DNA from: Pseudaquabacterium pictum
GTDB lineage: Bacteria > Pseudomonadota > Gammaproteobacteria > Burkholderiales > Burkholderiaceae_C
Assembly: GCF_005403045.1 (NCBI RefSeq)
Contig: NZ_BJCL01000014.1
Location: 1-64,000 of the forward strand
Length of the DNA stretch: 64,000 nucleotides
Direction: 5' to 3'
How positions within the stretch are numbered: the stretch's first letter is position 1; each line of letters starts with the position of its first letter. Shown here one piece after another: positions 1 through 64,000 of the stretch. A program made the position numbers and the translations under genes. The notes below the pieces were generated by a model, which did not search any database, was not told the origin of the DNA, and saw only the letters and a program-made list of their open reading frames with translations.

Positions 1-17
1 AGCCCCGGAGAAGAACC

Positions 18-920
18 ATGAGCATCCTGATCAACAAAGACACCAAGGTCATCACCCAGGGCATCACCGGCAAGACCGGTCAGTTCCACACCCTGGGCTG
101 CCAGGCCTATGCCAACGGCAAGGCGGCCTTCGTCGCGGGCGTGAACCCGAAGAAGGCCGGCGAGAAGTTCTCGGACATCCCGATCTACGCGAGCGTGAAG
201 GAAGCTGCCAGCCAGACCGGCGCCACCGTCAGCGTGATCTACGTGCCGCCGGCCGGTGCCGCAGCCGCCATCTGGGAGGCGGTGGAAGCCGACCTGGACC
301 TGGCGATCTGCATCACCGAGGGCATCCCCGTCCGGGACATGCTCGAAGTCAGGAACAAGATGAAGCAGAAGGAAGCGGCCGGCGGCAAGAAGACGCTGCT
401 GCTGGGGCCGAACTGCCCGGGGCTGATCACGCCGGAAGAGATCAAGATCGGCATCATGCCGGGCCACATCCACCGCAAGGGGCGCATCGGCGTGGTCAGC
501 CGCAGCGGCACGCTGACCTATGAGGCGGTGGCGCAGCTCACCGAGATCGGTCTGGGCCAATCCAGCGCCGTGGGCATCGGCGGCGACCCGATCAACGGCC
601 TGAAGCACATCGACGTGATGCAGGCCTTCAACGATGATCCTGACACCGACGCGGTGATCATGATCGGCGAGATCGGCGGGCCCGACGAGGCCGAGGCCGC
701 GCGCTGGTGCAAGGCCAACATGAAGAAGCCGATCGTCGGCTTCATCGCCGGTGTCACCGCCCCCGCGGGCAAGCGCATGGGCCATGCCGGTGCGCTGATC
801 AGCGGCGGCGCCGACACGGCCGACGCCAAGCTCGCCATCATGGAAGAGTGCGGCTTCACCATCACCCGCAACCCCAGCGAGATGGGCCGCCTGCTCAAGG
901 GGCTGATCGCCAAGGGCTGA
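18..920 (+). CDS. sucD: Succinyl-CoA synthetase (ADP-forming) alpha subunit
   Basis: The 300-aa product matches the full usual length of the alpha subunit of succinate-CoA ligase, the TCA-cycle enzyme that couples succinyl-CoA cleavage to ATP formation together with the beta subunit SucC. The N-terminal CoA-binding Rossmann region starts with VITQGITGKTGQFHT, and the C-terminal ligase region holds the GHAGALISGG motif whose histidine (about residue 256) is the phosphorylated catalytic residue in the family. A purine-rich GGAGAAG lies about 8 bases before the ATG. sucC is expected just upstream, outside the window. A hairpin terminator follows, so sucD probably ends its operon. Confidence 0.97.
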   Translation: MSILINKDTKVITQGITGKTGQFHTLGCQAYANGKAAFVAGVNPKKAGEKFSDIPIYASVKEAASQTGATVSVIYVPPAGAAAAIWEAVEADLDLAICITEGIPVRDMLEVRNKMKQKEAAGGKKTLLLGPNCPGLITPEEIKIGIMPGHIHRKGRIGVVSRSGTLTYEAVAQLTEIGLGQSSAVGIGGDPINGLKHIDVMQAFNDDPDTDAVIMIGEIGGPDEAEAARWCKANMKKPIVGFIAGVTAPAGKRMGHAGALISGGADTADAKLAIMEECGFTITRNPSEMGRLLKGLIAKG

Positions 921-952
921 ACCCGGCCGGCGCTTGCCGGCCACCACCACCA

Positions 953-983
953 CAGGCCGTCCTCCGGGCGGCCTGTTGCATTT
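953..983 (+). terminator. Intrinsic terminator after sucD
   Basis: A GC-rich stem of about 10 bp (left arm CAGGCCGTCC, right arm GGGCGGCCTG, 3-base loop, one G-T pair) at 953-975 is followed by TTGCATTT. It lies 33 bases after the sucD stop and before the TerC-family gene. Read directly from sequence; function inferred. Confidence 0.6.
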
Positions 984-1076
984 CAGGCCGCCTGCCAGCG
1001 CCCGCCTATGTAATTGCCGCAGGCCGGTGCGCACAAGCGGCACCTACACTGCCGGCGCACAAGAGAGAGGGACCCC

Positions 1077-1799
1077 ATGGAACAGTTCATGCACGCCGAC
1101 TTCTGGATTGCCGTCGGCCAGATCATCATGATCGACATCCTGCTGGGTGGCGACAACGCGGTCGTCATCGCGCTGGCCTGCCGCAAGCTGCCGCCGGCCC
1201 AGCGCACCCAGGGCATCCTGTGGGGCACGGTGGGCGCGATCCTGCTGCGGGTGGTGCTGATCTTCTTCGCGCTCACGCTGCTGGCCATCCCGTACCTCAA
1301 GCTGGTCGGCGCCATCCTGCTGGTGTGGATCGGCGTCAAGCTGCTGGCCCCGGGCGATGAAGACGGCCACGGCGATGTGGAAGGCTCCGACAAGCTGTGG
1401 GCCGCGGTGCGCACCGTGATCATCGCCGACCTCGTGATGAGCGTGGACAACGTGATCGCCATCGCCGGTGCCGCCGAGAGCGCCGGTGGCGACCACAAGA
1501 TGCCACTGGTGATCTTCGGCCTGCTCGTCAGCATCCCCATCATCGTCTGGGGCAGCCAGTTCGTCATCAAGTTGATGGACCGCTTCCCGATGGTCATCAC
1601 CCTGGGCGGCATGCTGCTGGGCTGGATCGCCGGAACCATGGCCGTCGGTGACCCCGCTGCAGCCGGCTTCATTCCGCAGGCCGGCCCGGGCGAGGCGATT
1701 GCGAGCATCCGCTACGGCGCCGGTCTGGCGGGCGCCCTGCTCGTGCTGGCTGTGGGCACATGGATGAAGCGGCGCCAGACGCAGGCGCCAGCCACCTGA
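1077..1799 (+). CDS. TerC/YkoY-family integral membrane protein (putative metal exporter)
   Basis: The 240-aa protein has about seven hydrophobic segments. It carries the two TerC-family signatures with acidic residues inside membrane helices: LLGGDNAVVIAL near the N-terminus and MSVDNVIAIAGAA in the middle, separated by a charged loop (GDEDGHGDVEGSDK). Characterised members of the wider family export Mn2+ or support metalation of secreted proteins, so metal transport is a family-based inference. The start at 1077 is preferred over in-frame upstream codons because a GAGAGAGGGA Shine-Dalgarno-like stretch precedes it and the hydrophobic protein begins there. It is a single-gene unit between sucD and the kinase gene. 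Confidence 0.85.
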   Translation: MEQFMHADFWIAVGQIIMIDILLGGDNAVVIALACRKLPPAQRTQGILWGTVGAILLRVVLIFFALTLLAIPYLKLVGAILLVWIGVKLLAPGDEDGHGDVEGSDKLWAAVRTVIIADLVMSVDNVIAIAGAAESAGGDHKMPLVIFGLLVSIPIIVWGSQFVIKLMDRFPMVITLGGMLLGWIAGTMAVGDPAAAGFIPQAGPGEAIASIRYGAGLAGALLVLAVGTWMKRRQTQAPAT

Positions 1800-1898
1800 G
1801 GCCGACCTGGCCGGCGCGGCTGGCACGCGTCGCCAGCATCGGCGCTGCGTGATAAGGTCATCCTCGAGCCTGCGCAGACGGGCCTTCAAGGAGGCCCC

Positions 1899-2819
1899 AT
1901 GTCCTGGTTCTCGCTGCGGCGCTCAGCGCCCGAACAACCGTCCGCCGGGGTGCAGGCCCCACTGCTGAACAACCGCTACCGCCTGGGCAACCGTCTCGGC
2001 GAGGGCGGTGCCAGCCTGGTCTACGAGGCCGACGACTTGCGCACCGGCCAGCAGGTGGCCGTCAAGCTGATCCGCTTGCCGACCGATCTGCCCGCCGCCG
2101 AGCGCCAGGAATGGCTGACCCGCCTGCACCGCGAGGCCGAACTGGCCCGCAAGCTCGACCACCCCGACATCGTCGCGGTGCACGAGGCCGGCCTGCAGGG
2201 CCAGCAGGCCTGGCTGGCGATGGAGCGTGTGCGCGGTGTCGATCTCACCCGCTACACCCAGCGCCACCTGCTGCTGCCCGAGAACCTGGTGCTGCGCATC
2301 GGCGCCCGGGTGGCTGCGGCGCTCGCCCATGCCCATGCCCAGGGCGTGGTGCACCGGGACCTGAAGCCCGCCAATGTGCTGGTCAACCTGGCTGCCGGCC
2401 AGGTCAAGCTGGCGGATTTCGGCGTCGCTCGCCAGGAAGATGCCGCCGCCACCCGCACCGGCATGACCCTGGGCACGCCGGCCTACATGGCGCCGGAACA
2501 GCTGGCCGGCGCACCGGCCAGCGCGGCCAGCGATGCATATGCCCTGGGGGTGATGCTGTTCGAGCTGCTGTCCGGCCGGCGCCCGCACCAGGCGGCCACG
2601 CTGGGTGCGCTGCTGCAGGCCATGGCCAGCCAGCCGCCCGCACAGCTGGCACGGCTGCGACCCGATCTGCCGGCGCCAGCGGTGGCCGCAGTCGAGCAGC
2701 TGCTGGCCAGGCAGCCCGCCGATCGGCCTGCCGACCTCGATGACTGGGCCGCATCCGTGGCGGCGCTGGCAGCGCTGATGACACGTGTGCTGGCACCGTC
2801 CGCCTCCACCGGGCTGTGA
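1899..2819 (+). CDS. Soluble Hanks-type Ser/Thr protein kinase
   Basis: This 306-aa protein is almost entirely one eukaryotic-like kinase domain. A glycine-rich loop (GEGGASLVYEA) is followed by the ATP-anchoring lysine in VAVKLI (K56), the catalytic loop HRDLKPANVLV (H152-R153-D154), the Mg-binding DFG (D173) and an activation segment ending GTPAYMAPEQ. It has no transmembrane helix, PASTA or other sensor domain, so it should act in the cytoplasm and be regulated by partners. It precedes a PP2C phosphatase and an FHA protein on the same strand, which form the expected kinase/phosphatase/reader set. AAGGAGG lies 8 bases before the ATG. Substrates are unknown. Confidence 0.92.
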   Translation: MSWFSLRRSAPEQPSAGVQAPLLNNRYRLGNRLGEGGASLVYEADDLRTGQQVAVKLIRLPTDLPAAERQEWLTRLHREAELARKLDHPDIVAVHEAGLQGQQAWLAMERVRGVDLTRYTQRHLLLPENLVLRIGARVAAALAHAHAQGVVHRDLKPANVLVNLAAGQVKLADFGVARQEDAAATRTGMTLGTPAYMAPEQLAGAPASAASDAYALGVMLFELLSGRRPHQAATLGALLQAMASQPPAQLARLRPDLPAPAVAAVEQLLARQPADRPADLDDWAASVAALAALMTRVLAPSASTGL

Positions 2820-2895
2820 GCCGGACGGCGCAGGTTCCGATGCACAATCAACGCTCGCTTTCGCCAATTCCACCCCCTTCCCCGCAGCGCCAAGC

Positions 2896-3681
2896 ATGAC
2901 TTTCGAGTTCTTCCACGCCGTGGACACCGGCCGTGCGCGCAGCAACAACGAAGACTCCGTTGCGGTGGACGAGGCCAACGCCCTGGCCGTGCTGGCCGAT
3001 GGCATGGGCGGCTACAACGCCGGCGAGGTGGCCAGCGGCATGGCCACCTCCTTCATCAAGACCGAGCTGGGCCGCTGGCTGGCCGAAGCCGCCAGCCGCG
3101 CCACCGACGTGGAAGTGCGCCGCGCGATGGACATCTGCGTGGACAACGCCAACCGCGCCATCTTCAACGCCGCCAACGCCAATCCGCAATATGCGGGCAT
3201 GGGCACCACGCTGGTCGTGGCCGTCTTCCGCGACAACCAATTGCGGCTGGGCCATGTCGGCGATTCCCGCGCCTACCGCTGGCGTGCCGGGCAGTTCCAG
3301 CAGATCACCCGCGACCATTCGCTGCTGCAGGAACAGATCGACGCCGGCCTGATCACGCCGGAACAGGCGGCCTTTTCGGCCAACAAGAACCTGGTCACGC
3401 GTGCCGTCGGCGTCGAGGACACGGTGCTGCTGGAGACCCACCTCCACGAGGTGCAGCCCGGCGATGTCTACCTGATGTGCTCGGACGGTCTGTCCGACAT
3501 GCTGGACGACGCGATGATCGCGCGGCTGCTGCAAACCAACGATTCCCTGCCCGCTGCCGGCCAGGCCTTGATTGCTGCTGCCAATGAAGCAGGTGGAAAG
3601 GATAATATTGCGTTGATACTCATCCGCGTGGCAGGAGGCCCGACAGGGGCTGCGCGGCCATGGTGGAAGTTCGGGCGCTGA
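2896..3681 (+). CDS. PP2C-family Ser/Thr protein phosphatase
   Basis: The 261-aa protein shows the PPM/PP2C metal-binding motifs in order: TGRARSNNEDS near the N-terminus, ADGMGGYNAGEVAS, GMGTTLVVAVF, HVGDSRAYRWR, TRDHSLLQEQ, CSDGLSDML and a terminal GKDNIALILI. The aspartates in NED, DGMGG, SDGL and DN are the predicted Mn/Mg ligands. The start at 2896 (MTFEFFHAVDTGRARSNNED) is where family homology begins; the frame stays open upstream but would only add unrelated residues. It probably reverses phosphorylation by the kinase encoded immediately upstream, which is inferred from adjacency. Confidence 0.92.
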   Translation: MTFEFFHAVDTGRARSNNEDSVAVDEANALAVLADGMGGYNAGEVASGMATSFIKTELGRWLAEAASRATDVEVRRAMDICVDNANRAIFNAANANPQYAGMGTTLVVAVFRDNQLRLGHVGDSRAYRWRAGQFQQITRDHSLLQEQIDAGLITPEQAAFSANKNLVTRAVGVEDTVLLETHLHEVQPGDVYLMCSDGLSDMLDDAMIARLLQTNDSLPAAGQALIAAANEAGGKDNIALILIRVAGGPTGAARPWWKFGR

Positions 3682-3768
3682 CAACGCTGCGGCGGGCGCC
3701 GGCAACCCGCCACACCGCCAACCGGCAGCCGCCGGGCAGGCAGGGACAGACAGACAAGAAGGGCAAGC

Positions 3769-4464
3769 ATGGGCAAGCTGGTGGTGTCTCTCGACGGCGT
3801 GGTGATCAAGGACGTGCAGATCACCAAGGACAAGACCACCCTGGGCCGCCGCCCCTACAACGACATCGTGATCGACAACCTTGCCGTCAGCGGCGAGCAT
3901 GCCGTGCTGCAGATGCTGGGCAACGACGTCTTCATCGAAGACCTCAACAGCACCAACGGCACCTACATCAACGGCAAGGCCATCAAGAAGCAGATGCTGG
4001 CCCACAACGACACGGTGGAGATCGGCAAGTACAAGATCAAGTACCTGGTCGAAGAGGGCGCCGACTACGAAAAGACCATGATCATGCGCCAGGGGGCCGG
4101 CGTGGGCATGGGCTCCGGCGTGCCGCACACGCCGTACAACCAGACCTCGCCGATGCCCAGCCTGGCTGCGCTGGGCCAGCAGCAGGCGTCCGCGGCCATG
4201 TCGCTGGCGGCGTCCATCAAGGTGCTCAGCGGTGCCGCCGCTGGCAAGTCGGTCACGTTGACCAAGGTGGTCACCACCGTCGGCAAGCCCGGCGTGCAGG
4301 TGGCCTCGATCACCAAGCGGCCCAACGGCTACGTGCTGGCCCACGTGGAAGGCGCGCAGCGCCCCAGCATCAACGGCGTGCCCCTGGTCACCGACACGGC
4401 GCCGCTGTCCAATGGCGACCTGATCGAGCTGGCCGGCACGCAAATGCAGTTCGTACACGCCTGA
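3769..4464 (+). CDS. FHA-domain protein with a second degenerate FHA-like half
   Basis: The 231-aa protein has a canonical N-terminal forkhead-associated domain that reads phosphothreonine: LGRRPYNDIVID, then SGEHAVL and LNSTNGTYING (about residues 22-75). A Gly/Pro/Gln-rich linker follows (about 105-145). The C-terminal 85 residues resemble a second FHA fold (SIKVLSGAAAGKSVTL, VGKPGVQVASIT, SINGVPLV, LSNGDLIELAG) but lack the classical GR...SxxH arginine/serine pair, so they probably do not bind phosphopeptide. Located after the kinase and phosphatase genes, it is the likely phospho-dependent effector of the set. Confidence 0.9.
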   Translation: MGKLVVSLDGVVIKDVQITKDKTTLGRRPYNDIVIDNLAVSGEHAVLQMLGNDVFIEDLNSTNGTYINGKAIKKQMLAHNDTVEIGKYKIKYLVEEGADYEKTMIMRQGAGVGMGSGVPHTPYNQTSPMPSLAALGQQQASAAMSLAASIKVLSGAAAGKSVTLTKVVTTVGKPGVQVASITKRPNGYVLAHVEGAQRPSINGVPLVTDTAPLSNGDLIELAGTQMQFVHA

Positions 4465-4696
4465 CGGCCTGCGGCAGCGGCCCTGCCGCCCGGCACTTCC
4501 GGGTGTGATCCAGTTCACGGCGCCACGGCGGCGGCAAGCCGGCTCACCCCTTGGCGTGGCGAAATCCCAGGGCGCTGTCTTGCCAGCCGCAGGCCGGCCC
4601 TGCACCATGCGCTCTCGTGACAGTGATCCGGCCGTGTTGCAGCGGTGCCGGCCTGTGCCCGCAACCGCCAGGCTGGCTCCGCCGGCCCCCTGATCC

Positions 4697-5470
4697 ATGC
4701 CCATCCGCGTCCTCGGCTGTTCTGGCTCCATCGCCGCGGGGTGCCGCACCACGGCCTTTCTGCTCGACGAGGACATCCTGATCGACGCCGGGACCGGTGT
4801 GGGTGACCTCGCCCTTGATGAGCTGGCGCGCATCGACCACATCCTGCTGAGCCACTCCCACCTCGATCATGTGCTGGGCGTGCCGCTGCTGGCCGACAGC
4901 GTGATGCGCCGGCGCAGCAGCAGGCGCCCGCCGATCACTGTGCACGGCCTGCCCGCCACGCTGGACGCGCTGCGCCAGCACATCTTCAACGGCGCCATCT
5001 GGCCGGATTTCACCCGCCTGCCGTCGGCCGAGCAGCCGATCCTGCGGCTGCAGCCCTTCCAGCTGGGCGAGGTGCTGCAGTTCGGCGAGCGCCGCATCGA
5101 GGTGCTGCCGGCGCTGCACACCGTGCCGGCCGTGGGTTTCGCGGTGCTGGCCGAGCAGGGCAGCTGGGTCTTCACCGGCGACACCGCGCCCAACCCGGCG
5201 CTGTGGCAGCGGCTGGCCAGCCTGAAGGTGGCCAGCCTGGTGATCGAGACGGCCTTCCGCAACGACGAGGCGATGCTGGCCGGCGTCAGCCGCCACCTGC
5301 ACCCGGCCGCGCTGGGCCGCGAGCTGCAGCAGCTGCAGCAGCCGGCGGAGGTGTTCATCACCCACATCAAGCCCGGCGAGCTGGACGCGGTGATGGCCGA
5401 AATCGCCGCGCTGGACCCGCGCCACCCGGTGCGCGCGCTGACCGCCGGCCAGGTGATGCCGCTGGCATGA
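4697..5470 (+). CDS. Metallo-beta-lactamase-fold class II 3',5'-cyclic-nucleotide phosphodiesterase
   Basis: The 257-aa protein has the metal-binding motif HSHLDH (H53, H55, D57, H58), a downstream metal histidine in LPALHT and FTGDTAPN. The pattern GCSGS...GCRTTAFLLDEDILIDAGTGVGDL followed by HIFNGAIWPDF is typical of the PDE1/class II cyclic-nucleotide phosphodiesterase branch rather than of glyoxalases. The predicted activity is hydrolysis of cAMP or cGMP to 5'-NMP. It sits between the FHA protein and the pilin genes. The last bases of this gene form the left edge of the tandem duplication that contains the pilins, and a vestige of its 3' end is repeated at 6180-6197. Confidence 0.8.
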   Translation: MPIRVLGCSGSIAAGCRTTAFLLDEDILIDAGTGVGDLALDELARIDHILLSHSHLDHVLGVPLLADSVMRRRSSRRPPITVHGLPATLDALRQHIFNGAIWPDFTRLPSAEQPILRLQPFQLGEVLQFGERRIEVLPALHTVPAVGFAVLAEQGSWVFTGDTAPNPALWQRLASLKVASLVIETAFRNDEAMLAGVSRHLHPAALGRELQQLQQPAEVFITHIKPGELDAVMAEIAALDPRHPVRALTAGQVMPLA

Positions 5471-5591
5471 AGCGTCAGGGGTGACAAATCCTGTCACCTT
5501 GCGGCTGGCCGAGGTGACACAACGCGGCAGCCCAGGCTGCAGAAGTGTGGAAAAAGCCATCCGTTGGCCCTGCCAAGCTGGTTCTTGGTGC

Positions 5592-5607
5592 TGGCACACG
5601 ATGTGCA
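5592..5607 (+). promoter_or_regulatory. Sigma-54 promoter of pilin gene 1
   Basis: TGGCAC at 5592-5597 and GTGCA at 5603-5607 are separated by exactly 5 bases, close to the RpoN consensus TGGCAC-N5-TTGCA. The box lies 52 bases before the pilin ATG. Upstream, GGTGAC(N7)GTCACC at 5480-5498 and another TGACAC resemble PilR-type half sites. Pilin genes are classically PilR/RpoN-dependent, which supports the call. Confidence 0.75.
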
Positions 5608-5658
5608 CCTGGATGGCTGGATTCATCCCCAACCGCCTTCTCTCCTGGAGACAATGTC

Positions 5659-6090
5659 ATGAAGCGCGTCCAAAAAGGTTTCACCCTCATCGAACTGATG
5701 ATCGTCGTGGCGATCATCGGCATCCTGGCTGCCGTGGCTCTGCCGGCTTATCAGCGGTACATCAACCGCGCGGCCTACAGCGAAGTGATCGCCCAGGCCA
5801 ACCCGGTCAAGTCGGCCATCTCGACCTGCCTGGATGTGCAGGCCGACATCAAGAAGTGCTCGGCCTTCGCTGACCTGGGCATCACGTCCCCGGCAGCCAC
5901 CAATGCGTTCAAGAGCCTCGCGATCACTGCGGACACCGGCGTGATCACGATGACCCCGAACAAGTTCAAGGGCATCGCCGAAGCCGACACCTGCGTGATG
6001 ACCCCGACCGTCGTCGCCGGCCCGCCGACCAGTATCAGCAAGTGGGAATACAGCGGCGCCTGCGTCACCCTGGGCTACGTCAAGAACTGA
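5659..6090 (+). CDS. pilA: Type IV major pilin, copy 1
   Basis: The 143-aa prepilin has a 6-residue leader (MKRVQK) ending at the prepilin peptidase site [16 protein letters not shown], with the invariant Glu at mature position 5 and the long hydrophobic N-terminal helix. Two cysteine pairs are present; the C-terminal pair (DTC...GACV) probably closes the disulfide D-loop. The start is fixed by the leader and the CCTGGAG Shine-Dalgarno at 5644-5650. It is the structural subunit of the type IV pilus fibre. The protein differs from the copy at 6384 by one residue (Ala for Glu in GI[A/E]EAD). Its own sigma-54 promoter and terminator suggest monocistronic expression. Confidence 0.95.
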
Positions 6091-6138
6091 CGCGCCTGAC
6101 CCGGTCCTCTCGCGGGCACCGGCCCGCGATGCGTTCTC

Positions 6139-6167
6139 AACGCCCACCTCGGTGGGCGTTTTGCATT
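6139..6167 (+). terminator. Intrinsic terminator of pilin gene 1
   Basis: The stem AACGCCCACC / GGTGGGCGTT (10 bp, 2-base loop) at 6139-6160 is followed by TTGCATT. It begins 49 bases after the pilin stop and is repeated identically after copy 2. Confidence 0.8.
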
Positions 6168-6319
6168 GGTGCGCGCCACGGTGATGCCGCTGGCCTGAAT
6201 CGTCAGGACTGACGTTTTTTGTCAGCCGCTCTCACCGCAAGTTGACGAAACGCGGCAGACGCATTCGGCGGTCTGTGACAAATGTCATGTCTGGTGGGCA
6301 GGCATGCCATCTGGAGCGC

Positions 6320-6335
6320 TGGCACAGGCCGTGCA
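6320..6335 (+). promoter_or_regulatory. Sigma-54 promoter of pilin gene 2
   Basis: TGGCAC at 6320-6325, five spacer bases and GTGCA at 6331-6335 repeat the RpoN-type box seen before copy 1, although the surrounding spacer has diverged. TGACA-AA-TGTCA at 6276-6287 and CTGAC(N7)GTCAG at 6209-6225 are candidate enhancer half sites for a PilR-like activator. Confidence 0.75.
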
Positions 6336-6383
6336 ACTTTCCAGGTGTTCCGCCCCCCCCACTTCATTTCTGGAGAAACTGCC

Positions 6384-6815
6384 ATGAAGCGCGTCCAAAA
6401 AGGTTTCACCCTCATCGAACTGATGATCGTCGTGGCGATCATCGGCATCCTGGCTGCCGTGGCTCTGCCGGCTTACCAGCGGTACATCAACCGCGCGGCC
6501 TACAGCGAAGTGATCGCCCAGGCCAACCCGGTCAAGTCGGCCATCTCGACCTGCCTGGATGTGCAGGCCGACATCAAGAAGTGCTCGGCCTTCGCTGACC
6601 TGGGCATCACGTCCCCGGCAGCCACCAATGCGTTCAAGAGCCTCGCGATCACTGCGGACACCGGCGTGATCACGATGACCCCGAACAAGTTCAAGGGCAT
6701 CGAAGAAGCCGACACCTGCGTGATGACCCCGACCGTCGTCGCCGGCCCGCCGACCAGTATCAGCAAGTGGGAATACAGCGGCGCCTGCGTCACCCTGGGC
6801 TACGTCAAGAACTGA
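6384..6815 (+). CDS. pilA: Type IV major pilin, copy 2
   Basis: The 143-aa prepilin has the same leader, cleavage site (K-G/F), Glu5, hydrophobic helix and four cysteines as copy 1. Its coding sequence differs from copy 1 at three bases: one silent (TAT/TAC) and two that change Ala to Glu. A TTCTGGAG Shine-Dalgarno precedes the ATG. Near-identity of the genes beside diverged promoter regions suggests recent gene conversion or strong purifying selection on the coding part. The two copies may be expressed under different conditions, which is inferred from the different upstream regions. Confidence 0.95.
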
Positions 6816-6863
6816 CGCGCCTGACCCGGTCCTCTCGCGGGCACCGGCCCGCGATGCGTTCTC

Positions 6864-6892
6864 AACGCCCACCTCGGTGGGCGTTTTGCATT
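6864..6892 (+). terminator. Intrinsic terminator of pilin gene 2
   Basis: The same 10-bp stem and TTGCATT tail as after pilin copy 1, shifted by 725 bases. Confidence 0.8.
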
Positions 6893-6970
6893 GGTGCGCG
6901 CCGTGGTGTTGCCCGCCGCCTATGGTTTACTGCCTCTTCTGTCCGATGCGGCCTGCGGGCCTGCCCGTTG

Positions 6971-8821
6971 ATGCCGTCCCCGTTGCACCCTGCCCACCTT
7001 TCCGCCGCAAGGCCAGATGGCACGCCGCCGGCCCTCCTGGTCGCATGCCTACTGGCCGCCTGTCTGCCCACCCAGCTGGCGATGCACCAGCCGCCATCGG
7101 CCACGCTGCTGAACCAGTGCATCGCAGTGGCGCTGTGGGGACTGGTGGTGGCGGTGCTGGCGCCGCGGCTGGTGCCGGCGCGCGGCAGCTTGCCGTTGCT
7201 CGGCGCACTGGGGCTGGTGGCGATGTCGGCGGCAGGATCCTGGGGCTGGGGACTGCTGCCGGCGTCGCTGGCGTTGCAGGCCCTGGGCCTGCTGGCTGGC
7301 GCGGCGCTGCTGGTGTTGGCGGGCACCGCTGCCGCTCGTGACGGCCATGGCCCGGCTGTCTTCGTCGCGCTGGCCTGGGGCCTGCTGGTTGCGGGCGTGC
7401 TGGGCAGCGGCGTGGCCCTGGTGCAGGTGTTTGCGCCAGGCTGGGCCGATGGTGACTGGATCGCCGTCTCCGGCCTGGCCGGCCGGGCGGTGGGCAACCT
7501 GCGCCAGCCCAACCACCTGTGCAGCCTGCTCTTGTGGGCCCTGGTGGCGGCCGTCGCCCTGCATGCGCTGCGACGTCTGCCCGGCCTGGCCCTGGTGGTC
7601 CTGGTGCCGCTGCTGGTGCTGTGCGTGGAGCTGACGGCCTCGCGCACGGGCGCAGCTGGCCTGGCCCTGCTGCTGCTGTGGGGCCTGGTCGACCGCCGCC
7701 TGCCGCGCAGCGCCCGCCTGGCACTGCTGGCTGCGCCGCTGCTGTACCTGGCGGCCTGGGGCCTGATGGCCTGGTGGGGCGATGTGAGCCAGCAGGCGCT
7801 GGGCGCCGGCGCCCGCCTGGCTGCCGACGGTGGCCAGGGCGGCGACAGCCCCAATGCCCGGCCCAACATCTGGCGCAATGCCCTGCTGCTGATCGCCGTC
7901 CAGCCCTGGATGGGCACCGGCTTCGGCGAGTTCAACCTCGCCTGGTCGATGACGCCCTTCGTCAACCGGCCCACCGCCTTCTTCGACCACACCCACAACC
8001 TGCCGCTGCAACTGCTGGTGGAGCTGGGCGTGCCGCTGGCGCTGGCGGTGCTGGCGCTGCTGGCCGTGGCGCTCTGGCAAGCCTGGCGCCGGGCATCGGC
8101 CGCATCCGACGACAGCACGGCCACCGTCAGCCGTGCCGCGCTGGTGCTGGTGCTGCTCACCGGCCTGCACAGCCTGGTGGAGTACCCGCTGTGGTACGCC
8201 TACTTCCTGCTGCCTGCGGCGTTGGCCTGGGGCCTGGTGCTGGGCCTGCCGGCGGCGGTGCCGGTGGCGCCCGCAGGGCCGCGGCGCCTGCCGTCGCTGG
8301 CCGGTGCGGTGGCAGGTGGCCTGATGGCCGCCGGCGGCGTGCTGGCGGTGCTGGACTACCAGCGCGTCGTGGTCATCTACGCGCCCACCGACGGCAGCGG
8401 CTCGCTGGCCACGCGCATTGCCCGCGGCCAGCTGAGCCCGTTGTTCGCCCACCAGGCCGACTACGCCGCCGCCACCAATGCCGTGCCCCCCGCCAGCCGG
8501 GCGCTGGGCCTGGCGCGCAGCATCCACGCCCTGCTCGACACGCGGCTGATGGTGGCCTGGTCGCGCCAGCTGGCCGCCAGCGGCCACACCGACGAGGCGC
8601 GCTGGGTGGCGCAGCGCCTGCGGGACTTCCGGAACCCCGATGCGGCCGAGTTCTTCGCGCCCTGCGTGGCCGGTGTGCCGTCCGCCAGCCTGCCGTTCCA
8701 GTGCCAGGCGCCGTTGCAGGCGCACAGCTGGCACCACCTGGCGTCGCTGCCGCCGTTGATGGTGGCGCCCGCGCCAGCGCCGGTGACCGCCGATCAGCCC
8801 GCGGCGTCAGCCACCCAGTGA
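6971..8821 (+). CDS. PglL/Wzy_C-family O-oligosaccharyltransferase or O-antigen ligase-like membrane protein
   Basis: The 616-aa protein has a dozen or so hydrophobic segments and the periplasmic signatures of the Wzy/WaaL/PglL family: [19 protein letters not shown] in the first half, then the large loop [12 protein letters not shown]...[31 protein letters not shown] and [21 protein letters not shown]. The RQPNxL and DHTHN motifs are characteristic of PglL-type protein O-glycosyltransferases, and pilins are known substrates of such enzymes, so glycosylation of the adjacent pilins is plausible. The start at 6971 is tentative: no clear Shine-Dalgarno is seen. The 3' end overlaps the stranded moaC 3' end on the other strand by 28 bases. 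Confidence 0.8.
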
Positions 8822-8905
8822 CCCGACTTGCCGCCCTGCTTCTCCAGCAGGCGCACGTCGGTCATCACCATGCCGCGGTCGGCCGCCTTGCACATGTCGT
8901 AGATC
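8794..8905 (-). pseudogene. Stranded original 3' end of moaC (left of island)
   Basis: On the minus strand this encodes [19 protein letters not shown]... through GHWVADAAG and a stop, the last ~37 residues of MoaC. Everything upstream of position 8905 is replaced by island sequence. The frame stays open to an ATG at 9030 by chance, but that chimeric ORF has no MoaC catalytic core. It is the chromosomal moaC tail displaced when the island inserted; the intact gene now ends at 38825 with a different last few codons (WVAES). Confidence 0.9.
8807..8905. repeat. attL: 99-bp direct repeat of moaC 3' end
   Basis: Positions 8807-8905 match 38832-38930 at 98 of 99 bases, the only mismatch being 8833 (G) versus 38858 (A). 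The repeats are in the same orientation and bracket an integrase-carrying region of 30,025 bp. The element end adjoining the integrase gene is the left one. The exact crossover point inside the repeat cannot be told, except by which side of the mismatch it falls on. Confidence 0.93.
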
Positions 8906-8937
8906 TTCCCTATGAAAACGGGGGTCAGAAAGCTGCG

Positions 8938-8956
8938 TTGATCCACGGGTGATCCA
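8938..8956 (+). repeat. Candidate integrase arm-type site, left end
   Basis: TTGATCCACGGGTGATCCA contains two direct TGATCCA heptamers. The same 19-mer with one change occurs at 38662-38680 near the right end. It lies 20 bases before the integrase start codon, so binding could also control integrase expression. Role inferred from position only. Confidence 0.55.
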
Positions 8957-8976
8957 ACCACCACCGGGATCACACC

Positions 8977-10062
8977 ATGGCATCGATCATCGAACGCAAC
9001 GGGCGCTACCTCGTCCGGGTGCGCATGCAAGGCTTCAGGACCGTCACGAAGACCTTCAACAGGAAGTCCGACGGCGCCGCATGGGCCAGGCGGGTGGAGA
9101 CTGACATGGAGGCAGGGCGCTGGCAGGAAGTGGCCACCCGCACCCCCAGCTTCCGGGAGGCAGTGCAGGAATACCGCAGGGATATGGCGCCCAGACTCAA
9201 GGGCGCCGCGACCTACCGCTACCGCTTCGACGAATTCGAGGGCTTGCCCTTCGCGGAGCGGCCCATCGATGCGGTTTCTGCCGCCGACCTGGCGAATTGG
9301 CGCGACCAGCAGCTGAAGTGCGTCAAGCCGGGCACGGTCACACGCAAGCTGGCCATGATCAGCAGCATCTTCAGCTGGGCGATCCGAGAGCAGGGTTGGC
9401 TGGCCTCGAATCCGATGGCGCTGATCCGCAAGCCACGCGCCAGTGACAGCCGGACGCGGACACTCTCAGACGACGAAGTGGCGTGGCTGATGGCCGCCGC
9501 CGGCTCCAGCAAGGCATCGTGGCTGCCGGCAGCCTTGACCGTGCTGATGCACAGCGCCATGCGCCGCAGCGAGCTCTGCGGGCTGCGCCGGGGCGATGTC
9601 GACTACGAAGCTGCCGTGGCCCGCCTGGCGGATACCAAGAACGGCAGCCCCCGGGACGTGCCACTGTGCCCGCGTTCGCTCCAGGCGCTGCGTGTGCTGG
9701 ATGGCGCTGCCAAGTCCCGGGGCGACGACATGCTGCTGCCGATTGGTCCGGCGGGCAGCCTGTCCACACGGTTCACGGTGACTGTTCGGCGCGCCCGGTT
9801 GATGTACCTGGCCGCATGCCGGGAGGCCGGCGCAGCGCCAGCCGACAGGTTCCTGAAGGACATCCGGCTGCACGACCTGCGGCACCACGCCGTGACGGCC
9901 TGGGCGAACTCTGGAGCCCTGTCGGTGGCCGAGCTGATGGCGATCAGCGGGCACAAATCGCTGCGGATGCTGATGCGGTACACGCATCTGCAGCCGGTGC
10001 AGCTCGCGACCAAACTGGCGACGCTGACGCGCCAGCAGGACACGCCGACTTCGGCGTCGTGA
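8977..10062 (+). CDS. int: Tyrosine-type site-specific integrase of the island
   Basis: The 361-aa protein has an N-terminal arm-binding/SAM-like region and a C-terminal tyrosine recombinase catalytic domain. Catalytic residues visible are R196 ([10 protein letters not shown]), H299 and R302 (HDLRHH), H326 (SGHKS) and the nucleophile Y335 (MRYTHLQ), all in the expected order. It probably catalyses recombination between an attP and the 3' end of moaC, since it is the only integrase in the element and sits next to attL, reading inward. The start ATG at 8977 gives [16 protein letters not shown], a typical beginning for this integrase group. Confidence 0.95.
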
Positions 10063-10110
10063 TCAGCGCCCTGATCGGACCCAGAGCATGATCCTGAGTG
10101 TGTCGCACTG

Positions 10111-10181
10111 TTTATACGAATGACTAGACACCAGACCTTGCGGTGCTGTACATTCGCGACGCGCACATCGTTCGTACGAAC
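10111..10181. promoter_or_regulatory. Palindromic operator-like sites before the 365-aa gene
   Basis: GTTCGTACGAAC at 10170-10181 is a perfect 12-bp palindrome, and GTTTATACGAAT at 10111-10122 matches it at 9 of 12 positions. They lie 27 and 86 bases before the start of the gene at 10208. Paired related palindromes are typical of a repressor operator; the cognate protein is unknown, and the product of 10208 (which has a helix-turn-helix-like segment) is one candidate. Confidence 0.5.
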
Positions 10182-10207
10182 AACGAAACATCAACAAGGA
10201 GAACTCA

Positions 10208-11305
10208 ATGACCAATGACGACCACAGTCCTTCGGACGACCCCATCGCCGGCGCTTTCCCGGTCCCCTTCACGGCCGACGAGTTGCGCGCTGATGCGCAG
10301 AGCGTGCTGCTGTTGCTGACCCGCCAGCTGCACTTCATCTTCGGACGCTCGGACCGCCCCCACCTCGCAGAGCAGGCGTCCCTCCTCGGCGTGCAGGGTG
10401 ACGCCGATATCAACGACCCGGACATGACGCCGAGCGCTCTGGGACTGCGCTACGAGCATGTGAAGACCACCCACCTTGCCGAAACCATGGAGGAGCTCTA
10501 CAGCTACGCGTTCCATGGCCTGCAGGACCTGGCCAGCGCCGACATGGATTCGGAGTCGGCCGCCGCCTGGTGCTCGGTGGTGGTCCATGACCTGGCGAAC
10601 TCGGCGTTCGTTCGCGAGTGGGGTTCCTACAGGCCAGCCGGTGAAGTTGAAGGCGCAGTCGCGCGTTTCATGCTGGTGTGCGAGACCGCTCAGGCCCGGC
10701 GCATCCTGGAGGGGCACGACGACAACTTCATGGATTGGGCCAGTCCGACCCAACACGGCGGCCTCACCATGCGGCAGATGGCGCTGCTGTCCGGGATGAC
10801 GGAGGCCAGCGTGCGCACTTTGTCGAACCCCAAGCGGCGCAACGCGCTGGTGACTGTCAACGACGGCAAGAACGTCATGGTCGAGATCGGTGCGGCCAAG
10901 ACGTGGTTGCAGGCGAAGGGCCGGTATCTGCCGATCCGGCGCACCAATCGCGATGGCCAGATCGACCTGGCTGCGAAGCGCTTCAACGACACTGACGACC
11001 TCCGGTGGGCCCTGGACCAGCGCTTGCAGTACCTGCTCGGCCAGGACGCAGCCGCAAAGGTCCGCCACCAGCTTGACGCCATCGACCCCCAGCTGGTTGA
11101 TGGCGGAGACGCCGCCAGGCCAACGCTCCGCCTCACGGCGGCCTTGATGGCCGACGCTCAGGCCATGGCCGGCATCGGCGTGGCGCTGAACCTGCCAGGC
11201 GAGCTCCTCGCGCTCAGGGCCGCCGAAGCCCATGCCCGGGACGTGCTGGCCGGGTTGGAGCAGCAGCTCCAGCGGCACATCAAGGCGGCGGCTACGGCAC
11301 CGTAG
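10208..11305 (+). CDS. Island protein of unknown function with a helix-turn-helix-like segment
   Basis: This 365-aa soluble acidic protein matches no family I can name. Residues about 185-235 (MRQMALLSGMTEASVRTL, then a GKNVMVEIGAAKTWLQAKGRY stretch) look like a winged or helix-turn-helix DNA-binding segment followed by an excisionase-like 'AKTWL' helix, which suggests a DNA-binding regulator. A strong AAGGAGAA Shine-Dalgarno lies about 7 bases before the ATG. It follows the integrase and may act in island maintenance or gene control. Palindromic sites upstream suggest it is regulated. The function is an inference. Confidence 0.6.
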   Translation: MTNDDHSPSDDPIAGAFPVPFTADELRADAQSVLLLLTRQLHFIFGRSDRPHLAEQASLLGVQGDADINDPDMTPSALGLRYEHVKTTHLAETMEELYSYAFHGLQDLASADMDSESAAAWCSVVVHDLANSAFVREWGSYRPAGEVEGAVARFMLVCETAQARRILEGHDDNFMDWASPTQHGGLTMRQMALLSGMTEASVRTLSNPKRRNALVTVNDGKNVMVEIGAAKTWLQAKGRYLPIRRTNRDGQIDLAAKRFNDTDDLRWALDQRLQYLLGQDAAAKVRHQLDAIDPQLVDGGDAARPTLRLTAALMADAQAMAGIGVALNLPGELLALRAAEAHARDVLAGLEQQLQRHIKAAATAP

Positions 11306-11408
11306 CCGCCCCCACAGGCCCCGTCGGCCACCCCATCACCTTCCCTCTCGGAACGCGGCGCTGCGGCCCGTGAGGGCAGCGCCATGCCCGGCGAACAAGG
11401 ACTCATCG

Positions 11409-11480
11409 ATGACCACGATCACCAACACGCTCGACATCACCCTAGACGAGGCGCCGAAGAAGCCCCGGCCGTTCCCGTAG
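11409..11480 (+). CDS. Possible 23-residue small protein
   Basis: A short ORF starts at ATG 11409, 6 bases after an AAGGACT stretch, and encodes a peptide beginning MTTITNTLDITLDEAPKK and ending RPFP. It is charged, not GC-skewed like random frames here, and precedes the Rep-like gene by 71 bases. It is too short for family recognition and may be a leader peptide or a genuine small protein. Confidence 0.4.
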   Translation: MTTITNTLDITLDEAPKKPRPFP

Positions 11481-11551
11481 ACCCCAAGGGCCAAGCACAG
11501 GCAGCCCCGCCCGAAGCTCCATCACCCCACCACCCGCAAAAGGAAACCACC

Positions 11552-12520
11552 ATGAACCAATCATCGCCCCCCGACTTCGACTTCACCCGTTTGGCGCCTC
11601 ACGCTGTCATCGACTTCATCACGATCACGGCTGACCACCCGGTGCCCGTCATCTTCAGCGCCGGACGTTCAGCCGTGTGGCGCCCGCTTGACGAGCCATC
11701 GGCCGGAGGCACCTTGACCCTGCACGACCCGAGTGCTGCCGACCTTCATTGGTTGCAACTGCAGTTTCCGGCGAGCTTGGTCATGGAGCTGGAGATCGCC
11801 ATCGACTTCTGGCCAGTCACCGGCTGTACACAGGCCGAACGGCAGGAACTGATCGACAGCACGATGCTGGCCATTGCCGGGCGGCTTCGGCCAGACGAAG
11901 CCTGCCCCTATGGCTTCGGGTTGCGCGCGTCGGTTGGAGGTGGCAGGGTTTCACTCCAACCCTTCCACGACCGCCAGCCGCCGACGTGGGCGCAGTTGCT
12001 GTGGGGCTCGCGAGGCGACTGGATTCAGGTCAAGGCGTACCCGAAGACCCGGGACCACAACGAACCGCTGCCGATTGAACACCGTCGCGCTCGCTTGGAA
12101 ATCGCGTTTCGCCGCGGCGCGCTGATGGACCTCGGGATTCATCACATCACGCATGTGCTCTTTCACTCGTGGCGGAAGCTGGTTGCGCCTTACCTCCGGT
12201 TCATCGCGCGACCTGAGGTGCGGATTCGACGCTGGGAAGCACCGCGACCGGCCTTGCAGGCCAGGGTCTGGAGCGCTTGGCGCCGGGGCGGGGCGGGTGC
12301 ATTCAAGCTGGCCCATCCTCCAGCCGAAGCAGGCGGCCTCACGATGGAGGCGATCAAGTACCGTGAGAGCCGCCAGGTCTCGCTGAAGTCGGTGCGCCTG
12401 GTGCGGCACCGGCGGGCAAACGAGCTCGTCGGCAACGCCTTGCGGCAGTTGGAACGTCGCCTGACCTCACGAGTTTCGGGCGGTCGAGGGGAGCAGGTGA
12501 ACCGCGATAGTCAGCGCTGA
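11552..12520 (+). CDS. Putative replication-initiator-like protein
   Basis: The 322-aa protein starts at ATG 11552 behind AAAGGAAACC. Features are an N-terminal VIDFITITADHP strand and a central segment IQVKAYPKTRDHN...RRARLEIAFRR, followed by a helical basic half (PLRFIARPEVRIRRW and RLVRHRRANEL). A conserved tyrosine and 'R(L)E' strand of this style occur in phage/plasmid rolling-circle initiators of the RstA/Gp2 type, so a role in replication or mobilisation of the excised island is possible. I cannot identify a definite HUH motif, so this is a tentative call. It could equally be an unrelated island protein. Confidence 0.45.
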   Translation: MNQSSPPDFDFTRLAPHAVIDFITITADHPVPVIFSAGRSAVWRPLDEPSAGGTLTLHDPSAADLHWLQLQFPASLVMELEIAIDFWPVTGCTQAERQELIDSTMLAIAGRLRPDEACPYGFGLRASVGGGRVSLQPFHDRQPPTWAQLLWGSRGDWIQVKAYPKTRDHNEPLPIEHRRARLEIAFRRGALMDLGIHHITHVLFHSWRKLVAPYLRFIARPEVRIRRWEAPRPALQARVWSAWRRGGAGAFKLAHPPAEAGGLTMEAIKYRESRQVSLKSVRLVRHRRANELVGNALRQLERRLTSRVSGGRGEQVNRDSQR

Positions 12521-12945
12521 CAGAGGGGCGGGCGGTGGGTCGGGGGCTGCCTCTCCCATCGCCCTATGACATATCAAAGATCACCCCTTCGTGTGTCTCA
12601 GGGGCAGTGCCAGCCCATTCGCATTGAAGAGCACCATCCATCTCGCCGACAGGAAGCCTGACCATCGGCTTGATGGAGGTGTTGGTCGAACCTGACATTG
12701 CCACCTGCCGTACTGCATCGATGCCGCCGATGCCCCCCTTTGAGACCTTGTACCCCCTAGCCAGCCAAGCGTCAGTCGTGGCCCTTGGTCAGGCGTTTTT
12801 CCTGCCCCGCCAACGAACAGCTTACAGGGCCACCTGCCGCTGGTCCCTCCTCGGCTCGTTGCAGATTGCCTTCTCTGCCACCCGGGCGGTCTCCCAATGA
12901 TGGTGTCATGCGGTCACCGTCGTGATCGTCAACCTGGAGATCACC
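12521..12945. other. Gene-poor spacer before the XRE regulator
   Basis: No convincing plus-strand gene. On the minus strand, 12698 down to 12564 could encode 44 residues (MSGSTNTSIKPMVRLPVGEM...GVIFDMS); its frame stays open to about 12793 without another ATG, so it could be a remnant of a gene's C-terminus. I do not claim it as functional. Confidence 0.4.
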
Positions 12946-13350
12946 ATGAAAATCACCCCTGAGCTTCCCGTCCCTGCCGCCACCATCGCCTCGCTGATCA
13001 ACGCCTTCCAGGCCGAGAGTGGGCTGTCCGATGGTGACATCGCCGCCCGCCTGGGCTTCGAGCAGGCCAACGTCGTGACCTGCATCCGGACCGGCCAGAT
13101 GCGGCTGCCCTGGAGCAAGATCACGCCGCTCGCCGAGTTGATGGACATCGACCCGGAGCGGATCATCGAACTCGCCCTGCAGGGGCACGGCGATGCCTTG
13201 CTGCAGCACTTCAGGGCCCTCCAGGCGCGCTGCCAGATCAGCCCCGCCGAGTTGCGGCTGCTGGAGCACTGCCGGGCGCTGTCAGGCGGCAAGGTGGTGT
13301 CGCCCGTCATCATCGACGGCAAGTCGGTGGTGGCGCTGCTGGTGGCCTGA
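12946..13350 (+). CDS. XRE/Cro-type helix-turn-helix regulator
   Basis: The 134-aa protein begins at ATG 12946 behind CCTGGAGA. Residues about 22-60 (GLSDGDIAARLGFEQANVVTCIRTGQMRLPWSKITPLAELMDID) form a Cro/C1-type helix-turn-helix. The C-terminal half is helical with 'ELRLLEHCRALSGGKVV'. Standing just before the restriction operon, it may time expression of hsdRMS, for example by binding the inverted repeats at 13454 and 13508. That link is inferred from position. Confidence 0.75.
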   Translation: MKITPELPVPAATIASLINAFQAESGLSDGDIAARLGFEQANVVTCIRTGQMRLPWSKITPLAELMDIDPERIIELALQGHGDALLQHFRALQARCQISPAELRLLEHCRALSGGKVVSPVIIDGKSVVALLVA

Positions 13351-13453
13351 TGTGCGCCCCGCCGCCAAGGTCCATCGGTAGGTGTAAGCACAACCTTCTC
13401 GCCAGGGGCATCCTGTGCTCATCAACGCCGAAGTTCTGCCGGCCACGCCCAAA

Positions 13454-13524
13454 TCACTGCGATATCAGTGAAGTCGAAGGTCTTGGCCTACTTTCCCCGC
13501 TGTCGCCGTTGACATAAAGTCAAC
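13454..13524. promoter_or_regulatory. Two inverted repeats upstream of hsdR
   Basis: TCACTG-CGATAT-CAGTGA lies at 13454-13471 and GTTGAC-ATAAA-GTCAAC at 13508-13524. The second contains TTGACA, usable as a -35 box. Both are near-perfect operators in size and spacing, 60-130 bases before the hsdR start and about 100-170 bases after the XRE gene. They are good candidates for XRE binding. Confidence 0.5.
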
Positions 13525-13585
13525 GAAACACAGGGAAGAACGCTGGTGCCGGGCGCAGATCGGGCCAAAGCGCTACGAAAACCGC

Positions 13586-16500
13586 ATGGTTGGTACGGCA
13601 GGTTCATCGCAAAGCAATTTCGCGTTTCTCGAGCGGGCAGATCCGTTGATGGCCCAGCTTGGAATCTCTGCCGAGCGGTACTGCATCGCCGACCCCAACG
13701 CCTGCCTGCTGAAGCTGCGCCAGTTCGGCGAGGTGGTGGCCCAGCACCTGGCCGCCGTGCACGGTCTTCAGGCCAGCACCGACACCAAACAGGCTGACCT
13801 GCTGGCTGAATTCCGCCGCCGTCAGTTGGTGGATGGCGAGGTGATCAGCATGCTGCACATGCTGCGCACCCAAGGCAACGCTGGTGTGCACAGCCCCAGC
13901 ATCGATGCCCGGGACGCCGGCAGCGCATTGCGCATCGCCCGCCAGGTCGGCATCTGGTTCCACCGGGCATTCCGCAGTCCCGGCGCCGATTTCAAGCCCG
14001 GCCCGTTCATTGCGCCGACCAACCTCAGCTACATCGACGTGGCCAGGCGCCAGGCCGATGAGGTCCAGCGTCTTCAGGCAGATCTGCAAGCAGCCCGGGA
14101 CGCGGCTGCCGCTGAGCAAGCGCAGCGGCTGCAGGCCGAAGCTGCCGCTGCTGCGCAAACCCAGGAGCGGCAGCTATGGGAGCAGCTGGCCCAGGCCGAA
14201 GAAGCCGAACGCAAGCGCCTGGAGGCCGAGTTCGACCGCGAGCTGAAGGCCATCCTCGAATCCCCGCAGGCTGCAGCAGGCAAACCCGCCGCTGCGGTGA
14301 GCCAGGCCATCCAGCAGGCCACCCGCCTGATCGACCTGGACGAGGCCGAGACCCGCGCCATCATCGACCGCCAATTGCGGGATGCCGGCTGGGAGGTGGA
14401 CAGCAACACCTTGCGCTACGCCCGTGGCACCCGGCCGGAGGCTGGCCGCAACCTGGCCATCGCCGAGTGGCCCACAGCCTCAGGCCCGGCCGACTACCTG
14501 CTGTTCTGCGGCATGGTGGCCGTGGGTGTGGTGGAGGCCAAGAAGTTCAGCACCGATGTGTCGGCTGTGGTTGGCCAGGCCGAGCGCTACAGCCTCGGCC
14601 TGCAGGCGCTGGACGATGGCGCCGCACCAGCCCCGGGCGATTGGGACCGACAGAAGCTGGGTGCATTTCCCGGCTGGCCGGCCTTGACGGCCACCGTCAC
14701 AGGGGCCACCCACTACCGAGTGCCGTTCATCTTCGCCAGCAACGGCCGGCCCTTTCACCGGCAGTTCGAGCAGCGCAGCGGCGTCTGGTTTCGGGATGTT
14801 CGCCAGGTCACCCACCATGCACGGGCGCTGGCCGACTGGTACACCCCCGACGGCCTGTTGAAGCTGCTGGCGCAGGATCTGCCCACCGCCGAGCAGATGC
14901 TGAAGGCCGAGCCCCACGGCTACCTGAACCTGCGTGACTACCAGATCGCTGCCGTGCAGGCCGTGGAATCTGCCATCGCAGCCGGGCAGCGCGCGTGCCT
15001 GGTGGCCATGGCCACCGGCACCGGCAAGACGCGCACCGTCATCGGCCTGATCTACCGGCTGCTGAAGGCCAAGCGCTTCCAGCGGGTGCTGTTCCTCGTC
15101 GACCGTTCTGCCTTGGGCGAGCAGGCGCAGAACGCCTTCAAGGACGCGCGGCTGGAGCAGAACAAGCGCTTCACCGAGATCTACGACCTGAAGGAGCTGG
15201 CCGACATCACGCCCGACAGCGCCACCCGGGTGCATGTGGCCACGGTGCAGGGCATGGCCCGCCGGCTGTTCGGTGGTCAGCCCGGGGACATGCCGGTTGA
15301 CCGCTACGACTGCATCATCATTGACGAGGCCCACCGCGGCTACATCCTCGACCGCGAGATGGGAGAAGGTGAGCTGCAGTTTCGCGACGAGGCCGACTAC
15401 ATCTCAGCCTACCGCCGGGTGCTGGACCAGTTCGACGCCTTCAAGGTGGCGCTCACTGCCACGCCGGCCCAGCACACCACCCAGATCTTCGGCCTGCCGG
15501 TCTACACCTACACCTACCAGGAGGCGGTGGTCGACGGCTGGCTGGTAGACCATCTGCCGCCTATCCGGCTGCGCACCTTGCTGTCGCAGAACGGCATCCA
15601 CTTCGACAGCGGTGAGACCGTCACCCTGCTCAACACCCTGGGCAGTGAGGCTGAACAGGTGCTGCCCGACGAGGTGGACTACGACATCGACCACTTCAAC
15701 CGGCTTGTCATCACCGAGCATTTCAACCAGGTGGTGTGTGGTGAGCTGGCCCGCCAGCTGGACCCACTGGCCGAGGAGAAGACCCTGGTCTTCTGCGCGA
15801 ACGACCAGCATGCCGACCTGGTGGTGCGCCTGCTCACCCAGGCGCTGGCCGCCGAGCATGGCGAGCTGAACGACAAGACCGTTCTCAAGATCACCGGCCG
15901 CAGTGACAAGCCCGACCAGCTGATCCGCCTGTTCAAGAACGAGGCCCTGCCCAAGGTGGCCGTCACCGTCGATCTGCTGACCACCGGCATCGATGTGCCG
16001 CGCATCAGCAACCTGGTGTTCCTGCGCCGGGTTCGCAGCCGCATCCTCTATGAGCAGATGCTGGGCCGGGCCACCCGGCTGTGCCCCGAGATCGGCAAGG
16101 AGCACTTCCGCATCTTCGACGCGGTGGACTTGTACGCCGCGCTGGCCCCTGTCAACACCATGCGCCCGGTGGTGCAGCAGGCCGCCACGCCGCTGCCGCA
16201 GCTGATGCTGGAACTGCAAGACCCGGCCGCTGCCGGCACCATCGTGGGCGAGAACCCCCGCACCCGCCAGCCTGTCACCCATGCCGACGAGGTGCGGGCC
16301 CAGCTGGTGGTGCGGCTGCGCAACCTGCTGCGCCGTGCCCAACGCCTGGCACCGCAGCGGCCAGTCCTGCAGGCTGCCCTGTCCGAGCTGGCCCTGCTGA
16401 CCGGGCAGGATGCCCAGGCCCTGGCCGCCAGCCTCAAGGATCTGCCCCTGGCCAGCATGCAGGCCCTGGTGCAGGCCCATGGTGCCCAGCTGGCGGGCCT

Positions 16501-17104
16501 GCTGGGGCACACCGAGCCCACCGCGGGTGTGGACATGGTGGTGTCACACCATCCCGATGAACTGCTGGGGGTCGAGCATGGCTGGGGTGCCTACACCCGG
16601 CCTGATGACTACCTGAGTGCCTTCCAGCGCTTCATCAACGACAACGTGAACCGCATCGCGGCCCTGCAGATCGTGCTGACCCGCCCGCGGGACCTGACTG
16701 CCGAGCACCTGCGCAGCCTGATGGTGGAGCTGGCCCAGCACCAGTTCACCGAGGCCCATGTGCGCACCGCCTGGGCCCAGGCCCGGCAGGAAGACGTGGC
16801 CGCCACCCTGATCGGCTACATCCGCCAGTTGGCGCTGGGCTCACCGCTGGTGCCCTTCAGCACCCGGGTCGACAAGGCGGTGGCCCGTCTATTGGCCAGC
16901 CGCGCCTGGAGCACGCCCCAGCGCAAGTGGCTGGATCGCATCGCCACCACGCTGAAGGACAAGGTGGTGGTCGACGAGGCCACCTTCAGCCAGGGCGCCT
17001 ACGTGGCCCACGGCGGCTTCCGCGCCATCGACACCGTGTTCAACGGTCAGGGGCGCGAAGTACTGGCCGAGCTGGAAGACGCCGTGTGGAGCGACGCTGC
17101 GTAG
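13586..17104 (+). CDS. hsdR: Type I restriction endonuclease, R (HsdR) subunit
   Basis: The 1172-aa subunit is responsible for ATP-driven DNA translocation and cleavage of unmethylated DNA. An N-terminal DUF4145-like region (SNFAFLERADPLMAQL...LLKLRQFGEVVAQHL) is followed by an Ala/Gln/Glu-rich coiled coil (about 155-235). The PD-(D/E)XK nuclease is DYLLF...GVVEAKK (D303, E317, K319). The superfamily 2 motor has Walker A ATGTGKT (476-482), DEAH (580-583), ALTATPAQHT and the motif VI region LGRATRLCP. Length and layout fit the EcoKI-like family. The start is uncertain: 13586 lacks a strong Shine-Dalgarno. All catalytic motifs are intact. Confidence 0.95.
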   Translation: MVGTAGSSQSNFAFLERADPLMAQLGISAERYCIADPNACLLKLRQFGEVVAQHLAAVHGLQASTDTKQADLLAEFRRRQLVDGEVISMLHMLRTQGNAGVHSPSIDARDAGSALRIARQVGIWFHRAFRSPGADFKPGPFIAPTNLSYIDVARRQADEVQRLQADLQAARDAAAAEQAQRLQAEAAAAAQTQERQLWEQLAQAEEAERKRLEAEFDRELKAILESPQAAAGKPAAAVSQAIQQATRLIDLDEAETRAIIDRQLRDAGWEVDSNTLRYARGTRPEAGRNLAIAEWPTASGPADYLLFCGMVAVGVVEAKKFSTDVSAVVGQAERYSLGLQALDDGAAPAPGDWDRQKLGAFPGWPALTATVTGATHYRVPFIFASNGRPFHRQFEQRSGVWFRDVRQVTHHARALADWYTPDGLLKLLAQDLPTAEQMLKAEPHGYLNLRDYQIAAVQAVESAIAAGQRACLVAMATGTGKTRTVIGLIYRLLKAKRFQRVLFLVDRSALGEQAQNAFKDARLEQNKRFTEIYDLKELADITPDSATRVHVATVQGMARRLFGGQPGDMPVDRYDCIIIDEAHRGYILDREMGEGELQFRDEADYISAYRRVLDQFDAFKVALTATPAQHTTQIFGLPVYTYTYQEAVVDGWLVDHLPPIRLRTLLSQNGIHFDSGETVTLLNTLGSEAEQVLPDEVDYDIDHFNRLVITEHFNQVVCGELARQLDPLAEEKTLVFCANDQHADLVVRLLTQALAAEHGELNDKTVLKITGRSDKPDQLIRLFKNEALPKVAVTVDLLTTGIDVPRISNLVFLRRVRSRILYEQMLGRATRLCPEIGKEHFRIFDAVDLYAALAPVNTMRPVVQQAATPLPQLMLELQDPAAAGTIVGENPRTRQPVTHADEVRAQLVVRLRNLLRRAQRLAPQRPVLQAALSELALLTGQDAQALAASLKDLPLASMQALVQAHGAQLAGLLGHTEPTAGVDMVVSHHPDELLGVEHGWGAYTRPDDYLSAFQRFINDNVNRIAALQIVLTRPRDLTAEHLRSLMVELAQHQFTEAHVRTAWAQARQEDVAATLIGYIRQLALGSPLVPFSTRVDKAVARLLASRAWSTPQRKWLDRIATTLKDKVVVDEATFSQGAYVAHGGFRAIDTVFNGQGREVLAELEDAVWSDAA

Positions 17105-17191
17105 CCTCATCCTCCAAGTTTCATCAAGTTGCTTCAGTGCTGAAGCACCATATTTGAAGCCGCTGAAAATCTCTGATCGACATGGAACAAG

Positions 17192-17515
17192 ATGGAAATG
17201 ACTGACGCACTTGTGAGAGCGCTTGATCTGCTCGCAAAACAAAACGAGCGAGTGATTGATTTACTTGCTGAAATTCGAGACAAGCTAGACGATGTCGAAT
17301 CCAAACTCCCCGATTCGTTGGGAGTTACTTCGACATTGGATGATGTAGTTGGTGCGGTTGATCGGCTTGAAAGCAGCCTCGACTGGACCGCAAATGGGTC
17401 TTTCGCGTCTATGGTTTGTGGTGAACTCCAATGGTACAAAGAACATACATTTGCAAATCGCGTAACCGAATCGCTAGGTGAAATCAGCGAGAAGCTCGAC
17501 AGGATCGGGGGCTGA
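17192..17515 (+). CDS. Small acidic coiled-coil protein inside the restriction operon
   Basis: The 107-aa protein begins MEMTDALVRALDLLAKQNE and is mostly helical and acidic, with heptad-like patterning (LLAEIRDKLDDVESKL; VGAVDRLESSLDW; VTESLGEISEKLDRI). It belongs to no family I recognise. Its DNA is clearly more AT-rich than hsdR and hsdM, suggesting a separate origin. The stop is 3 bases before the hsdM start, so it is very probably co-transcribed and translationally coupled. It may be an assembly or control factor of the HsdRMS complex, or a passenger gene. Confidence 0.65.
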   Translation: MEMTDALVRALDLLAKQNERVIDLLAEIRDKLDDVESKLPDSLGVTSTLDDVVGAVDRLESSLDWTANGSFASMVCGELQWYKEHTFANRVTESLGEISEKLDRIGG

Positions 17516-17518
17516 TGT

Positions 17519-18958
17519 ATGTCAACCCACAACATCGTCCAGAAACTCTGGTCGCTCTGCGATATTCTGCGGGATGACGGCATCACCTACCACCAGTACG
17601 TCACCGAGCTGACGCTGCTGCTGTTCCTGAAGATGGCCCAGGAGACGCAGACCGAGCACCGCCTGCCTGCGGGCTGGCGCTGGGCTGACCTGACGGCCCG
17701 CAATGGTGTGGACCAGCTGGACCACTACCGCCGCGGCCTGCTGGTGCTGGGTGGTGCGCCCGATCCGCTGGTGGCTGCCGTCTACCGCGACGCCGGCACC
17801 AGCATCAAGGAGCCGCGCCACCTGGCCCAGCTGGTGGCCGACATCGATGCACTCGACTGGTACTCGGCCCGCACCGACGGCCTGGGTGACCTGTACGAGG
17901 GCCTGCTGGAGAAGAATGCCAACGAGACCAAGAGCGGCGCCGGCCAGTACTTCACGCCCCGGCCGCTGATCCGCGCGATGGTGGAGGTGCTCAAGCCCCA
18001 GCCGGGCGAGGTGATCCAGGATCCGGCCGCCGGCACCGGCGGCTTTCTGATCGCCGCCGACCACTACATCAAGCAGCAGACCGACGACCTGTTCACCCTG
18101 ACGCTGGCGCAGCAGGAGTTCCAGCGCAAGCGCGCCTTCGTGGGCATGGAGCTGGTGCCCGATGCCCAGCGCCTGGCGCTGATGAACTGCATGCTGCACG
18201 ACATCGAAGGCACGGGCCAGGGGCCGGTGCGCGTGGGCAGCACCTTGTCAGCCGAAGGCACCGAACTGCGCGATGCCGACCTGATCCTGGCCAACCCGCC
18301 CTTCGGCACCAAGAAGGGTGGCGGCCTGCCCACGCGCGACGACTTCAGCTACCCCACCAGCAACAAGCAGTTCGCCTTTCTGCAGCACATCTACCGCAGC
18401 CTGAAGCCGGGTGGCCGGGCCGGCGTGGTGCTGCCCGACAACGTGCTGTTCGAGGCCAACGTGGGCAAGCAGATCCGCGCTGACTTGATGGACAAGTGCC
18501 GGCTACACACCATCCTGCGCCTGCCCACCGGAATCTTCTACGCCCAGGGCGTGAAGACCAATGTGCTGTTCTTCGAGCGTGGCCGCACGCCGACCGGCAA
18601 TACCGATGCAGTGTGGGTATACGACCTGCGGGCCAACATGCCGCAGTTCGGCAAGCGCACGCCGTTCACGCTGGACCATCTGCGGCCGTTCATCGATGCC
18701 TATGGCGAACGGGCTGACGGCACATCGCCCCGCGTGGACGGAGGCGAGGCGGGCCGCTTCCGCCGCTTCAGCCGCGACGAGATCGCGCAGCGCGACGACA
18801 GTCTGGACCTGAGCTGGCTGAAGGACGACAACGCTGAAGACGCCGCCGACCTGCCCGAGCCCGCCGCGCTGGCCCAGGCTGCGATGCAGGAGCTGGAGCA
18901 CGCCATGACCGAGCTGGATGCCATCCTGGCCGAGCTGGGCGCGGAGGTCGACGGGTGA
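17519..18958 (+). CDS. hsdM: Type I DNA methyltransferase, M (HsdM) subunit
   Basis: The 479-aa protein has an N-terminal HsdM helical domain (LWSLCDILRDDGITYHQYVTELTLLLFLKM) and an N6-adenine methylase domain. The SAM-binding motif I is DPAAGTGGFLI (from D168), and the catalytic motif IV is NPPF (259-262). With HsdS it forms the modification enzyme that protects host DNA. It starts 3 bases after the small protein's stop, and its TGA overlaps the hsdS start. Length and motifs are complete. Confidence 0.96.
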   Translation: MSTHNIVQKLWSLCDILRDDGITYHQYVTELTLLLFLKMAQETQTEHRLPAGWRWADLTARNGVDQLDHYRRGLLVLGGAPDPLVAAVYRDAGTSIKEPRHLAQLVADIDALDWYSARTDGLGDLYEGLLEKNANETKSGAGQYFTPRPLIRAMVEVLKPQPGEVIQDPAAGTGGFLIAADHYIKQQTDDLFTLTLAQQEFQRKRAFVGMELVPDAQRLALMNCMLHDIEGTGQGPVRVGSTLSAEGTELRDADLILANPPFGTKKGGGLPTRDDFSYPTSNKQFAFLQHIYRSLKPGGRAGVVLPDNVLFEANVGKQIRADLMDKCRLHTILRLPTGIFYAQGVKTNVLFFERGRTPTGNTDAVWVYDLRANMPQFGKRTPFTLDHLRPFIDAYGERADGTSPRVDGGEAGRFRRFSRDEIAQRDDSLDLSWLKDDNAEDAADLPEPAALAQAAMQELEHAMTELDAILAELGAEVDG

Positions 18959-20277
18959 TGCCGGTGGGTTGGGCCGAGGTGCCGATCGGTGAAATCTGTG
19001 ATCTGAAGAACGGTCGTGCGTTCAAGCCCGCAGAGTGGCAAGGCGATGGTCTCCCAATCGTTCGGATTCAGAACCTGAACAAGCGCGATGCGCCGTACAA
19101 CTACTTTGCGGGTGAGGTGGGTGAGCGCAACCGCCTCCGAGGTGGGGAACTGCTGTTCGCCTGGTCAGGTACGCCCGGCACGTCGTTCGGTGCCCACATT
19201 TGGGCAGGCGGCGATGCCGTACTGAATCAGCACATCTTTCGCGTCGACTTCAACGACGCGCTATTCGACAAGCGCTTCCTAAAACATGCAATCAACCAGA
19301 CGGTTAACGACCTGATCGATATCGCTCATGGTGGGGTCGGGCTTCGGCATGTCACGAAAGGAAAATTCGAGGCAACCAAGATCGCCGTCGCGCCACTTGC
19401 AGAACAGCAGCGCATTGCCGACAAGCTCGACGCGATCCTCGCGCGAGTCGATGCCTGCCGCGACCGACTCGACCGCGTCGCGCCAATGTTGCAACGGTTT
19501 AGGCAGTCCGTCGTGAACGTCGCATGTGGCGGGGCTCTGGGCCTCGATCGTCAGAATTCTTCCGAGTCTGAGTGGGACGCCGCGATCCTTGGTGATTTGC
19601 TGGAAGGCAAGCCAAGGAACGGCTACTCGCCGAAGTCAGTCGACTACGTGACCGGAACGAGGACGCTCACCCTGTCCGCAACAACATCAGGCCGATTCAA
19701 ACCCGAGCACTTCAAGTACATAGATGAGGTGATACCTCCCGATTCGCACCTCTGGTTGTCGCCGGGAAACATCCTGATCCAGAGAGCGAACACCTTGGAA
19801 TACGTGGGTACAAGTGCGATTTACGACAGAGCACCCGCCAGCTTCATTTATCCAGACCTGATGATGAAGTGCCGCGCGAATGCACGGGTGTTACCTGAGT
19901 TCTTGCTCTTGCTGCTGAAGTCAGACCCGGTTCGCCAATGGTTTCGGAGTAGAGCAACAGGGACCGCGGGAAACATGCCGAAGATCAATCAGCAGACGGT
20001 TATGTACGCGCCAGTTCGGGTTCCACCCCTGAAAGTACAGAGGGAAATAACTGATCAAGTTCGTCGCCTGATGACGCTCGCCGACGAGCTAGAGCGTCGA
20101 ACGACGCTCGCGGCGACCTCGGTAGGCAACCTCGTACCGAGCGCGCTCGCGAAGGCATTTCGCGGCGAACTCGTTCCCCATGATGCGGACGACGAGTCGG
20201 CCGCCGTGATGGTCGCCCGGCTGGCCGTTCAGGGATCACCACAGCGGGCCAGCAAGCGCGGGAGACGCACCGCATGA
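18958..20277 (+). CDS. hsdS: Type I specificity (HsdS) subunit
   Basis: The 439-aa protein has two target-recognition domains. The first runs EICDLKNGRAFKPAEWQG...IQNLNKRDAPYNY to about residue 140; the second begins near residue 200 (AAILGDLLEGKPRNGYSP) and ends GTAGNMPKINQQTV. Each is followed by a conserved helix (PLAEQQRIADKLDAILARVD and PLKVQREITDQVRRLMTLAD) that measures the spacing between half sites. GC content drops within the recognition domains, as usual for these exchanged modules. The ATG shares bases with the hsdM stop; a GTG at 18955 is an alternative start. Confidence 0.93.
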   Translation: MPVGWAEVPIGEICDLKNGRAFKPAEWQGDGLPIVRIQNLNKRDAPYNYFAGEVGERNRLRGGELLFAWSGTPGTSFGAHIWAGGDAVLNQHIFRVDFNDALFDKRFLKHAINQTVNDLIDIAHGGVGLRHVTKGKFEATKIAVAPLAEQQRIADKLDAILARVDACRDRLDRVAPMLQRFRQSVVNVACGGALGLDRQNSSESEWDAAILGDLLEGKPRNGYSPKSVDYVTGTRTLTLSATTSGRFKPEHFKYIDEVIPPDSHLWLSPGNILIQRANTLEYVGTSAIYDRAPASFIYPDLMMKCRANARVLPEFLLLLLKSDPVRQWFRSRATGTAGNMPKINQQTVMYAPVRVPPLKVQREITDQVRRLMTLADELERRTTLAATSVGNLVPSALAKAFRGELVPHDADDESAAVMVARLAVQGSPQRASKRGRRTA

Positions 20278-21272
20278 GCGAGATCAAGCTGTACCGCCTG
20301 GTCGATGGCAAGGCCACCGAGCTCGAAGGCAGCGCGTCCGACCTCGAGAAGCCACTGCAGAAGCTGATCGAGGCCAACCTGGAGCAGATGCTGGGCATCC
20401 GCTTGCTGGCCAGTGAGTACAGCACCGGCAAGGTCCACGGCGGGCGCATCGACACGCTGGGCCTGGACGAGGACAACTGCCCCGTGATCGTGGAATACAA
20501 GCGCGCGGTGGGCGAGAGCGTCATCAACCAGGGCCTGTACTACCTGGACTGGCTGCTCGACCACAAGGGTGAGTTCCGGCTGCTGGCGCAGGAGCGCCTG
20601 GGCGCCGAAGCAGCGCAAGCGATCGAGTGGAAGGCGCCCCGGGTGGTGTGCATCGCCGGTGCCTTCACCAAGTTCGACGGCCATGCGGTGCGGCAGATGC
20701 ACCACAGCATCGACCTCATCCGCTACCGGCAGTTCGGCGCAGACCTGTTGCTGCTGGAGCAGGTGCATACCGCGCCGCAGACAGGCGGATCGCCGGCCGG
20801 CAAGAAGCCGGGCAAGGCCGAAGGCGATCCGACCGATGCCGAGAGCCAGACGGCCGCCGGGGCAGTCCCAGCAGCGGCCACGGACAAGCCCGTGAGCTGG
20901 GACAAGCCTTATGCCGAGGTGGTGTCTGGCATGGCGCCCGCCCTGCAAGACCTGCTCAGCTCTTTGGAGGACTACATGTTTGCGCTGGGCGACGACGTGC
21001 AGCGCAAGGAGCTGAAGCTGTACGCCGCCTACAAGCGCTTGAAGAACTTCGCGACCGTGGTGCCGCAGAAGAGCCGGCTGCTGCTGTACCTGCACCTGGA
21101 CCCTGCCGCGGTGCGGCCGCTGTTGACCAACGCGCGAGACGTCAGCCAGCAGGGCCATTGGGGCACGGGCGATCTGGAAGTGGCGTTGACAACGCAGGAG
21201 CAGCTGGACGCCGCCAAGACGCTGATCGTGATGGCCTACGAGGGAAGAGCGCCCGTTCCGGCAGCGACATGA
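20274..21272 (+). CDS. NucS/DUF91-like nuclease with C-terminal DUF5655 domain
   Basis: The 332-aa protein starts in a 4-base ATGA overlap with hsdS, so it belongs to the restriction operon. The N-terminal half carries a PD-(D/E)XK-type core: GGRIDTLGLDEDNCPVIVEYK with D60, E74 and K76, preceded by KLIEANLEQMLGI. An Ala/Gly/Pro linker (about 165-205) leads to a C-terminal DUF5655 domain (KLYAAYKRLKNFATVVPQKSRLLLYLHLD). Similar proteins accompany type I systems and defence islands. It probably cuts or binds DNA, but its target is unknown. A role in the Hsd system is inferred from the overlap. Confidence 0.75.
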   Translation: MSEIKLYRLVDGKATELEGSASDLEKPLQKLIEANLEQMLGIRLLASEYSTGKVHGGRIDTLGLDEDNCPVIVEYKRAVGESVINQGLYYLDWLLDHKGEFRLLAQERLGAEAAQAIEWKAPRVVCIAGAFTKFDGHAVRQMHHSIDLIRYRQFGADLLLLEQVHTAPQTGGSPAGKKPGKAEGDPTDAESQTAAGAVPAAATDKPVSWDKPYAEVVSGMAPALQDLLSSLEDYMFALGDDVQRKELKLYAAYKRLKNFATVVPQKSRLLLYLHLDPAAVRPLLTNARDVSQQGHWGTGDLEVALTTQEQLDAAKTLIVMAYEGRAPVPAAT

Positions 21273-21442
21273 CCGAACAGGTCGCAGGGCTACCTGTCAG
21301 CGCAGGCATCTTCGAAGGATGGCGGTGACCTGCTGATCGGTGTGTGGTGCCGACCTGGCGCGGCTGCTCGAGAGTGAACTTTGCATAGCGCTGCGCATCA
21401 AGCGCGCTGAAGTTGTTTTGGAATCCAAGGGAGAGAGACAGG

Positions 21443-23434
21443 ATGTCGGGGAGTCAGTTCGAGATGTGGAGCGCCGCGCTCCACTGGGGCGTCGGTGGGT
21501 TGCTTGCGGTGGCCGTGCTCTTCTTCATCATTCAGTTCGTCCTGCCCGGCGTTCGTGTGGGACGCCAGCTGAAGTCAGCCCGCGGTTCCATCGATTCGAT
21601 CAAGGCACGAGGCCAGGTGCTGGATCTCGATGAGGTGCTGCAGTCGGCCATGGGCAGCCCGCAGCTGCAGCACTGCTGGACCGAATACCGCGACACCCTG
21701 CACCCGCAGAAGCGGGCTGACGAGTTCGGCAGCCTGCAGGTGGTGCGGTGGCGTGCCACTGCACTGGCCCAGGGCTTCTTCACCGAACAGTCGCTGGTGG
21801 ATGGGCCGCTGCGCACCGAGTTCTACAAGCACCTGCCCGGCATGCTGACCGGGCTGGGCATCATCGGTACGTTCACCGGACTGATACTTGGCCTGCAAGG
21901 CTTTCAGGTGACCGACGATGCCAACCAGGTGCGGCAAAGCCTGGCCACGCTGATCCAAAGCGTGGGCGGCGCCTTCCTGGTGTCGGGCGCGGCGATCCTG
22001 CTGGCGATGCTGGTGACCCTGGTCGAGAAGGCGTTGATCAACAAGCTCTACACCGCCACTGAAAGCCTGAGCGGCGTGATCGACAGCCTCTTTGACGCCG
22101 GCGCCGGTGAAGAGTATCTGCAACGTCTGGTCGAAGCGTCTGAGACCTCGGCCACGCAGGCGCTGCAAATGAAGGAGAGCCTGGTCACCGACCTGAAGCA
22201 GGTGTTGACCGAGCTGACGCAGCAGCAGATTGCCACGATGACGGCCACCAGCCAGCAGCTGGGTCAGAGCATCGCAACTAGCCTGACCGAAGGGTTGAAA
22301 GAGCCGCTGCAGCGCATCTCCAACGCGGTGGAGACCGTGGGCGGCAACCAGGGTGATGCGGTGAACCGCATGCTGACTGACGTGCTCAGTGCGTTTTCGT
22401 CAAAGATGGAAGGCATGTTTGGCGGTCAGCTGAGCGGTATGAACGAGATGCTGCAGCAGACGGCCCGCACCATCGAGACCGCATCGCAGCGCTTTGACCA
22501 GCTGGCCGGCCGCATCGAACAGGCGGGGACCGGCGCCACGGATGCCATGGCCAAGCGGATGGAAGAGCTGATGGCGCAGATGCGCGACCGCCAGGCCGAG
22601 AGTGACGCGCAGATGGCCGCCTTCATCAACAAGCTGCAGCAGGATGTATCCAAGGGCCAGAGTGACGCTGCCGAGCTGACGCTGCAGATGATGCGGGAGC
22701 TGTCAGAGTCCACGGGTGCGCTGGTCCAGGGCTTGCAGCAGCAGAGCCATGCGGCACAGCAGGAGCACAGCACCCGCCAGGCAGAACTGGCCGAACGCGC
22801 TCACAAGCTGCTGGCCACGCACGGTGAACAAGTGGAAGACCTGATCGACGCGGTGGACGAAGCTGCCAAGGCCATGCGAGAGTCGGTCGACAAGTTGCAG
22901 CTCAGCACACAGTCCAATGTCGACAAGATGGCGCAGGGTGCGGAGCGCCTGCACACCACGTCCACCCGCCTGGCTGACAACCTGGACAAGCTCCGCCAGG
23001 TGTCAGACGGTCTGACCGATTCGGCCGATGGACTGGTGCGATCTGCAGTGACAGTCGATGCCGCGCTCAAGAGCACCGAGCGGGTGTTGCAGGACCAGCG
23101 TACGGTGCGCGACGCTATCGCCGCCATGGTGAACGACCTGCGCTCCACGGTGGAAGCAGCCAAGCGTGAGGCTGGCTTGACCCAGCAGCTGGTGTCGAGC
23201 CTGGGCACAGCCAGCGAGCGGCTGCTGGATGCCCAGCGCAACGCCGAGGGATACCTGGAAAAGGTGAGCGAGGTCCTCGGCACGGCACATGCCGAATTCG
23301 CCAGCAACGTGCAAACCACCTTGCGCAGCAGCAATGCGGCGTTCCACCAGGAGCTGGCCCAGGCGGTGAACTACCTGAAGGGTGCGATCCAGGACCTGGG
23401 CGACGTGCTCGACAACGTACCGGCCCGCGGCTGA
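21443..23434 (+). CDS. zorA: Zorya anti-phage system protein ZorA (MotA/TolQ/ExbB-like stator)
   Basis: The 663-aa membrane protein is chosen to start at ATG 21443 behind GAGAGAGACAGG. An N-terminal transmembrane helix (GGLLAVAVLFFIIQFVL) is followed by the MotA/ExbB-type pair LPGMLTGLGIIGTFTGLILGL and VGGAFLVSGAAILLAMLVTL. The rest, from about residue 230, is a long Gln/Ala/Glu-rich helical tail, the feature that distinguishes ZorA from flagellar MotA. In studied Zorya systems, five ZorA and two ZorB form a proton-driven inner-membrane motor whose cytoplasmic tail transmits the invasion signal. It heads the complete zorABCD set, 170 bases after the previous gene. Confidence 0.95.
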   Translation: MSGSQFEMWSAALHWGVGGLLAVAVLFFIIQFVLPGVRVGRQLKSARGSIDSIKARGQVLDLDEVLQSAMGSPQLQHCWTEYRDTLHPQKRADEFGSLQVVRWRATALAQGFFTEQSLVDGPLRTEFYKHLPGMLTGLGIIGTFTGLILGLQGFQVTDDANQVRQSLATLIQSVGGAFLVSGAAILLAMLVTLVEKALINKLYTATESLSGVIDSLFDAGAGEEYLQRLVEASETSATQALQMKESLVTDLKQVLTELTQQQIATMTATSQQLGQSIATSLTEGLKEPLQRISNAVETVGGNQGDAVNRMLTDVLSAFSSKMEGMFGGQLSGMNEMLQQTARTIETASQRFDQLAGRIEQAGTGATDAMAKRMEELMAQMRDRQAESDAQMAAFINKLQQDVSKGQSDAAELTLQMMRELSESTGALVQGLQQQSHAAQQEHSTRQAELAERAHKLLATHGEQVEDLIDAVDEAAKAMRESVDKLQLSTQSNVDKMAQGAERLHTTSTRLADNLDKLRQVSDGLTDSADGLVRSAVTVDAALKSTERVLQDQRTVRDAIAAMVNDLRSTVEAAKREAGLTQQLVSSLGTASERLLDAQRNAEGYLEKVSEVLGTAHAEFASNVQTTLRSSNAAFHQELAQAVNYLKGAIQDLGDVLDNVPARG

Positions 23435-23450
23435 CCCGGAGGGCCACAGC

Positions 23451-24200
23451 ATGTTGAGCCTGCAACAACCGGCGCGCCGGCGTTCACGCGAGGAAGGCGA
23501 GAAGCCGTTCTGGATCTCGTTCTCTGACCTGATGTCGGCCCTGATGGTGCTGTTTCTGGTCGCCATGAGCGTGGCCCTGCTGGCGGTGACCAAGAAGCAG
23601 TCCGAGGAGGAGCGGGAGGAGAAGGACCGCGGCGAAGCCATCGCCCGGCTGATGGGCGAGATCCGGCAGTCCGCCATCGCTGACGGTGTGCGGGTGACCG
23701 ACCGCACCATCGACTTCGGGCCCCGTGGACAGTTCGAGCGCGAAGGGCAGAACACGTTGTCGCCGCAGCAGCGTGAGCTGGTGCTGAAGTTCACCCCGCA
23801 GCTGTTGGCCAAGCTGCGCAGCCCCGATGGCGCCAAGTGGTTCAAGCGTGCGGTGGTGGAGGGCTACGCCAGCCGCACCGGCACCTACCTGTTCAACCTG
23901 AACCTGAGCCTGGAGCGCAGTGAGCGTGTGCTGTGCGAGCTGCTACGTGAGCCCCGGCCGGGCGAAGGCTTGTCGCTGGACGACCGAAAGCTGATCGCCA
24001 CCCGCTTTTTCGTGGGTGGTGCGTCGTTCAACTCGCTGCGCGACACGCTGGACGCGAGCCGGCGCATCGAATTCAAGCTCGAGTTCAAGACGCGGCAAGA
24101 CCTGAAGGACGAGGCTGCCAATCCCTCGCCGCCGATTGACGATGAGGCCCTGGTCAAGGCCCTGGATCCGAGAGAGCGATGCCCGATCCAAGATCGTTGA
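23451..24200 (+). CDS. zorB: Zorya protein ZorB (MotB/OmpA-like, peptidoglycan-binding)
   Basis: The 249-aa protein has a short basic N-terminus, one transmembrane helix (FWISFSDLMSALMVLFLVAMSVALL) and a C-terminal OmpA/MotB-like domain (VVEGYASRTGTYLFNLNLSLERSERV) that should anchor to peptidoglycan. D26 in the motif FSDLM corresponds to the ion-translocating aspartate of MotB-type stators and is intact. A strong GGAGG Shine-Dalgarno sits 8 bases before the ATG. It is 16 bases from zorA and overlaps zorC by 22 bases, which indicates tight co-translation. Confidence 0.95.
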   Translation: MLSLQQPARRRSREEGEKPFWISFSDLMSALMVLFLVAMSVALLAVTKKQSEEEREEKDRGEAIARLMGEIRQSAIADGVRVTDRTIDFGPRGQFEREGQNTLSPQQRELVLKFTPQLLAKLRSPDGAKWFKRAVVEGYASRTGTYLFNLNLSLERSERVLCELLREPRPGEGLSLDDRKLIATRFFVGGASFNSLRDTLDASRRIEFKLEFKTRQDLKDEAANPSPPIDDEALVKALDPRERCPIQDR

Positions 24201-26014
24201 ACCTGCTGGCTGGGCGACTGCGTGCGGCACTGGTGCTGAACCCAGGCACCAAGGACCTGGGCTGGGCACCGAACACGCAGCCGATGCGGCATGCGCTGAA
24301 GGAGGTGCAGCAGACCTTTGGCGGTGACGATGACCGTGCCCGCCCGCCCCGGGATGACATGGTGGTGGCGGTGCGCAAGTTCATGCGGAAGCGACAGGTC
24401 GAGTCATTCACGCAGTTGAAGTACGTGTGCTACGGCGTCACGGTGTCCGTGGACGACGATGGCGACCGGCTGATCGACCAGTCGGCCCTGCTGCAGAGGC
24501 TGCTGGACCTGGTCAAGGAGCGGCAGGGGCAGGCCAAACAGTTCCGCCGCTGCTACCAGGGGCTGTTGGCTGCGTACTTCGGCTTCGAGCGCGAAGGCGA
24601 TGGGCTTGCCGATGCCAGGCGCAACTGGCTGGGCCTGCGTGGCTACCTGGACGAGCACCTGCTGCCTGTCGCCAAGGCAGCCAGCAGCCGCGGCCGATCA
24701 CCTGGCTGGCTGGAGGTATTGCTGGCCCATCGCAACCTGCTGGGCGACAGCCCTTGCAACCGCTACGCCAAGAGTCTGCGTGCCGGTGACCGGTCAGAGC
24801 TGGAAGCTGTGTGCGCGGGGCTGGACATCGCACCTACATCCTGGGTGTGGCACGAGGCGGTGATGGCCTACGTCAACGAGGTGATCCGGGTGGACGATCC
24901 GCCCTTCCAGGCGGAGATGCCGCAGCTGCTGGCCGTGGTGCATGGTGATCAGCATGGCCACCAACTGCCCAGCATGGTGGCGCGGGAGGCGATGGCACTG
25001 ACCGTCGCACGTTATGCCCGCTGCCGCGACAAGCCTGAGCACGCGGGATTGCGAGACGCTTGCCTGCACCGCATCGGCAACCCGTGGCTGGAGCGCACCG
25101 CGTGGGACGCATCGGTCAAGAGCGAGACCGCCCGGCAGATGGTGGAGAGCTGGCTGAAGCGGCGGCTCATCGCAGACTTTTTCAGCCTGCTGGCGCAGGA
25201 CGGCTCTGCCGATGTCAGGCGATTGCAATACTGGCTGAAGTGGGAGCCACTGATCAGCGACATGTGGTTCGTGCTGGGTACAGACGCCATGAGCAACCGC
25301 AGCGCTCTGTTCGTGGATGTTCGCCGCCGCATGGAGGGGCGGCTGCGCGCACTCACTGGCTACCCCGAACGCGCCAACAACGCGTTTGTCATGTGCATTG
25401 GCCACCTGCTGGTCATCGAGTTCGGCAAGACCGGGAATGCCTGCTATGTGTTCGATCGGCAGGACTTCAAGACCGATCTGGATCAGGAGAGTCTTGGAAT
25501 TGCTCAGCTCAAGCAGACCCTGCAAGCGGAGCGCCTCACGCACGCCGGTCCGTGGGAGTCGAAGTTCGAGATCGAACTACAGCGGCGGTTGGGTCGACCA
25601 GCGCCTGTACACCAGCGACCGCCGGCTGCTGAGTTGCCAGTTCGAACGTCAGTGCCACGCACACAAACACCAACGCAATCCTTGGTGGAGTCAGATCCGT
25701 TGAAGCGAGCAAGCCTGCTCAAGGGGATCTGGCCTGAATTCACGCCACCGAAAGACGACACCCCTGAACCCCGACGCGTGAAATCTGACGGCCGTGTGTT
25801 GCCTCGGGAACCACTGAACCGCGTGCGCCTCGAGAAGCTTGAATGGCTATGCCAGGATGCTGGGCTGGCGATGGAGGACAACCGAAAGAAGGGTGGTGCT
25901 CTGTGGGTGCGCATGCTGAAGCCTGAGGACCATCCTGGACTTCGGGTGATGCTCGAACGCTGGAGTTTCAGGTATGTCGCAGGCAAGGGCTACTACCGCG
26001 AGGCGGACGACTGA
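24179..26014 (+). CDS. zorC: Zorya type I protein ZorC (EH-signature)
   Basis: The 611-aa soluble protein is largely helical, with no membrane segment, and is identified mainly by gene order between ZorB and ZorD. Recognisable stretches include WLERTAWDASVKSETARQMVESWLKRRLIADFF and GNACYVFDRQDFK, consistent with the EH_Signature family found in ZorC. In type I Zorya, ZorC is a cytosolic DNA-binding protein that works with ZorD after the membrane motor senses phage injection. A basic, low-complexity linker around residues 475-530 precedes a small C-terminal segment. It overlaps zorB by 22 bases and ends 1 base before the zorD start. Confidence 0.88.
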   Translation: MPDPRSLNLLAGRLRAALVLNPGTKDLGWAPNTQPMRHALKEVQQTFGGDDDRARPPRDDMVVAVRKFMRKRQVESFTQLKYVCYGVTVSVDDDGDRLIDQSALLQRLLDLVKERQGQAKQFRRCYQGLLAAYFGFEREGDGLADARRNWLGLRGYLDEHLLPVAKAASSRGRSPGWLEVLLAHRNLLGDSPCNRYAKSLRAGDRSELEAVCAGLDIAPTSWVWHEAVMAYVNEVIRVDDPPFQAEMPQLLAVVHGDQHGHQLPSMVAREAMALTVARYARCRDKPEHAGLRDACLHRIGNPWLERTAWDASVKSETARQMVESWLKRRLIADFFSLLAQDGSADVRRLQYWLKWEPLISDMWFVLGTDAMSNRSALFVDVRRRMEGRLRALTGYPERANNAFVMCIGHLLVIEFGKTGNACYVFDRQDFKTDLDQESLGIAQLKQTLQAERLTHAGPWESKFEIELQRRLGRPAPVHQRPPAAELPVRTSVPRTQTPTQSLVESDPLKRASLLKGIWPEFTPPKDDTPEPRRVKSDGRVLPREPLNRVRLEKLEWLCQDAGLAMEDNRKKGGALWVRMLKPEDHPGLRVMLERWSFRYVAGKGYYREADD

Positions 26015-26015
26015 C

Positions 26016-29000
26016 ATGTTCGGGAAGATGTTCAAGCGCGATACGGCACCAGCACAGGCAGTAGCGGTGGCGCCGAGCGCCGCCGTACAGGTCACAGACG
26101 CTGGACTGACCTACCCGTCACCGGCGCCAACCGCAGCGGATTGGCTGGCGATGCCGCATGCCTTCGGGGTGTCTGCCGATTTGGGCGCCAGGCTGGCCCA
26201 GCTCTACACCGAGGGCTTCGGCGAGCGGCGAGATGACGCGTTCCACCTGCCATGGTCCGATGTGCATGCGGTTCTGCGTGATCCAGCTTTGGCAAGCCAG
26301 CGCCTGGCCCTGCTGATGCCACCCGACACCGCTGCGCGCCCACGCATTCAATCGCGCGGCGCCGTCGGCGATGCCGAGTTTGTTCTGCAACTGGATGGCT
26401 GGGCGGATGCCAAGGGCAAGCCAGCACAACCCACGCCCAAGCTGGTGGGTGCGTCCCTGCAGGTTGGCGACCGGTTCGAACTCCTGCCCGAAACGGTGTG
26501 GCAGCTGCTGCAGCACCTGCGTGCGTTTCATGCCGTGCCGGCGGCGGAACGCAGCCGCAACTTCAAGGAGACCAGCTTCGCCCGCATCCGCCGCCTGGCC
26601 ACTGATGCGGGCTGCGAGGTGTCGGACTATGTGGCGCGCACCATCATCCTGACGCCAGAACGTCTGCGCCTGGCCATGCGCCGCAGCGAGGCTGCCGACC
26701 ACAACACGGTCGAATTGATTCCCGGCTTCGATGAAGCGCCCGTCCGCTGGTTGGAGCGCTTCGACGTGCTCCCGCTGCAGGACAGCTATGACGTGCCCGA
26801 CGGTGCGTCACTGGTGCGCGTGTTGATCGACCCGGAGGTCAAACGCGTGCTGGCCGAAATCAAGGCCATGCCTGGCCGCCGGGTGTCAGGGCCGCGTGCC
26901 GAGGCGTTCGTGCGCAATCCGTTCGCCGTGTTGGGTGAAGGTGCGGCAAAGGCGGTGGACGCCGAGCAGATCGAGACGGCACGGGTGGCGGCCGGCATCG
27001 CCTTTGAACGCTTCACTCCGCATGCCGAACATGGGCCGCAGGGTGAGGTTCAGCGCGTCGGCCTGTTGGTGCAGGGCCTGGGTGCGGAAGACGCTGCAGC
27101 CGAGACCGTCTGGTTTGACGTGCCGACGGCCTTGCAGACCTTCATTGAGAGATTGCACCTGCGGCTCGAGCAGGGTGCCCAGTGCTGCTTCTGGGAAGGG
27201 CATGAGCTGGAGATCGAGGGCGACACAGCTGAACACCTGGGGCAATTGGAGGGCTGGCACCGCGCCTGGGTGCAGCCTCAGCTGTGGACTGCCGGGGAAC
27301 TGTTCGACCTGGACAACTACTCGCCGCGTGTGGAGGGCATCGGCGTCGAGCGGCCATTCATCGTCCCGGTGGTGGCCAAGCCGCCGGGCGCCGGCGGCTG
27401 GTTCGAAGGCGAGGCCGCTGCCGGTGTGCGGGTGCAAGATCCGAAGACCGGTGCCGTCACCCTGGTGCCGATCCGCTTCGACGAGATTCCTTCGCTTCAG
27501 GCCGCCGTGGATGCGGCCGCGGCTGCCGGTGACAAGGCCGTGCCGCTGCCGGGGCTGGCACGCCCGGTGCCGATCGACGATGCCCGGCATGCACTCGCTG
27601 CACTGGCCCAGGCCGGGGCGCAGATCCGCGCCAAGACCTTTGCGCCCGAGAAGCCTGCGGTTGGCAAGCAGGCCAAGCAGCGCCTGGTGCTCAAGCGCAA
27701 CCTTGAAGAGATCGACTACAGCGAGGAACGCACCGACGCGCTGCTGCCGCCCGATGGCCACCAGATGGTGGTGCCGGCCGGCCTGCGACCGGAGGTGCAG
27801 TTGAAGCCGTATCAGCAGGAAGGCGTGGCCTGGCTGCAGCACCTCTGGTCACTGTCGCCCGACCAGTGCCGCGGCACGGTGTTGGCCGACGACATGGGCC
27901 TGGGCAAGACGCTGCAGCTGCTGACTTTCATGGCCAGTTGCTTCGATGCGGACCCGGCGCTGCCCCCGGCATTGGTGGTGGCCCCCGTCGCCCTGCTGGA
28001 GAACTGGCGCAACGAGCTGGAGAAGTTTTTCCTGCCGGGCACGATGCCGATGCTGACGCTGTATGGCGATGCGCTGAAGCCGCTGCGGGTGCCCAGGCAC
28101 CAGCTGGATGCCGAGCTGAAAGCTCAGGGCGTGACCCGGCTGCTGGTGAAGAACTGGGTGGGTGGAGCACGCCTGGTGCTGACCACGTATGAGACCATGC
28201 GTGACCTGGAATTCACCATGGCCTCGCAGCCCTGGTCGATCATGGTCTGCGACGAAGCCCAGAAGATCAAGACACCGGCGGCGCTGGTGACACGCTCGGC
28301 CAAGAAGCAGAAGGTGCGGTTCCGGGTGGCTTGTACCGGCACACCAGTGGAGAACACGCTGGCCGACCTGTGGTGCCTGTTCGACTTTGTGCAGCCGGGC
28401 ATGCTGGGTGCGCTGAACCACTTCTCGCGCACCTACCGACAGCCGATCGAGGCCAAGACCGACGAGCAACGGGCCAAGGTGGAAGAGCTGCGCACGGTGA
28501 TCAAGCCGCAGATCCTGCACCGCAAGAAGACCGACGTGGCCAAGGACTTGCCGCAGCCGGTGGAGGACCAGGACTGCAAGCAGCTGCCGATGTCGGCGTT
28601 CCAGCTGGGGCTGTACCGCGCCGCCCTGAACCAGCTGCGGGAGCAGCGTGACACCAACCCGTCGGCACAGCTGCAGACGCTGATGGCGATGCGTCAGATC
28701 TGCTCCGACCCGCACGGGCACCACCACGGTGACACCCGCACCATCGACGTGACCCGCCTGGTGAACGAGTCGCCCAAGATGGGCTGGATGATCAACCGGA
28801 TGAAGGACCTGGCAGCCAGGGTGGACGACGCGCACAAGGTGATCGTGTTCTGCGAGTTCCGCGAGCTGCAGCTGTTGTTGCAGCGGGTGATCGCCACGTT
28901 CTTCGGCTTTGCGCCGCACATCATCAACGGCGACACCTCGGCCGACCCCCGGGCGCTGGTGAACCGCCAGAAGCTGATCGATGATTTCCAGCGCAGGCCC

Positions 29001-29306
29001 GGATTTTGCGCCATCGTGCTGTCGCCGCTGGCGGTGGGCTTTGGCGTGAACATCCAGGCTGCAAACCACGTCATCCACTTCACCCGCACCTGGAACCCGG
29101 CGAAGGAAGATCAGGCGACCGCGCGTGCCTACCGCATCGGGCAGACCCGCACCGTGAACATCTACTACCCCAGCGTGGTGAGCGACGAGGTGCCCAGCTT
29201 CGACTTAAAGCTGGATGCATTGCTCGCCCGCAAGCGCAGCCTGGCGTCGGACATGTTGAACGGCTGTAGCGATCTGAAGGTGGCGGACTTCGCAGACTTT
29301 GCGTGA
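26016..29306 (+). CDS. zorD: Zorya type I protein ZorD (SNF2-family helicase/nuclease)
   Basis: The 1096-aa protein ends with a full Swi2/Snf2 ATPase: Walker A DDMGLGKT (about 625-632), DEAQKIKT (746-749 DEAQ), CTGTPVENTLADLW and the helicase C-terminal lobe ending FTRTWNPAKEDQATARAYRIGQT. The ~600-residue N-terminal part is the ZorD-specific region. ZorD is known to translocate on DNA and degrade phage DNA with ZorC. The ATG at 26016 lies 1 base after the zorC stop; an in-frame upstream start would overlap zorC. All motor motifs are intact, so the system is expected to be functional. Confidence 0.95.
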   Translation: MFGKMFKRDTAPAQAVAVAPSAAVQVTDAGLTYPSPAPTAADWLAMPHAFGVSADLGARLAQLYTEGFGERRDDAFHLPWSDVHAVLRDPALASQRLALLMPPDTAARPRIQSRGAVGDAEFVLQLDGWADAKGKPAQPTPKLVGASLQVGDRFELLPETVWQLLQHLRAFHAVPAAERSRNFKETSFARIRRLATDAGCEVSDYVARTIILTPERLRLAMRRSEAADHNTVELIPGFDEAPVRWLERFDVLPLQDSYDVPDGASLVRVLIDPEVKRVLAEIKAMPGRRVSGPRAEAFVRNPFAVLGEGAAKAVDAEQIETARVAAGIAFERFTPHAEHGPQGEVQRVGLLVQGLGAEDAAAETVWFDVPTALQTFIERLHLRLEQGAQCCFWEGHELEIEGDTAEHLGQLEGWHRAWVQPQLWTAGELFDLDNYSPRVEGIGVERPFIVPVVAKPPGAGGWFEGEAAAGVRVQDPKTGAVTLVPIRFDEIPSLQAAVDAAAAAGDKAVPLPGLARPVPIDDARHALAALAQAGAQIRAKTFAPEKPAVGKQAKQRLVLKRNLEEIDYSEERTDALLPPDGHQMVVPAGLRPEVQLKPYQQEGVAWLQHLWSLSPDQCRGTVLADDMGLGKTLQLLTFMASCFDADPALPPALVVAPVALLENWRNELEKFFLPGTMPMLTLYGDALKPLRVPRHQLDAELKAQGVTRLLVKNWVGGARLVLTTYETMRDLEFTMASQPWSIMVCDEAQKIKTPAALVTRSAKKQKVRFRVACTGTPVENTLADLWCLFDFVQPGMLGALNHFSRTYRQPIEAKTDEQRAKVEELRTVIKPQILHRKKTDVAKDLPQPVEDQDCKQLPMSAFQLGLYRAALNQLREQRDTNPSAQLQTLMAMRQICSDPHGHHHGDTRTIDVTRLVNESPKMGWMINRMKDLAARVDDAHKVIVFCEFRELQLLLQRVIATFFGFAPHIINGDTSADPRALVNRQKLIDDFQRRPGFCAIVLSPLAVGFGVNIQAANHVIHFTRTWNPAKEDQATARAYRIGQTRTVNIYYPSVVSDEVPSFDLKLDALLARKRSLASDMLNGCSDLKVADFADFA

Positions 29307-29448
29307 GTAGGGCCCGGCGACCGGCGCCGCCGCCGCGCTGCACAGGCTCATTCCTTGAGCCATGGCCGACCTAGCATTGCGTGACAGCCAATCACCGGAA
29401 CGCATGCCATCGACTGGGCGGCGAGCATCACAACAGGGAGAACAGCAC

Positions 29449-30756
29449 TTGAGCCAGAAGATCATCGTGATGGCCGACGAGACCATCGTCTGCCCGCACT
29501 GCGCCCATGAGTTTCCACTGCAGGAGGGCATCACCCGCCAGACCATCGATCGGCATGCCGACGAGTTCGAGGCGGTGCTGCGCGCCCGGGGTACCGAACT
29601 CGAAGAACGGATGCGCGACGAAGCCCAGCGCTCGGCCTTGCAGAAGGTGGCCGGCGACGTGGCGCGCATGCAGGAACAGCTGTCGATGGCCAAGAAGGCC
29701 GAGCGCGAGGCGCAGGCGGGCCTGGAGCAGGTGCGTCAGGAAACCCGTGCCAAGGCCCTGGCCGAGGCGGACCAGGAGCGCAAGGCACTGCTGGAGGACC
29801 TGGCGCGAAAGGACGAGGCGATCAGGTCCTTCCGTGACCAGGAGATCGAACTGCGCCGCCAGCGCCAAGCGCTGGAAGAGCAGCAGCGCGGCCTGGAGCT
29901 GGACCTGCAGCGCCGGCTGGACGAGGAGCGGGTGAAGATCACCGACGCGATCTCGCAGCGGGAATCGGAGCGCTTCTCGATGGTGGAGGCCGAGTTGCGC
30001 AAAAAGATCGAGGACGCCCAGCGCGCCAATGAAGACCTGCGCCGCAAGCTGGAGCAGGGCTCCCAGCAGCTGCAGGGCGAGGTGCTGGAGCTGGAGGTGG
30101 AGCAATCTTTGACCACCAGCTTCTTCCACGACCTGATCGAAGAGGTGAAGAAGGGCCAGCGTGGCGCCGACGTGATCCAGACCGTGCGCACCCCGGCGGG
30201 CCAGGTGGCGGGCAAGATCATCTGGGAGGCCAAGCGCGCCGAGAACTGGTCAGACAAGTGGCTGCAGAAGCTGAAGGACGACCAGCAGGAAGCCCAGGCT
30301 GACCTGGCGGTGCTGGTGACCACGGCCATGCCCAAAGGCATCACCGACCCGTTCGTGCGCATCGGCGACGTGTGGGTGGTGTCACCCCAGGTGCTGCGGC
30401 CGATGGCCGAGACCCTGCGGGTGATCCTGCTGGAATCCCACAAGTTGCGGGTGGCCAGCTCTGGCCAGGCCGAGAAGGTGGAGCAGCTGTACCACTACCT
30501 GTCCAGCCCGGGGTTCTCGCAGCGGGTGCGCACCATGCTGGACAGCTTCAACGCGATGCAGTCCGACCTGAACAGCGAGAAACGCGCGATGACCAAGATC
30601 TGGGCCAAGCGCCAGGCCCAGATCGACCGGGTGACCAAGAGCATGTTGACCGTGGTGGGTGAACTGCAGGCGATCTCGCAGAACGCGCTGCCGGAACTCG
30701 ATGGCATCGAGGCCCTGGCACTGACCTCCAGCACCACCGAGGGAGACGAGGAATGA
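29449..30756 (+). CDS. DUF2130-domain protein (putative nuclease with coiled coil)
   Basis: The 435-aa protein most likely starts at TTG 29449, 9 bases after AGGGAGAA; ATG 29470 is the alternative. It begins with a CxxC pair (VCPHCAHEF), then a long charged coiled coil (about 45-225), then the DUF2130 domain with GADVIQTVRT...GKIIWEAKRAENWSDKW (E260, K262). That E-x-K strand resembles a PD-(D/E)XK nuclease core. It is 142 bases after zorD and overlaps the ASCH gene by 4 bases. It may be an additional defence module or an accessory to Zorya; neither can be proven from sequence. Confidence 0.7.
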   Translation: MSQKIIVMADETIVCPHCAHEFPLQEGITRQTIDRHADEFEAVLRARGTELEERMRDEAQRSALQKVAGDVARMQEQLSMAKKAEREAQAGLEQVRQETRAKALAEADQERKALLEDLARKDEAIRSFRDQEIELRRQRQALEEQQRGLELDLQRRLDEERVKITDAISQRESERFSMVEAELRKKIEDAQRANEDLRRKLEQGSQQLQGEVLELEVEQSLTTSFFHDLIEEVKKGQRGADVIQTVRTPAGQVAGKIIWEAKRAENWSDKWLQKLKDDQQEAQADLAVLVTTAMPKGITDPFVRIGDVWVVSPQVLRPMAETLRVILLESHKLRVASSGQAEKVEQLYHYLSSPGFSQRVRTMLDSFNAMQSDLNSEKRAMTKIWAKRQAQIDRVTKSMLTVVGELQAISQNALPELDGIEALALTSSTTEGDEE

Positions 30757-31157
30757 GCAGCTACGCCGGGCTGAGCAAGGGCCTGATCATCAAGGCGCCG
30801 TTCATCGACTGGATCATGGAGGGGCGCAAGACCTGGGAGCTGCGATCGACCCACACACAGGTGCGCGGCCCGATTGCGCTGATCCAAAAGGGCACGGGCT
30901 CCGTGGTGGCGGTGGCCAGGCTGGTGGACTCCAAGGGGCCGCTGAGCGCGGCCGACATGGCGGCCAACCTCCAGCACCACGCGGTGGCACCGGATCGGCT
31001 GGCGATGCCGGACCTGCAGAAGTACCGGTTTGCCTGGGTGCTCGGCGATGTGAAGCGGCTGGCCCGGCCGGTGTCGTACACCCACCGGAATGGCGCCGTG
31101 ATCTGGGTTGCGCTGGACCTCGCAGTGGCTGGGAGTGTTCTCGGCGCGGCTGGGTAA
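30753..31157 (+). CDS. ASCH-domain protein (PUA-like, predicted RNA-binding)
   Basis: The 134-aa protein is essentially one ASCH domain: GLIIKAPFIDWIMEGRKTWELRS, then RGPIALIQKG and VVAVARLVDSKGPL. The GxKxxExR core is complete (GRKTWELR). ASCH proteins bind RNA or modified nucleotides, and some are nucleoside hydrolases. It starts in an ATGA overlap with the DUF2130 gene, so the two are translationally coupled and probably act together. Confidence 0.82.
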   Translation: MSSYAGLSKGLIIKAPFIDWIMEGRKTWELRSTHTQVRGPIALIQKGTGSVVAVARLVDSKGPLSAADMAANLQHHAVAPDRLAMPDLQKYRFAWVLGDVKRLARPVSYTHRNGAVIWVALDLAVAGSVLGAAG

Positions 31158-31909
31158 GCAGCAGCGGTGCACCGAATATCTCGAATTTTGCGAATTCGCG
31201 CCGGTGCATGAGAATCCCCGGGCTCGCCGAGCAGGGCGAGCCCCAGGCACTTTATCGGCGTTCAGACGTTCGGGTGCCGTGGGTCGGGCCAAGGCCCGAA
31301 TGCACCAGAAGGAACATACCCCAGGTGCACCGGTGAACGGCGTGGATTTCCACAGTGCTGCGGCCGGGGTATGACGTGAACCACGGTGGGCCGAACCCCA
31401 CACACCGTGACCAGCGGAACAGCGCAGCTGATCTGGGGATTGATGCCAATACGGATGCCAGACATCTGGTTGATCAAGGTCTGCCCTAGCCTAGGCTTGT
31501 ACACCCTGGGTTAGGGGAACGTTTGACCTTTTCCAGCCGGATGGCCTGAAATACATCAAGCCCGCTTCGCGGGCTTTGTTGCATTCTTCGCGACGTGGGT
31601 GCTCAGGACAGACTGAAACATGAGGGCGAGATTCGACTGTCTCACCGAAATCCACAGCATTGGCTGATGCACTCTCGCGAAAAGTGCCCGTTGCATTTTG
31701 TCTTCAGATGTCACCCAATTGCACCAAGCACGACATTCAAGGCGGACCAGATGGGAAATCATCGCGCAGGGCGACAGCAACAGCTGCAGAGTCACAAAGA
31801 CTCTGAAGGATACGAGCGCGCGGTCTCAACGCCGCTTCGTGCAATTACATACCGTGACACTGCGCATGCTGGCCCGGCAAGCATTTTCCGTTCTGCGAAC
31901 CGCCAACCG
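31158..31909. other. Gene-poor stretch where island base composition changes
   Basis: No gene I can support. Several short frames on both strands (for example minus 31262-31504) overlap each other and lack ribosome sites. A terminator lies at 31558. Around 31.2 kb the sequence shifts from strongly GC-biased codon positions to a more balanced composition, marking a possible junction between two acquired segments. Confidence 0.5.
31558..31586 (+). terminator. Intrinsic terminator-like hairpin
   Basis: AAGCCCGC-TTC-GCGGGCTT (8-bp stem) at 31558-31576 is followed by TGTTGCATTC. It could end transcription from the Zorya/DUF2130-ASCH side, although it lies 400 bases after the ASCH stop. Confidence 0.6.
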
Positions 31910-33268
31910 ATGGTGTCGCTCGCAACCTTCACCAGTCGAATCCGGCGTTTGGTCGAAAGGCATGAGCTGTCGGACGCCACCATTAATGAATCCTTGAATC
32001 TGAGTGCCGATGACTTCAGGCGCAAGTACGCCACCCGACGCACGTTGGTTGAAGTAGACGGCCAGCCCATCGATCTGATGTCCCACTATGCGGCCAAGGC
32101 AACTGAAGCGGCCATCAGCTACCGAAACTTTTGGCAGCGTGTTCGTGGCTTGGCCAAGAAGGGACAAATCTGCAGCAGTGCCTTGGCTGATTCATTGACT
32201 CTATCCGCGGCAACCTGGCGAAGCTGTTACGGTGGCGGACGTTCAACAGGGTTCGTCTACGAAGGCAATGCTCATCCTGATCAAGTAGGCAAGCGCTTCC
32301 ATAGCGTTGCAGCGCTCTTGCATTCTGTTGGCAGGTACGACGACCGCGCGCTCATCTGGTCACGCCTGAAAGCCGGGTGGACTTTGGATGATGCGCTGGC
32401 CATCCTGAACGCCACCCCCAGCCATCGCACAGGCACGATCTACCGCGTAACTCGACGCAGGACCGGCGCCGTATATGTAGGTCTCACAGTCACTTCCATC
32501 AAACAACGATGGGCCTTTCACGTGCGTCGGGCAACCGATGGATCGACGAGTAAGCTGCACGCTGCGTTCCGCGAAGATGGCGCCGATGGTTTCGATATTG
32601 ATGTGCTCGAGGACGGTATCAGGGACTTGGCTGTGCTGCAGGCCAGGGAGAGCTTCTGGGTAGACCGATTGGGCGCGTTGGGCCCCAATGGCCTCAATAC
32701 TGCGAAGCCAGGGGGCCTTGGGAGCCCAGGCGGGAAAATCATCGGCTACGGTGACGAAACCTTCAGATCCATCGAAGAAGCCGCTAGTGTGCTGAGCGAG
32801 CGGCTCGGTATTGCTCCACACGTTATTCGGACGAGACTTCAAAATGGACTCCCGCTACCGCAACCAGAGCAGGTCCGTCGACACAGCAAAAATCCTGACG
32901 CAGGCTCAAACCTTTTTCGCCGTTGGCTGGCCTTGCTCAAGCGCCACAGTAGCGGAGTTGCCGCTGAATGGAAGGCTGACTACGACAGGTTTAAGGCCGA
33001 CGTATCCCCAGTGCCTTCGGGCTTGGAACTCATCCGCAAGCGACCAAGTGAACCCTGGGGGCCAGGCAACGTCGAGTGGGTCACCGTTCAAACCAAGGTC
33101 GCGCGAACACACGGCAAAGCGATATCGGTCAACGGCGTGGAGTATCCGTCGTTAACTGCCATTGCGAAGGCCCATGGTATCGGGGTGAGCACATTCAAGA
33201 ATCGCATCTACAAACAAGGGATGTCTGCTGAGCAAGCTGTAGTCGCGCCGCTTGGCGGCACTTCGTAA
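31910..33268 (+). CDS. GIY-YIG nuclease with homing-endonuclease-like DNA-binding modules
   Basis: The 452-aa protein (start at ATG 31910 tentative; the frame is open further upstream) carries a GIY-YIG catalytic domain at about residues 175-260: GTIYRVTRRRTGAVYVGLT with Y178 and Y189, then SIKQRWAFHVRR (catalytic Arg) and ARESFWVDRL (Glu). The N-terminal half contains two related helical modules (INESLNLSADDFRRKY and LADSLTLSAATWRSCY). The C-terminus has GPGNVEWVTVQTKVARTHGK plus a NUMOD-like helix-turn-helix (YPSLTAIAKAHGIGVSTFKNRI). This layout resembles free-standing homing endonucleases. It is more AT-rich than the Zorya genes. Confidence 0.75.
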   Translation: MVSLATFTSRIRRLVERHELSDATINESLNLSADDFRRKYATRRTLVEVDGQPIDLMSHYAAKATEAAISYRNFWQRVRGLAKKGQICSSALADSLTLSAATWRSCYGGGRSTGFVYEGNAHPDQVGKRFHSVAALLHSVGRYDDRALIWSRLKAGWTLDDALAILNATPSHRTGTIYRVTRRRTGAVYVGLTVTSIKQRWAFHVRRATDGSTSKLHAAFREDGADGFDIDVLEDGIRDLAVLQARESFWVDRLGALGPNGLNTAKPGGLGSPGGKIIGYGDETFRSIEEAASVLSERLGIAPHVIRTRLQNGLPLPQPEQVRRHSKNPDAGSNLFRRWLALLKRHSSGVAAEWKADYDRFKADVSPVPSGLELIRKRPSEPWGPGNVEWVTVQTKVARTHGKAISVNGVEYPSLTAIAKAHGIGVSTFKNRIYKQGMSAEQAVVAPLGGTS

Positions 33269-33857
33269 AAGCTAGCTGCACCGATAGTGGTTGACGGCCA
33301 AATTTTTCGATCGAAGCGCATGGCAATCCTCTTCATTGCCGGGAGTCGACACATTACCGAACATTAAGCCAAGTACCGTTTCTGCACGGGCAGGTACTGA
33401 CCCTGCCCGTGTGCTGCCTGGGTATTCCGCACCAAAAGCACCAGCGATTGCATCCAAACCCGCAACAGTTTCTGTTTCGGTCGAACTACAGGTTCCAACC
33501 GACTTCGCCACTGTCTGTCCCGCGGGAGGTGGCAGACGTCTGCCGCTGGGCAACAGCAACGCATTTTCAACTGAACGTCAGCGCAATGCGACGAAGCGGC
33601 CGTTCAAGCGCGAATCCGGCGTAACGGACCCGGGCCCCCAGCAGCAATCGATGCGACAACCTCAGTGATCCAATGTGCTCAGTCAACTCAATGACAGTGT
33701 GCGCCACCTTCAACATACAGGCGGCGCTGTGCCCCCATTCATGGCCGTCTGCATAGGGGGATTGACAGTGCTTCGATAGAAAGGCAACCTAGTCGAAGGT
33801 TTCATGAATCTGCTTGGCCCAGTCATGGGCTGCAATCGATGGCCATCGATACTCGTT
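33269..33857. other. Gene-free spacer with a 10-bp hairpin
   Basis: Overlapping short frames on both strands (plus 33291-33668, minus 33272-33559) cannot be resolved into a gene. A perfect inverted repeat CACGGGCAGG (33385-33394) / CCTGCCCGTG (33402-33411) with a 7-base loop is present; no T tract follows. It may be decayed sequence. Confidence 0.4.
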
Positions 33858-34910
33858 ATGTGTAATGCTCATAATCATCCCCCTGGCTGCCAATGCGGAT
33901 GGGGTGGAGGATGGGTTTCGACAGGTAGCCTGATTCCTCAAGCGCCTGCACGCACACATCTTCCGAGGCAAGTCTTCGAATCAAACCGCAGCCGCCCACC
34001 TCTGCAATCAAGGATATCTAAGGGACGGGCGCGTTTTGATTCGCATACTAGGTTAGCAGAGAGCGGCCGAACACCAAACTCGCGTTGCCCAGTTTGTGGA
34101 GCGGCGGTGTACTACTATGAGTCGGCTGACGGCGGTAAGGCGTATTTTGATGAGCTTGGACCGCCCTGGCCTCTACACTCATGTACCGATCATAAGTCAT
34201 TCTCCTCCGCGCACAATAATCAAAGTTGGTTCGATGATGGCTGGGAGTCATTAGCAAATATTGCTACGACTCATTTCTCATCCGGCAGTTCAACGTTGGT
34301 TAGTGCCGACACCCCAAGCGGTCGAGTGCGCTTTTTTGTCTTTGCATCGGAGCCTGTCACTATCCACATCGCGAGGTGCCGTCGATTAGTCGGGCCTCAA
34401 AGCAGTGCTGGCTTAGAACTTTCTGCACTTTGCTGCTCGTCGGATCACCAGTCTTGGCTAATCGGCACAGCCTCTGCAAGGATCGCAGACTCGGTGAGCG
34501 CTTCCACTGAATTAGTTTTGAAGGAGCCACGCGCCGTCGCCCCCCAGTTACCACTGAGTAATAAGCCTGTAGCTGGACACAGCGGTTCGATCTCCATCGA
34601 AGTACTCCTCGATGCACCTGGGGAAGAACTTCGGGCGGAATTCGATGCGATCAATAAAAAGATTCTGGCCTTGAACTCGGAGCTCGAAGCCTTCAAAAGA
34701 CGTCGTGCTTGGCTGCTGCCGCAACTAGGCAGCTCCTCAAAATTTATGAGCGAATCTATTGCTGAGGAGCTTATTAGATTGGAAGCTCTCATTGTGAGCG
34801 CGGAATCAATCTGCGCAGATCCTATGGCCAACAGCAAACACAATGAGCTACTTCTAGATTCTTATAAGCGAAAGCGCGAGCGACTTCTCGGGTCGCTGAA
34901 GGCACAATAG
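33858..34910 (+). CDS. Unknown cysteine-containing protein, possibly zinc-binding
   Basis: The 350-aa protein begins MCNAHNHPPGCQCGWGGGW, which is why ATG 33858 is chosen over the in-frame ATG at 33804. The His/Cys-rich N-terminus and a second knuckle CPVCGAAVYYYES...DELGPPWPLHSC (about residues 75-110) suggest one or two zinc sites. The C-terminal 110 residues are a charged coiled coil (EELRAEFDAINKKILALNSELEAF...). Proteins with this N-terminus occur in scattered bacterial genomic islands, but I know of no assigned function. Codon use is much more AT-rich than the chromosome, pointing to transfer. Confidence 0.6.
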   Translation: MCNAHNHPPGCQCGWGGGWVSTGSLIPQAPARTHLPRQVFESNRSRPPLQSRISKGRARFDSHTRLAESGRTPNSRCPVCGAAVYYYESADGGKAYFDELGPPWPLHSCTDHKSFSSAHNNQSWFDDGWESLANIATTHFSSGSSTLVSADTPSGRVRFFVFASEPVTIHIARCRRLVGPQSSAGLELSALCCSSDHQSWLIGTASARIADSVSASTELVLKEPRAVAPQLPLSNKPVAGHSGSISIEVLLDAPGEELRAEFDAINKKILALNSELEAFKRRRAWLLPQLGSSSKFMSESIAEELIRLEALIVSAESICADPMANSKHNELLLDSYKRKRERLLGSLKAQ

Positions 34911-35641
34911 GTTTCTTCGCGATGGCCGCCAAGTTTTCTCCATTGGTCGGCAAGACGCGACCTATTGCCATGCTTCAAGTCGGACATCGACAGCTTCAAG
35001 TCAGCGAATCATCCACGCGCTCCCGGGGCAAAGAGGCCGCAGCAAGCAGCGTCGGGTGTGCCGACACGGTAGAAATTGCTCTTCACAGGCGGCGGTGAGT
35101 GGCCTTCAGGAACCTCTCGCCGAGTAGGGCGGTCGACAGTTCATGAGTGCATACCCATCATCGCACCGCGACGTTCCGTTGTGTGTGCGACAGCGAACCG
35201 GCGGCCGGAAACGTCCCCAACCCGAATTTCGGCTGCAATTGGGCGAGACAGCCCGGGCCTCGTACAGCGTTTGGAGTCGCTTGCTGCCGGCAGGCGAATT
35301 CGCGGTTAACGCCATCATGCCGTCTTCGATTCGATGGCGAGACCAAACATAAACCGCAACAGTGCGTGCGGTAGCTGGCGCTGGATTCGCTGTTGCCCCG
35401 CTAAGCCCATTCAACGGCCGGTCAGTCGTGGCGCGGTGGACTCAAGTCGATACACAGCGGTCCACTACAACTCTGCAAAGCTGAGTCTAGTGACGCCAGT
35501 GCTCGTTTCCGGTGGTTCCGGGCGTCCACCTACACAAGGGTCAACCCGACGCCGGGTCCCAAGTGCCGTCAAGTACAAACCAACGCCAATGGCAAGATGT
35601 ACTCACCGACAACAAGAAGCGATTGCCGCTGAAAGTACGTG
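34911..35641. other. Gene-free 0.7-kb stretch
   Basis: Only mutually overlapping short frames are seen (for example 35143-35352 plus, 35106-35414 minus, 35334-35642 plus), with no ribosome sites or recognisable motifs. It looks like eroded DNA between two island genes and must contain the promoter of the downstream ATPase gene. Confidence 0.4.
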
Positions 35642-37756
35642 ATGTCCGCCAACCCACTACAACGAGACCACAGCATGCCGGGTGAAATCCACGAAAGTGT
35701 CCGACCCTTTCTGTCCAACCACAAGAGAGAGGGCGACCTCCTGCGCCCTTTCCTCGCTGCGGGCTTTGACATTTCATGGGCCAACACGCGGACGTACGAG
35801 CGCACCACAATCACTGTGTTTCTGCTGCGCGCCTCTGCAGAGCTTGCAGAGTCGTACGGTTTTGAGTACGAGTTAGTTCTTGCGTACTCTCGATTTGATG
35901 CAGTTGAGCCCAGAACCATACGTGCAATAGAGCATGTCTTTTCCACTGATCCTGCTAAAGGGCGGGTCGAGCCACTTCTCTGCTTCTTGATCTCCGAGGC
36001 GCCAAATACAGACGCGTGGGTCTCGTCTTATCTTCTAGAAAATAAGGAATCTAGAATCGTTGTCCCATTCGCCGCATCAGCTCTTGTTGAAAAGTCGGCG
36101 GACGCATGGACCGTTCGGAACCAACTTCAGAAACACTTCCTTCTTCTCGATAGGTATAAGTATACACTGCCACTCCGCGAGGATACATACTTCTTCGGTC
36201 GGGGGCATGAGCTCGGCCAAATCTTGGACTTTTGCAGGCGCAGTGAGAATGCCGCTGTCTTTGGTCTCAGAAAGACAGGTAAGACCTCCCTTCTATGGAA
36301 ACTACAGAGAGTTCTTGAAAAGGACCCAAAGCATCGCGTCGAAGTATTTGATGGCCAGTCGCCGTCGCTGAGGAAGAGACATTGGAATCAAGCGCTAGAG
36401 TACATCGCAAAGAGACTCGTGCGTGATCAATTGCCTGGTGCACTTCCAGGCTTTTCGGAACTCGATGCGGCAGATGAATTTCTCTCCGTTTTGCGGACGC
36501 TAGTGCAGGTCGCCAATCTCGAGCGTATTACGATTGTCATTGATGAAGTGGAATGGATTACGCCAAGAACAGCCGCAGACAAGCACTGGGAAACGGAGTT
36601 TTTGGAGTTCTGGCAAGCCATTCGCACCGCTCAATCGATATTTCCCCGATTCAACGTCGTGATTGCGGGGGTCAATCCTGCGATAGCTGAGGAGAGTCGG
36701 TTTGGAGATTTTCAGAATCCCCTCTTTGGAATCGTGACCACAATTTTCTTGAGAGGTCTCTCCAAGTTGGAATCCAATGAGCTAGTGCAGAAGATCGGCA
36801 AGATAGTAGGAATTCGATACGATCCCACCGCGCTTTTGTCGTTGTTTGAGCAGTACGCAGGCCATCCACTTCTAACTCGCCTTGCCTGTAGCCATGTGGC
36901 GCAGATGGCGCAGGTGGCAGGTGAACCTTTCCCACTTAAGGTGGCGAAGGGTCGACTCGATAAGCAGCGAGCGCTTCGGGACGATGAACTGGTCTTCTAC
37001 GTCCGCCACGTTGTCGATGAATTGGAGCGCTTCTATCCGGAGGAGTACCGCTCCCTAGAAGCCCTCTCCGTTGGAGACATACAGAAATTTCAGTTCGCAG
37101 CTTCGCAGGGGCAATCGTGCACTCATTTGTTTCGCTATGGAGTCGTCTCTGCTCCTGAACATCCATATGTCACCTACTCAGTTCTCGCCGACTACGTCGC
37201 AAGCGAGAACGCGAGACGCGAGGGCCGGCCTTGGAGAATGCGGCTGGCCGCACCAGACGATAGAGAAGGATTTCTCTCTGTCAGACTTCGAGAAATCGCC
37301 GAGGACATGCGCGAACTTGAGCGGGTCGCCAAGGCCGCGAGTCAGCCGAGCTTATTTGGTCCGAACTCGTTTCCAGAGGCTGATCGTCTACGGGACGCGG
37401 TGGTCGCGAAGGACTCACAAACACTTGGCTCAACTCTTAGCATCCTCAACAGATGCTTCATCGAGAGCATTGATAGATATGGCACTTCGATTGCCGAGAA
37501 GAAATACTTCTTCTCTAAGGTCAAGGCGGCCTACCCATCGCTATTCGATGCCCTTCACCGCATCCGTGTATACAGAAACAACGAGCATCACCTGGAACTA
37601 GTGCCGGGTGTCGAAGCGTCCCTCCGGGAATATCTGCAACGAGACTTGGATGAAGCTCTGGCTGCCTCGGACCAAAAATACTGGGCTCTTCTACAACGAT
37701 GCCTAGATGAACTGATTCGCGCCATTCAGATTGAACTTGCCCGACTTGAGCAATAG
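35642..37756 (+). CDS. Large STAND/AAA-like ATPase with C-terminal HEPN-like motif
   Basis: The 704-aa protein has an N-terminal ~175-residue domain of unknown type, then a P-loop ATPase: FGRGHEL, Walker A GLRKTGKT (208-215), Walker B ITIVIDEVEW (D301-E302) and a winged-helix-like tail (LFEQYAGHPLLTRLACSHV). The C-terminal 120 residues hold ALHRIRVYRNNEHHLELVPG, where R645-N-N-E-H-H650 fits the R-X4-H active site of HEPN ribonucleases, in a context like the Swt1 HEPN group. A sensor ATPase joined to an RNase-like effector would suit abortive infection. The start could be GTG 35639, ATG 35642 or ATG 35675. GC is low; it stands alone in the AT-rich part of the island. Confidence 0.7.
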   Translation: MSANPLQRDHSMPGEIHESVRPFLSNHKREGDLLRPFLAAGFDISWANTRTYERTTITVFLLRASAELAESYGFEYELVLAYSRFDAVEPRTIRAIEHVFSTDPAKGRVEPLLCFLISEAPNTDAWVSSYLLENKESRIVVPFAASALVEKSADAWTVRNQLQKHFLLLDRYKYTLPLREDTYFFGRGHELGQILDFCRRSENAAVFGLRKTGKTSLLWKLQRVLEKDPKHRVEVFDGQSPSLRKRHWNQALEYIAKRLVRDQLPGALPGFSELDAADEFLSVLRTLVQVANLERITIVIDEVEWITPRTAADKHWETEFLEFWQAIRTAQSIFPRFNVVIAGVNPAIAEESRFGDFQNPLFGIVTTIFLRGLSKLESNELVQKIGKIVGIRYDPTALLSLFEQYAGHPLLTRLACSHVAQMAQVAGEPFPLKVAKGRLDKQRALRDDELVFYVRHVVDELERFYPEEYRSLEALSVGDIQKFQFAASQGQSCTHLFRYGVVSAPEHPYVTYSVLADYVASENARREGRPWRMRLAAPDDREGFLSVRLREIAEDMRELERVAKAASQPSLFGPNSFPEADRLRDAVVAKDSQTLGSTLSILNRCFIESIDRYGTSIAEKKYFFSKVKAAYPSLFDALHRIRVYRNNEHHLELVPGVEASLREYLQRDLDEALAASDQKYWALLQRCLDELIRAIQIELARLEQ

Positions 37757-38142
37757 AGACAAGGCTCCCGCTACCCGAGGCGGATACCTTTTCCTGCTCG
37801 AGTTTGCTCGCTACTTCAGCAGTAGATTGGCTGCTCAGCGATCCGGAACTCGAGTTCCAGCCAGAGCGATACCTTCAGGCGTGTCCAAGGTACGACTTAT
37901 TGTCGGATCAATAGGTCCAGTTCGCCGCCCGCTGGGGCAGTCAGCGGAAGGATGTGACTGACGCTTCCGCGGGCTTCGGTCGGTCCTGCCGCTAATGAAG
38001 GGCAAATTCAGCGGCGAAGCTGCCAGCCATTCTGAAGATTCGCCAAAGTCAGGGAATGGCCTGCAGACGTTCGCCGGTCAGCGCCGAGCGACAACAGTCG
38101 GTCTTGATTTGTCGGTCGAGTTGTTGGGCCTAAGGTCAGGAC

Positions 38143-38410
38143 ATGGCCGCGTTTAGCCATGTAGAACTTTCACGCAAGAGCACGCTGCGCGAAACATTGC
38201 TGACATCGCTAGGGGCTGACTCAACGTCAGCAGTGGCGGATCTGTACGGCATCAAGGGGACTAAACACGAGTCGCCCATCGAGGCGGCTGTTCGTCGCAC
38301 GCGGCTACCCAGCACCTAACAAGGTTGTCGAGCCGATCATCGACAGGATCGAAGACGGCTTCCGCATCGAGGTTGCCAACTTGGCGCGACAGGGCGCCTT
38401 GGACAACTAG
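38143..38410 (+). pseudogene. Small gene apparently broken by a frameshift
   Basis: From ATG 38143 (with AAGG about 8 bases upstream) the first frame encodes MAAFSHVELSRKSTLRETLL...KHESPIEAAVRRTRLPST and stops at 38319. An overlapping frame continues in protein-like fashion (RGYPAPNKVVEPIIDRIED...ARQGALDN) to a stop at 38410. Joined at about 38300, they would give an ~88-residue protein. A one-base indel in a once-functional gene is the simplest reading. The family is unknown. Confidence 0.4.
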
Positions 38411-38661
38411 GCTAGTCATCGTTCATCACTGTTCGCGGACAGTTCCCGCCTATCCGACGCTTTACGTAGGAACCGACGTGGGGCGGCTACGGTCAACTGG
38501 AGGGCCATCAGTGTTTCGCCAAATGCGCTTCTAGCCACGGCCACATATAGAAGGGGAGCGTGAACTGGCCGGGTGCAACACCCGTCCCGGGGCGCCGCGT
38601 TGCCAGCCGCTGTCTGGTTTGTCCGCCAACGTAGGCTGCAGCGCCCAGCACCTTGACGATT

Positions 38662-38680
38662 TTGATCCACTGGTGATCCA
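38662..38680 (+). repeat. Candidate integrase arm-type site, right end
   Basis: TTGATCCACTGGTGATCCA matches the left-end motif at 8938-8956 with one change and in the same orientation. It lies 152 bases inside attR. Confidence 0.55.
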
Positions 38681-38733
38681 CTGACCCTGCCCAATCGGGC
38701 ACTCACCCAGGGATCAAACGCAACTTTTCAGAC

Positions 38734-38790
38734 GGGCAAGACCGGCGTGGAGATGGAGGCGCTGACCGCCGTGCAGGTGGGCCTGCTGAC
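38734..38790 (+). pseudogene. Inverted 57-bp fragment of moaC
   Basis: This plus-strand segment reads [19 protein letters not shown], the MoaC sequence just upstream of the att repeat, and is the reverse complement of 38931-38987 in the intact gene with one mismatch. It then diverges into IEDKNR and a stop. It ends at the codon where the att repeat begins in moaC. It is too short to function and is a remnant of an earlier recombination event. Confidence 0.85.
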
Positions 38791-38824
38791 CATCGAAGAC
38801 AAAAATCGCTGACCGGCCAACGAC

Positions 38825-39319
38825 TTACGACTCAGCCACCCAGTGACCCGACTTGCCACCCTGCTTCTCCAGCAGGCGCACGTCGGTCATCACCATGCCG
38901 CGGTCGGCCGCCTTGCACATGTCGTAGATCGTCAGCAGGCCCACCTGCACGGCGGTCAGCGCTTCCATCTCCACGCCGGTCTTGCCCACGGTCTCGGCCT
39001 GCACCTCGATGTGCACCGCACTGGCGTCGTCGTCGATGCGGAAGTCGACCGCCACGCGCGTCAGCGGCAGCGGGTGGCACAGCGGAATCAGCTCGGCCGT
39101 GCGCTTGGCGGCCTGGATCGCCGCGATGCGGGCGATGCCGATCACGTCACCCTTCTTCGCCGTGCCCGCCGTGATCAGCGCCAGCGTGGCCGGCAGCATG
39201 CGGATGCTGCCGGTGGCACGGGCGATGCGGTGGGTCTCGGCCTTGGCCGCCACGTCCACCATGTGGGCCTGTCCCTGGCTGTCGAAGTGGGTCAGCGGCG
39301 AGGAGGGGGCGTGGGTCAT
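38825..39319 (-). CDS. moaC: Cyclic pyranopterin monophosphate synthase MoaC
   Basis: The 164-aa enzyme of molybdenum cofactor synthesis converts the GTP-derived 3',8-cyclo intermediate made by MoaA into cPMP. It begins [29 protein letters not shown] and contains the conserved [31 protein letters not shown] and [25 protein letters not shown](A)D motifs, with a complete active site. The last codons (WVAES) come from the island side of attR, while the displaced tail at 8794 ends WVADAAG. Function should be unaffected because the extreme C-terminus is not catalytic. Confidence 0.97.
38832..38930. repeat. attR: 99-bp direct repeat inside moaC
   Basis: Matches 8807-8905 at 98 of 99 positions. It covers the last ~33 codons of moaC (from LLTI/YDM to WVA). 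This copy is continuous with the moaC 5' part on its right, so it is the chromosome-side junction. Confidence 0.93.
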
Positions 39320-39382
39320 GGCAGGGGAAACATGCGGGCAATGCGGCGGTGGGATGATAAGTGACCCGATCGGATCCGCCGC

Positions 39383-41029
39383 TTGCCCGCCTGCTGTCCA
39401 CCCCTGCCCAACCGGCCGCAGCGCCGGCCACGGCCCCAGCGCCTGCTGTGTGCTGCGCTGGCCCTGCTGCTGAGCGCCGGCAGCCTGCAGGCCCAGGGCC
39501 TGCCGCCGTCGCCGGTGCGGCTGCCGGCCCTGGGTGAATCGGCGTCCGACGAGTTCAACCTCAACCAGGAAAAGCGCATCGGCGAGCAGGTCATGCGCGA
39601 GATCCGCCGCGATCCCGCCTACCTCGATGACCCGCAGCTCCTGGACTACCTGCAGAGCCTGTGGGCGCCGCTGGTGCGCACTGCGCGCCAGCACGGCGAC
39701 ATCGACGCCGACACCGAGCGGCTGTTCCCCTACGAGGCTTTCCTGGTGCGCGACCGTTCGGTCAACGCGTTCGCCCTGCCCGGCGGCTACGTGGGTGTGC
39801 ACCTCGGGCTGATCGCCATCACGTCCACGCCGGACGAACTGGCCTCGGTGCTGGCCCACGAGCTGGCCCACATCACCCGCCGCCACATCGCGCGCAGCGT
39901 GGCGGCGTCGTCGCGCAACAGCACCCTGGGGCTGGCGGCGATGCTGCTGGGCCTGCTGGTGGCCAGTCGCGCGGGCAGCCCCGACATGGCCCAGGCCGCC
40001 ATCATGGGCGGACAGGCGGCCGTGCTGCAGGCGCAGCTGAACTTCTCGCGCGACATGGAGCGAGAGGCCGACCGCAACGGCCTGGCCACGATGGCCGGTG
40101 CCGGCTTTGCGCCCGCCGGCATGTCGGCCATGTTCGACCGGCTCGATGGCGCCAGCCGCTTGAACGACAGCGGCGCCTACCCCTACCTGCGCAGCCACCC
40201 GCTGACCGTCGACCGCATCGGCGAGGCCCGCCAGATGGTGCAGGCCACTGCCCAGGCCGGCAGCCTGCCACCGCCACCGCTGCTGCACGGCCTGATGCAG
40301 GCCCGGGCCCGCGTGCTGATGGACCCTGGCGTGCAGGCGCTGCGCAAGCTGCAGGACTTCGACACCCGCGGCACCATGGCGCAGCTGCCGCTGTCTGACC
40401 GACTCGGCGGCCTCTACGCCGGTGCGCTGGCCTCGGCCGGCCTGCGGGATTTCGACCGTGCCGATCGCGCCGTGCGCGCTGCGCTGGATCTGCTGGCCGC
40501 CTCGCCGCAGCGCAGCGATGCGCCGGCGCGGCGGGCGCTGGCGCACCTGGCGGTGCAGCTGGCCCTGGCGCGCGGCCAACCGGCCGAGGCCGGCGCGTTG
40601 CTGGCGGCCGAGGGCCTGGTCGACGGTGGCCGCAGTGGCCTGCTGCTGCAGGCCGCGTGGTCGCTGGCCGATGGCGGCGAGGCACCGCTGCGCCGCAGTG
40701 TCGAAGCCCTGCACACCTGGGTGACGGGGCAGCGCGACGATGCCGCCGCCTGGCAGGCCCTGGCCCAGGCCGCAGGCCGGCTGGGCCAGCCACTGCGGTC
40801 GGTCCGTGCCGAAGCCGAAGCCCAGGCCGCCCTGGGCAACCTGTCCGGCGCCATCGACCGGTTGCGCGCTGGCCAGCTGATGGCGCGGCGCGGCGGCGTG
40901 GGCATGGACTTCATCGAGGCATCGGTGATCGACGCCCGCCTGCGTGACCTGCAGGCCCAGCGCCGCCAGCTGCTGGCCGACGAGCGCCGCGCCGGCGAGC
41001 GCCCGCGCGGCGGCGATGCGCCCGAGTAG
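39383..41029 (+). CDS. M48-family metallopeptidase, BepA-like, with TPR tail
   Basis: The 548-aa protein carries a signal peptide ([19 protein letters not shown]), so it is probably periplasmic. The zinc-peptidase motif is HELAHI (H159, E160, H163), with the third-ligand Glu in [10 protein letters not shown]. The C-terminal ~250 residues are Ala-rich helical repeats like the TPRs of BepA/YfgC, which helps assemble or degrade outer-membrane proteins such as LptD. The only in-frame start after a stop at 39362 that keeps the signal peptide is TTG 39383. It is divergent from moaC with a 63-base gap. Confidence 0.88.
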
Positions 41030-41070
41030 CCGGCGTCTCCGCGCCTAACGCCGAACGTGCGCGGGCAGAA

Positions 41071-41430
41071 TCAGGCCGGGCTGCGGCTGAACAGCCGCTC
41101 CATCGCCACGTCGATGACCATGCCGCACAGGCTGTAGATCACCGAGCCGATCAGCGCCGCGCCAAAGCCGGTGACGTTGAAGCCGCTGAGCACGCCCGCG
41201 GCCGACCAGAACATCAGCGCGTTGATGACGAACAGGAACAGGCCCAGCGTGACCAGCGTCACCGGCAGCGTCAGCAGCACCAGCAGCGGGCGCACCAGGG
41301 TGTTGAGCAGGCCCAGCACCAGCGCGGCCACCATGGCGGCGCCGAAGCTGGCCACCGTGACCCCTGGGTAGAGATGGGCCACCAGCAGCAGGGCGGCGGC
41401 CAGCAACAGCCAACGGACGATCAGTTTCAT
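41071..41430 (-). CDS. Phage-holin-superfamily IV / YvlD-like four-helix membrane protein
   Basis: The 119-aa protein has four hydrophobic helices with the family features LVAHLYPGVTVASFGAAMVAALVLGLLNTLVRPLLVLLTLPVT and LGLFLFVINALMFW. Members of PF04020 are small membrane proteins of unknown function, despite the 'holin' name. The start at 41430 (MKLIVRWLLLA) is preferred over the ORF's longer upstream extension. It converges with the M48 peptidase gene. Confidence 0.85.
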   Translation of the reverse strand: MKLIVRWLLLAAALLLVAHLYPGVTVASFGAAMVAALVLGLLNTLVRPLLVLLTLPVTLVTLGLFLFVINALMFWSAAGVLSGFNVTGFGAALIGSVIYSLCGMVIDVAMERLFSRSPA

Positions 41431-41653
41431 GGTCCGCAGCATACCGCCGCGTCCCCGGGTGACGCCTGGGGCCAACAAAACCGCGCCACAAGGGCTGGAC
41501 AGGGCGGTTTTACCTATGAAAACCGCTTCTCACCACCCATGGCTGGCAGTACCATTGCGCCCGCTGAAGGCCACAGAGAGCAACGCGGGTTCAAGCAGCC
41601 AGCGGCCCGGGCACTCCGGCGCATCAACCACTCACGTGATGGAGAGAATGAAC

Positions 41654-42076
41654 ATGGCAACTGCGAAGAAGGCCGCCCCGGCCAAGAAGGCGGCTCCCGC
41701 CAAGAAGGCCGCCCCGGCCAAGAAGGCGGCTGCCAAGGCGGCGCCGGCGAAGAAGGCTGCGGCGCCGGCCAAGAAGGCCGCCCCGGCCAAGAAGGCAGCG
41801 CCTGCCAAGAAGGTCGCCGCCAAGAAGCGCACGCCCAACGCCGCCTTCATGAAGGCCATGACGCCCAGCGCCGCGCTGGCCGCCATCATTGGCGACAAGG
41901 CCGTGCCGCGCACCGAGGTGACCAAGAAGGTCTGGGAATACATCAAGAAGAACGGCCTGCAGGACAAGGCCAAGAAGACGATGATCAACGCCGACGCCAA
42001 GCTGAAGGAGATCTTCAAGCAGGCCCAGGTGTCGATGTTCGAGATGACCAAGCTGATCAACGGTCACCTGAAGTGA
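41654..42076 (+). CDS. SWIB/MDM2-domain protein with histone-H1-like AAPAKK repeats
   Basis: The 140-aa protein has an N-terminal ~58-residue basic tail made of AAPAKKA repeats, like bacterial histone H1-like proteins, and a C-terminal SWIB domain (PSAALAAIIGDKAVPRTEVTKKVWEYIKKNGLQD...LKEIF). It probably binds DNA non-specifically and affects nucleoid structure or transcription; this is family inference. GGAGAG at 41641 supports ATG 41654 (MATAKKAAP). The repeated codons make the DNA itself repetitive (41660-41820), so repeat number may vary between strains. Confidence 0.9.
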   Translation: MATAKKAAPAKKAAPAKKAAPAKKAAAKAAPAKKAAAPAKKAAPAKKAAPAKKVAAKKRTPNAAFMKAMTPSAALAAIIGDKAVPRTEVTKKVWEYIKKNGLQDKAKKTMINADAKLKEIFKQAQVSMFEMTKLINGHLK

Positions 42077-42113
42077 TGCCGCCGGGCCCTGGTGGCCCGG
42101 TCAGCAGCTCCGC

Positions 42114-42140
42114 AAAGCCGGCCCTCGGGCCGGCTTTGTC
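42114..42140. terminator. Bidirectional terminator between SWIB gene and the operon at 42159
   Basis: AAAGCCGGCCC-TC-GGGCCGGCTTT is an 11-bp perfect stem flanked by A's on the left and T's on the right, so it can stop transcription from both converging genes. Confidence 0.8.
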
Positions 42141-42158
42141 GTTGCTGGGGCCGACACG

Positions 42159-43073
42159 TCAGGTCGGCACGGCGGCCAGGACGTCGGCACACCAGGCGCG
42201 CAGTCCGTCGGCGGTGTCGATCTGCGGCAGCAGCGCAGCCATCTGCGCGCGGGCCGCTGCGTTGGCAGCGGCATCGCCGGCCGCGTGGTGGGCATGGGCC
42301 AGCGCCTCGTGGGCGAAGAAGTGCTCGGTGGCATCTGCCTCGGCACCGGCGGCCTCGCAGGCGGCCAGGCACAGGCGGGCATGGTGCCGGGCCGCGGCGC
42401 CCTGGCCGGCGACGGCATGGCACAGGGCAAGCCGGTACTCGGCGCGCTCCGCATGGCGCCAGGTGCCGGCGTGTCCCCAGGCGCGGCGGGCGATGGCGGC
42501 GGCCTGCAGCATCAGTGCATCGCGGTCGGCATCCCGCGGCTGGCCGGCGGCCGGTCCGCTGGTCTGCAGTTCCATCGCCACGTTGTTGGCCGCCACGGCA
42601 TAGGACTGGCCCGCCTCGTTGCGGCCCTGGGACCGGGCGGCGGCTTCATCGGCGGACAACAAGGCCGTGGCCTCGGCCCAGCGCCGCTGTGCAGCCAGGG
42701 CCAGCACCACGTTCTGCAGCGCCCGCCAGCGCTGCGGCTCGGGCGGCGTGGCCGGGGCCGGTGTGCGCTGCACCACCGCCAGCGACCACTGCAGCCGCTG
42801 CACCGACGGGGCGGTGGCGGGCGCCTGCGCCAGCGCCGGCGGCAAGGCCGCCAGCAGCGTGGCCAGCACATTGGCATCGCCCAGGTGGCTCAGCGCCACA
42901 TGCTCGGCCAGGTGCAGGGCCCGCGCGCCGTCGGCGTCGGCCGGCAGGCTGGCCGCCCGGGCCAGCAGCGCTGCGACTGCAGCCGCGGGCTGGTCGGCAT
43001 GCGTGGCGTCGATCTGGGCCAGCAGCGCGGCCAGCGGCAGGGCGGTGGTGTCGTCAGGTTGGGCGTTGGCCAT
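42159..43073 (-). CDS. Hypothetical Ala-rich TPR-like protein
   Basis: The 304-aa soluble protein is Ala-rich and helical (LAEHVALSHLGDANVLATLLAAL; RWAEATALLSADEAAARSQGRNEAGQSYAVAANNVAMELQ), consistent with TPR-like helical repeats, but no family is assigned. The start at 43073 (MANAQPDD) is 23 bases after the stop of the SRPBCC/DinB gene, so it is the third gene of the ArsR-led operon. The function is unknown. Confidence 0.7.
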   Translation of the reverse strand: MANAQPDDTTALPLAALLAQIDATHADQPAAAVAALLARAASLPADADGARALHLAEHVALSHLGDANVLATLLAALPPALAQAPATAPSVQRLQWSLAVVQRTPAPATPPEPQRWRALQNVVLALAAQRRWAEATALLSADEAAARSQGRNEAGQSYAVAANNVAMELQTSGPAAGQPRDADRDALMLQAAAIARRAWGHAGTWRHAERAEYRLALCHAVAGQGAAARHHARLCLAACEAAGAEADATEHFFAHEALAHAHHAAGDAAANAAARAQMAALLPQIDTADGLRAWCADVLAAVPT

Positions 43074-43096
43074 CGTGCGTGCTCCTGGCGGTGGGT

Positions 43097-44023
43097 TCAG
43101 CGGGCGGCCGCAGGCCACAGGGCGGCCATCTCGCAGCGGTGTTCATGGTCGTGGGCCAGCATCGCTGCCAGCACCTCGGCGCCAGTGGCCGGCTGGCCGC
43201 CGAACTGCACCGGCCGGCCCAGCACGGCCAGATCGCACTGGCGCAAGTCCGCGAGGCTGCGTTGGCGCAGGCGCAGGAAGCGTGCGGCCGCGCCGCGCCA
43301 GGGGCGTTGCTGGTAGCGGCCTTCCACCGCCAGGCGGTCGCCGTCGACGCCGGGCAGCACCGGGTGCGCCTCGGACCGCAGCCGCGTGAAGCGCTGCGAC
43401 CAGCCATGCGCCTCCACATCCGCCAGGTGCCACAGGTGCTGCACCAGCGAGAAGCCGCCGTCGGCCGGCTGCGCATAGCCCTGGCGCGGCCCCATGGCGC
43501 TGCGCAGTTGCGCCACCAGGTGGGCGGTGTCGGCCAGGTAGGCCAGGGCCGCCTGCCGCGCGGCGGCGTCGGCGGGCGGGCCGGCCAGCAGCACGGCCGG
43601 CAGCGGGCGCGCCAGCGCCTGGGCCAGATCGGCAGCGGGCAGCGCCAGGGCCGGCTCCGGCGGCGCCTGCGGGCCCGCCAGCGCTGGGTGGAGTGGCTGG
43701 TGCAGCAGCGTCAACCGGCTGCCCTGCGCATCGGCGCTGATCGACAGGTGCAGCACCGTGGTTTCGCTGGCCGTGCGCAGCTGCAGCGACAGGCTGGTGG
43801 GCGCCAGCCGGCTGTGGATGCGCAGGTCCAGCGGCTGGCCGTTCGGGCTGCGGCCCTGCAGCGGTGGCGCATCCAGCGGGCGGGTGGCCAGGTCGGCCGG
43901 CGGCAGGCTGGCACCCAGGTAGCCGGCGATGAAGCCGCTGTCGCAGACCCGGGCCCACACCCGCGCCGGGCTGGCGTCCAGGTGCGAGGACAGCACCGCG
44001 CTGGGGGGTGGCAGCGGGCTCAT
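43097..44023 (-). CDS. Two-domain SRPBCC (AHSA1-like) plus DinB-like protein
   Basis: The 308-aa protein has an N-terminal START/AHSA1-like domain (LDASPARVWARVCDSGFIAGYLG) and a C-terminal DinB-like four-helix domain with putative metal histidines (SLVQHLWHLADVEAHGW and AMLAHDHEHRCEMAALW). ArsR-SRPBCC pairs are common and often handle stress or small hydrophobic ligands; the fusion to DinB is less usual. It overlaps the ArsR gene by 4 bases. Confidence 0.75.
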   Translation of the reverse strand: MSPLPPPSAVLSSHLDASPARVWARVCDSGFIAGYLGASLPPADLATRPLDAPPLQGRSPNGQPLDLRIHSRLAPTSLSLQLRTASETTVLHLSISADAQGSRLTLLHQPLHPALAGPQAPPEPALALPAADLAQALARPLPAVLLAGPPADAAARQAALAYLADTAHLVAQLRSAMGPRQGYAQPADGGFSLVQHLWHLADVEAHGWSQRFTRLRSEAHPVLPGVDGDRLAVEGRYQQRPWRGAAARFLRLRQRSLADLRQCDLAVLGRPVQFGGQPATGAEVLAAMLAHDHEHRCEMAALWPAAAR

Positions 44024-44382
44024 CGGGGTTCGTCCGCCAGGGCCTGCTGCAGCGCCAGCAGGGCGGCGCTGTGGGCGCGGGCGCTGGTGGTCACCCAGCG
44101 GGTGGGCAGGGCCTGCAGCGGGACCGGGTTCAGGTAGTGCAGCTTCTCGCGGCCGCGCCAGACGGTCACCACCAGGTCGGCCGCCGCCAGCACGGCCAGG
44201 TGCTTGCTGATCGCCTGGCGGGTCAGCGCAGAGCCGTCGCCCAGCGCAGTCAGCGTGAGGCCGGGCGCGTCACGCAGGCGGTCCAGCAGGCGGCGGCGGG
44301 TGGCATCGCCCAGGGCGCGCAGCAGGCGGTCCAGTGCGGCGTCATCGGCTTCGGTGGTGGTTGGGCTGTCAGGCAACTCCAT
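44020..44382 (-). CDS. ArsR-family transcriptional repressor
   Basis: The 120-aa winged-helix regulator shows LDRLLRALGDATRRRLLDRLRDAPGLTLTAL...LTRQAISKHLAVLAAADLVVTVWRGREKLHYLN, the typical ArsR fold, but without the metal-binding CxC of ArsR/SmtB sensors. The start at 44382 (MELPDSP) is at the repeat-containing promoter. It controls the operon with the SRPBCC/DinB and hypothetical genes, probably by autoregulation at the GTTGCAT repeats. Confidence 0.88.
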   Translation of the reverse strand: MELPDSPTTTEADDAALDRLLRALGDATRRRLLDRLRDAPGLTLTALGDGSALTRQAISKHLAVLAAADLVVTVWRGREKLHYLNPVPLQALPTRWVTTSARAHSAALLALQQALADEPR

Positions 44383-44383
44383 G

Positions 44384-44420
44384 GTTGCATGATCCCGCAA
44401 ATGCAACGATCTGGTTGCAT
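44384..44420. promoter_or_regulatory. Operator repeats upstream of the arsR-type gene
   Basis: GTTGCAT at 44384-44390, ATGCAAC at 44401-44407 and GTTGCAT at 44414-44420 form inverted repeats immediately before the ArsR start codon. They are the obvious binding sites for the autoregulating repressor. Confidence 0.65.
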
Positions 44421-44606
44421 GTCCCACGGCGGTGTGCGGGATTGCGCAAGCCGACGCGTGCTGGCCGACAGCTGGGTGGCAAACCACCGTTTTATCGGAG
44501 GCCGCCCCTCAGGCTGTGTAGGAAAATGTCGATGCGTCGGTGGGCTGACGGCGCTTGCCGTGGCCCGATCCGCCAACCGCGCCCTGACCGCCCGAACGGG
44601 AGACCC

Positions 44607-45671
44607 ATGGAGTATCACGACACCGTGGAACGCAGCACCGAGCTGCTGCGCAAGGCACTGCCGCTGATGTCCCGGCAGGCTGCCGCATTGCACCCGGTGA
44701 GCTATGCCGTCTGGTACGCCTACGTGGCGGACGTGAACTCGCCCCTGCACAAGGCGTTGGATGCCCACCTGGCGGAGCACGGCGTGCTCGACGAAACCGC
44801 CACCGAAGCGCTGTTTCGCCGCCACCTGGCCGACCCCGATGCCGACACCGCCACCCAGGTGACCGACGGTGTGGCCCGCCTGCTCGATGGCATGCAGGCC
44901 TCGGCTGCTGCCGCTGGCGACCAGACCGCACGCTACGGCGACACCCTGCAGCGCCTGAGCGCTGCCCTCGGGCCGGCCGACAGTGCACCGGGCGGCTCGC
45001 CGCCGCTGGACGAGGCGCTGGCCCACACCCTGCAGATGCAGGCCGCATTGGCCCGGCTGCAGAAGGAGCTGGCCGAGAGCCAGCGCGAGATCGACAGCCT
45101 GCGCGACGAGGTGCGCCGCGCCCGCCAGGAAAGCCTGGTCGACGCGCTGACCACGCTGGCCAACCGCCGCGCCTTCGACCGCCGCCTGGTCACCTGCCTG
45201 GCCGCAGATGCGGCGGTGATCGGCCGCCCGCCGGTGGGTGCGCCGGTGTGCCTGCTGATGATCGACATCGACCACTTCAAGCGCGTCAACGACAGCTATG
45301 GCCATGCCTTCGGCGACCAGGTGCTGCGCGCGGTGGCTCAGGTGCTGAAGGCACTGACGCCCGAGGGCGGCCTGGCCGCCCGTGTGGGCGGCGAGGAGTT
45401 CGCGCTGCTGCTGCCCGGCATGCCGCTGGCACCTGCGCGGGCCCTGGCCGAGAAGCTGCGCGCCACCGTGGCCGCCAGCCGCATCCGCCGCAAGGGCGGC
45501 GATGCCGACGAGCACATCACCGTGTCGCTGGGCGTCGCGCAGTTCCTGCAGCGCAACCCGGCGCTGGGCCTGTCGGTGGACGAGGCGCCGGCCGACTTCT
45601 TCGACCGCGCCGACCGCGCGCTCTATGCCGCCAAGCAGGCCGGGCGCGACAGGGTGGTGGTCGCCGACTGA
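44607..45671 (+). CDS. Soluble diguanylate cyclase (GGDEF)
   Basis: The 354-aa protein has an N-terminal helical domain (LLRKALPLMSRQAAALHPVSYAVWYAYV) followed by a coiled coil and a GGDEF domain: LTTLANRRAFDRRL, IDIDHFKRVNDSYGHAFGDQVL and the active-site GGEEF (261-265). The active site is complete, so it should make c-di-GMP from two GTP. The RxxD inhibitory site is not seen just before GGEEF. No membrane helix. The start at 44607 has GGGAGA 6 bases upstream. Confidence 0.92.
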   Translation: MEYHDTVERSTELLRKALPLMSRQAAALHPVSYAVWYAYVADVNSPLHKALDAHLAEHGVLDETATEALFRRHLADPDADTATQVTDGVARLLDGMQASAAAAGDQTARYGDTLQRLSAALGPADSAPGGSPPLDEALAHTLQMQAALARLQKELAESQREIDSLRDEVRRARQESLVDALTTLANRRAFDRRLVTCLAADAAVIGRPPVGAPVCLLMIDIDHFKRVNDSYGHAFGDQVLRAVAQVLKALTPEGGLAARVGGEEFALLLPGMPLAPARALAEKLRATVAASRIRRKGGDADEHITVSLGVAQFLQRNPALGLSVDEAPADFFDRADRALYAAKQAGRDRVVVAD

Positions 45672-45692
45672 CCTGGCTGCCGACCGCCGGCC

Positions 45693-48719
<3,027 letters not shown>

Positions 48720-48824
48720 GGCAGCAGACGGCGAGGGCAACCGACCATCATAGCCAAGCGCGTCATTCCGGGCTGTGCGACGGCCACGGCGCCGCGCGCT
48801 GCCGCCGGGCGGGCGGCGGCCGGG

Positions 48825-49406
48825 TCAGTGCCCGCTGGCGCCGGAGGCGGGTGGCTCGGGCGACCAGTCCGGCAGCACCGCGCGCAGCGCGCTGCGCAGG
48901 CGCTGCAGGCCCAGCGGCTTGGTCAGGTAGTCGGCAAAGCCGGCGGCCTGGCCGCGGGCCACGTCCTGCGGCATGGCATTGGCGCTGACCGCGATGGCCG
49001 GCACCGCATGGGTGGCGGGGTCGTTGCGCAGCAGGTTCAGCACCTGGTAGCCGTCCAGCCCGGGCATCTGGATGTCGATCAGCAGCAGGGCCGGCGGCTC
49101 GGCCAGCGCCGCCGCCACGCCCTGGCGCGGATCGCATTCGCAGCGCAGCACCAGGCCGGGCAGGCGCTCGAACATCGCCGTCATCAGCAGGGTGTTGACC
49201 GGGTTGTCTTCGATGTAGAGCACCCGCAGCAGCGGCGTGGGCTGGCTGCCGGGGGCGGCCTGCGGCGATGCGGCCGGCGGCGGTGATGGCGCTGGCGTGT
49301 CGGCGGCGGCGGCCGCCAGCGCCGCCGGCCAGGGCCTCGGCGCGTCCGCACGCCCGCTGGCAACGCCGGGCGTTGCCAGGGTGGGGTGGGAGAGGCAGCG
49401 GAGCAT
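48825..49406 (-). CDS. Response regulator receiver protein, stand-alone
   Basis: The 193-aa protein has a 58-residue low-complexity Ala/Pro N-terminus and a complete CheY-like receiver: [11 protein letters not shown] (E66, D67), phospho-acceptor D111 in [19 protein letters not shown] and K163 in YLTKPLG. There is no output domain, so it acts through protein interactions or a phosphorelay. No kinase gene is next to it. Confidence 0.85.
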
Positions 49407-49541
49407 CGGTGCACACGCGTCAGTTCGAATTTATCGATTATGGCGTTGCGTTCAGTTGCAGTCTGCTGCGTTGTGCGCGTTTCTCCTCTGCGCGAGCGAT
49501 GCGGCGCGGCGCGGCGCCCCCCGCGCGACCGGCCGCTGGGA

Positions 49542-51434
<1,893 letters not shown>

Positions 51435-51608
51435 GGAGCGGGGATGGTAACGAGCCGGGCGCCGCCGGCGGGCGCGGCTCCCCCGCCTGGGGGCCGCCGA
51501 TCCCACCTCGGTGGTGCCGCGCCGGCGGCGGCGCTGGCCATAATCGCCGCAACGGCGACAATCGCGCCCCTCCCACCGCCCGTCCACCGCCTTTCAGGAG
51601 CCCCCGCC

Positions 51609-52142
51609 ATGGCATCGGTCAACAAAGTCATCCTCATCGGCAACCTGGGGCGTGACCCGGAAGTGCGCTACACCCCCAACGGCAGCGCGGTGTGCAACGT
51701 CAGCCTGGCCACCACCCGCAACTGGAAGAGCAAGGACAGCGGCGAGCGCCAGGAAGAGACCGAATGGCACCGCGTGGTGTTCTTCGACCGCCTGGCCGAG
51801 ATCGCCGGCGAGTACCTGAAGAAGGGCCGCCCGGTGTACGTGGAAGGCCGCCTGAAGACCCGCAAGTGGACCGACAAGGACGGCGTGGAGAAGTACACCA
51901 CCGAGATCTTTGCCGACCAGATGCAGCTGCTCGGCGGCCGTGAGGAAGGCGGCATGGGCGGCGGCGGTGGCGGTGGTGGCCGTGCCAGCATGGCCGGCGG
52001 CGCCGACGACTACGGCGACGACAGCGCGCCGGCGCCCGCCCCGCGCCGCAGCGCCCCGCCGCCGCGCGCCCCGGCCGCGCCGCGCCCGGCACCGAAGTCG
52101 AGCACCGGCTTCGACGACATGGACGACGACATCCCGTTCTGA
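51609..52142 (+). CDS. ssb: Single-stranded DNA-binding protein
   Basis: The 177-aa protein has the OB-fold sequence [39 protein letters not shown]...EWHRVVFF, a Gly/Pro/Ala-rich flexible linker and the invariant acidic tail DDMDDDIPF that recruits repair partners. The start is at ATG 51609. It lies near uvrA and recQ, forming a DNA-repair neighbourhood. Confidence 0.97.
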
Positions 52143-52485
52143 CGGTCACCGCCACGGCTGGCTGGTCCGGGGCCCGCAGCGCCACACGCTGCGGGCCCCG
52201 CTGCTTTCTGGCGTGGTCATGGCGCCGCGGTGGCGCATGACGGGCGTGTGACGGCCCGCTGCGGCATCAGCGTCACGGCTTTGGCCGCAACACGGGGGGT
52301 GGCGCCTGCGCCGGGGGGGTGGTTGCGGGTGGCGGGCTTGGGCGCGCCGGCGCGGCTTCCTAAGCTGCAGCCATGTCCTGCTTCCCGCGGACAGACCACC
52401 GTCGGCACGGTGCTGCGCTGGACCGCAGCCAGCCCCGCCGCCGGTGGGACGAGCAGCCGAAGCCAACCCCTCCTGAAGGATGATC
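52143..52485. other. Spacer between ssb and porin
   Basis: Holds the ssb terminator (52169) and, further on, the porin promoter and leader; no coding sequence can be supported. A GC-rich, G-run-containing stretch at 52300-52330 is notable only for composition. Confidence 0.5.
52169..52205 (+). terminator. Terminator after ssb
   Basis: A 13-bp perfect stem GGGGCCCGCAGCG / CGCTGCGGGCCCC with a 5-base loop (52169-52199) is followed by a short GCTGCTTTC tail. The T tract is weak. Confidence 0.65.
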
Positions 52486-53520
52486 ATGAAGAAACTCGCC
52501 ACCCTGGCCGTCCTGGCCACCCTCGCCGCGACGGCCAGCGCCCAGTCGTCGGTCACGCTGTTCGGCGTGGTCGACCTGGCCGTGCGCAGCGTCAAGAACG
52601 ACGACACCACCCTGAAGTCGCTGGCCAGCGGCGGCATCAACTCCAGCCGCCTGGGCGTGCGCGGCAGCGAAGACCTCGGCGGCGGCCTGTCGGCCAACTT
52701 CTGGCTGGAGCACGGCTTCAGCGCCGACACCGGTGCCATCTCCGATGCCAACCGCTTCTGGAACCGCCGTGCAACGGTGGGCCTGAGCGGCGGCTTCGGT
52801 GAAGTGCGCCTGGGCCGTGACTTCACGCCGTCGTACACCGGCTATTCCGACTTCGACGTCTTCGGCGACAACGGCGTGGCCGCCGGCAGCAAGTTCTTCA
52901 ATGCCCTGGGCACCGCTGTCGACACCAACACCCGTGCCGACAACCTGGTCAGCTACTTCCTGCCGCGCAACCTGGGCGGCTTCTACGGCCAGCTGTCGGT
53001 GGCGGCCGGCGAAGGCGCTGCCGGCAAGAAGTACATGGGCGGTCGCCTCGGCTACAAGGCCGGCGCGCTGAACCTGTCGCTGGCCCTGGGCCGCACCGAC
53101 GTGACCCCGCTGACCGGCGCCGCCGGCGAAGACAAGTACAAGGTCATGGTGCTGGGCGCGTCGTACGACCTGGGCATGGTGCAGCTGAACGGCTACTACG
53201 ACCAGAAGAAGTACGCCGACCAGAAGGTCAACACCTACAACATCGGCGCCACCGTGCCGGTGGGCCTGGGTGCGATCCGCGTGGGCTACACCTCGGCCAA
53301 TGCCTCGGGCATCCGCGGCACGACCTCGATCGACGCCAACGACAGCAAGCAGTTCGCCGTCGGCTATGTGTACAACCTGTCCAAGCGCACCGCGGTGTAC
53401 GGCACGCTGGCCCGTGTCAGCAACGACGGCGTGGCCGCCTACGCCGCCAGCGGTGGCACCGGCAGCGCTGCCGGCAAGGACTCCACCGGCTACGAGCTGG
53501 GCCTGCGCCACAGCTTCTGA
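52486..53520 (+). CDS. Gram-negative porin (OmpC/Omp32-like)
   Basis: The 344-aa outer-membrane trimeric porin has a signal peptide (MKKLATLAVLATLAATASA|QSSVTLFGVVDLAV), alternating beta strands such as GELRGSEDLGGGL-type turns (GVRGSEDLGGGLSANFWLEHGF), FGEVRLGRDFTP in the loop 3 region and a C-terminal Phe (YELGLRHSF), the BAM recognition signal. The start at 52486 has GAAGGA 5 bases upstream; ATG 52480 is an alternative. Confidence 0.95.
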   Translation: MKKLATLAVLATLAATASAQSSVTLFGVVDLAVRSVKNDDTTLKSLASGGINSSRLGVRGSEDLGGGLSANFWLEHGFSADTGAISDANRFWNRRATVGLSGGFGEVRLGRDFTPSYTGYSDFDVFGDNGVAAGSKFFNALGTAVDTNTRADNLVSYFLPRNLGGFYGQLSVAAGEGAAGKKYMGGRLGYKAGALNLSLALGRTDVTPLTGAAGEDKYKVMVLGASYDLGMVQLNGYYDQKKYADQKVNTYNIGATVPVGLGAIRVGYTSANASGIRGTTSIDANDSKQFAVGYVYNLSKRTAVYGTLARVSNDGVAAYAASGGTGSAAGKDSTGYELGLRHSF

Positions 53521-53738
53521 TCCCGCCAGGCCACCAGCCGGTGGCCTGCCCGCGCCTCGCCTCCAGCGGCCGCACCTGCAAGGGTGCGGCCGCTTCTGCC
53601 TGGTTCATTCACTCTTCATTACCTAAAAGTCATCTTCTTGTCTGTTCGTGGCAACCCTTGGATTTTACCGTGGACTCCATCCCTGCCGGCGTCGCTCCAC
53701 GCGGTGGCGCCGGCACCACTGCAACCAGAGGTTCCACC

Positions 53739-55298
53739 ATGCGTCGACAAGACATCCAACTGCTGGCCCAGGCGCGCCAGGGCGACACGGCTGCCCGCTG
53801 CGAAGTGGGCCGCCGCTACCTGCTCGGCGTCAACGGCTTTCCCCAGCATGTGGCCACCGGCCTGGAGTACCTGCGCCACCCCAGCCTGGCCGGCCAGCCC
53901 TTGCCGGCCCGCATCCTGGCCGAGGCCCTGCCGCTGGACCAGCTGATGGCGCTGCAGCAGGCCCCGGCCCTGGCGCTGGCAGCGGCCGATGGCTGCCTGG
54001 CCGCGCAGCTGAAGCTGGGCCTGTGGCGCGCGCTGCAGGCCGACGGCCGCCAGGATGCCCGCCGCTGGCTGGGCGCTGCGGCGTCCGCCGGGCATGCGGC
54101 CGCGGCCGACGCGGTGGCGGCGCTGGCGGCCGCACCCGCATCGCAGACGTTGGTGGCGGTCCTGCAGCCGCTGTCCGACGGCCGTGACATCGACGGCCCG
54201 CTGCTGGCCCGCCTGGCTGCCCAGCAGGCGCTGCAGGACGGCCAGCTCGACCACCTGGTGGCCTGTCTGGCCGCCGCACTGGCGCTGGGCCATGCGCTGG
54301 ACGGCGACCTGGCCAGCCTGGTGGTGGCCGCCGAACAGCTGGCCGACCAGCAGGGCCGCACGCTCGGCGGCCTGCCCGACGCCGCCCTGCGTGACAGCCT
54401 GGAGTTGCGCGCGGGCCAGGGCGACCGCGCGGCCGCCTACACCCTGGGCCGCAGCCTGTCGGGCATCGCCTGCCCCAGCCTGCCGACATCGGTGTTTGCC
54501 GAACAGCAAAACCTGCGCAAGGGCGCGGCCTTCCTGCTGCGCGCCGCCGATGCCGGCCAGGACGCTGCCTGGCTGCACCTGTACCGGCTGCATGCCGACC
54601 ACCGCAGCTCGGTGGCCAACCCGCAGCTGGCGCGCTTCTTCCTGGAGAAGGCGGCGCTGCGCGGCCAGGCCGAGGCCCAGCGCAAGCTGGGCGCGCTGCA
54701 GCTGCGCGAGGCCAGCCACCTGCAGGACACCGAGCAGGCCATCCACTGGCTGCACCAGGCGGCCGGGCAGGGTGACGGCCATGCCGCCACGCTGCTGCAA
54801 TCCCTGCGCCTGCCGCTGGCCGACGAGGACAGCGGCGAGGCCGAGCTGTCCTTGGCGCTGGAGCAGGTGCGCCGTGCCGATCCCTGGCTGGCGCAGCGCC
54901 TGGCGCTGGCCCGCGCCTTCGGCCTGACCAAGCTGGAGGCGCTCAGCGTGGACCCGGTGGCCGGCCTGCGGCCCTGGGGGCTGGTGGTGGGCCGCAACCC
55001 GTTCATCGCCCAGGTGCGGCTGTCGGCGCCGCGTGCGGTGCCGGCGGTGGATGCGGCCGCGCTGGCCGTGGCCCGCCGGGTGGCGGCCTTCTTCGGCCAG
55101 GCCCAGGCCGATGCCGGCGCGGCCGAGGGCGACCTGCGGGCCCGCTCGCTGCGCCAGCGCCGCCTGTTCGACCGGCTGGGCCTGGACGAGGCGCTGTTCT
55201 TCAGCGACGCCAGCGCGATGACGCTGGACACGCTGCGCCTGGGCGCCAAGTGGGCCTACCGCGCCCGCCAGCCGCTCAGTGAGGCACTGGCTGCCTGA
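53739..55298 (+). CDS. Sel1-like/TPR repeat protein
   Basis: The 519-aa protein is made of Sel1-type repeats (AARCEVGRRYLLGVNGF; ADGCLAAQLKLGLWRALQ; LRGQAEAQRKLGALQLREASHLQDTEQAIHWLHQAAGQGDGHA). No signal peptide or catalytic motif is seen. Sel1 proteins act as interaction scaffolds. The C-terminal ~120 residues are outside the repeats (NPFIAQVRLSAPRAVPAV; LFDRLGLDEALFF) and unassigned. It is monocistronic between the porin and dadA. Confidence 0.8.
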   Translation: MRRQDIQLLAQARQGDTAARCEVGRRYLLGVNGFPQHVATGLEYLRHPSLAGQPLPARILAEALPLDQLMALQQAPALALAAADGCLAAQLKLGLWRALQADGRQDARRWLGAAASAGHAAAADAVAALAAAPASQTLVAVLQPLSDGRDIDGPLLARLAAQQALQDGQLDHLVACLAAALALGHALDGDLASLVVAAEQLADQQGRTLGGLPDAALRDSLELRAGQGDRAAAYTLGRSLSGIACPSLPTSVFAEQQNLRKGAAFLLRAADAGQDAAWLHLYRLHADHRSSVANPQLARFFLEKAALRGQAEAQRKLGALQLREASHLQDTEQAIHWLHQAAGQGDGHAATLLQSLRLPLADEDSGEAELSLALEQVRRADPWLAQRLALARAFGLTKLEALSVDPVAGLRPWGLVVGRNPFIAQVRLSAPRAVPAVDAAALAVARRVAAFFGQAQADAGAAEGDLRARSLRQRRLFDRLGLDEALFFSDASAMTLDTLRLGAKWAYRARQPLSEALAA

Positions 55299-55320
55299 GG
55301 CAGCCGCTGCCGCGCCGCCT

Positions 55321-56625
55321 TCAGGCGGCCAGCGCCGTTGCCGGCTGCTGCCGCCAGCGCGGCGGGAGCCCGGTGAAGGCGAAGTCCAGCTCCGGCAGCA
55401 GGCCGCTGACGATGCGGGCGATGCTCTTGCCCGAGCCGCAGGCATGCGTCCAGCCCAGCGTGCCGTGGCCGGTGTTCAGGAACAGGTTGGGCAACCGGCT
55501 GCGGCCGATCACCGGCAGGTTGCTGGGTGTGGTGGGCCGCAGGCCGGTCCAGAACTCGGCCCGGCTGGTGTCGCCGGCGCCGGGGAACAGTTCTTCCACC
55601 CGCCGCACGATGGCCTCGCAGCGCACCGGGTTCAGGTTGCGGTCGTAGCCATTGAGCTCGGCGGTGCCGGCGATGCGCAGGCGGTCGCCCAGGCGCGAGA
55701 AGACGAGCTTGTGGCCGTCGTCGGTCAACGACACCTGGTGGGCCTTGGCGGCATCCGCCACCGGCATCGTCACCGAGTAGCCCTTGGCCGGGTAGATCGG
55801 CAGGTGGATGCCCAGCGGCTGCAGCAGCAGCGGGCTGAAGGCGCCCATCGCCACCACGTAGGCGTCGGCGCGCAGGCGCTGGAAGCGGCCGTGGTCGTCG
55901 GTGGCTTCCACATGGTCGACCACGCCGCCCACGCTGCGCAGCGCGGTGATGCCGTGGTTGAACAGGAAGCGCACGCCGTTGGCGGCGCAGCGCGCGGCCA
56001 GCGCCTGGGTGAAGGCGCGGGCATCGCCCGACTCATCCTCGGCGGTGTAGGTGGCGCCGGCCAGCCGGCCCAGGGCATGCACATGGGCCAGCGCCGGCTC
56101 CAGGCGCACGGCCTCGTCGGCCGGGATCACGCGGCGGTCGCAGCCCAGTTCGCGCATCAGCGCGGCCGGCGCCTCGGCCGCAGCAAACTCCTTCGGGTCG
56201 GTGTAGAAGTGCAGGATGCCCTGGGCGCGCTGGTCGTACTGCAGGTCCAGCTCGGCGCGCAGTTGCTGCAGCGTGCTGCGGCTGTAGGTGCCCAGCGCCA
56301 CGATCTGGCGGATGTTGTGGGCGGTGCGCGCCGGCGTGCATTCCCGCAGGAACTGCAGGCCCCACAGCCACTGCCGCATGTCGGCGCGCAGGCGGAACAG
56401 CAGCGGCGCGTCTTCCTTGCCCAGCCACTGCAGCAGCTTCAGCGGCGCGCCGGGGTTGGCCCAGGGCTCGGCATGGCTGACGGAAATCTGCCCGCCGTTG
56501 GCGAAGCTGGTCTCGGCCGCGGCGGTGGCCTGGCGGTCGACGACGGTGACGGTGTGGCCCTGCTGCTGCAGGAAATGGGCGGTGCTGACGCCGAGCAAGC
56601 CGGCGCCCAGAACGAGGACGTGCAT
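55321..56625 (-). CDS. dadA: D-amino acid dehydrogenase / FAD-dependent amino acid oxidoreductase (DadA-like)
   Basis: The 434-aa flavoprotein begins MHVLVLGAGLLGVSTAHFL, a dinucleotide-binding GxGxxG. It shows SFANGGQISVSHAEPWANPGAPLKLLQWLG, typical of DadA, and the C-terminal FAD region PTTPSNLPVIGRSRLPNLFLNTGHGTLGWT. DadA oxidises D-amino acids (mostly D-Ala) to 2-oxo acids and ammonia with electrons passing to the respiratory chain. A glycine riboswitch in its leader suggests that glycine or glycine-related catabolism is the physiological context here. The start is at 56625. Confidence 0.9.
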   Translation of the reverse strand: MHVLVLGAGLLGVSTAHFLQQQGHTVTVVDRQATAAAETSFANGGQISVSHAEPWANPGAPLKLLQWLGKEDAPLLFRLRADMRQWLWGLQFLRECTPARTAHNIRQIVALGTYSRSTLQQLRAELDLQYDQRAQGILHFYTDPKEFAAAEAPAALMRELGCDRRVIPADEAVRLEPALAHVHALGRLAGATYTAEDESGDARAFTQALAARCAANGVRFLFNHGITALRSVGGVVDHVEATDDHGRFQRLRADAYVVAMGAFSPLLLQPLGIHLPIYPAKGYSVTMPVADAAKAHQVSLTDDGHKLVFSRLGDRLRIAGTAELNGYDRNLNPVRCEAIVRRVEELFPGAGDTSRAEFWTGLRPTTPSNLPVIGRSRLPNLFLNTGHGTLGWTHACGSGKSIARIVSGLLPELDFAFTGLPPRWRQQPATALAA

Positions 56626-56689
56626 GGAACAAACTCCAAGGACAGAGACGGAACGCACCGCCCGGAGGCTGGTGCGTTTGCCGCTCCCA

Positions 56690-56790
56690 CTGTCCTTGGT
56701 ACCTGAGAGATTCAGCCGCCGGGCGCCGTGCCCGTGGCCTTGCTCCTTCGGTGCCTCACCGCGGGGGTGAGGTCTCTCCAGACGGCTGCT
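56690..56790 (-). promoter_or_regulatory. Glycine riboswitch (single aptamer) upstream of dadA
   Basis: On the minus strand the segment reads ...GTCTGGAGAGACC, then GCACCGAAGGAGCAAGGCC, then CTGAATCTCTCAGGTACC and AAGGACAG, which are the conserved elements of the glycine (gcvT) aptamer in order. Only one aptamer is evident; most glycine riboswitches are tandem. A stem AACGCACC/GGTGCGTT (56652-56678) downstream may be the expression platform. It ends 65 bases before the dadA start codon. Confidence 0.93.
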
Positions 56791-57166
56791 GTGGTCTGCA
56801 GTACGGAACCTGAGCGTTCATGGGAGATTGCGCCTTCGGTGGCCGGGCGGGGTGCCCGGCGCTCTCCTGCAGAGTGGGGCGGATGCTAGCAGCAGCCCCT
56901 GGAATGCTCAAGCCGCGCGGCGCAGTGGCAGCGCGCGCTGCGCCGGTGGGCTGCCGTGGCGCAGCACGGGCGCGGGCAGGTCCGCCGGGCGCAGCGGCGT
57001 GGCCGGTGCGGGGCGGGGCAGGACGTTCGGTGCTGATGCCATGGTGGCCTCCAGTTGCGCACGGGCCTGCCGCGAAGGGTGCAGCAGGCCGTGGCGTTGG
57101 TATCGGCCGATCAGCGCCGCACTTGCGGCCCTGTTGCCAACCGTTACCGCCGGCCGCGCGGGTCGG
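56791..57166. other. Spacer between dadA riboswitch and Bug gene
   Basis: No gene is supported. It should contain the promoter of the riboswitch-dadA unit on the minus strand. Long open frames here are shadows of GC-rich composition. Confidence 0.5.
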
Positions 57167-58168
57167 TCAGTCGACCTTGGCGTTGGCCGCCTTCACCACC
57201 TTGGCCCACTTCGCCGATTCGGCGGCGATGAACTTGCCGAAGTCGGCGCTGGACATGCCGCTGGGGATGGCGCCCTGGGCCTGCAGCCGTTCCTTCAGCG
57301 CCGGGCTGGCCAGGGCCTTGGCCGTCTCGCCCTGCAGCCGGTTGACGATGTCGGCCGGCGTGCCGGCCGGCACCACCAGGCCGAACCAGCTGCTGGCCTC
57401 GTAGCCCTTCAGCGTGGGGCCGCCCGCTTCCTCGATGGTGGGCAGCTCGGGGATGGCATCGCTGCGCTTGGCGCTGGTCACGGCCAGGGCCTTGAGCTTG
57501 CCCGAGCGGATGTGCGGCAGCGCCGAGGGCAGGTTGTCGAACATCAGGTCCATGCTGCCGCCCATCAGGTCGATCAGCGCCGGGCCCGAGCCCCGGTACG
57601 GGAAGTGCACCATGAACACCCCGGCCATGCTCTTGAACAGCTCGCCCGACAGGTGGATGGAGGTGCCGTTGCCCGAGCTGGCCATGTTGAACTTGCCCGG
57701 GTTGGCCTTGGCCGCGCGGATGAAGTCGGCCACGGTGTTGATGTTGTGCTTCTGCGCAAACGCGGCGTTGAGCACCAGCACATTGGGCACGCCGGCCACC
57801 AGGGTGACGGGCGTGTAGTCCTTCACCGGGTCGAACGGCAGCTTGGGATAGAGCGACGCATTGATGGCATGCGTGCCCACCGTGCCCATCAGCATGGTGT
57901 AGCCGTCGGGCGGGGTCTTGGCCACCTCGGCCGCGGCGGTGTTGCCGCCGGCGCCGGGCTTGTTGTCGACGACCACCGGCTGGCCCAGGGCCTTCTGCAG
58001 CTCGGGCGCCAGCGCGCGGGCCAGGATGTCGGTGGTGCCGGCGGCGGCGAAGGGCACCACCAGGCGCAACGGCTTGGTGGGCCAGCCCGCCTGGGCCGAT
58101 GCGGCGGTGGGGATGGTGGCGGCGACGGCCAGGGCGGCCAGGCCCAGTTGGCGGCGGTTGAGGGTCAT
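57167..58168 (-). CDS. Bug/TctC-family periplasmic solute receptor (tripartite tricarboxylate transporter)
   Basis: The 333-aa protein has a signal peptide with twin arginine ([26 protein letters not shown]) and the family pattern [23 protein letters not shown]...[19 protein letters not shown]...DGYTML. Such receptors bind carboxylates or related small molecules; they are greatly expanded in Burkholderiales and are often found without TctAB partners, as here. GGAGACACCG precedes ATG 58168. Confidence 0.92.
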
Positions 58169-58231
58169 CGGTGTCTCCTGGGTGGGGTGGATCGGCCGCC
58201 GGTGTGTCCCGGCTGGCCGGTGGGGATGGGG

Positions 58232-59917
58232 TCAGCCCGGCGGCGCCTGCCAGCCGCGCGGCACGGCACCGAGCAGGCGGCGGGTGTAGTCCTGCTGCGG
58301 CGCGGCCAGGATCTGCGCGGCGCTGGCCTGCTCCACCACCTGGCCGTCCTTCATCACCAGCACCTCGTCGCTGATGAAGCGCACCACCGCCAGGTCGTGG
58401 CTGATGAACACATAGGCCAGGCCCAGCTCGTCCTGCAGATCCCGCAGCAGGTTCAGCACCTGCGCCTGCACGCTGACGTCCAGCGCGCTCACCGCCTCGT
58501 CCAGCACCAGCACCTCGGGGTTCAGCGTCAGGCAGCGGGCGATGGCCACGCGCTGGCGCTGGCCGCCGGAGAACTCGTGCGGGTACTTGAAGAAGGTCTC
58601 GGGCGGCAGGCCCACCTTGGCCAGCAGCGCGCGGGCGCGGTCTTCCCGTTCCGCGGTGTCGGCGCCGATGCCGTGGATGGCCATCGGCTCGATCAGCGTC
58701 TGGCCGATGGTGAACCGCGGGTTCAGGCTGGCATACGGGTTCTGGAAGACGATCTGGATGCGCCGGCGCATGGTCTGCCGGTCGCGGTCGTTCAGCTTCA
58801 GCAGGTTCTGGCCGTCGAAGATCACCTCGCCGCCGGTGGGCTCGTGCAGGCGCAGCAGCGTCAGGCCCATGGTCGTCTTGCCCGAGCCCGATTCGCCCAC
58901 CACGCCCAGCGTGTGGCCGCGCCGCAGCTGGAAGTTCACGCCCTGCACGGCCTTGAACTCGCGCTTGCCGAACAGCCCCTGCTTGATGAAGAAGCTCTTG
59001 GCCAGGGCCTTGACCTCCAGCACCACGGGGGCGTCGGGATCCTTGGCAACCGCGGCGGCCGTGCTGGTGGTGGTGCCGCCCGTGATGTGCTCGTCGATCA
59101 CCGTCAGCCGCGCCGGGCTGTCGGTCAGGCTGGGCCGGCAGGCCAGCAAGGCGCGGGTGTAGGCATCCTGCGGCGCGCTGAAGATCTGCGCCACATCGCC
59201 CTGCTCGCGCACCGTGCCGTGGCGCATCACCACCACCCGGTCGCTGATCTCGCCGACCACGCCCAGGTCATGGCTGATGAACAGCACGCTCATGCGCAGC
59301 TTGTCCTTCATGCGCGCGATCAGCTCCAGGATCTGCCGCTGGATGGTCACGTCCAGCGCGGTGGTGGGCTCGTCGGCGATCAGCAGCTTCGGTTCACACG
59401 CCAGCGCCATCGCGATCATCACCCGCTGCTGCTGGCCGCCCGACAGCTCATGCGGGTACGACGCCAGCCGCCGCTTCGGCTCGGGCAGGCCGGTCTCGGC
59501 CAGCAGCTCTTCGGCGCGGGCCAGTGCCGCGCGCTTGCCCATGCCCAGGTGCTTGACCAGCGGCTCGCACAGCTGGGCGCCGATGGAGAACACCGGGTTC
59601 AGGCTGCTCATCGGGTCTTGAAAGACGCAGGCGATCTCGCGCCCACGCAGCGCCTGCAGGTCGGGCCGGCTGGCGGTCAGCAGGTCCCGGCCCTGCCACA
59701 GGATGCGGCCCGAGCGCTGCGCGTTGTCGGGCAGCAGGTTCAGGATCGACATCGCGGTGACGCTCTTGCCCGAGCCCGACTCGCCCACCAGCGCCAGCGT
59801 GGTGTTCTCGGGGATGTCGAAGCTGACGCCCTTGACCGCGGGCACCACCGTCTTGGCGCCGCGCTCGCCGAGGCGGAAGGCGACCTGCAGGTCCTGGATG
59901 CTGAGCAGTGCGGTCAT
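58232..59917 (-). CDS. yejF: Oligopeptide/microcin-C-type ABC transporter ATP-binding protein, two NBDs (YejF-like)
   Basis: The 561-aa protein contains two complete ABC cassettes. The first has Walker A GESGSGKSVTA, signature LSGGQQQRVMIA and Walker B LLIADEPTT. The second has GESGSGKTTMG, FSGGQRQRVAIA and LVLDEAVSALD. Fused cassettes of this type power YejABEF, which imports microcin C-like peptides and oligopeptides. It overlaps the YejE-like permease gene by 4 bases. The start is at 59917. Confidence 0.93.
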   Translation of the reverse strand: MTALLSIQDLQVAFRLGERGAKTVVPAVKGVSFDIPENTTLALVGESGSGKSVTAMSILNLLPDNAQRSGRILWQGRDLLTASRPDLQALRGREIACVFQDPMSSLNPVFSIGAQLCEPLVKHLGMGKRAALARAEELLAETGLPEPKRRLASYPHELSGGQQQRVMIAMALACEPKLLIADEPTTALDVTIQRQILELIARMKDKLRMSVLFISHDLGVVGEISDRVVVMRHGTVREQGDVAQIFSAPQDAYTRALLACRPSLTDSPARLTVIDEHITGGTTTSTAAAVAKDPDAPVVLEVKALAKSFFIKQGLFGKREFKAVQGVNFQLRRGHTLGVVGESGSGKTTMGLTLLRLHEPTGGEVIFDGQNLLKLNDRDRQTMRRRIQIVFQNPYASLNPRFTIGQTLIEPMAIHGIGADTAEREDRARALLAKVGLPPETFFKYPHEFSGGQRQRVAIARCLTLNPEVLVLDEAVSALDVSVQAQVLNLLRDLQDELGLAYVFISHDLAVVRFISDEVLVMKDGQVVEQASAAQILAAPQQDYTRRLLGAVPRGWQAPPG

Positions 59918-60972
59918 TCGGCACCCCGCAGCTTGGGATCCAGCGCGTCGCGCCAGCCATCGGCCATCAGCGAGAAAGCGGTGACGAACACCGCCATGAA
60001 GGCGGTGGCCGTGGCCAGCTGCCACCAGTGGCCCAGGATCAGCTCGCCCTGGGCCTCGGCCAGCATCGTGCCCCAGCTCACCTGGTCGATCGGCACGCCC
60101 AGGCCCAGGTACGACAGGATCACCTCGCTCTTGATGAAGCCCACCACCAGCAGGCTCATGCGCACCAGGATCACATGGCTGACGTTGGGCAGGATGTGGC
60201 GGAACATGCGGCTGGTGGCACTGGCGCCGATGGCCTCGGCCGCGCGCACGTACTCACGCCCGCTGTGCTTGATGAACTCGGCCCGCACCTGGCGGTACAG
60301 GCCGGTCCAGCCGGTCAGCGCCAGGATCAGCACCACGGTATCGACACCCCGGCCCAGCACCGCCGCAAAGGCGAAGATCAGCAGGATGTCGGGCACCGCG
60401 GTGAACACGTTGTACAGCCACTCCAGGAAGTCGCCCACCTTGCCGCCGAAGAAGCCGGCCAGCGCGCCCAGCACGGTGCCGATCACCGTGGCCAGCAGGG
60501 CGGCCAGGATGCCGACGAAGACCGAGATCTCGGTGCCCTTGATGGCCTTGTCCAGCACGTCGCGGCCCAGGCGGTCGGCGCCCAGGGGCAGGGTGTCGAC
60601 CTTGGTGGTCTCGGCGGTCTGCAGCTTGGCGGCGCGCTCGGCCCACTCGGCATAGCGCGGTGCCAGGGGGTCGATGTCGCTCAGGTCGACCGGCGGCTGC
60701 GGTGTGCTCTCGGGCCCGGCCAGGGTGCCGGCGTTCTCGCCGGCGCGCGGGCCCAGGAAGGTGGGCGGCGCGTTGGGCACTGCCAGCTCGCGCTGCCACT
60801 GGCTGGCCACCGCGCCGGTGGCCGCCGCAATGATCAGCACGATGAAGGCCAGCACGATCCCCAGCGAGGTCATCGCCACCCGGTCGCCCTTGAAACGCCG
60901 CCAGGCGGTGCGCCACACGCCTTCGGAACGCTGCACCGGTGTGGCGGCGGCTGAGGTCATCACGGCGCTCAT
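59914..60972 (-). CDS. yejE: ABC transporter permease, YejE-like
   Basis: The 352-aa inner-membrane permease has an N-terminal TM helix (TSLGIVLAFIVLIIAAATG), a large periplasmic segment with PNAPPTFLGPRAGENAG... and LGADRLGRDVLDK, then the BPD_transp_1 core with five or so helices and the EAA-like loop EYVRAAEAIGASATSRMFRHILPN. It overlaps the upstream permease gene by 4 bases (start codon 60972). Confidence 0.92.
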   Translation of the reverse strand: MSAVMTSAAATPVQRSEGVWRTAWRRFKGDRVAMTSLGIVLAFIVLIIAAATGAVASQWQRELAVPNAPPTFLGPRAGENAGTLAGPESTPQPPVDLSDIDPLAPRYAEWAERAAKLQTAETTKVDTLPLGADRLGRDVLDKAIKGTEISVFVGILAALLATVIGTVLGALAGFFGGKVGDFLEWLYNVFTAVPDILLIFAFAAVLGRGVDTVVLILALTGWTGLYRQVRAEFIKHSGREYVRAAEAIGASATSRMFRHILPNVSHVILVRMSLLVVGFIKSEVILSYLGLGVPIDQVSWGTMLAEAQGELILGHWWQLATATAFMAVFVTAFSLMADGWRDALDPKLRGAE

Positions 60973-61907
60973 TTCAGGGTCACCCGCGGATCCACGACCT
61001 TGTACAAGAGGTCGGTGCCCAGGTTGATCAGCATCGTCAGCATCGCCAGGTACACGGTGGCGGCCTGGATCACCGGGTAGTCGCTGCGGTTCACCGCCAG
61101 CAGCACCTCGCGGCCCAGGCCGGGGATGGAGAAGAACACCTCGATCAGGAAGCTGCCGACGAAGATGCCCGGCAGCGCCAGGCCCACGTTGGTGAGGATC
61201 GGGATCATCGCGTTGCGCAGCACATGCTTGAACAGCACCACCGGCTCGGTCAGGCCCTTGGCGCGGGCGGTGCGCACATAGTCGTGGCCCAGCTCGTCCA
61301 GGAAGAAGCTGCGGTACAGCCGCGTCTGCGGCGACACGCCCACCAGCACCGCCAGCAGCACCGGCAGCGGCGCGTACTGCAGCAGGTTCTGGCCCAGGCT
61401 GCTGCTCCAGCCCTGCACCGGAAACCAGCCCAGCTGGAAGCCGAACACATACTGGCCGACGATCACGTAGACCAGGAAGCTGATCGACAGCGCCACCGTG
61501 GTGGCCACCATCAGTGCGCGGTCGGTCAGCGAGCCGCGCACATAGGCCACGCCCAGCGCGATGGGCACCGCGAGCAGCGTGTCGAGGATCAGGATCGGCA
61601 GCATCACCGTCAGCGTGGCCGGCATGCGGGTGGCGAACAGCGTGCTCACCGCCTCGTTCGTGGCCCAGCTGCGGCCCCAGTCGAAGGTGACGATCTGCTT
61701 CAAGAAGATGCCGAACTGCACATAGGCCGGCTGGTCCAGCCCCAGCTGTGCCCGGATGGCGGCGATCTGGTCGGGCGTGGCGTTCTGGCCAGCGAGGATG
61801 ACGCTGGGGTCGCTGCCGAAGAAGTGGAACAGCAGGAACACCAGCAGCACCACGCCGAACAGCGTGGGCACCATCTGCCAGAGGCGTTTGATCACATAGG
61901 CCAGCAT
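60969..61907 (-). CDS. yejB: ABC transporter permease, YejB-like
   Basis: The 312-aa permease starts MLAYVIKRLWQMVPTLFGVVLLVFLLFHF and carries the N-terminal domain GQNATPDQIAAIRAQLGLDQP and a BPD_transp_1 core with the EAA-like loop DYVRTARAKGLTEPVVLFKHVLRNAM. It forms the heterodimeric channel with the YejE-like subunit. It is divergent from the substrate-binding gene at 62052 with a 144-base intergenic region. Confidence 0.93.
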   Translation of the reverse strand: MLAYVIKRLWQMVPTLFGVVLLVFLLFHFFGSDPSVILAGQNATPDQIAAIRAQLGLDQPAYVQFGIFLKQIVTFDWGRSWATNEAVSTLFATRMPATLTVMLPILILDTLLAVPIALGVAYVRGSLTDRALMVATTVALSISFLVYVIVGQYVFGFQLGWFPVQGWSSSLGQNLLQYAPLPVLLAVLVGVSPQTRLYRSFFLDELGHDYVRTARAKGLTEPVVLFKHVLRNAMIPILTNVGLALPGIFVGSFLIEVFFSIPGLGREVLLAVNRSDYPVIQAATVYLAMLTMLINLGTDLLYKVVDPRVTLK

Positions 61908-62051
61908 GGGCGGCGGGCTCCAGGGGCGGGGTCGGGGGACGGGCGAGTCTAGGCCAGCGCGGCAGGCCGGCTGGCGCGATGGGCCTATCGCAAACCCCGT
62001 GCCCGCCCCGCGCCGGGCGGCCGGCCCGAGGCCGCCCTACACTCCGCCGCC

Positions 62052-63911
62052 ATGCCCCGCACCACCCAGCCCGCCCCGCCGCGCAGCCGCCAGCGCCGCG
62101 CCCTGCTGCTGGGCGGTCTGGCGGCGCCGCTGGCCACGCCCGGTACGGCCCAGGTCGCGCCGCAGGCGCCGGCCAAGGTGCTGCGGGTGATGTTCAACTC
62201 GGCCGAGACCAGCTTCGACCCCGCGCGCATCAGCGACCTGTACTCGCGCACCGTCACCGCCCACATCTTCGAGTCGCTCTACGGCTACGACCACCTCGCG
62301 CGCCCGGCCAGGGTGGTGCCGCGGCTGGCCGATGGGATGCCCGAGCACAACGCCGACTTCACCGTCTGGACGGTGAAGCTGAAGACCGGCATCGTCTTCG
62401 CCGACGATCCGGTGTTCGGCGGCAAGCCGCGTCCGCTGGTGGCCGCTGACGTGGCCTACGGCTTTCTGCGGGCGGCCGACCCGGCCAACAAGAGCAGCTT
62501 CGCCAGCGAGGTGGAAAGCTGGGGCCTGCGCGGCCTGAACGCCCGCCGCAAGGCCGCGATGGCGCCCGGCACGCGCTTCGACTACGACACCCCGCTCGAG
62601 GGCATCCAGCTGCTCGATGCCCACACGCTGCGCTTCGTGCTGGACAAACCGCGGCCGCGCTTCCTCACCAAGCTCACTTTCAACAGCATCCTGCCCGCCC
62701 AGGCGCGCGAGGTGGTCGAGCATTACGGCGAGACCATCGGCGAGCATCCGGTGGGCACCGGCCCGTTCAAGCTGAAGCAGTGGGTGCGTGGCAGCAAGAT
62801 CGTGCTGGAGCGCAACCCGCAGTTCCGCGAGCTGCGCTACGACGCCCAGCCCGCCGCCGACGACGCCGACGGCCATGCGTTGCTGGCGCGCTTCAAGGGC
62901 CGGCGGCTGCCGATGGTCGACCAGGTGGAGGTGGCCATCATCGAGGAGAACCAGCCCCAGTGGCTGAGCTTCCTGAACGGCGAGATCGATGCGCTGGTGG
63001 CCAATGTCGGCTCGGTGCCGCTGGAGTTTGCGCCGTTGGCCGTGCCCAACGGCAGGCTGGCGCCCAACCTGGCCAGGCGCGGCGTGCAGCTGCACCGCAA
63101 CCTGCGCGCCGACAGCGCGCTGCTGTTCTTCAACATGGACGACCCGGTGGTGGGCGGCCTGGCGCCCGAGAAGGTGGCGCTGCGCCGGGCGCTGAGCCTG
63201 GCCTACGACGCCGACCGCGAGATCCGCCTGGTGCGCCGCGGCCAGGCGGTGCCGGCGCAGAGCCCGGTGATGCCCGGCACCCGGGGCTACGACCCGGCCT
63301 TCCGCAGCGCGATGTCGGCCTACGACCCGGCGCGCGCCCGCGCGCTGCTCGACCTCTACGGCTATGTCGACCGCGACGGCGACGGCTTCCGCGAGCTGCC
63401 CGATGGTCGCCCGCTGGTGCTGCAGATGTCCACCGAGCCCGAGCAGATCTACCGACTGTTCAACGATGTCTGGCGGCGCTGCCTGCTGGCCATCGGCGTG
63501 CGCTGCGAGTTCAGGATCGCGCAGTGGCCCACCAACCTGAAGTCGGCCCAGGGCGGCACGCTGCAGATGTGGATGCTGGGTGATTCGGCCGCCGAGCCCG
63601 ACGGCCAGGACGCGCTGCGCCGCTGGTACGGGCCCGAATCCGGGCAGGGCAACCTGGCACGCTTCAGGCTTCCGGCCTTCGATGCCATCATGGACCGCAT
63701 GCAGACCCTGCCCGACGGCCCCGAGCGCGATGCACTGTTCCTCGAATGCAAGAAGCTGGCGGCGGCCTACATGCCCTACAAGGTGCTGGTGCACCGCATC
63801 GCCAATGAACTGCTGCACCCCTGGGTGGGCGGCTACCGCCGCGCGCCGTTCTGGAACGACTGGTGGCACATGGTCGACGTCGACCCCGCGCTGCGGGCAG
63901 CCCATGGCTGA
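62052..63911 (+). CDS. ABC transporter family 5 substrate-binding protein
   Basis: The 619-aa periplasmic binding protein has an N-terminal RSRQRRALLLGGLAAPLATPGTAQ signal (Tat-like RR) and the SBP_bac_5 pattern: VMFNSAETSFDPARISDLYSRTVTAHIFESLYGYDHLARP, LVAADVAYGFLRAADP, VGTGPFKLKQWVRGSKIVLERNPQFR, ALSLAYDADREIR. It is the likely receptor of the divergent yejBEF-type transporter. It overlaps the next gene's start by 8 bases. Confidence 0.92.
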   Translation: MPRTTQPAPPRSRQRRALLLGGLAAPLATPGTAQVAPQAPAKVLRVMFNSAETSFDPARISDLYSRTVTAHIFESLYGYDHLARPARVVPRLADGMPEHNADFTVWTVKLKTGIVFADDPVFGGKPRPLVAADVAYGFLRAADPANKSSFASEVESWGLRGLNARRKAAMAPGTRFDYDTPLEGIQLLDAHTLRFVLDKPRPRFLTKLTFNSILPAQAREVVEHYGETIGEHPVGTGPFKLKQWVRGSKIVLERNPQFRELRYDAQPAADDADGHALLARFKGRRLPMVDQVEVAIIEENQPQWLSFLNGEIDALVANVGSVPLEFAPLAVPNGRLAPNLARRGVQLHRNLRADSALLFFNMDDPVVGGLAPEKVALRRALSLAYDADREIRLVRRGQAVPAQSPVMPGTRGYDPAFRSAMSAYDPARARALLDLYGYVDRDGDGFRELPDGRPLVLQMSTEPEQIYRLFNDVWRRCLLAIGVRCEFRIAQWPTNLKSAQGGTLQMWMLGDSAAEPDGQDALRRWYGPESGQGNLARFRLPAFDAIMDRMQTLPDGPERDALFLECKKLAAAYMPYKVLVHRIANELLHPWVGGYRRAPFWNDWWHMVDVDPALRAAHG

Positions 63912-64000
63912 GCAGCACCCGCTTTCGCCCGCGTCCCCCGGCCGCCGGCAGTGGCTGGCCACCACCGGCGCCGCCGGCCTGGCCGGCTGGGCCGTGCCTG
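63904..64000 (+). CDS. Second periplasmic substrate-binding protein, N-terminal part only
   Basis: From ATG 63904 (overlapping the previous stop) 32 codons are visible before the window ends: MAEQHPLSPASPGRRQ then WLATTGAAGLAGWAVP, a Tat- or Sec-type signal peptide. By position it is probably a second family-5 binding protein for the same transporter. The rest lies outside the window. Confidence 0.6.
   Translation, partial: MAEQHPLSPASPGRRQWLATTGAAGLAGWAVP

Follow-up and report, generated by a model that had tools for sequence, protein, structure and literature searches.

A type I Zorya system as the very probable cargo of a site-specific island at moaC in Pseudaquabacterium pictum

The window (the whole stretch of 64,000 nucleotides of Pseudaquabacterium pictum DNA that was analysed) contains a complete set of type I Zorya genes, and this set, most likely functional, is very probably the cargo of a site-specific integrative island of about 30.0 kb (Table 1). 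The island lies between 102-bp direct repeats that correspond to the 3' end of moaC. An earlier note on this DNA had proposed a complete type I Zorya system at 21443-29306, carried on an integrase-borne element, and both parts of the proposal hold up. The four proteins have type I PADLOC models as their best matches and solved Zorya proteins as relatives, and the element is marked by an integrase, by the direct repeats in moaC, by an empty site in related genomes and by a relic in one of them.

Table 1. Features of the island and its docking site, in window coordinates
Feature	Position	Strand	Remarks
Left attachment repeat	8807..8908	.	displaced moaC 3' end; 100/102 identical to 38832-38933
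Left arm repeat, TTGATCCACGGGTGATCCA	8938..8956	+	two matches in window
Tyrosine integrase, left end	8977..10062	+	Pfam Phage_integrase 76.6 bits (cut-off 27.1)
hsdR, type I restriction subunit	13586..17104	+	Pfam ResIII, EcoEI_R_C
hsdM, N6 adenine methylase	17519..18958	+	Pfam N6_Mtase 262 bits
hsdS, specificity subunit	18955..20277	+	Pfam Methylase_S 84.1 bits
Candidate defence gene PDC-S18	20274..21272	+	PADLOC 2.3e-130; Pfam DUF5655
zorA	21443..23434	+	663 aa; MotA/TolQ-like motor subunit, long cytoplasmic tail
zorB	23451..24200	+	249 aa; MotB-like subunit, ion-site D26
zorC	24179..26014	+	611 aa; EH-signature protein
zorD	26016..29306	+	SNF2-type helicase effector; 1096 aa from ATG 26016
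DUF2130 protein	29362..30756	+	55 nt downstream of zorD; Pfam DUF2130 212.7 bits
ASCH-domain protein	30753..31157	+	4 nt overlap with DUF2130 gene; Pfam ASCH 23.9 bits (cut-off 21.2)
GIY-YIG-like protein	31595..33268	+	Pfam GIY-YIG 21.7 bits, below cut-off 22.6
Right arm repeat, TTGATCCACTGGTGATCCA	38662..38680	+	inside right end
Inverted moaC piece, inside right end	38734..38801	+	64/68 identical to moaC coding strand
Right attachment repeat	38832..38933	.	inside 3' end of intact moaC
moaC, docking-site gene	38825..39313	-	frame kept; Pfam MoaC 191 bits

The island ends and the moaC dock

The ends of the island were absent from the earlier note and are now placed at 8807-8908 and 38832-38933. 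The integrase is expected to recombine a moaC 3' end carried by the element with the chromosomal moaC, a reaction that would leave a whole moaC frame and displace the old 3' end. Given the two mismatches between the 102-bp repeats, excision may be impaired in this strain, or old. The 19-bp arm repeat has the form TTGATCCA-NN-GGTGATCCA, where NN is CG on the left and CT on the right. A search of the window allowing up to two mismatches gave no third match, 100 shuffles gave zero matches, and the two copies are probable arm sites of the integrase. No transfer or conjugation genes appeared among the island proteins searched with PADLOC and Pfam, searches that were not aimed at such genes. A tRNA dock was considered and rejected: ARAGORN found zero tRNA genes in the window and zero in six of seven neighbour loci, the seventh (L174, in genome G040) having a tRNA-Gly gene.

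Twenty relatives from the same genus were searched, and 19 loci were tested, one genome (G011) being left out as a stray match only. The site is empty in 12 of these 19, with the left flank running straight into moaC. In one relative (G015; locus L008, wider locus L063) the repeat is present twice, 2.2 kb apart. Between its copies lie 120 bp of the left end of the window's island (92.5% identical), three separate pieces of hsdR (87-90% DNA identity) and a piece resembling the GIY-YIG gene; zor genes are absent. This stretch is a relic left by the collapse of such an island, without the Zorya genes. In the other six loci, other DNA separates the flank from moaC, or the flank was not found in the stretch examined.

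The same dock is used in two other genera. Within a sample of 299 genomes from the family, ZorD was matched at E<=1e-150 in 15, the window's own genome included, and moaC and the zor genes were found together in three of these 15: the window genome, G130 and G271. The distances were read within contigs, and in draft assemblies the two could also be near each other across a contig break. The G130 locus runs wzy, moaC fragment, integrase, hsdRMS, zorABCD, GIY-YIG-like gene, inverted moaC piece and moaC. Its repeats are identical at 97 of 97 positions, the arm-repeat motif of the window occurs at both ends, and its integrase is 63% identical to the window's. The G271 island also lies in moaC, between repeats of 141 bp (137/141 identical), and carries hsdRMS-zorABCD-DUF2130-ASCH in the opposite orientation relative to moaC; its integrase, which adjoins the intact moaC, is only 32% identical to the window's. 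Two of the 14 other genomes with ZorD thus have an hsdRMS-zorABCD island in moaC, which makes this gene a repeated docking site.

For the other 12 ZorD-bearing genomes, moaC lay far off or on a different contig, or, in G057, was not found. A search for the element gave four genomes of the family sample at E<=1e-60, and among 399 genomes drawn evenly from the order it gave the window genome only at E<=1e-90; G130, which would pass this threshold, was absent from that draw. No moaC match was seen within 1.5 kb of the three integrase relatives at 47-50% identity. A crude binomial calculation made after the fact gives a probability of 0.015 for at least two of 14 Zorya loci falling within 30 kb of moaC. 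It is possible, but we propose it only tentatively, that the 3' end of moaC serves as a dedicated dock of this family, to which hsdRMS-zorABCD was brought by two elements with different integrases and opposite polarity. Defence modules might thus change vehicle by recombining at a common dock, and the inverted moaC piece, which is matched to its host, might take part.

The Zorya genes and their expected activity

The zor genes lie on the + strand in the order A-B-C-D. All four frames are open, with no internal stop and no frame break in the sequence as given. The earlier note had described them as consecutive and overlapping or closely spaced, and so they are: zorA and zorB are separated by 16 nt, zorB and zorC overlap by 22 nt, and zorC is followed by zorD after a 1-nt gap or with a 41 nt overlap, depending on which start of zorD (26016 or 25974) is used. 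The start at 26016 is more likely and the one at 25974 possible, the latter giving a protein of 1110 residues; position 1 of the ZorD1 profile aligns with residue 15 of this longer form, which corresponds to 26016.

A search with ZorA-D profiles, as the earlier note had suggested, matched all four proteins in order. The best PADLOC models are ZorA1 (3.1e-236), ZorB1 (3.7e-85, with a query one codon short), ZorC1 (7.4e-168) and ZorD1 (E=0). Among the sequences of solved structures, ZorA matches 8qyd_A (ZorA; 1.3e-91) and ZorB matches 8qyd_F (2.5e-44). ZorC matches 8r68_A (ZorC; 3.2e-37) over residues 24-456 only, its C-terminal part having no significant match. The best match of ZorD is 8qy7_A (6.5e-222, residues 57-1093), labelled just DEAD/DEAH box helicase in the PDB listing, which we take to be ZorD. 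Pfam gives strong support for ZorC (EH_Signature, 145.5 bits against a cut-off of 27.5), a SNF2-rel_dom match for ZorD and a MotB_plug match for ZorB that barely exceeds the cut-off (24.6 against 24).

The features singled out beforehand as marks of an intact system, namely the MotA-like helices and long tail of ZorA, D26 of ZorB, and the Walker A and DEAQ motifs of ZorD, are all retained. ZorA has hydrophobic stretches at about residues 8-43, 131-156 and 167-203, followed by a tail of more than 400 residues. This tail aligns to the solved ZorA tail and is biased in composition, as helices of this sort commonly are. The assignment of ZorA comes from the PADLOC model, the solved homologue and hydropathy; in Pfam the MotA family was unmatched and only a sub-threshold Apolipoprotein hit was returned. 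In ZorD, numbered from 26016, DDMGLGKT begins at residue 625, DEAQ at 746 and QATARAYRIGQ at 1033; these are presumably the Walker A motif, motif II and motif VI, respectively. Residue D26 of ZorB falls within the stretch aligned to 8qyd_F and is conserved without exception across the 15 ZorB rows of the alignment, the window's own being counted. One published study numbers the type I residue D24 in the proteins that it examined (PMC11890865).

To judge by its homologues, the system would build an ion-driven motor in the inner membrane from five ZorA and two ZorB subunits, anchored to peptidoglycan. Phage entry would disturb the wall and set this motor turning, the long ZorA tail would relay the signal to ZorC and ZorD, and these two would attack DNA where the phage enters. 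This scheme carries over, by analogy, what has been published for other Zorya systems: PMC11890865 describes ZorAB as an ion-driven motor of 5:2 stoichiometry that binds peptidoglycan and is proposed to open on infection, after which the ZorA tail would recruit or activate ZorCD to attack DNA. Accounts of the outcome for type I systems disagree, with direct clearance of phage DNA reported in PMC12409362 and damage to the infected cell in PMC11890865.

Intact reading frames need not mean a working defence, and the inherited island might carry a Zorya system that is silent, or one directed at phages that are no longer met. The relic in G015 shows that a relative of the same genus retains just a collapsed island, and the Zorya system of V. 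cholerae has so far been without activity in its authors' hands (PMC12409362). In addition, a scan of 20000-31700 gave no sigma-70-like promoter, compared with a mean of 1.1 in shuffled sequences, but such scans say little for a GC-rich host. Against these points, none of the four frames is broken and each catalytic motif looked for is present, and loss of function here seems rather unlikely. A functional system is the preferred reading.

Neighbouring cargo

The zor genes travel in company, with genes for a type I restriction-modification (R-M) system and the PDC-S18 candidate upstream and the DUF2130, ASCH and GIY-YIG-like genes downstream (Table 1). The DUF2130 protein contains a D-x19-EAK stretch, present also in its G271 homologue, which we assume to resemble the motif of PD-(D/E)XK nucleases. 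The G130 island has, at its corresponding end, a 43% identical relative of the GIY-YIG-like protein.

How regularly these neighbours accompany Zorya was judged from the best 80 of 325 ZorB matches on genome contigs, 41 of which have both zorC and zorD. Among the best 80, hsd genes like those of the window lie upstream of zorA at L077 (the G130 place), L086, L088 (in pieces) and L090, and in three of them (L077, L086 and L090) hsdS immediately precedes zorA on the same strand; R-M systems of other families would be missed, since the queries were the window's own hsd proteins only. An ASCH gene directly follows zorD at L081 and L119, of the 41 loci. L081 is apparently the G162 place. A DUF2130 gene adjoining zorD was matched, beyond the window, only in G271 among the ZorD-bearing genomes of the family sample. 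The links of hsd, ASCH and DUF2130 genes to zor are recurrent, in a minority of loci. When three ORFs on each side were clustered (flank ORFs by a simple longest-frame rule, L049 left out), no family was shared by a majority of the 41 loci; the three largest clusters comprised 6, 5 and 5 rows.

These recurrences could be taken further, to a single composite defence operon from hsdR to the ASCH gene (13586-31157) in which the R-M, Zorya, DUF2130 and ASCH proteins cooperate. Such an operon would account for the order hsdR-hsdM-hsdS-zorABCD-DUF2130-ASCH being kept in G271, as well as for the position of hsdS before zorA and of ASCH after zorD at the loci just named. Most Zorya loci, however, have no match to these neighbours when queried with the window's own proteins, and best-piece identities diverge: at L090, ZorB is 50% and hsdM 75% identical, and at L086 the values are 63% and 66%. 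Because hsd and zor identities do not run in parallel, the modules look as though they have been shuffled together more than once. A cooperating operon is therefore improbable, and the related proposal that hsdRMS and zorABCD always form one travelling unit was not adopted, for the same two reasons. The preferred reading remains that of a complete Zorya set carried as cargo by the island.

The notion that ZorD and ZorAB are side by side by chance, or that the last gene encodes a DpdE-type or housekeeping SNF2 protein, is close to refuted: a DpdE profile does score 740 bits on ZorD, but the ZorD1 profile gives 1391 bits (residues 15-1108 of 1110), the top match among solved structures is a protein that we take to be ZorD, and zorABCD occur in this order at all 14 other ZorD matches in the family sample (14/14, E<=1e-150).

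Relation to known systems

The earlier note had added that the element shows how Zorya moves between hosts. This appears fair as far as the DNA can tell, given the integrase, repeats, empty site, relic and shared dock, but it is not new in kind, to judge from two papers (PMC12409362, PMC10121019). The second of these reports a hotspot in E. coli that is favoured by elements carrying Zorya (PMC10121019). No paper treating Zorya and moaC together was found, and in a broader search on moaC and islands moaC was absent among the matches listed, so the only part not found in print within the searches made is docking at moaC, by integrases of two kinds. The Zorya machine is ordinary and not new, and the dock is a modest addition. 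The value of the locus is as a well-bounded example of the carriage of a whole Zorya system: the ends of the 30 kb island are defined, relatives show the empty site and in one case a relic, and two further genera have counterparts. It also makes moaC a concrete place to seek defence islands in these bacteria.

Compared with the type I Zorya of solved structures (ZorABCD; PDB 8qyd, 8r68, 8qy7, 8vvn), the window has the same four proteins in the same order and no departure in design. It is known from sequence alone, and its ZorC is weakly like the solved one. A close published parallel is island VPI-2 of V. cholerae, where Zorya (VC1761-64) lies beside a type I R-M system (VC1765-69); the R-M cluster there encloses TgvAB and is adjoined by DdmDE (PMC11411939, PMC12409362). 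Both islands bear an integrase and place a type I Zorya system next to hsd genes; the window's island docks in moaC and has PDC-S18, DUF2130 and ASCH genes as extra cargo.

The islands of the other two genera are further counterparts. That of G130 has the window's layout from wzy to moaC, arm repeats included, but gave no match to the DUF2130 and ASCH genes or to those lying from the integrase to hsdR in the window. That of G271 shares the dock and the whole hsdRMS-zorABCD-DUF2130-ASCH series with the window, and differs in its distant integrase next to the intact moaC and in the reversal of its cargo relative to that gene.

ZorAB pairs without zorC and zorD

Among the 80 loci compared, which are the best of 325 ZorB matches, 17 have at least 6 kb of downstream DNA and no zorC or zorD match within it; in 12 further loci of the 80, the downstream DNA is too short to judge whether zorC and zorD are present. 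Examples of zorAB without zorC and zorD are loci L095, L100, L106, L136, L139, L141 and L147, among others. The PADLOC models ZorA1 and ZorB1 match the 8 proteins that were scanned, which come from four such loci. In the unrooted tree of Zorya I ZorB proteins, the zorAB-only loci form two supported groups, the first with 21 rows (11 zorAB-only loci and 10 short loci) and the second with 9 rows, including 6 zorAB-only loci and 2 with a partial zorC match. The five loci inspected from the first group encode a ZorA of 324-350 aa; the ZorA of L139 has 530 aa. These pairs could represent a defence motor recruited for another use, or the source of that motor. The zorAB neighbours in L100, identified by eye, are lon, clpX and clpP.

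Three loci of the first group (L095, L106 and L107, the last of which stops shortly past moaC) share the gene order wzy-like ligase, zorAB, moaC, with the ligase matching at 33-35%. The ligase and moaC are also the genes that flank the island of the window.

The island's right part and its surroundings

An inverted moaC fragment lies just within the right end of the island, both in the window and in the moaC island of G130 (see the table). The piece in the window is 94% identical to its own host moaC versus 87% to that of G130, and the G130 piece is 96% identical to its own host moaC versus 84% to that of the window.

Table. Positions of features in the window and in the G130 locus (L176)
Feature	Positions	Remarks
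Type IV pilin-like genes	5545-6090 and 6282-6815	near-identical tandem pair, immediately outside island; named by eye
ZorD	25974-29306 (+)	
Reduced GC	31200-38700	right part of island; falls to 53-59% (2-kb windows)
Unnamed 368-aa protein	33804-34910	right part of island
AAA_16/STAND-like ATPase	35639-37756	right part of island
Inverted moaC fragment, window	38734-38801	
Inverted moaC fragment, G130	L176 10929-11027	

Possibly interrupted and possibly mislabelled Zorya genes

L088 is a Zorya locus from Candidatus Accumulibacter that also has hsd genes upstream. Its zorA match and its zorD match each contain a break of 1.4-1.5 kb, as though insertions had interrupted both genes.

The ZorD protein of the window scores 740 bits with the PADLOC DpdE profile PDLC02854, and therefore a gene next to zorABC that an automatic annotation labels DpdE may in fact encode ZorD.
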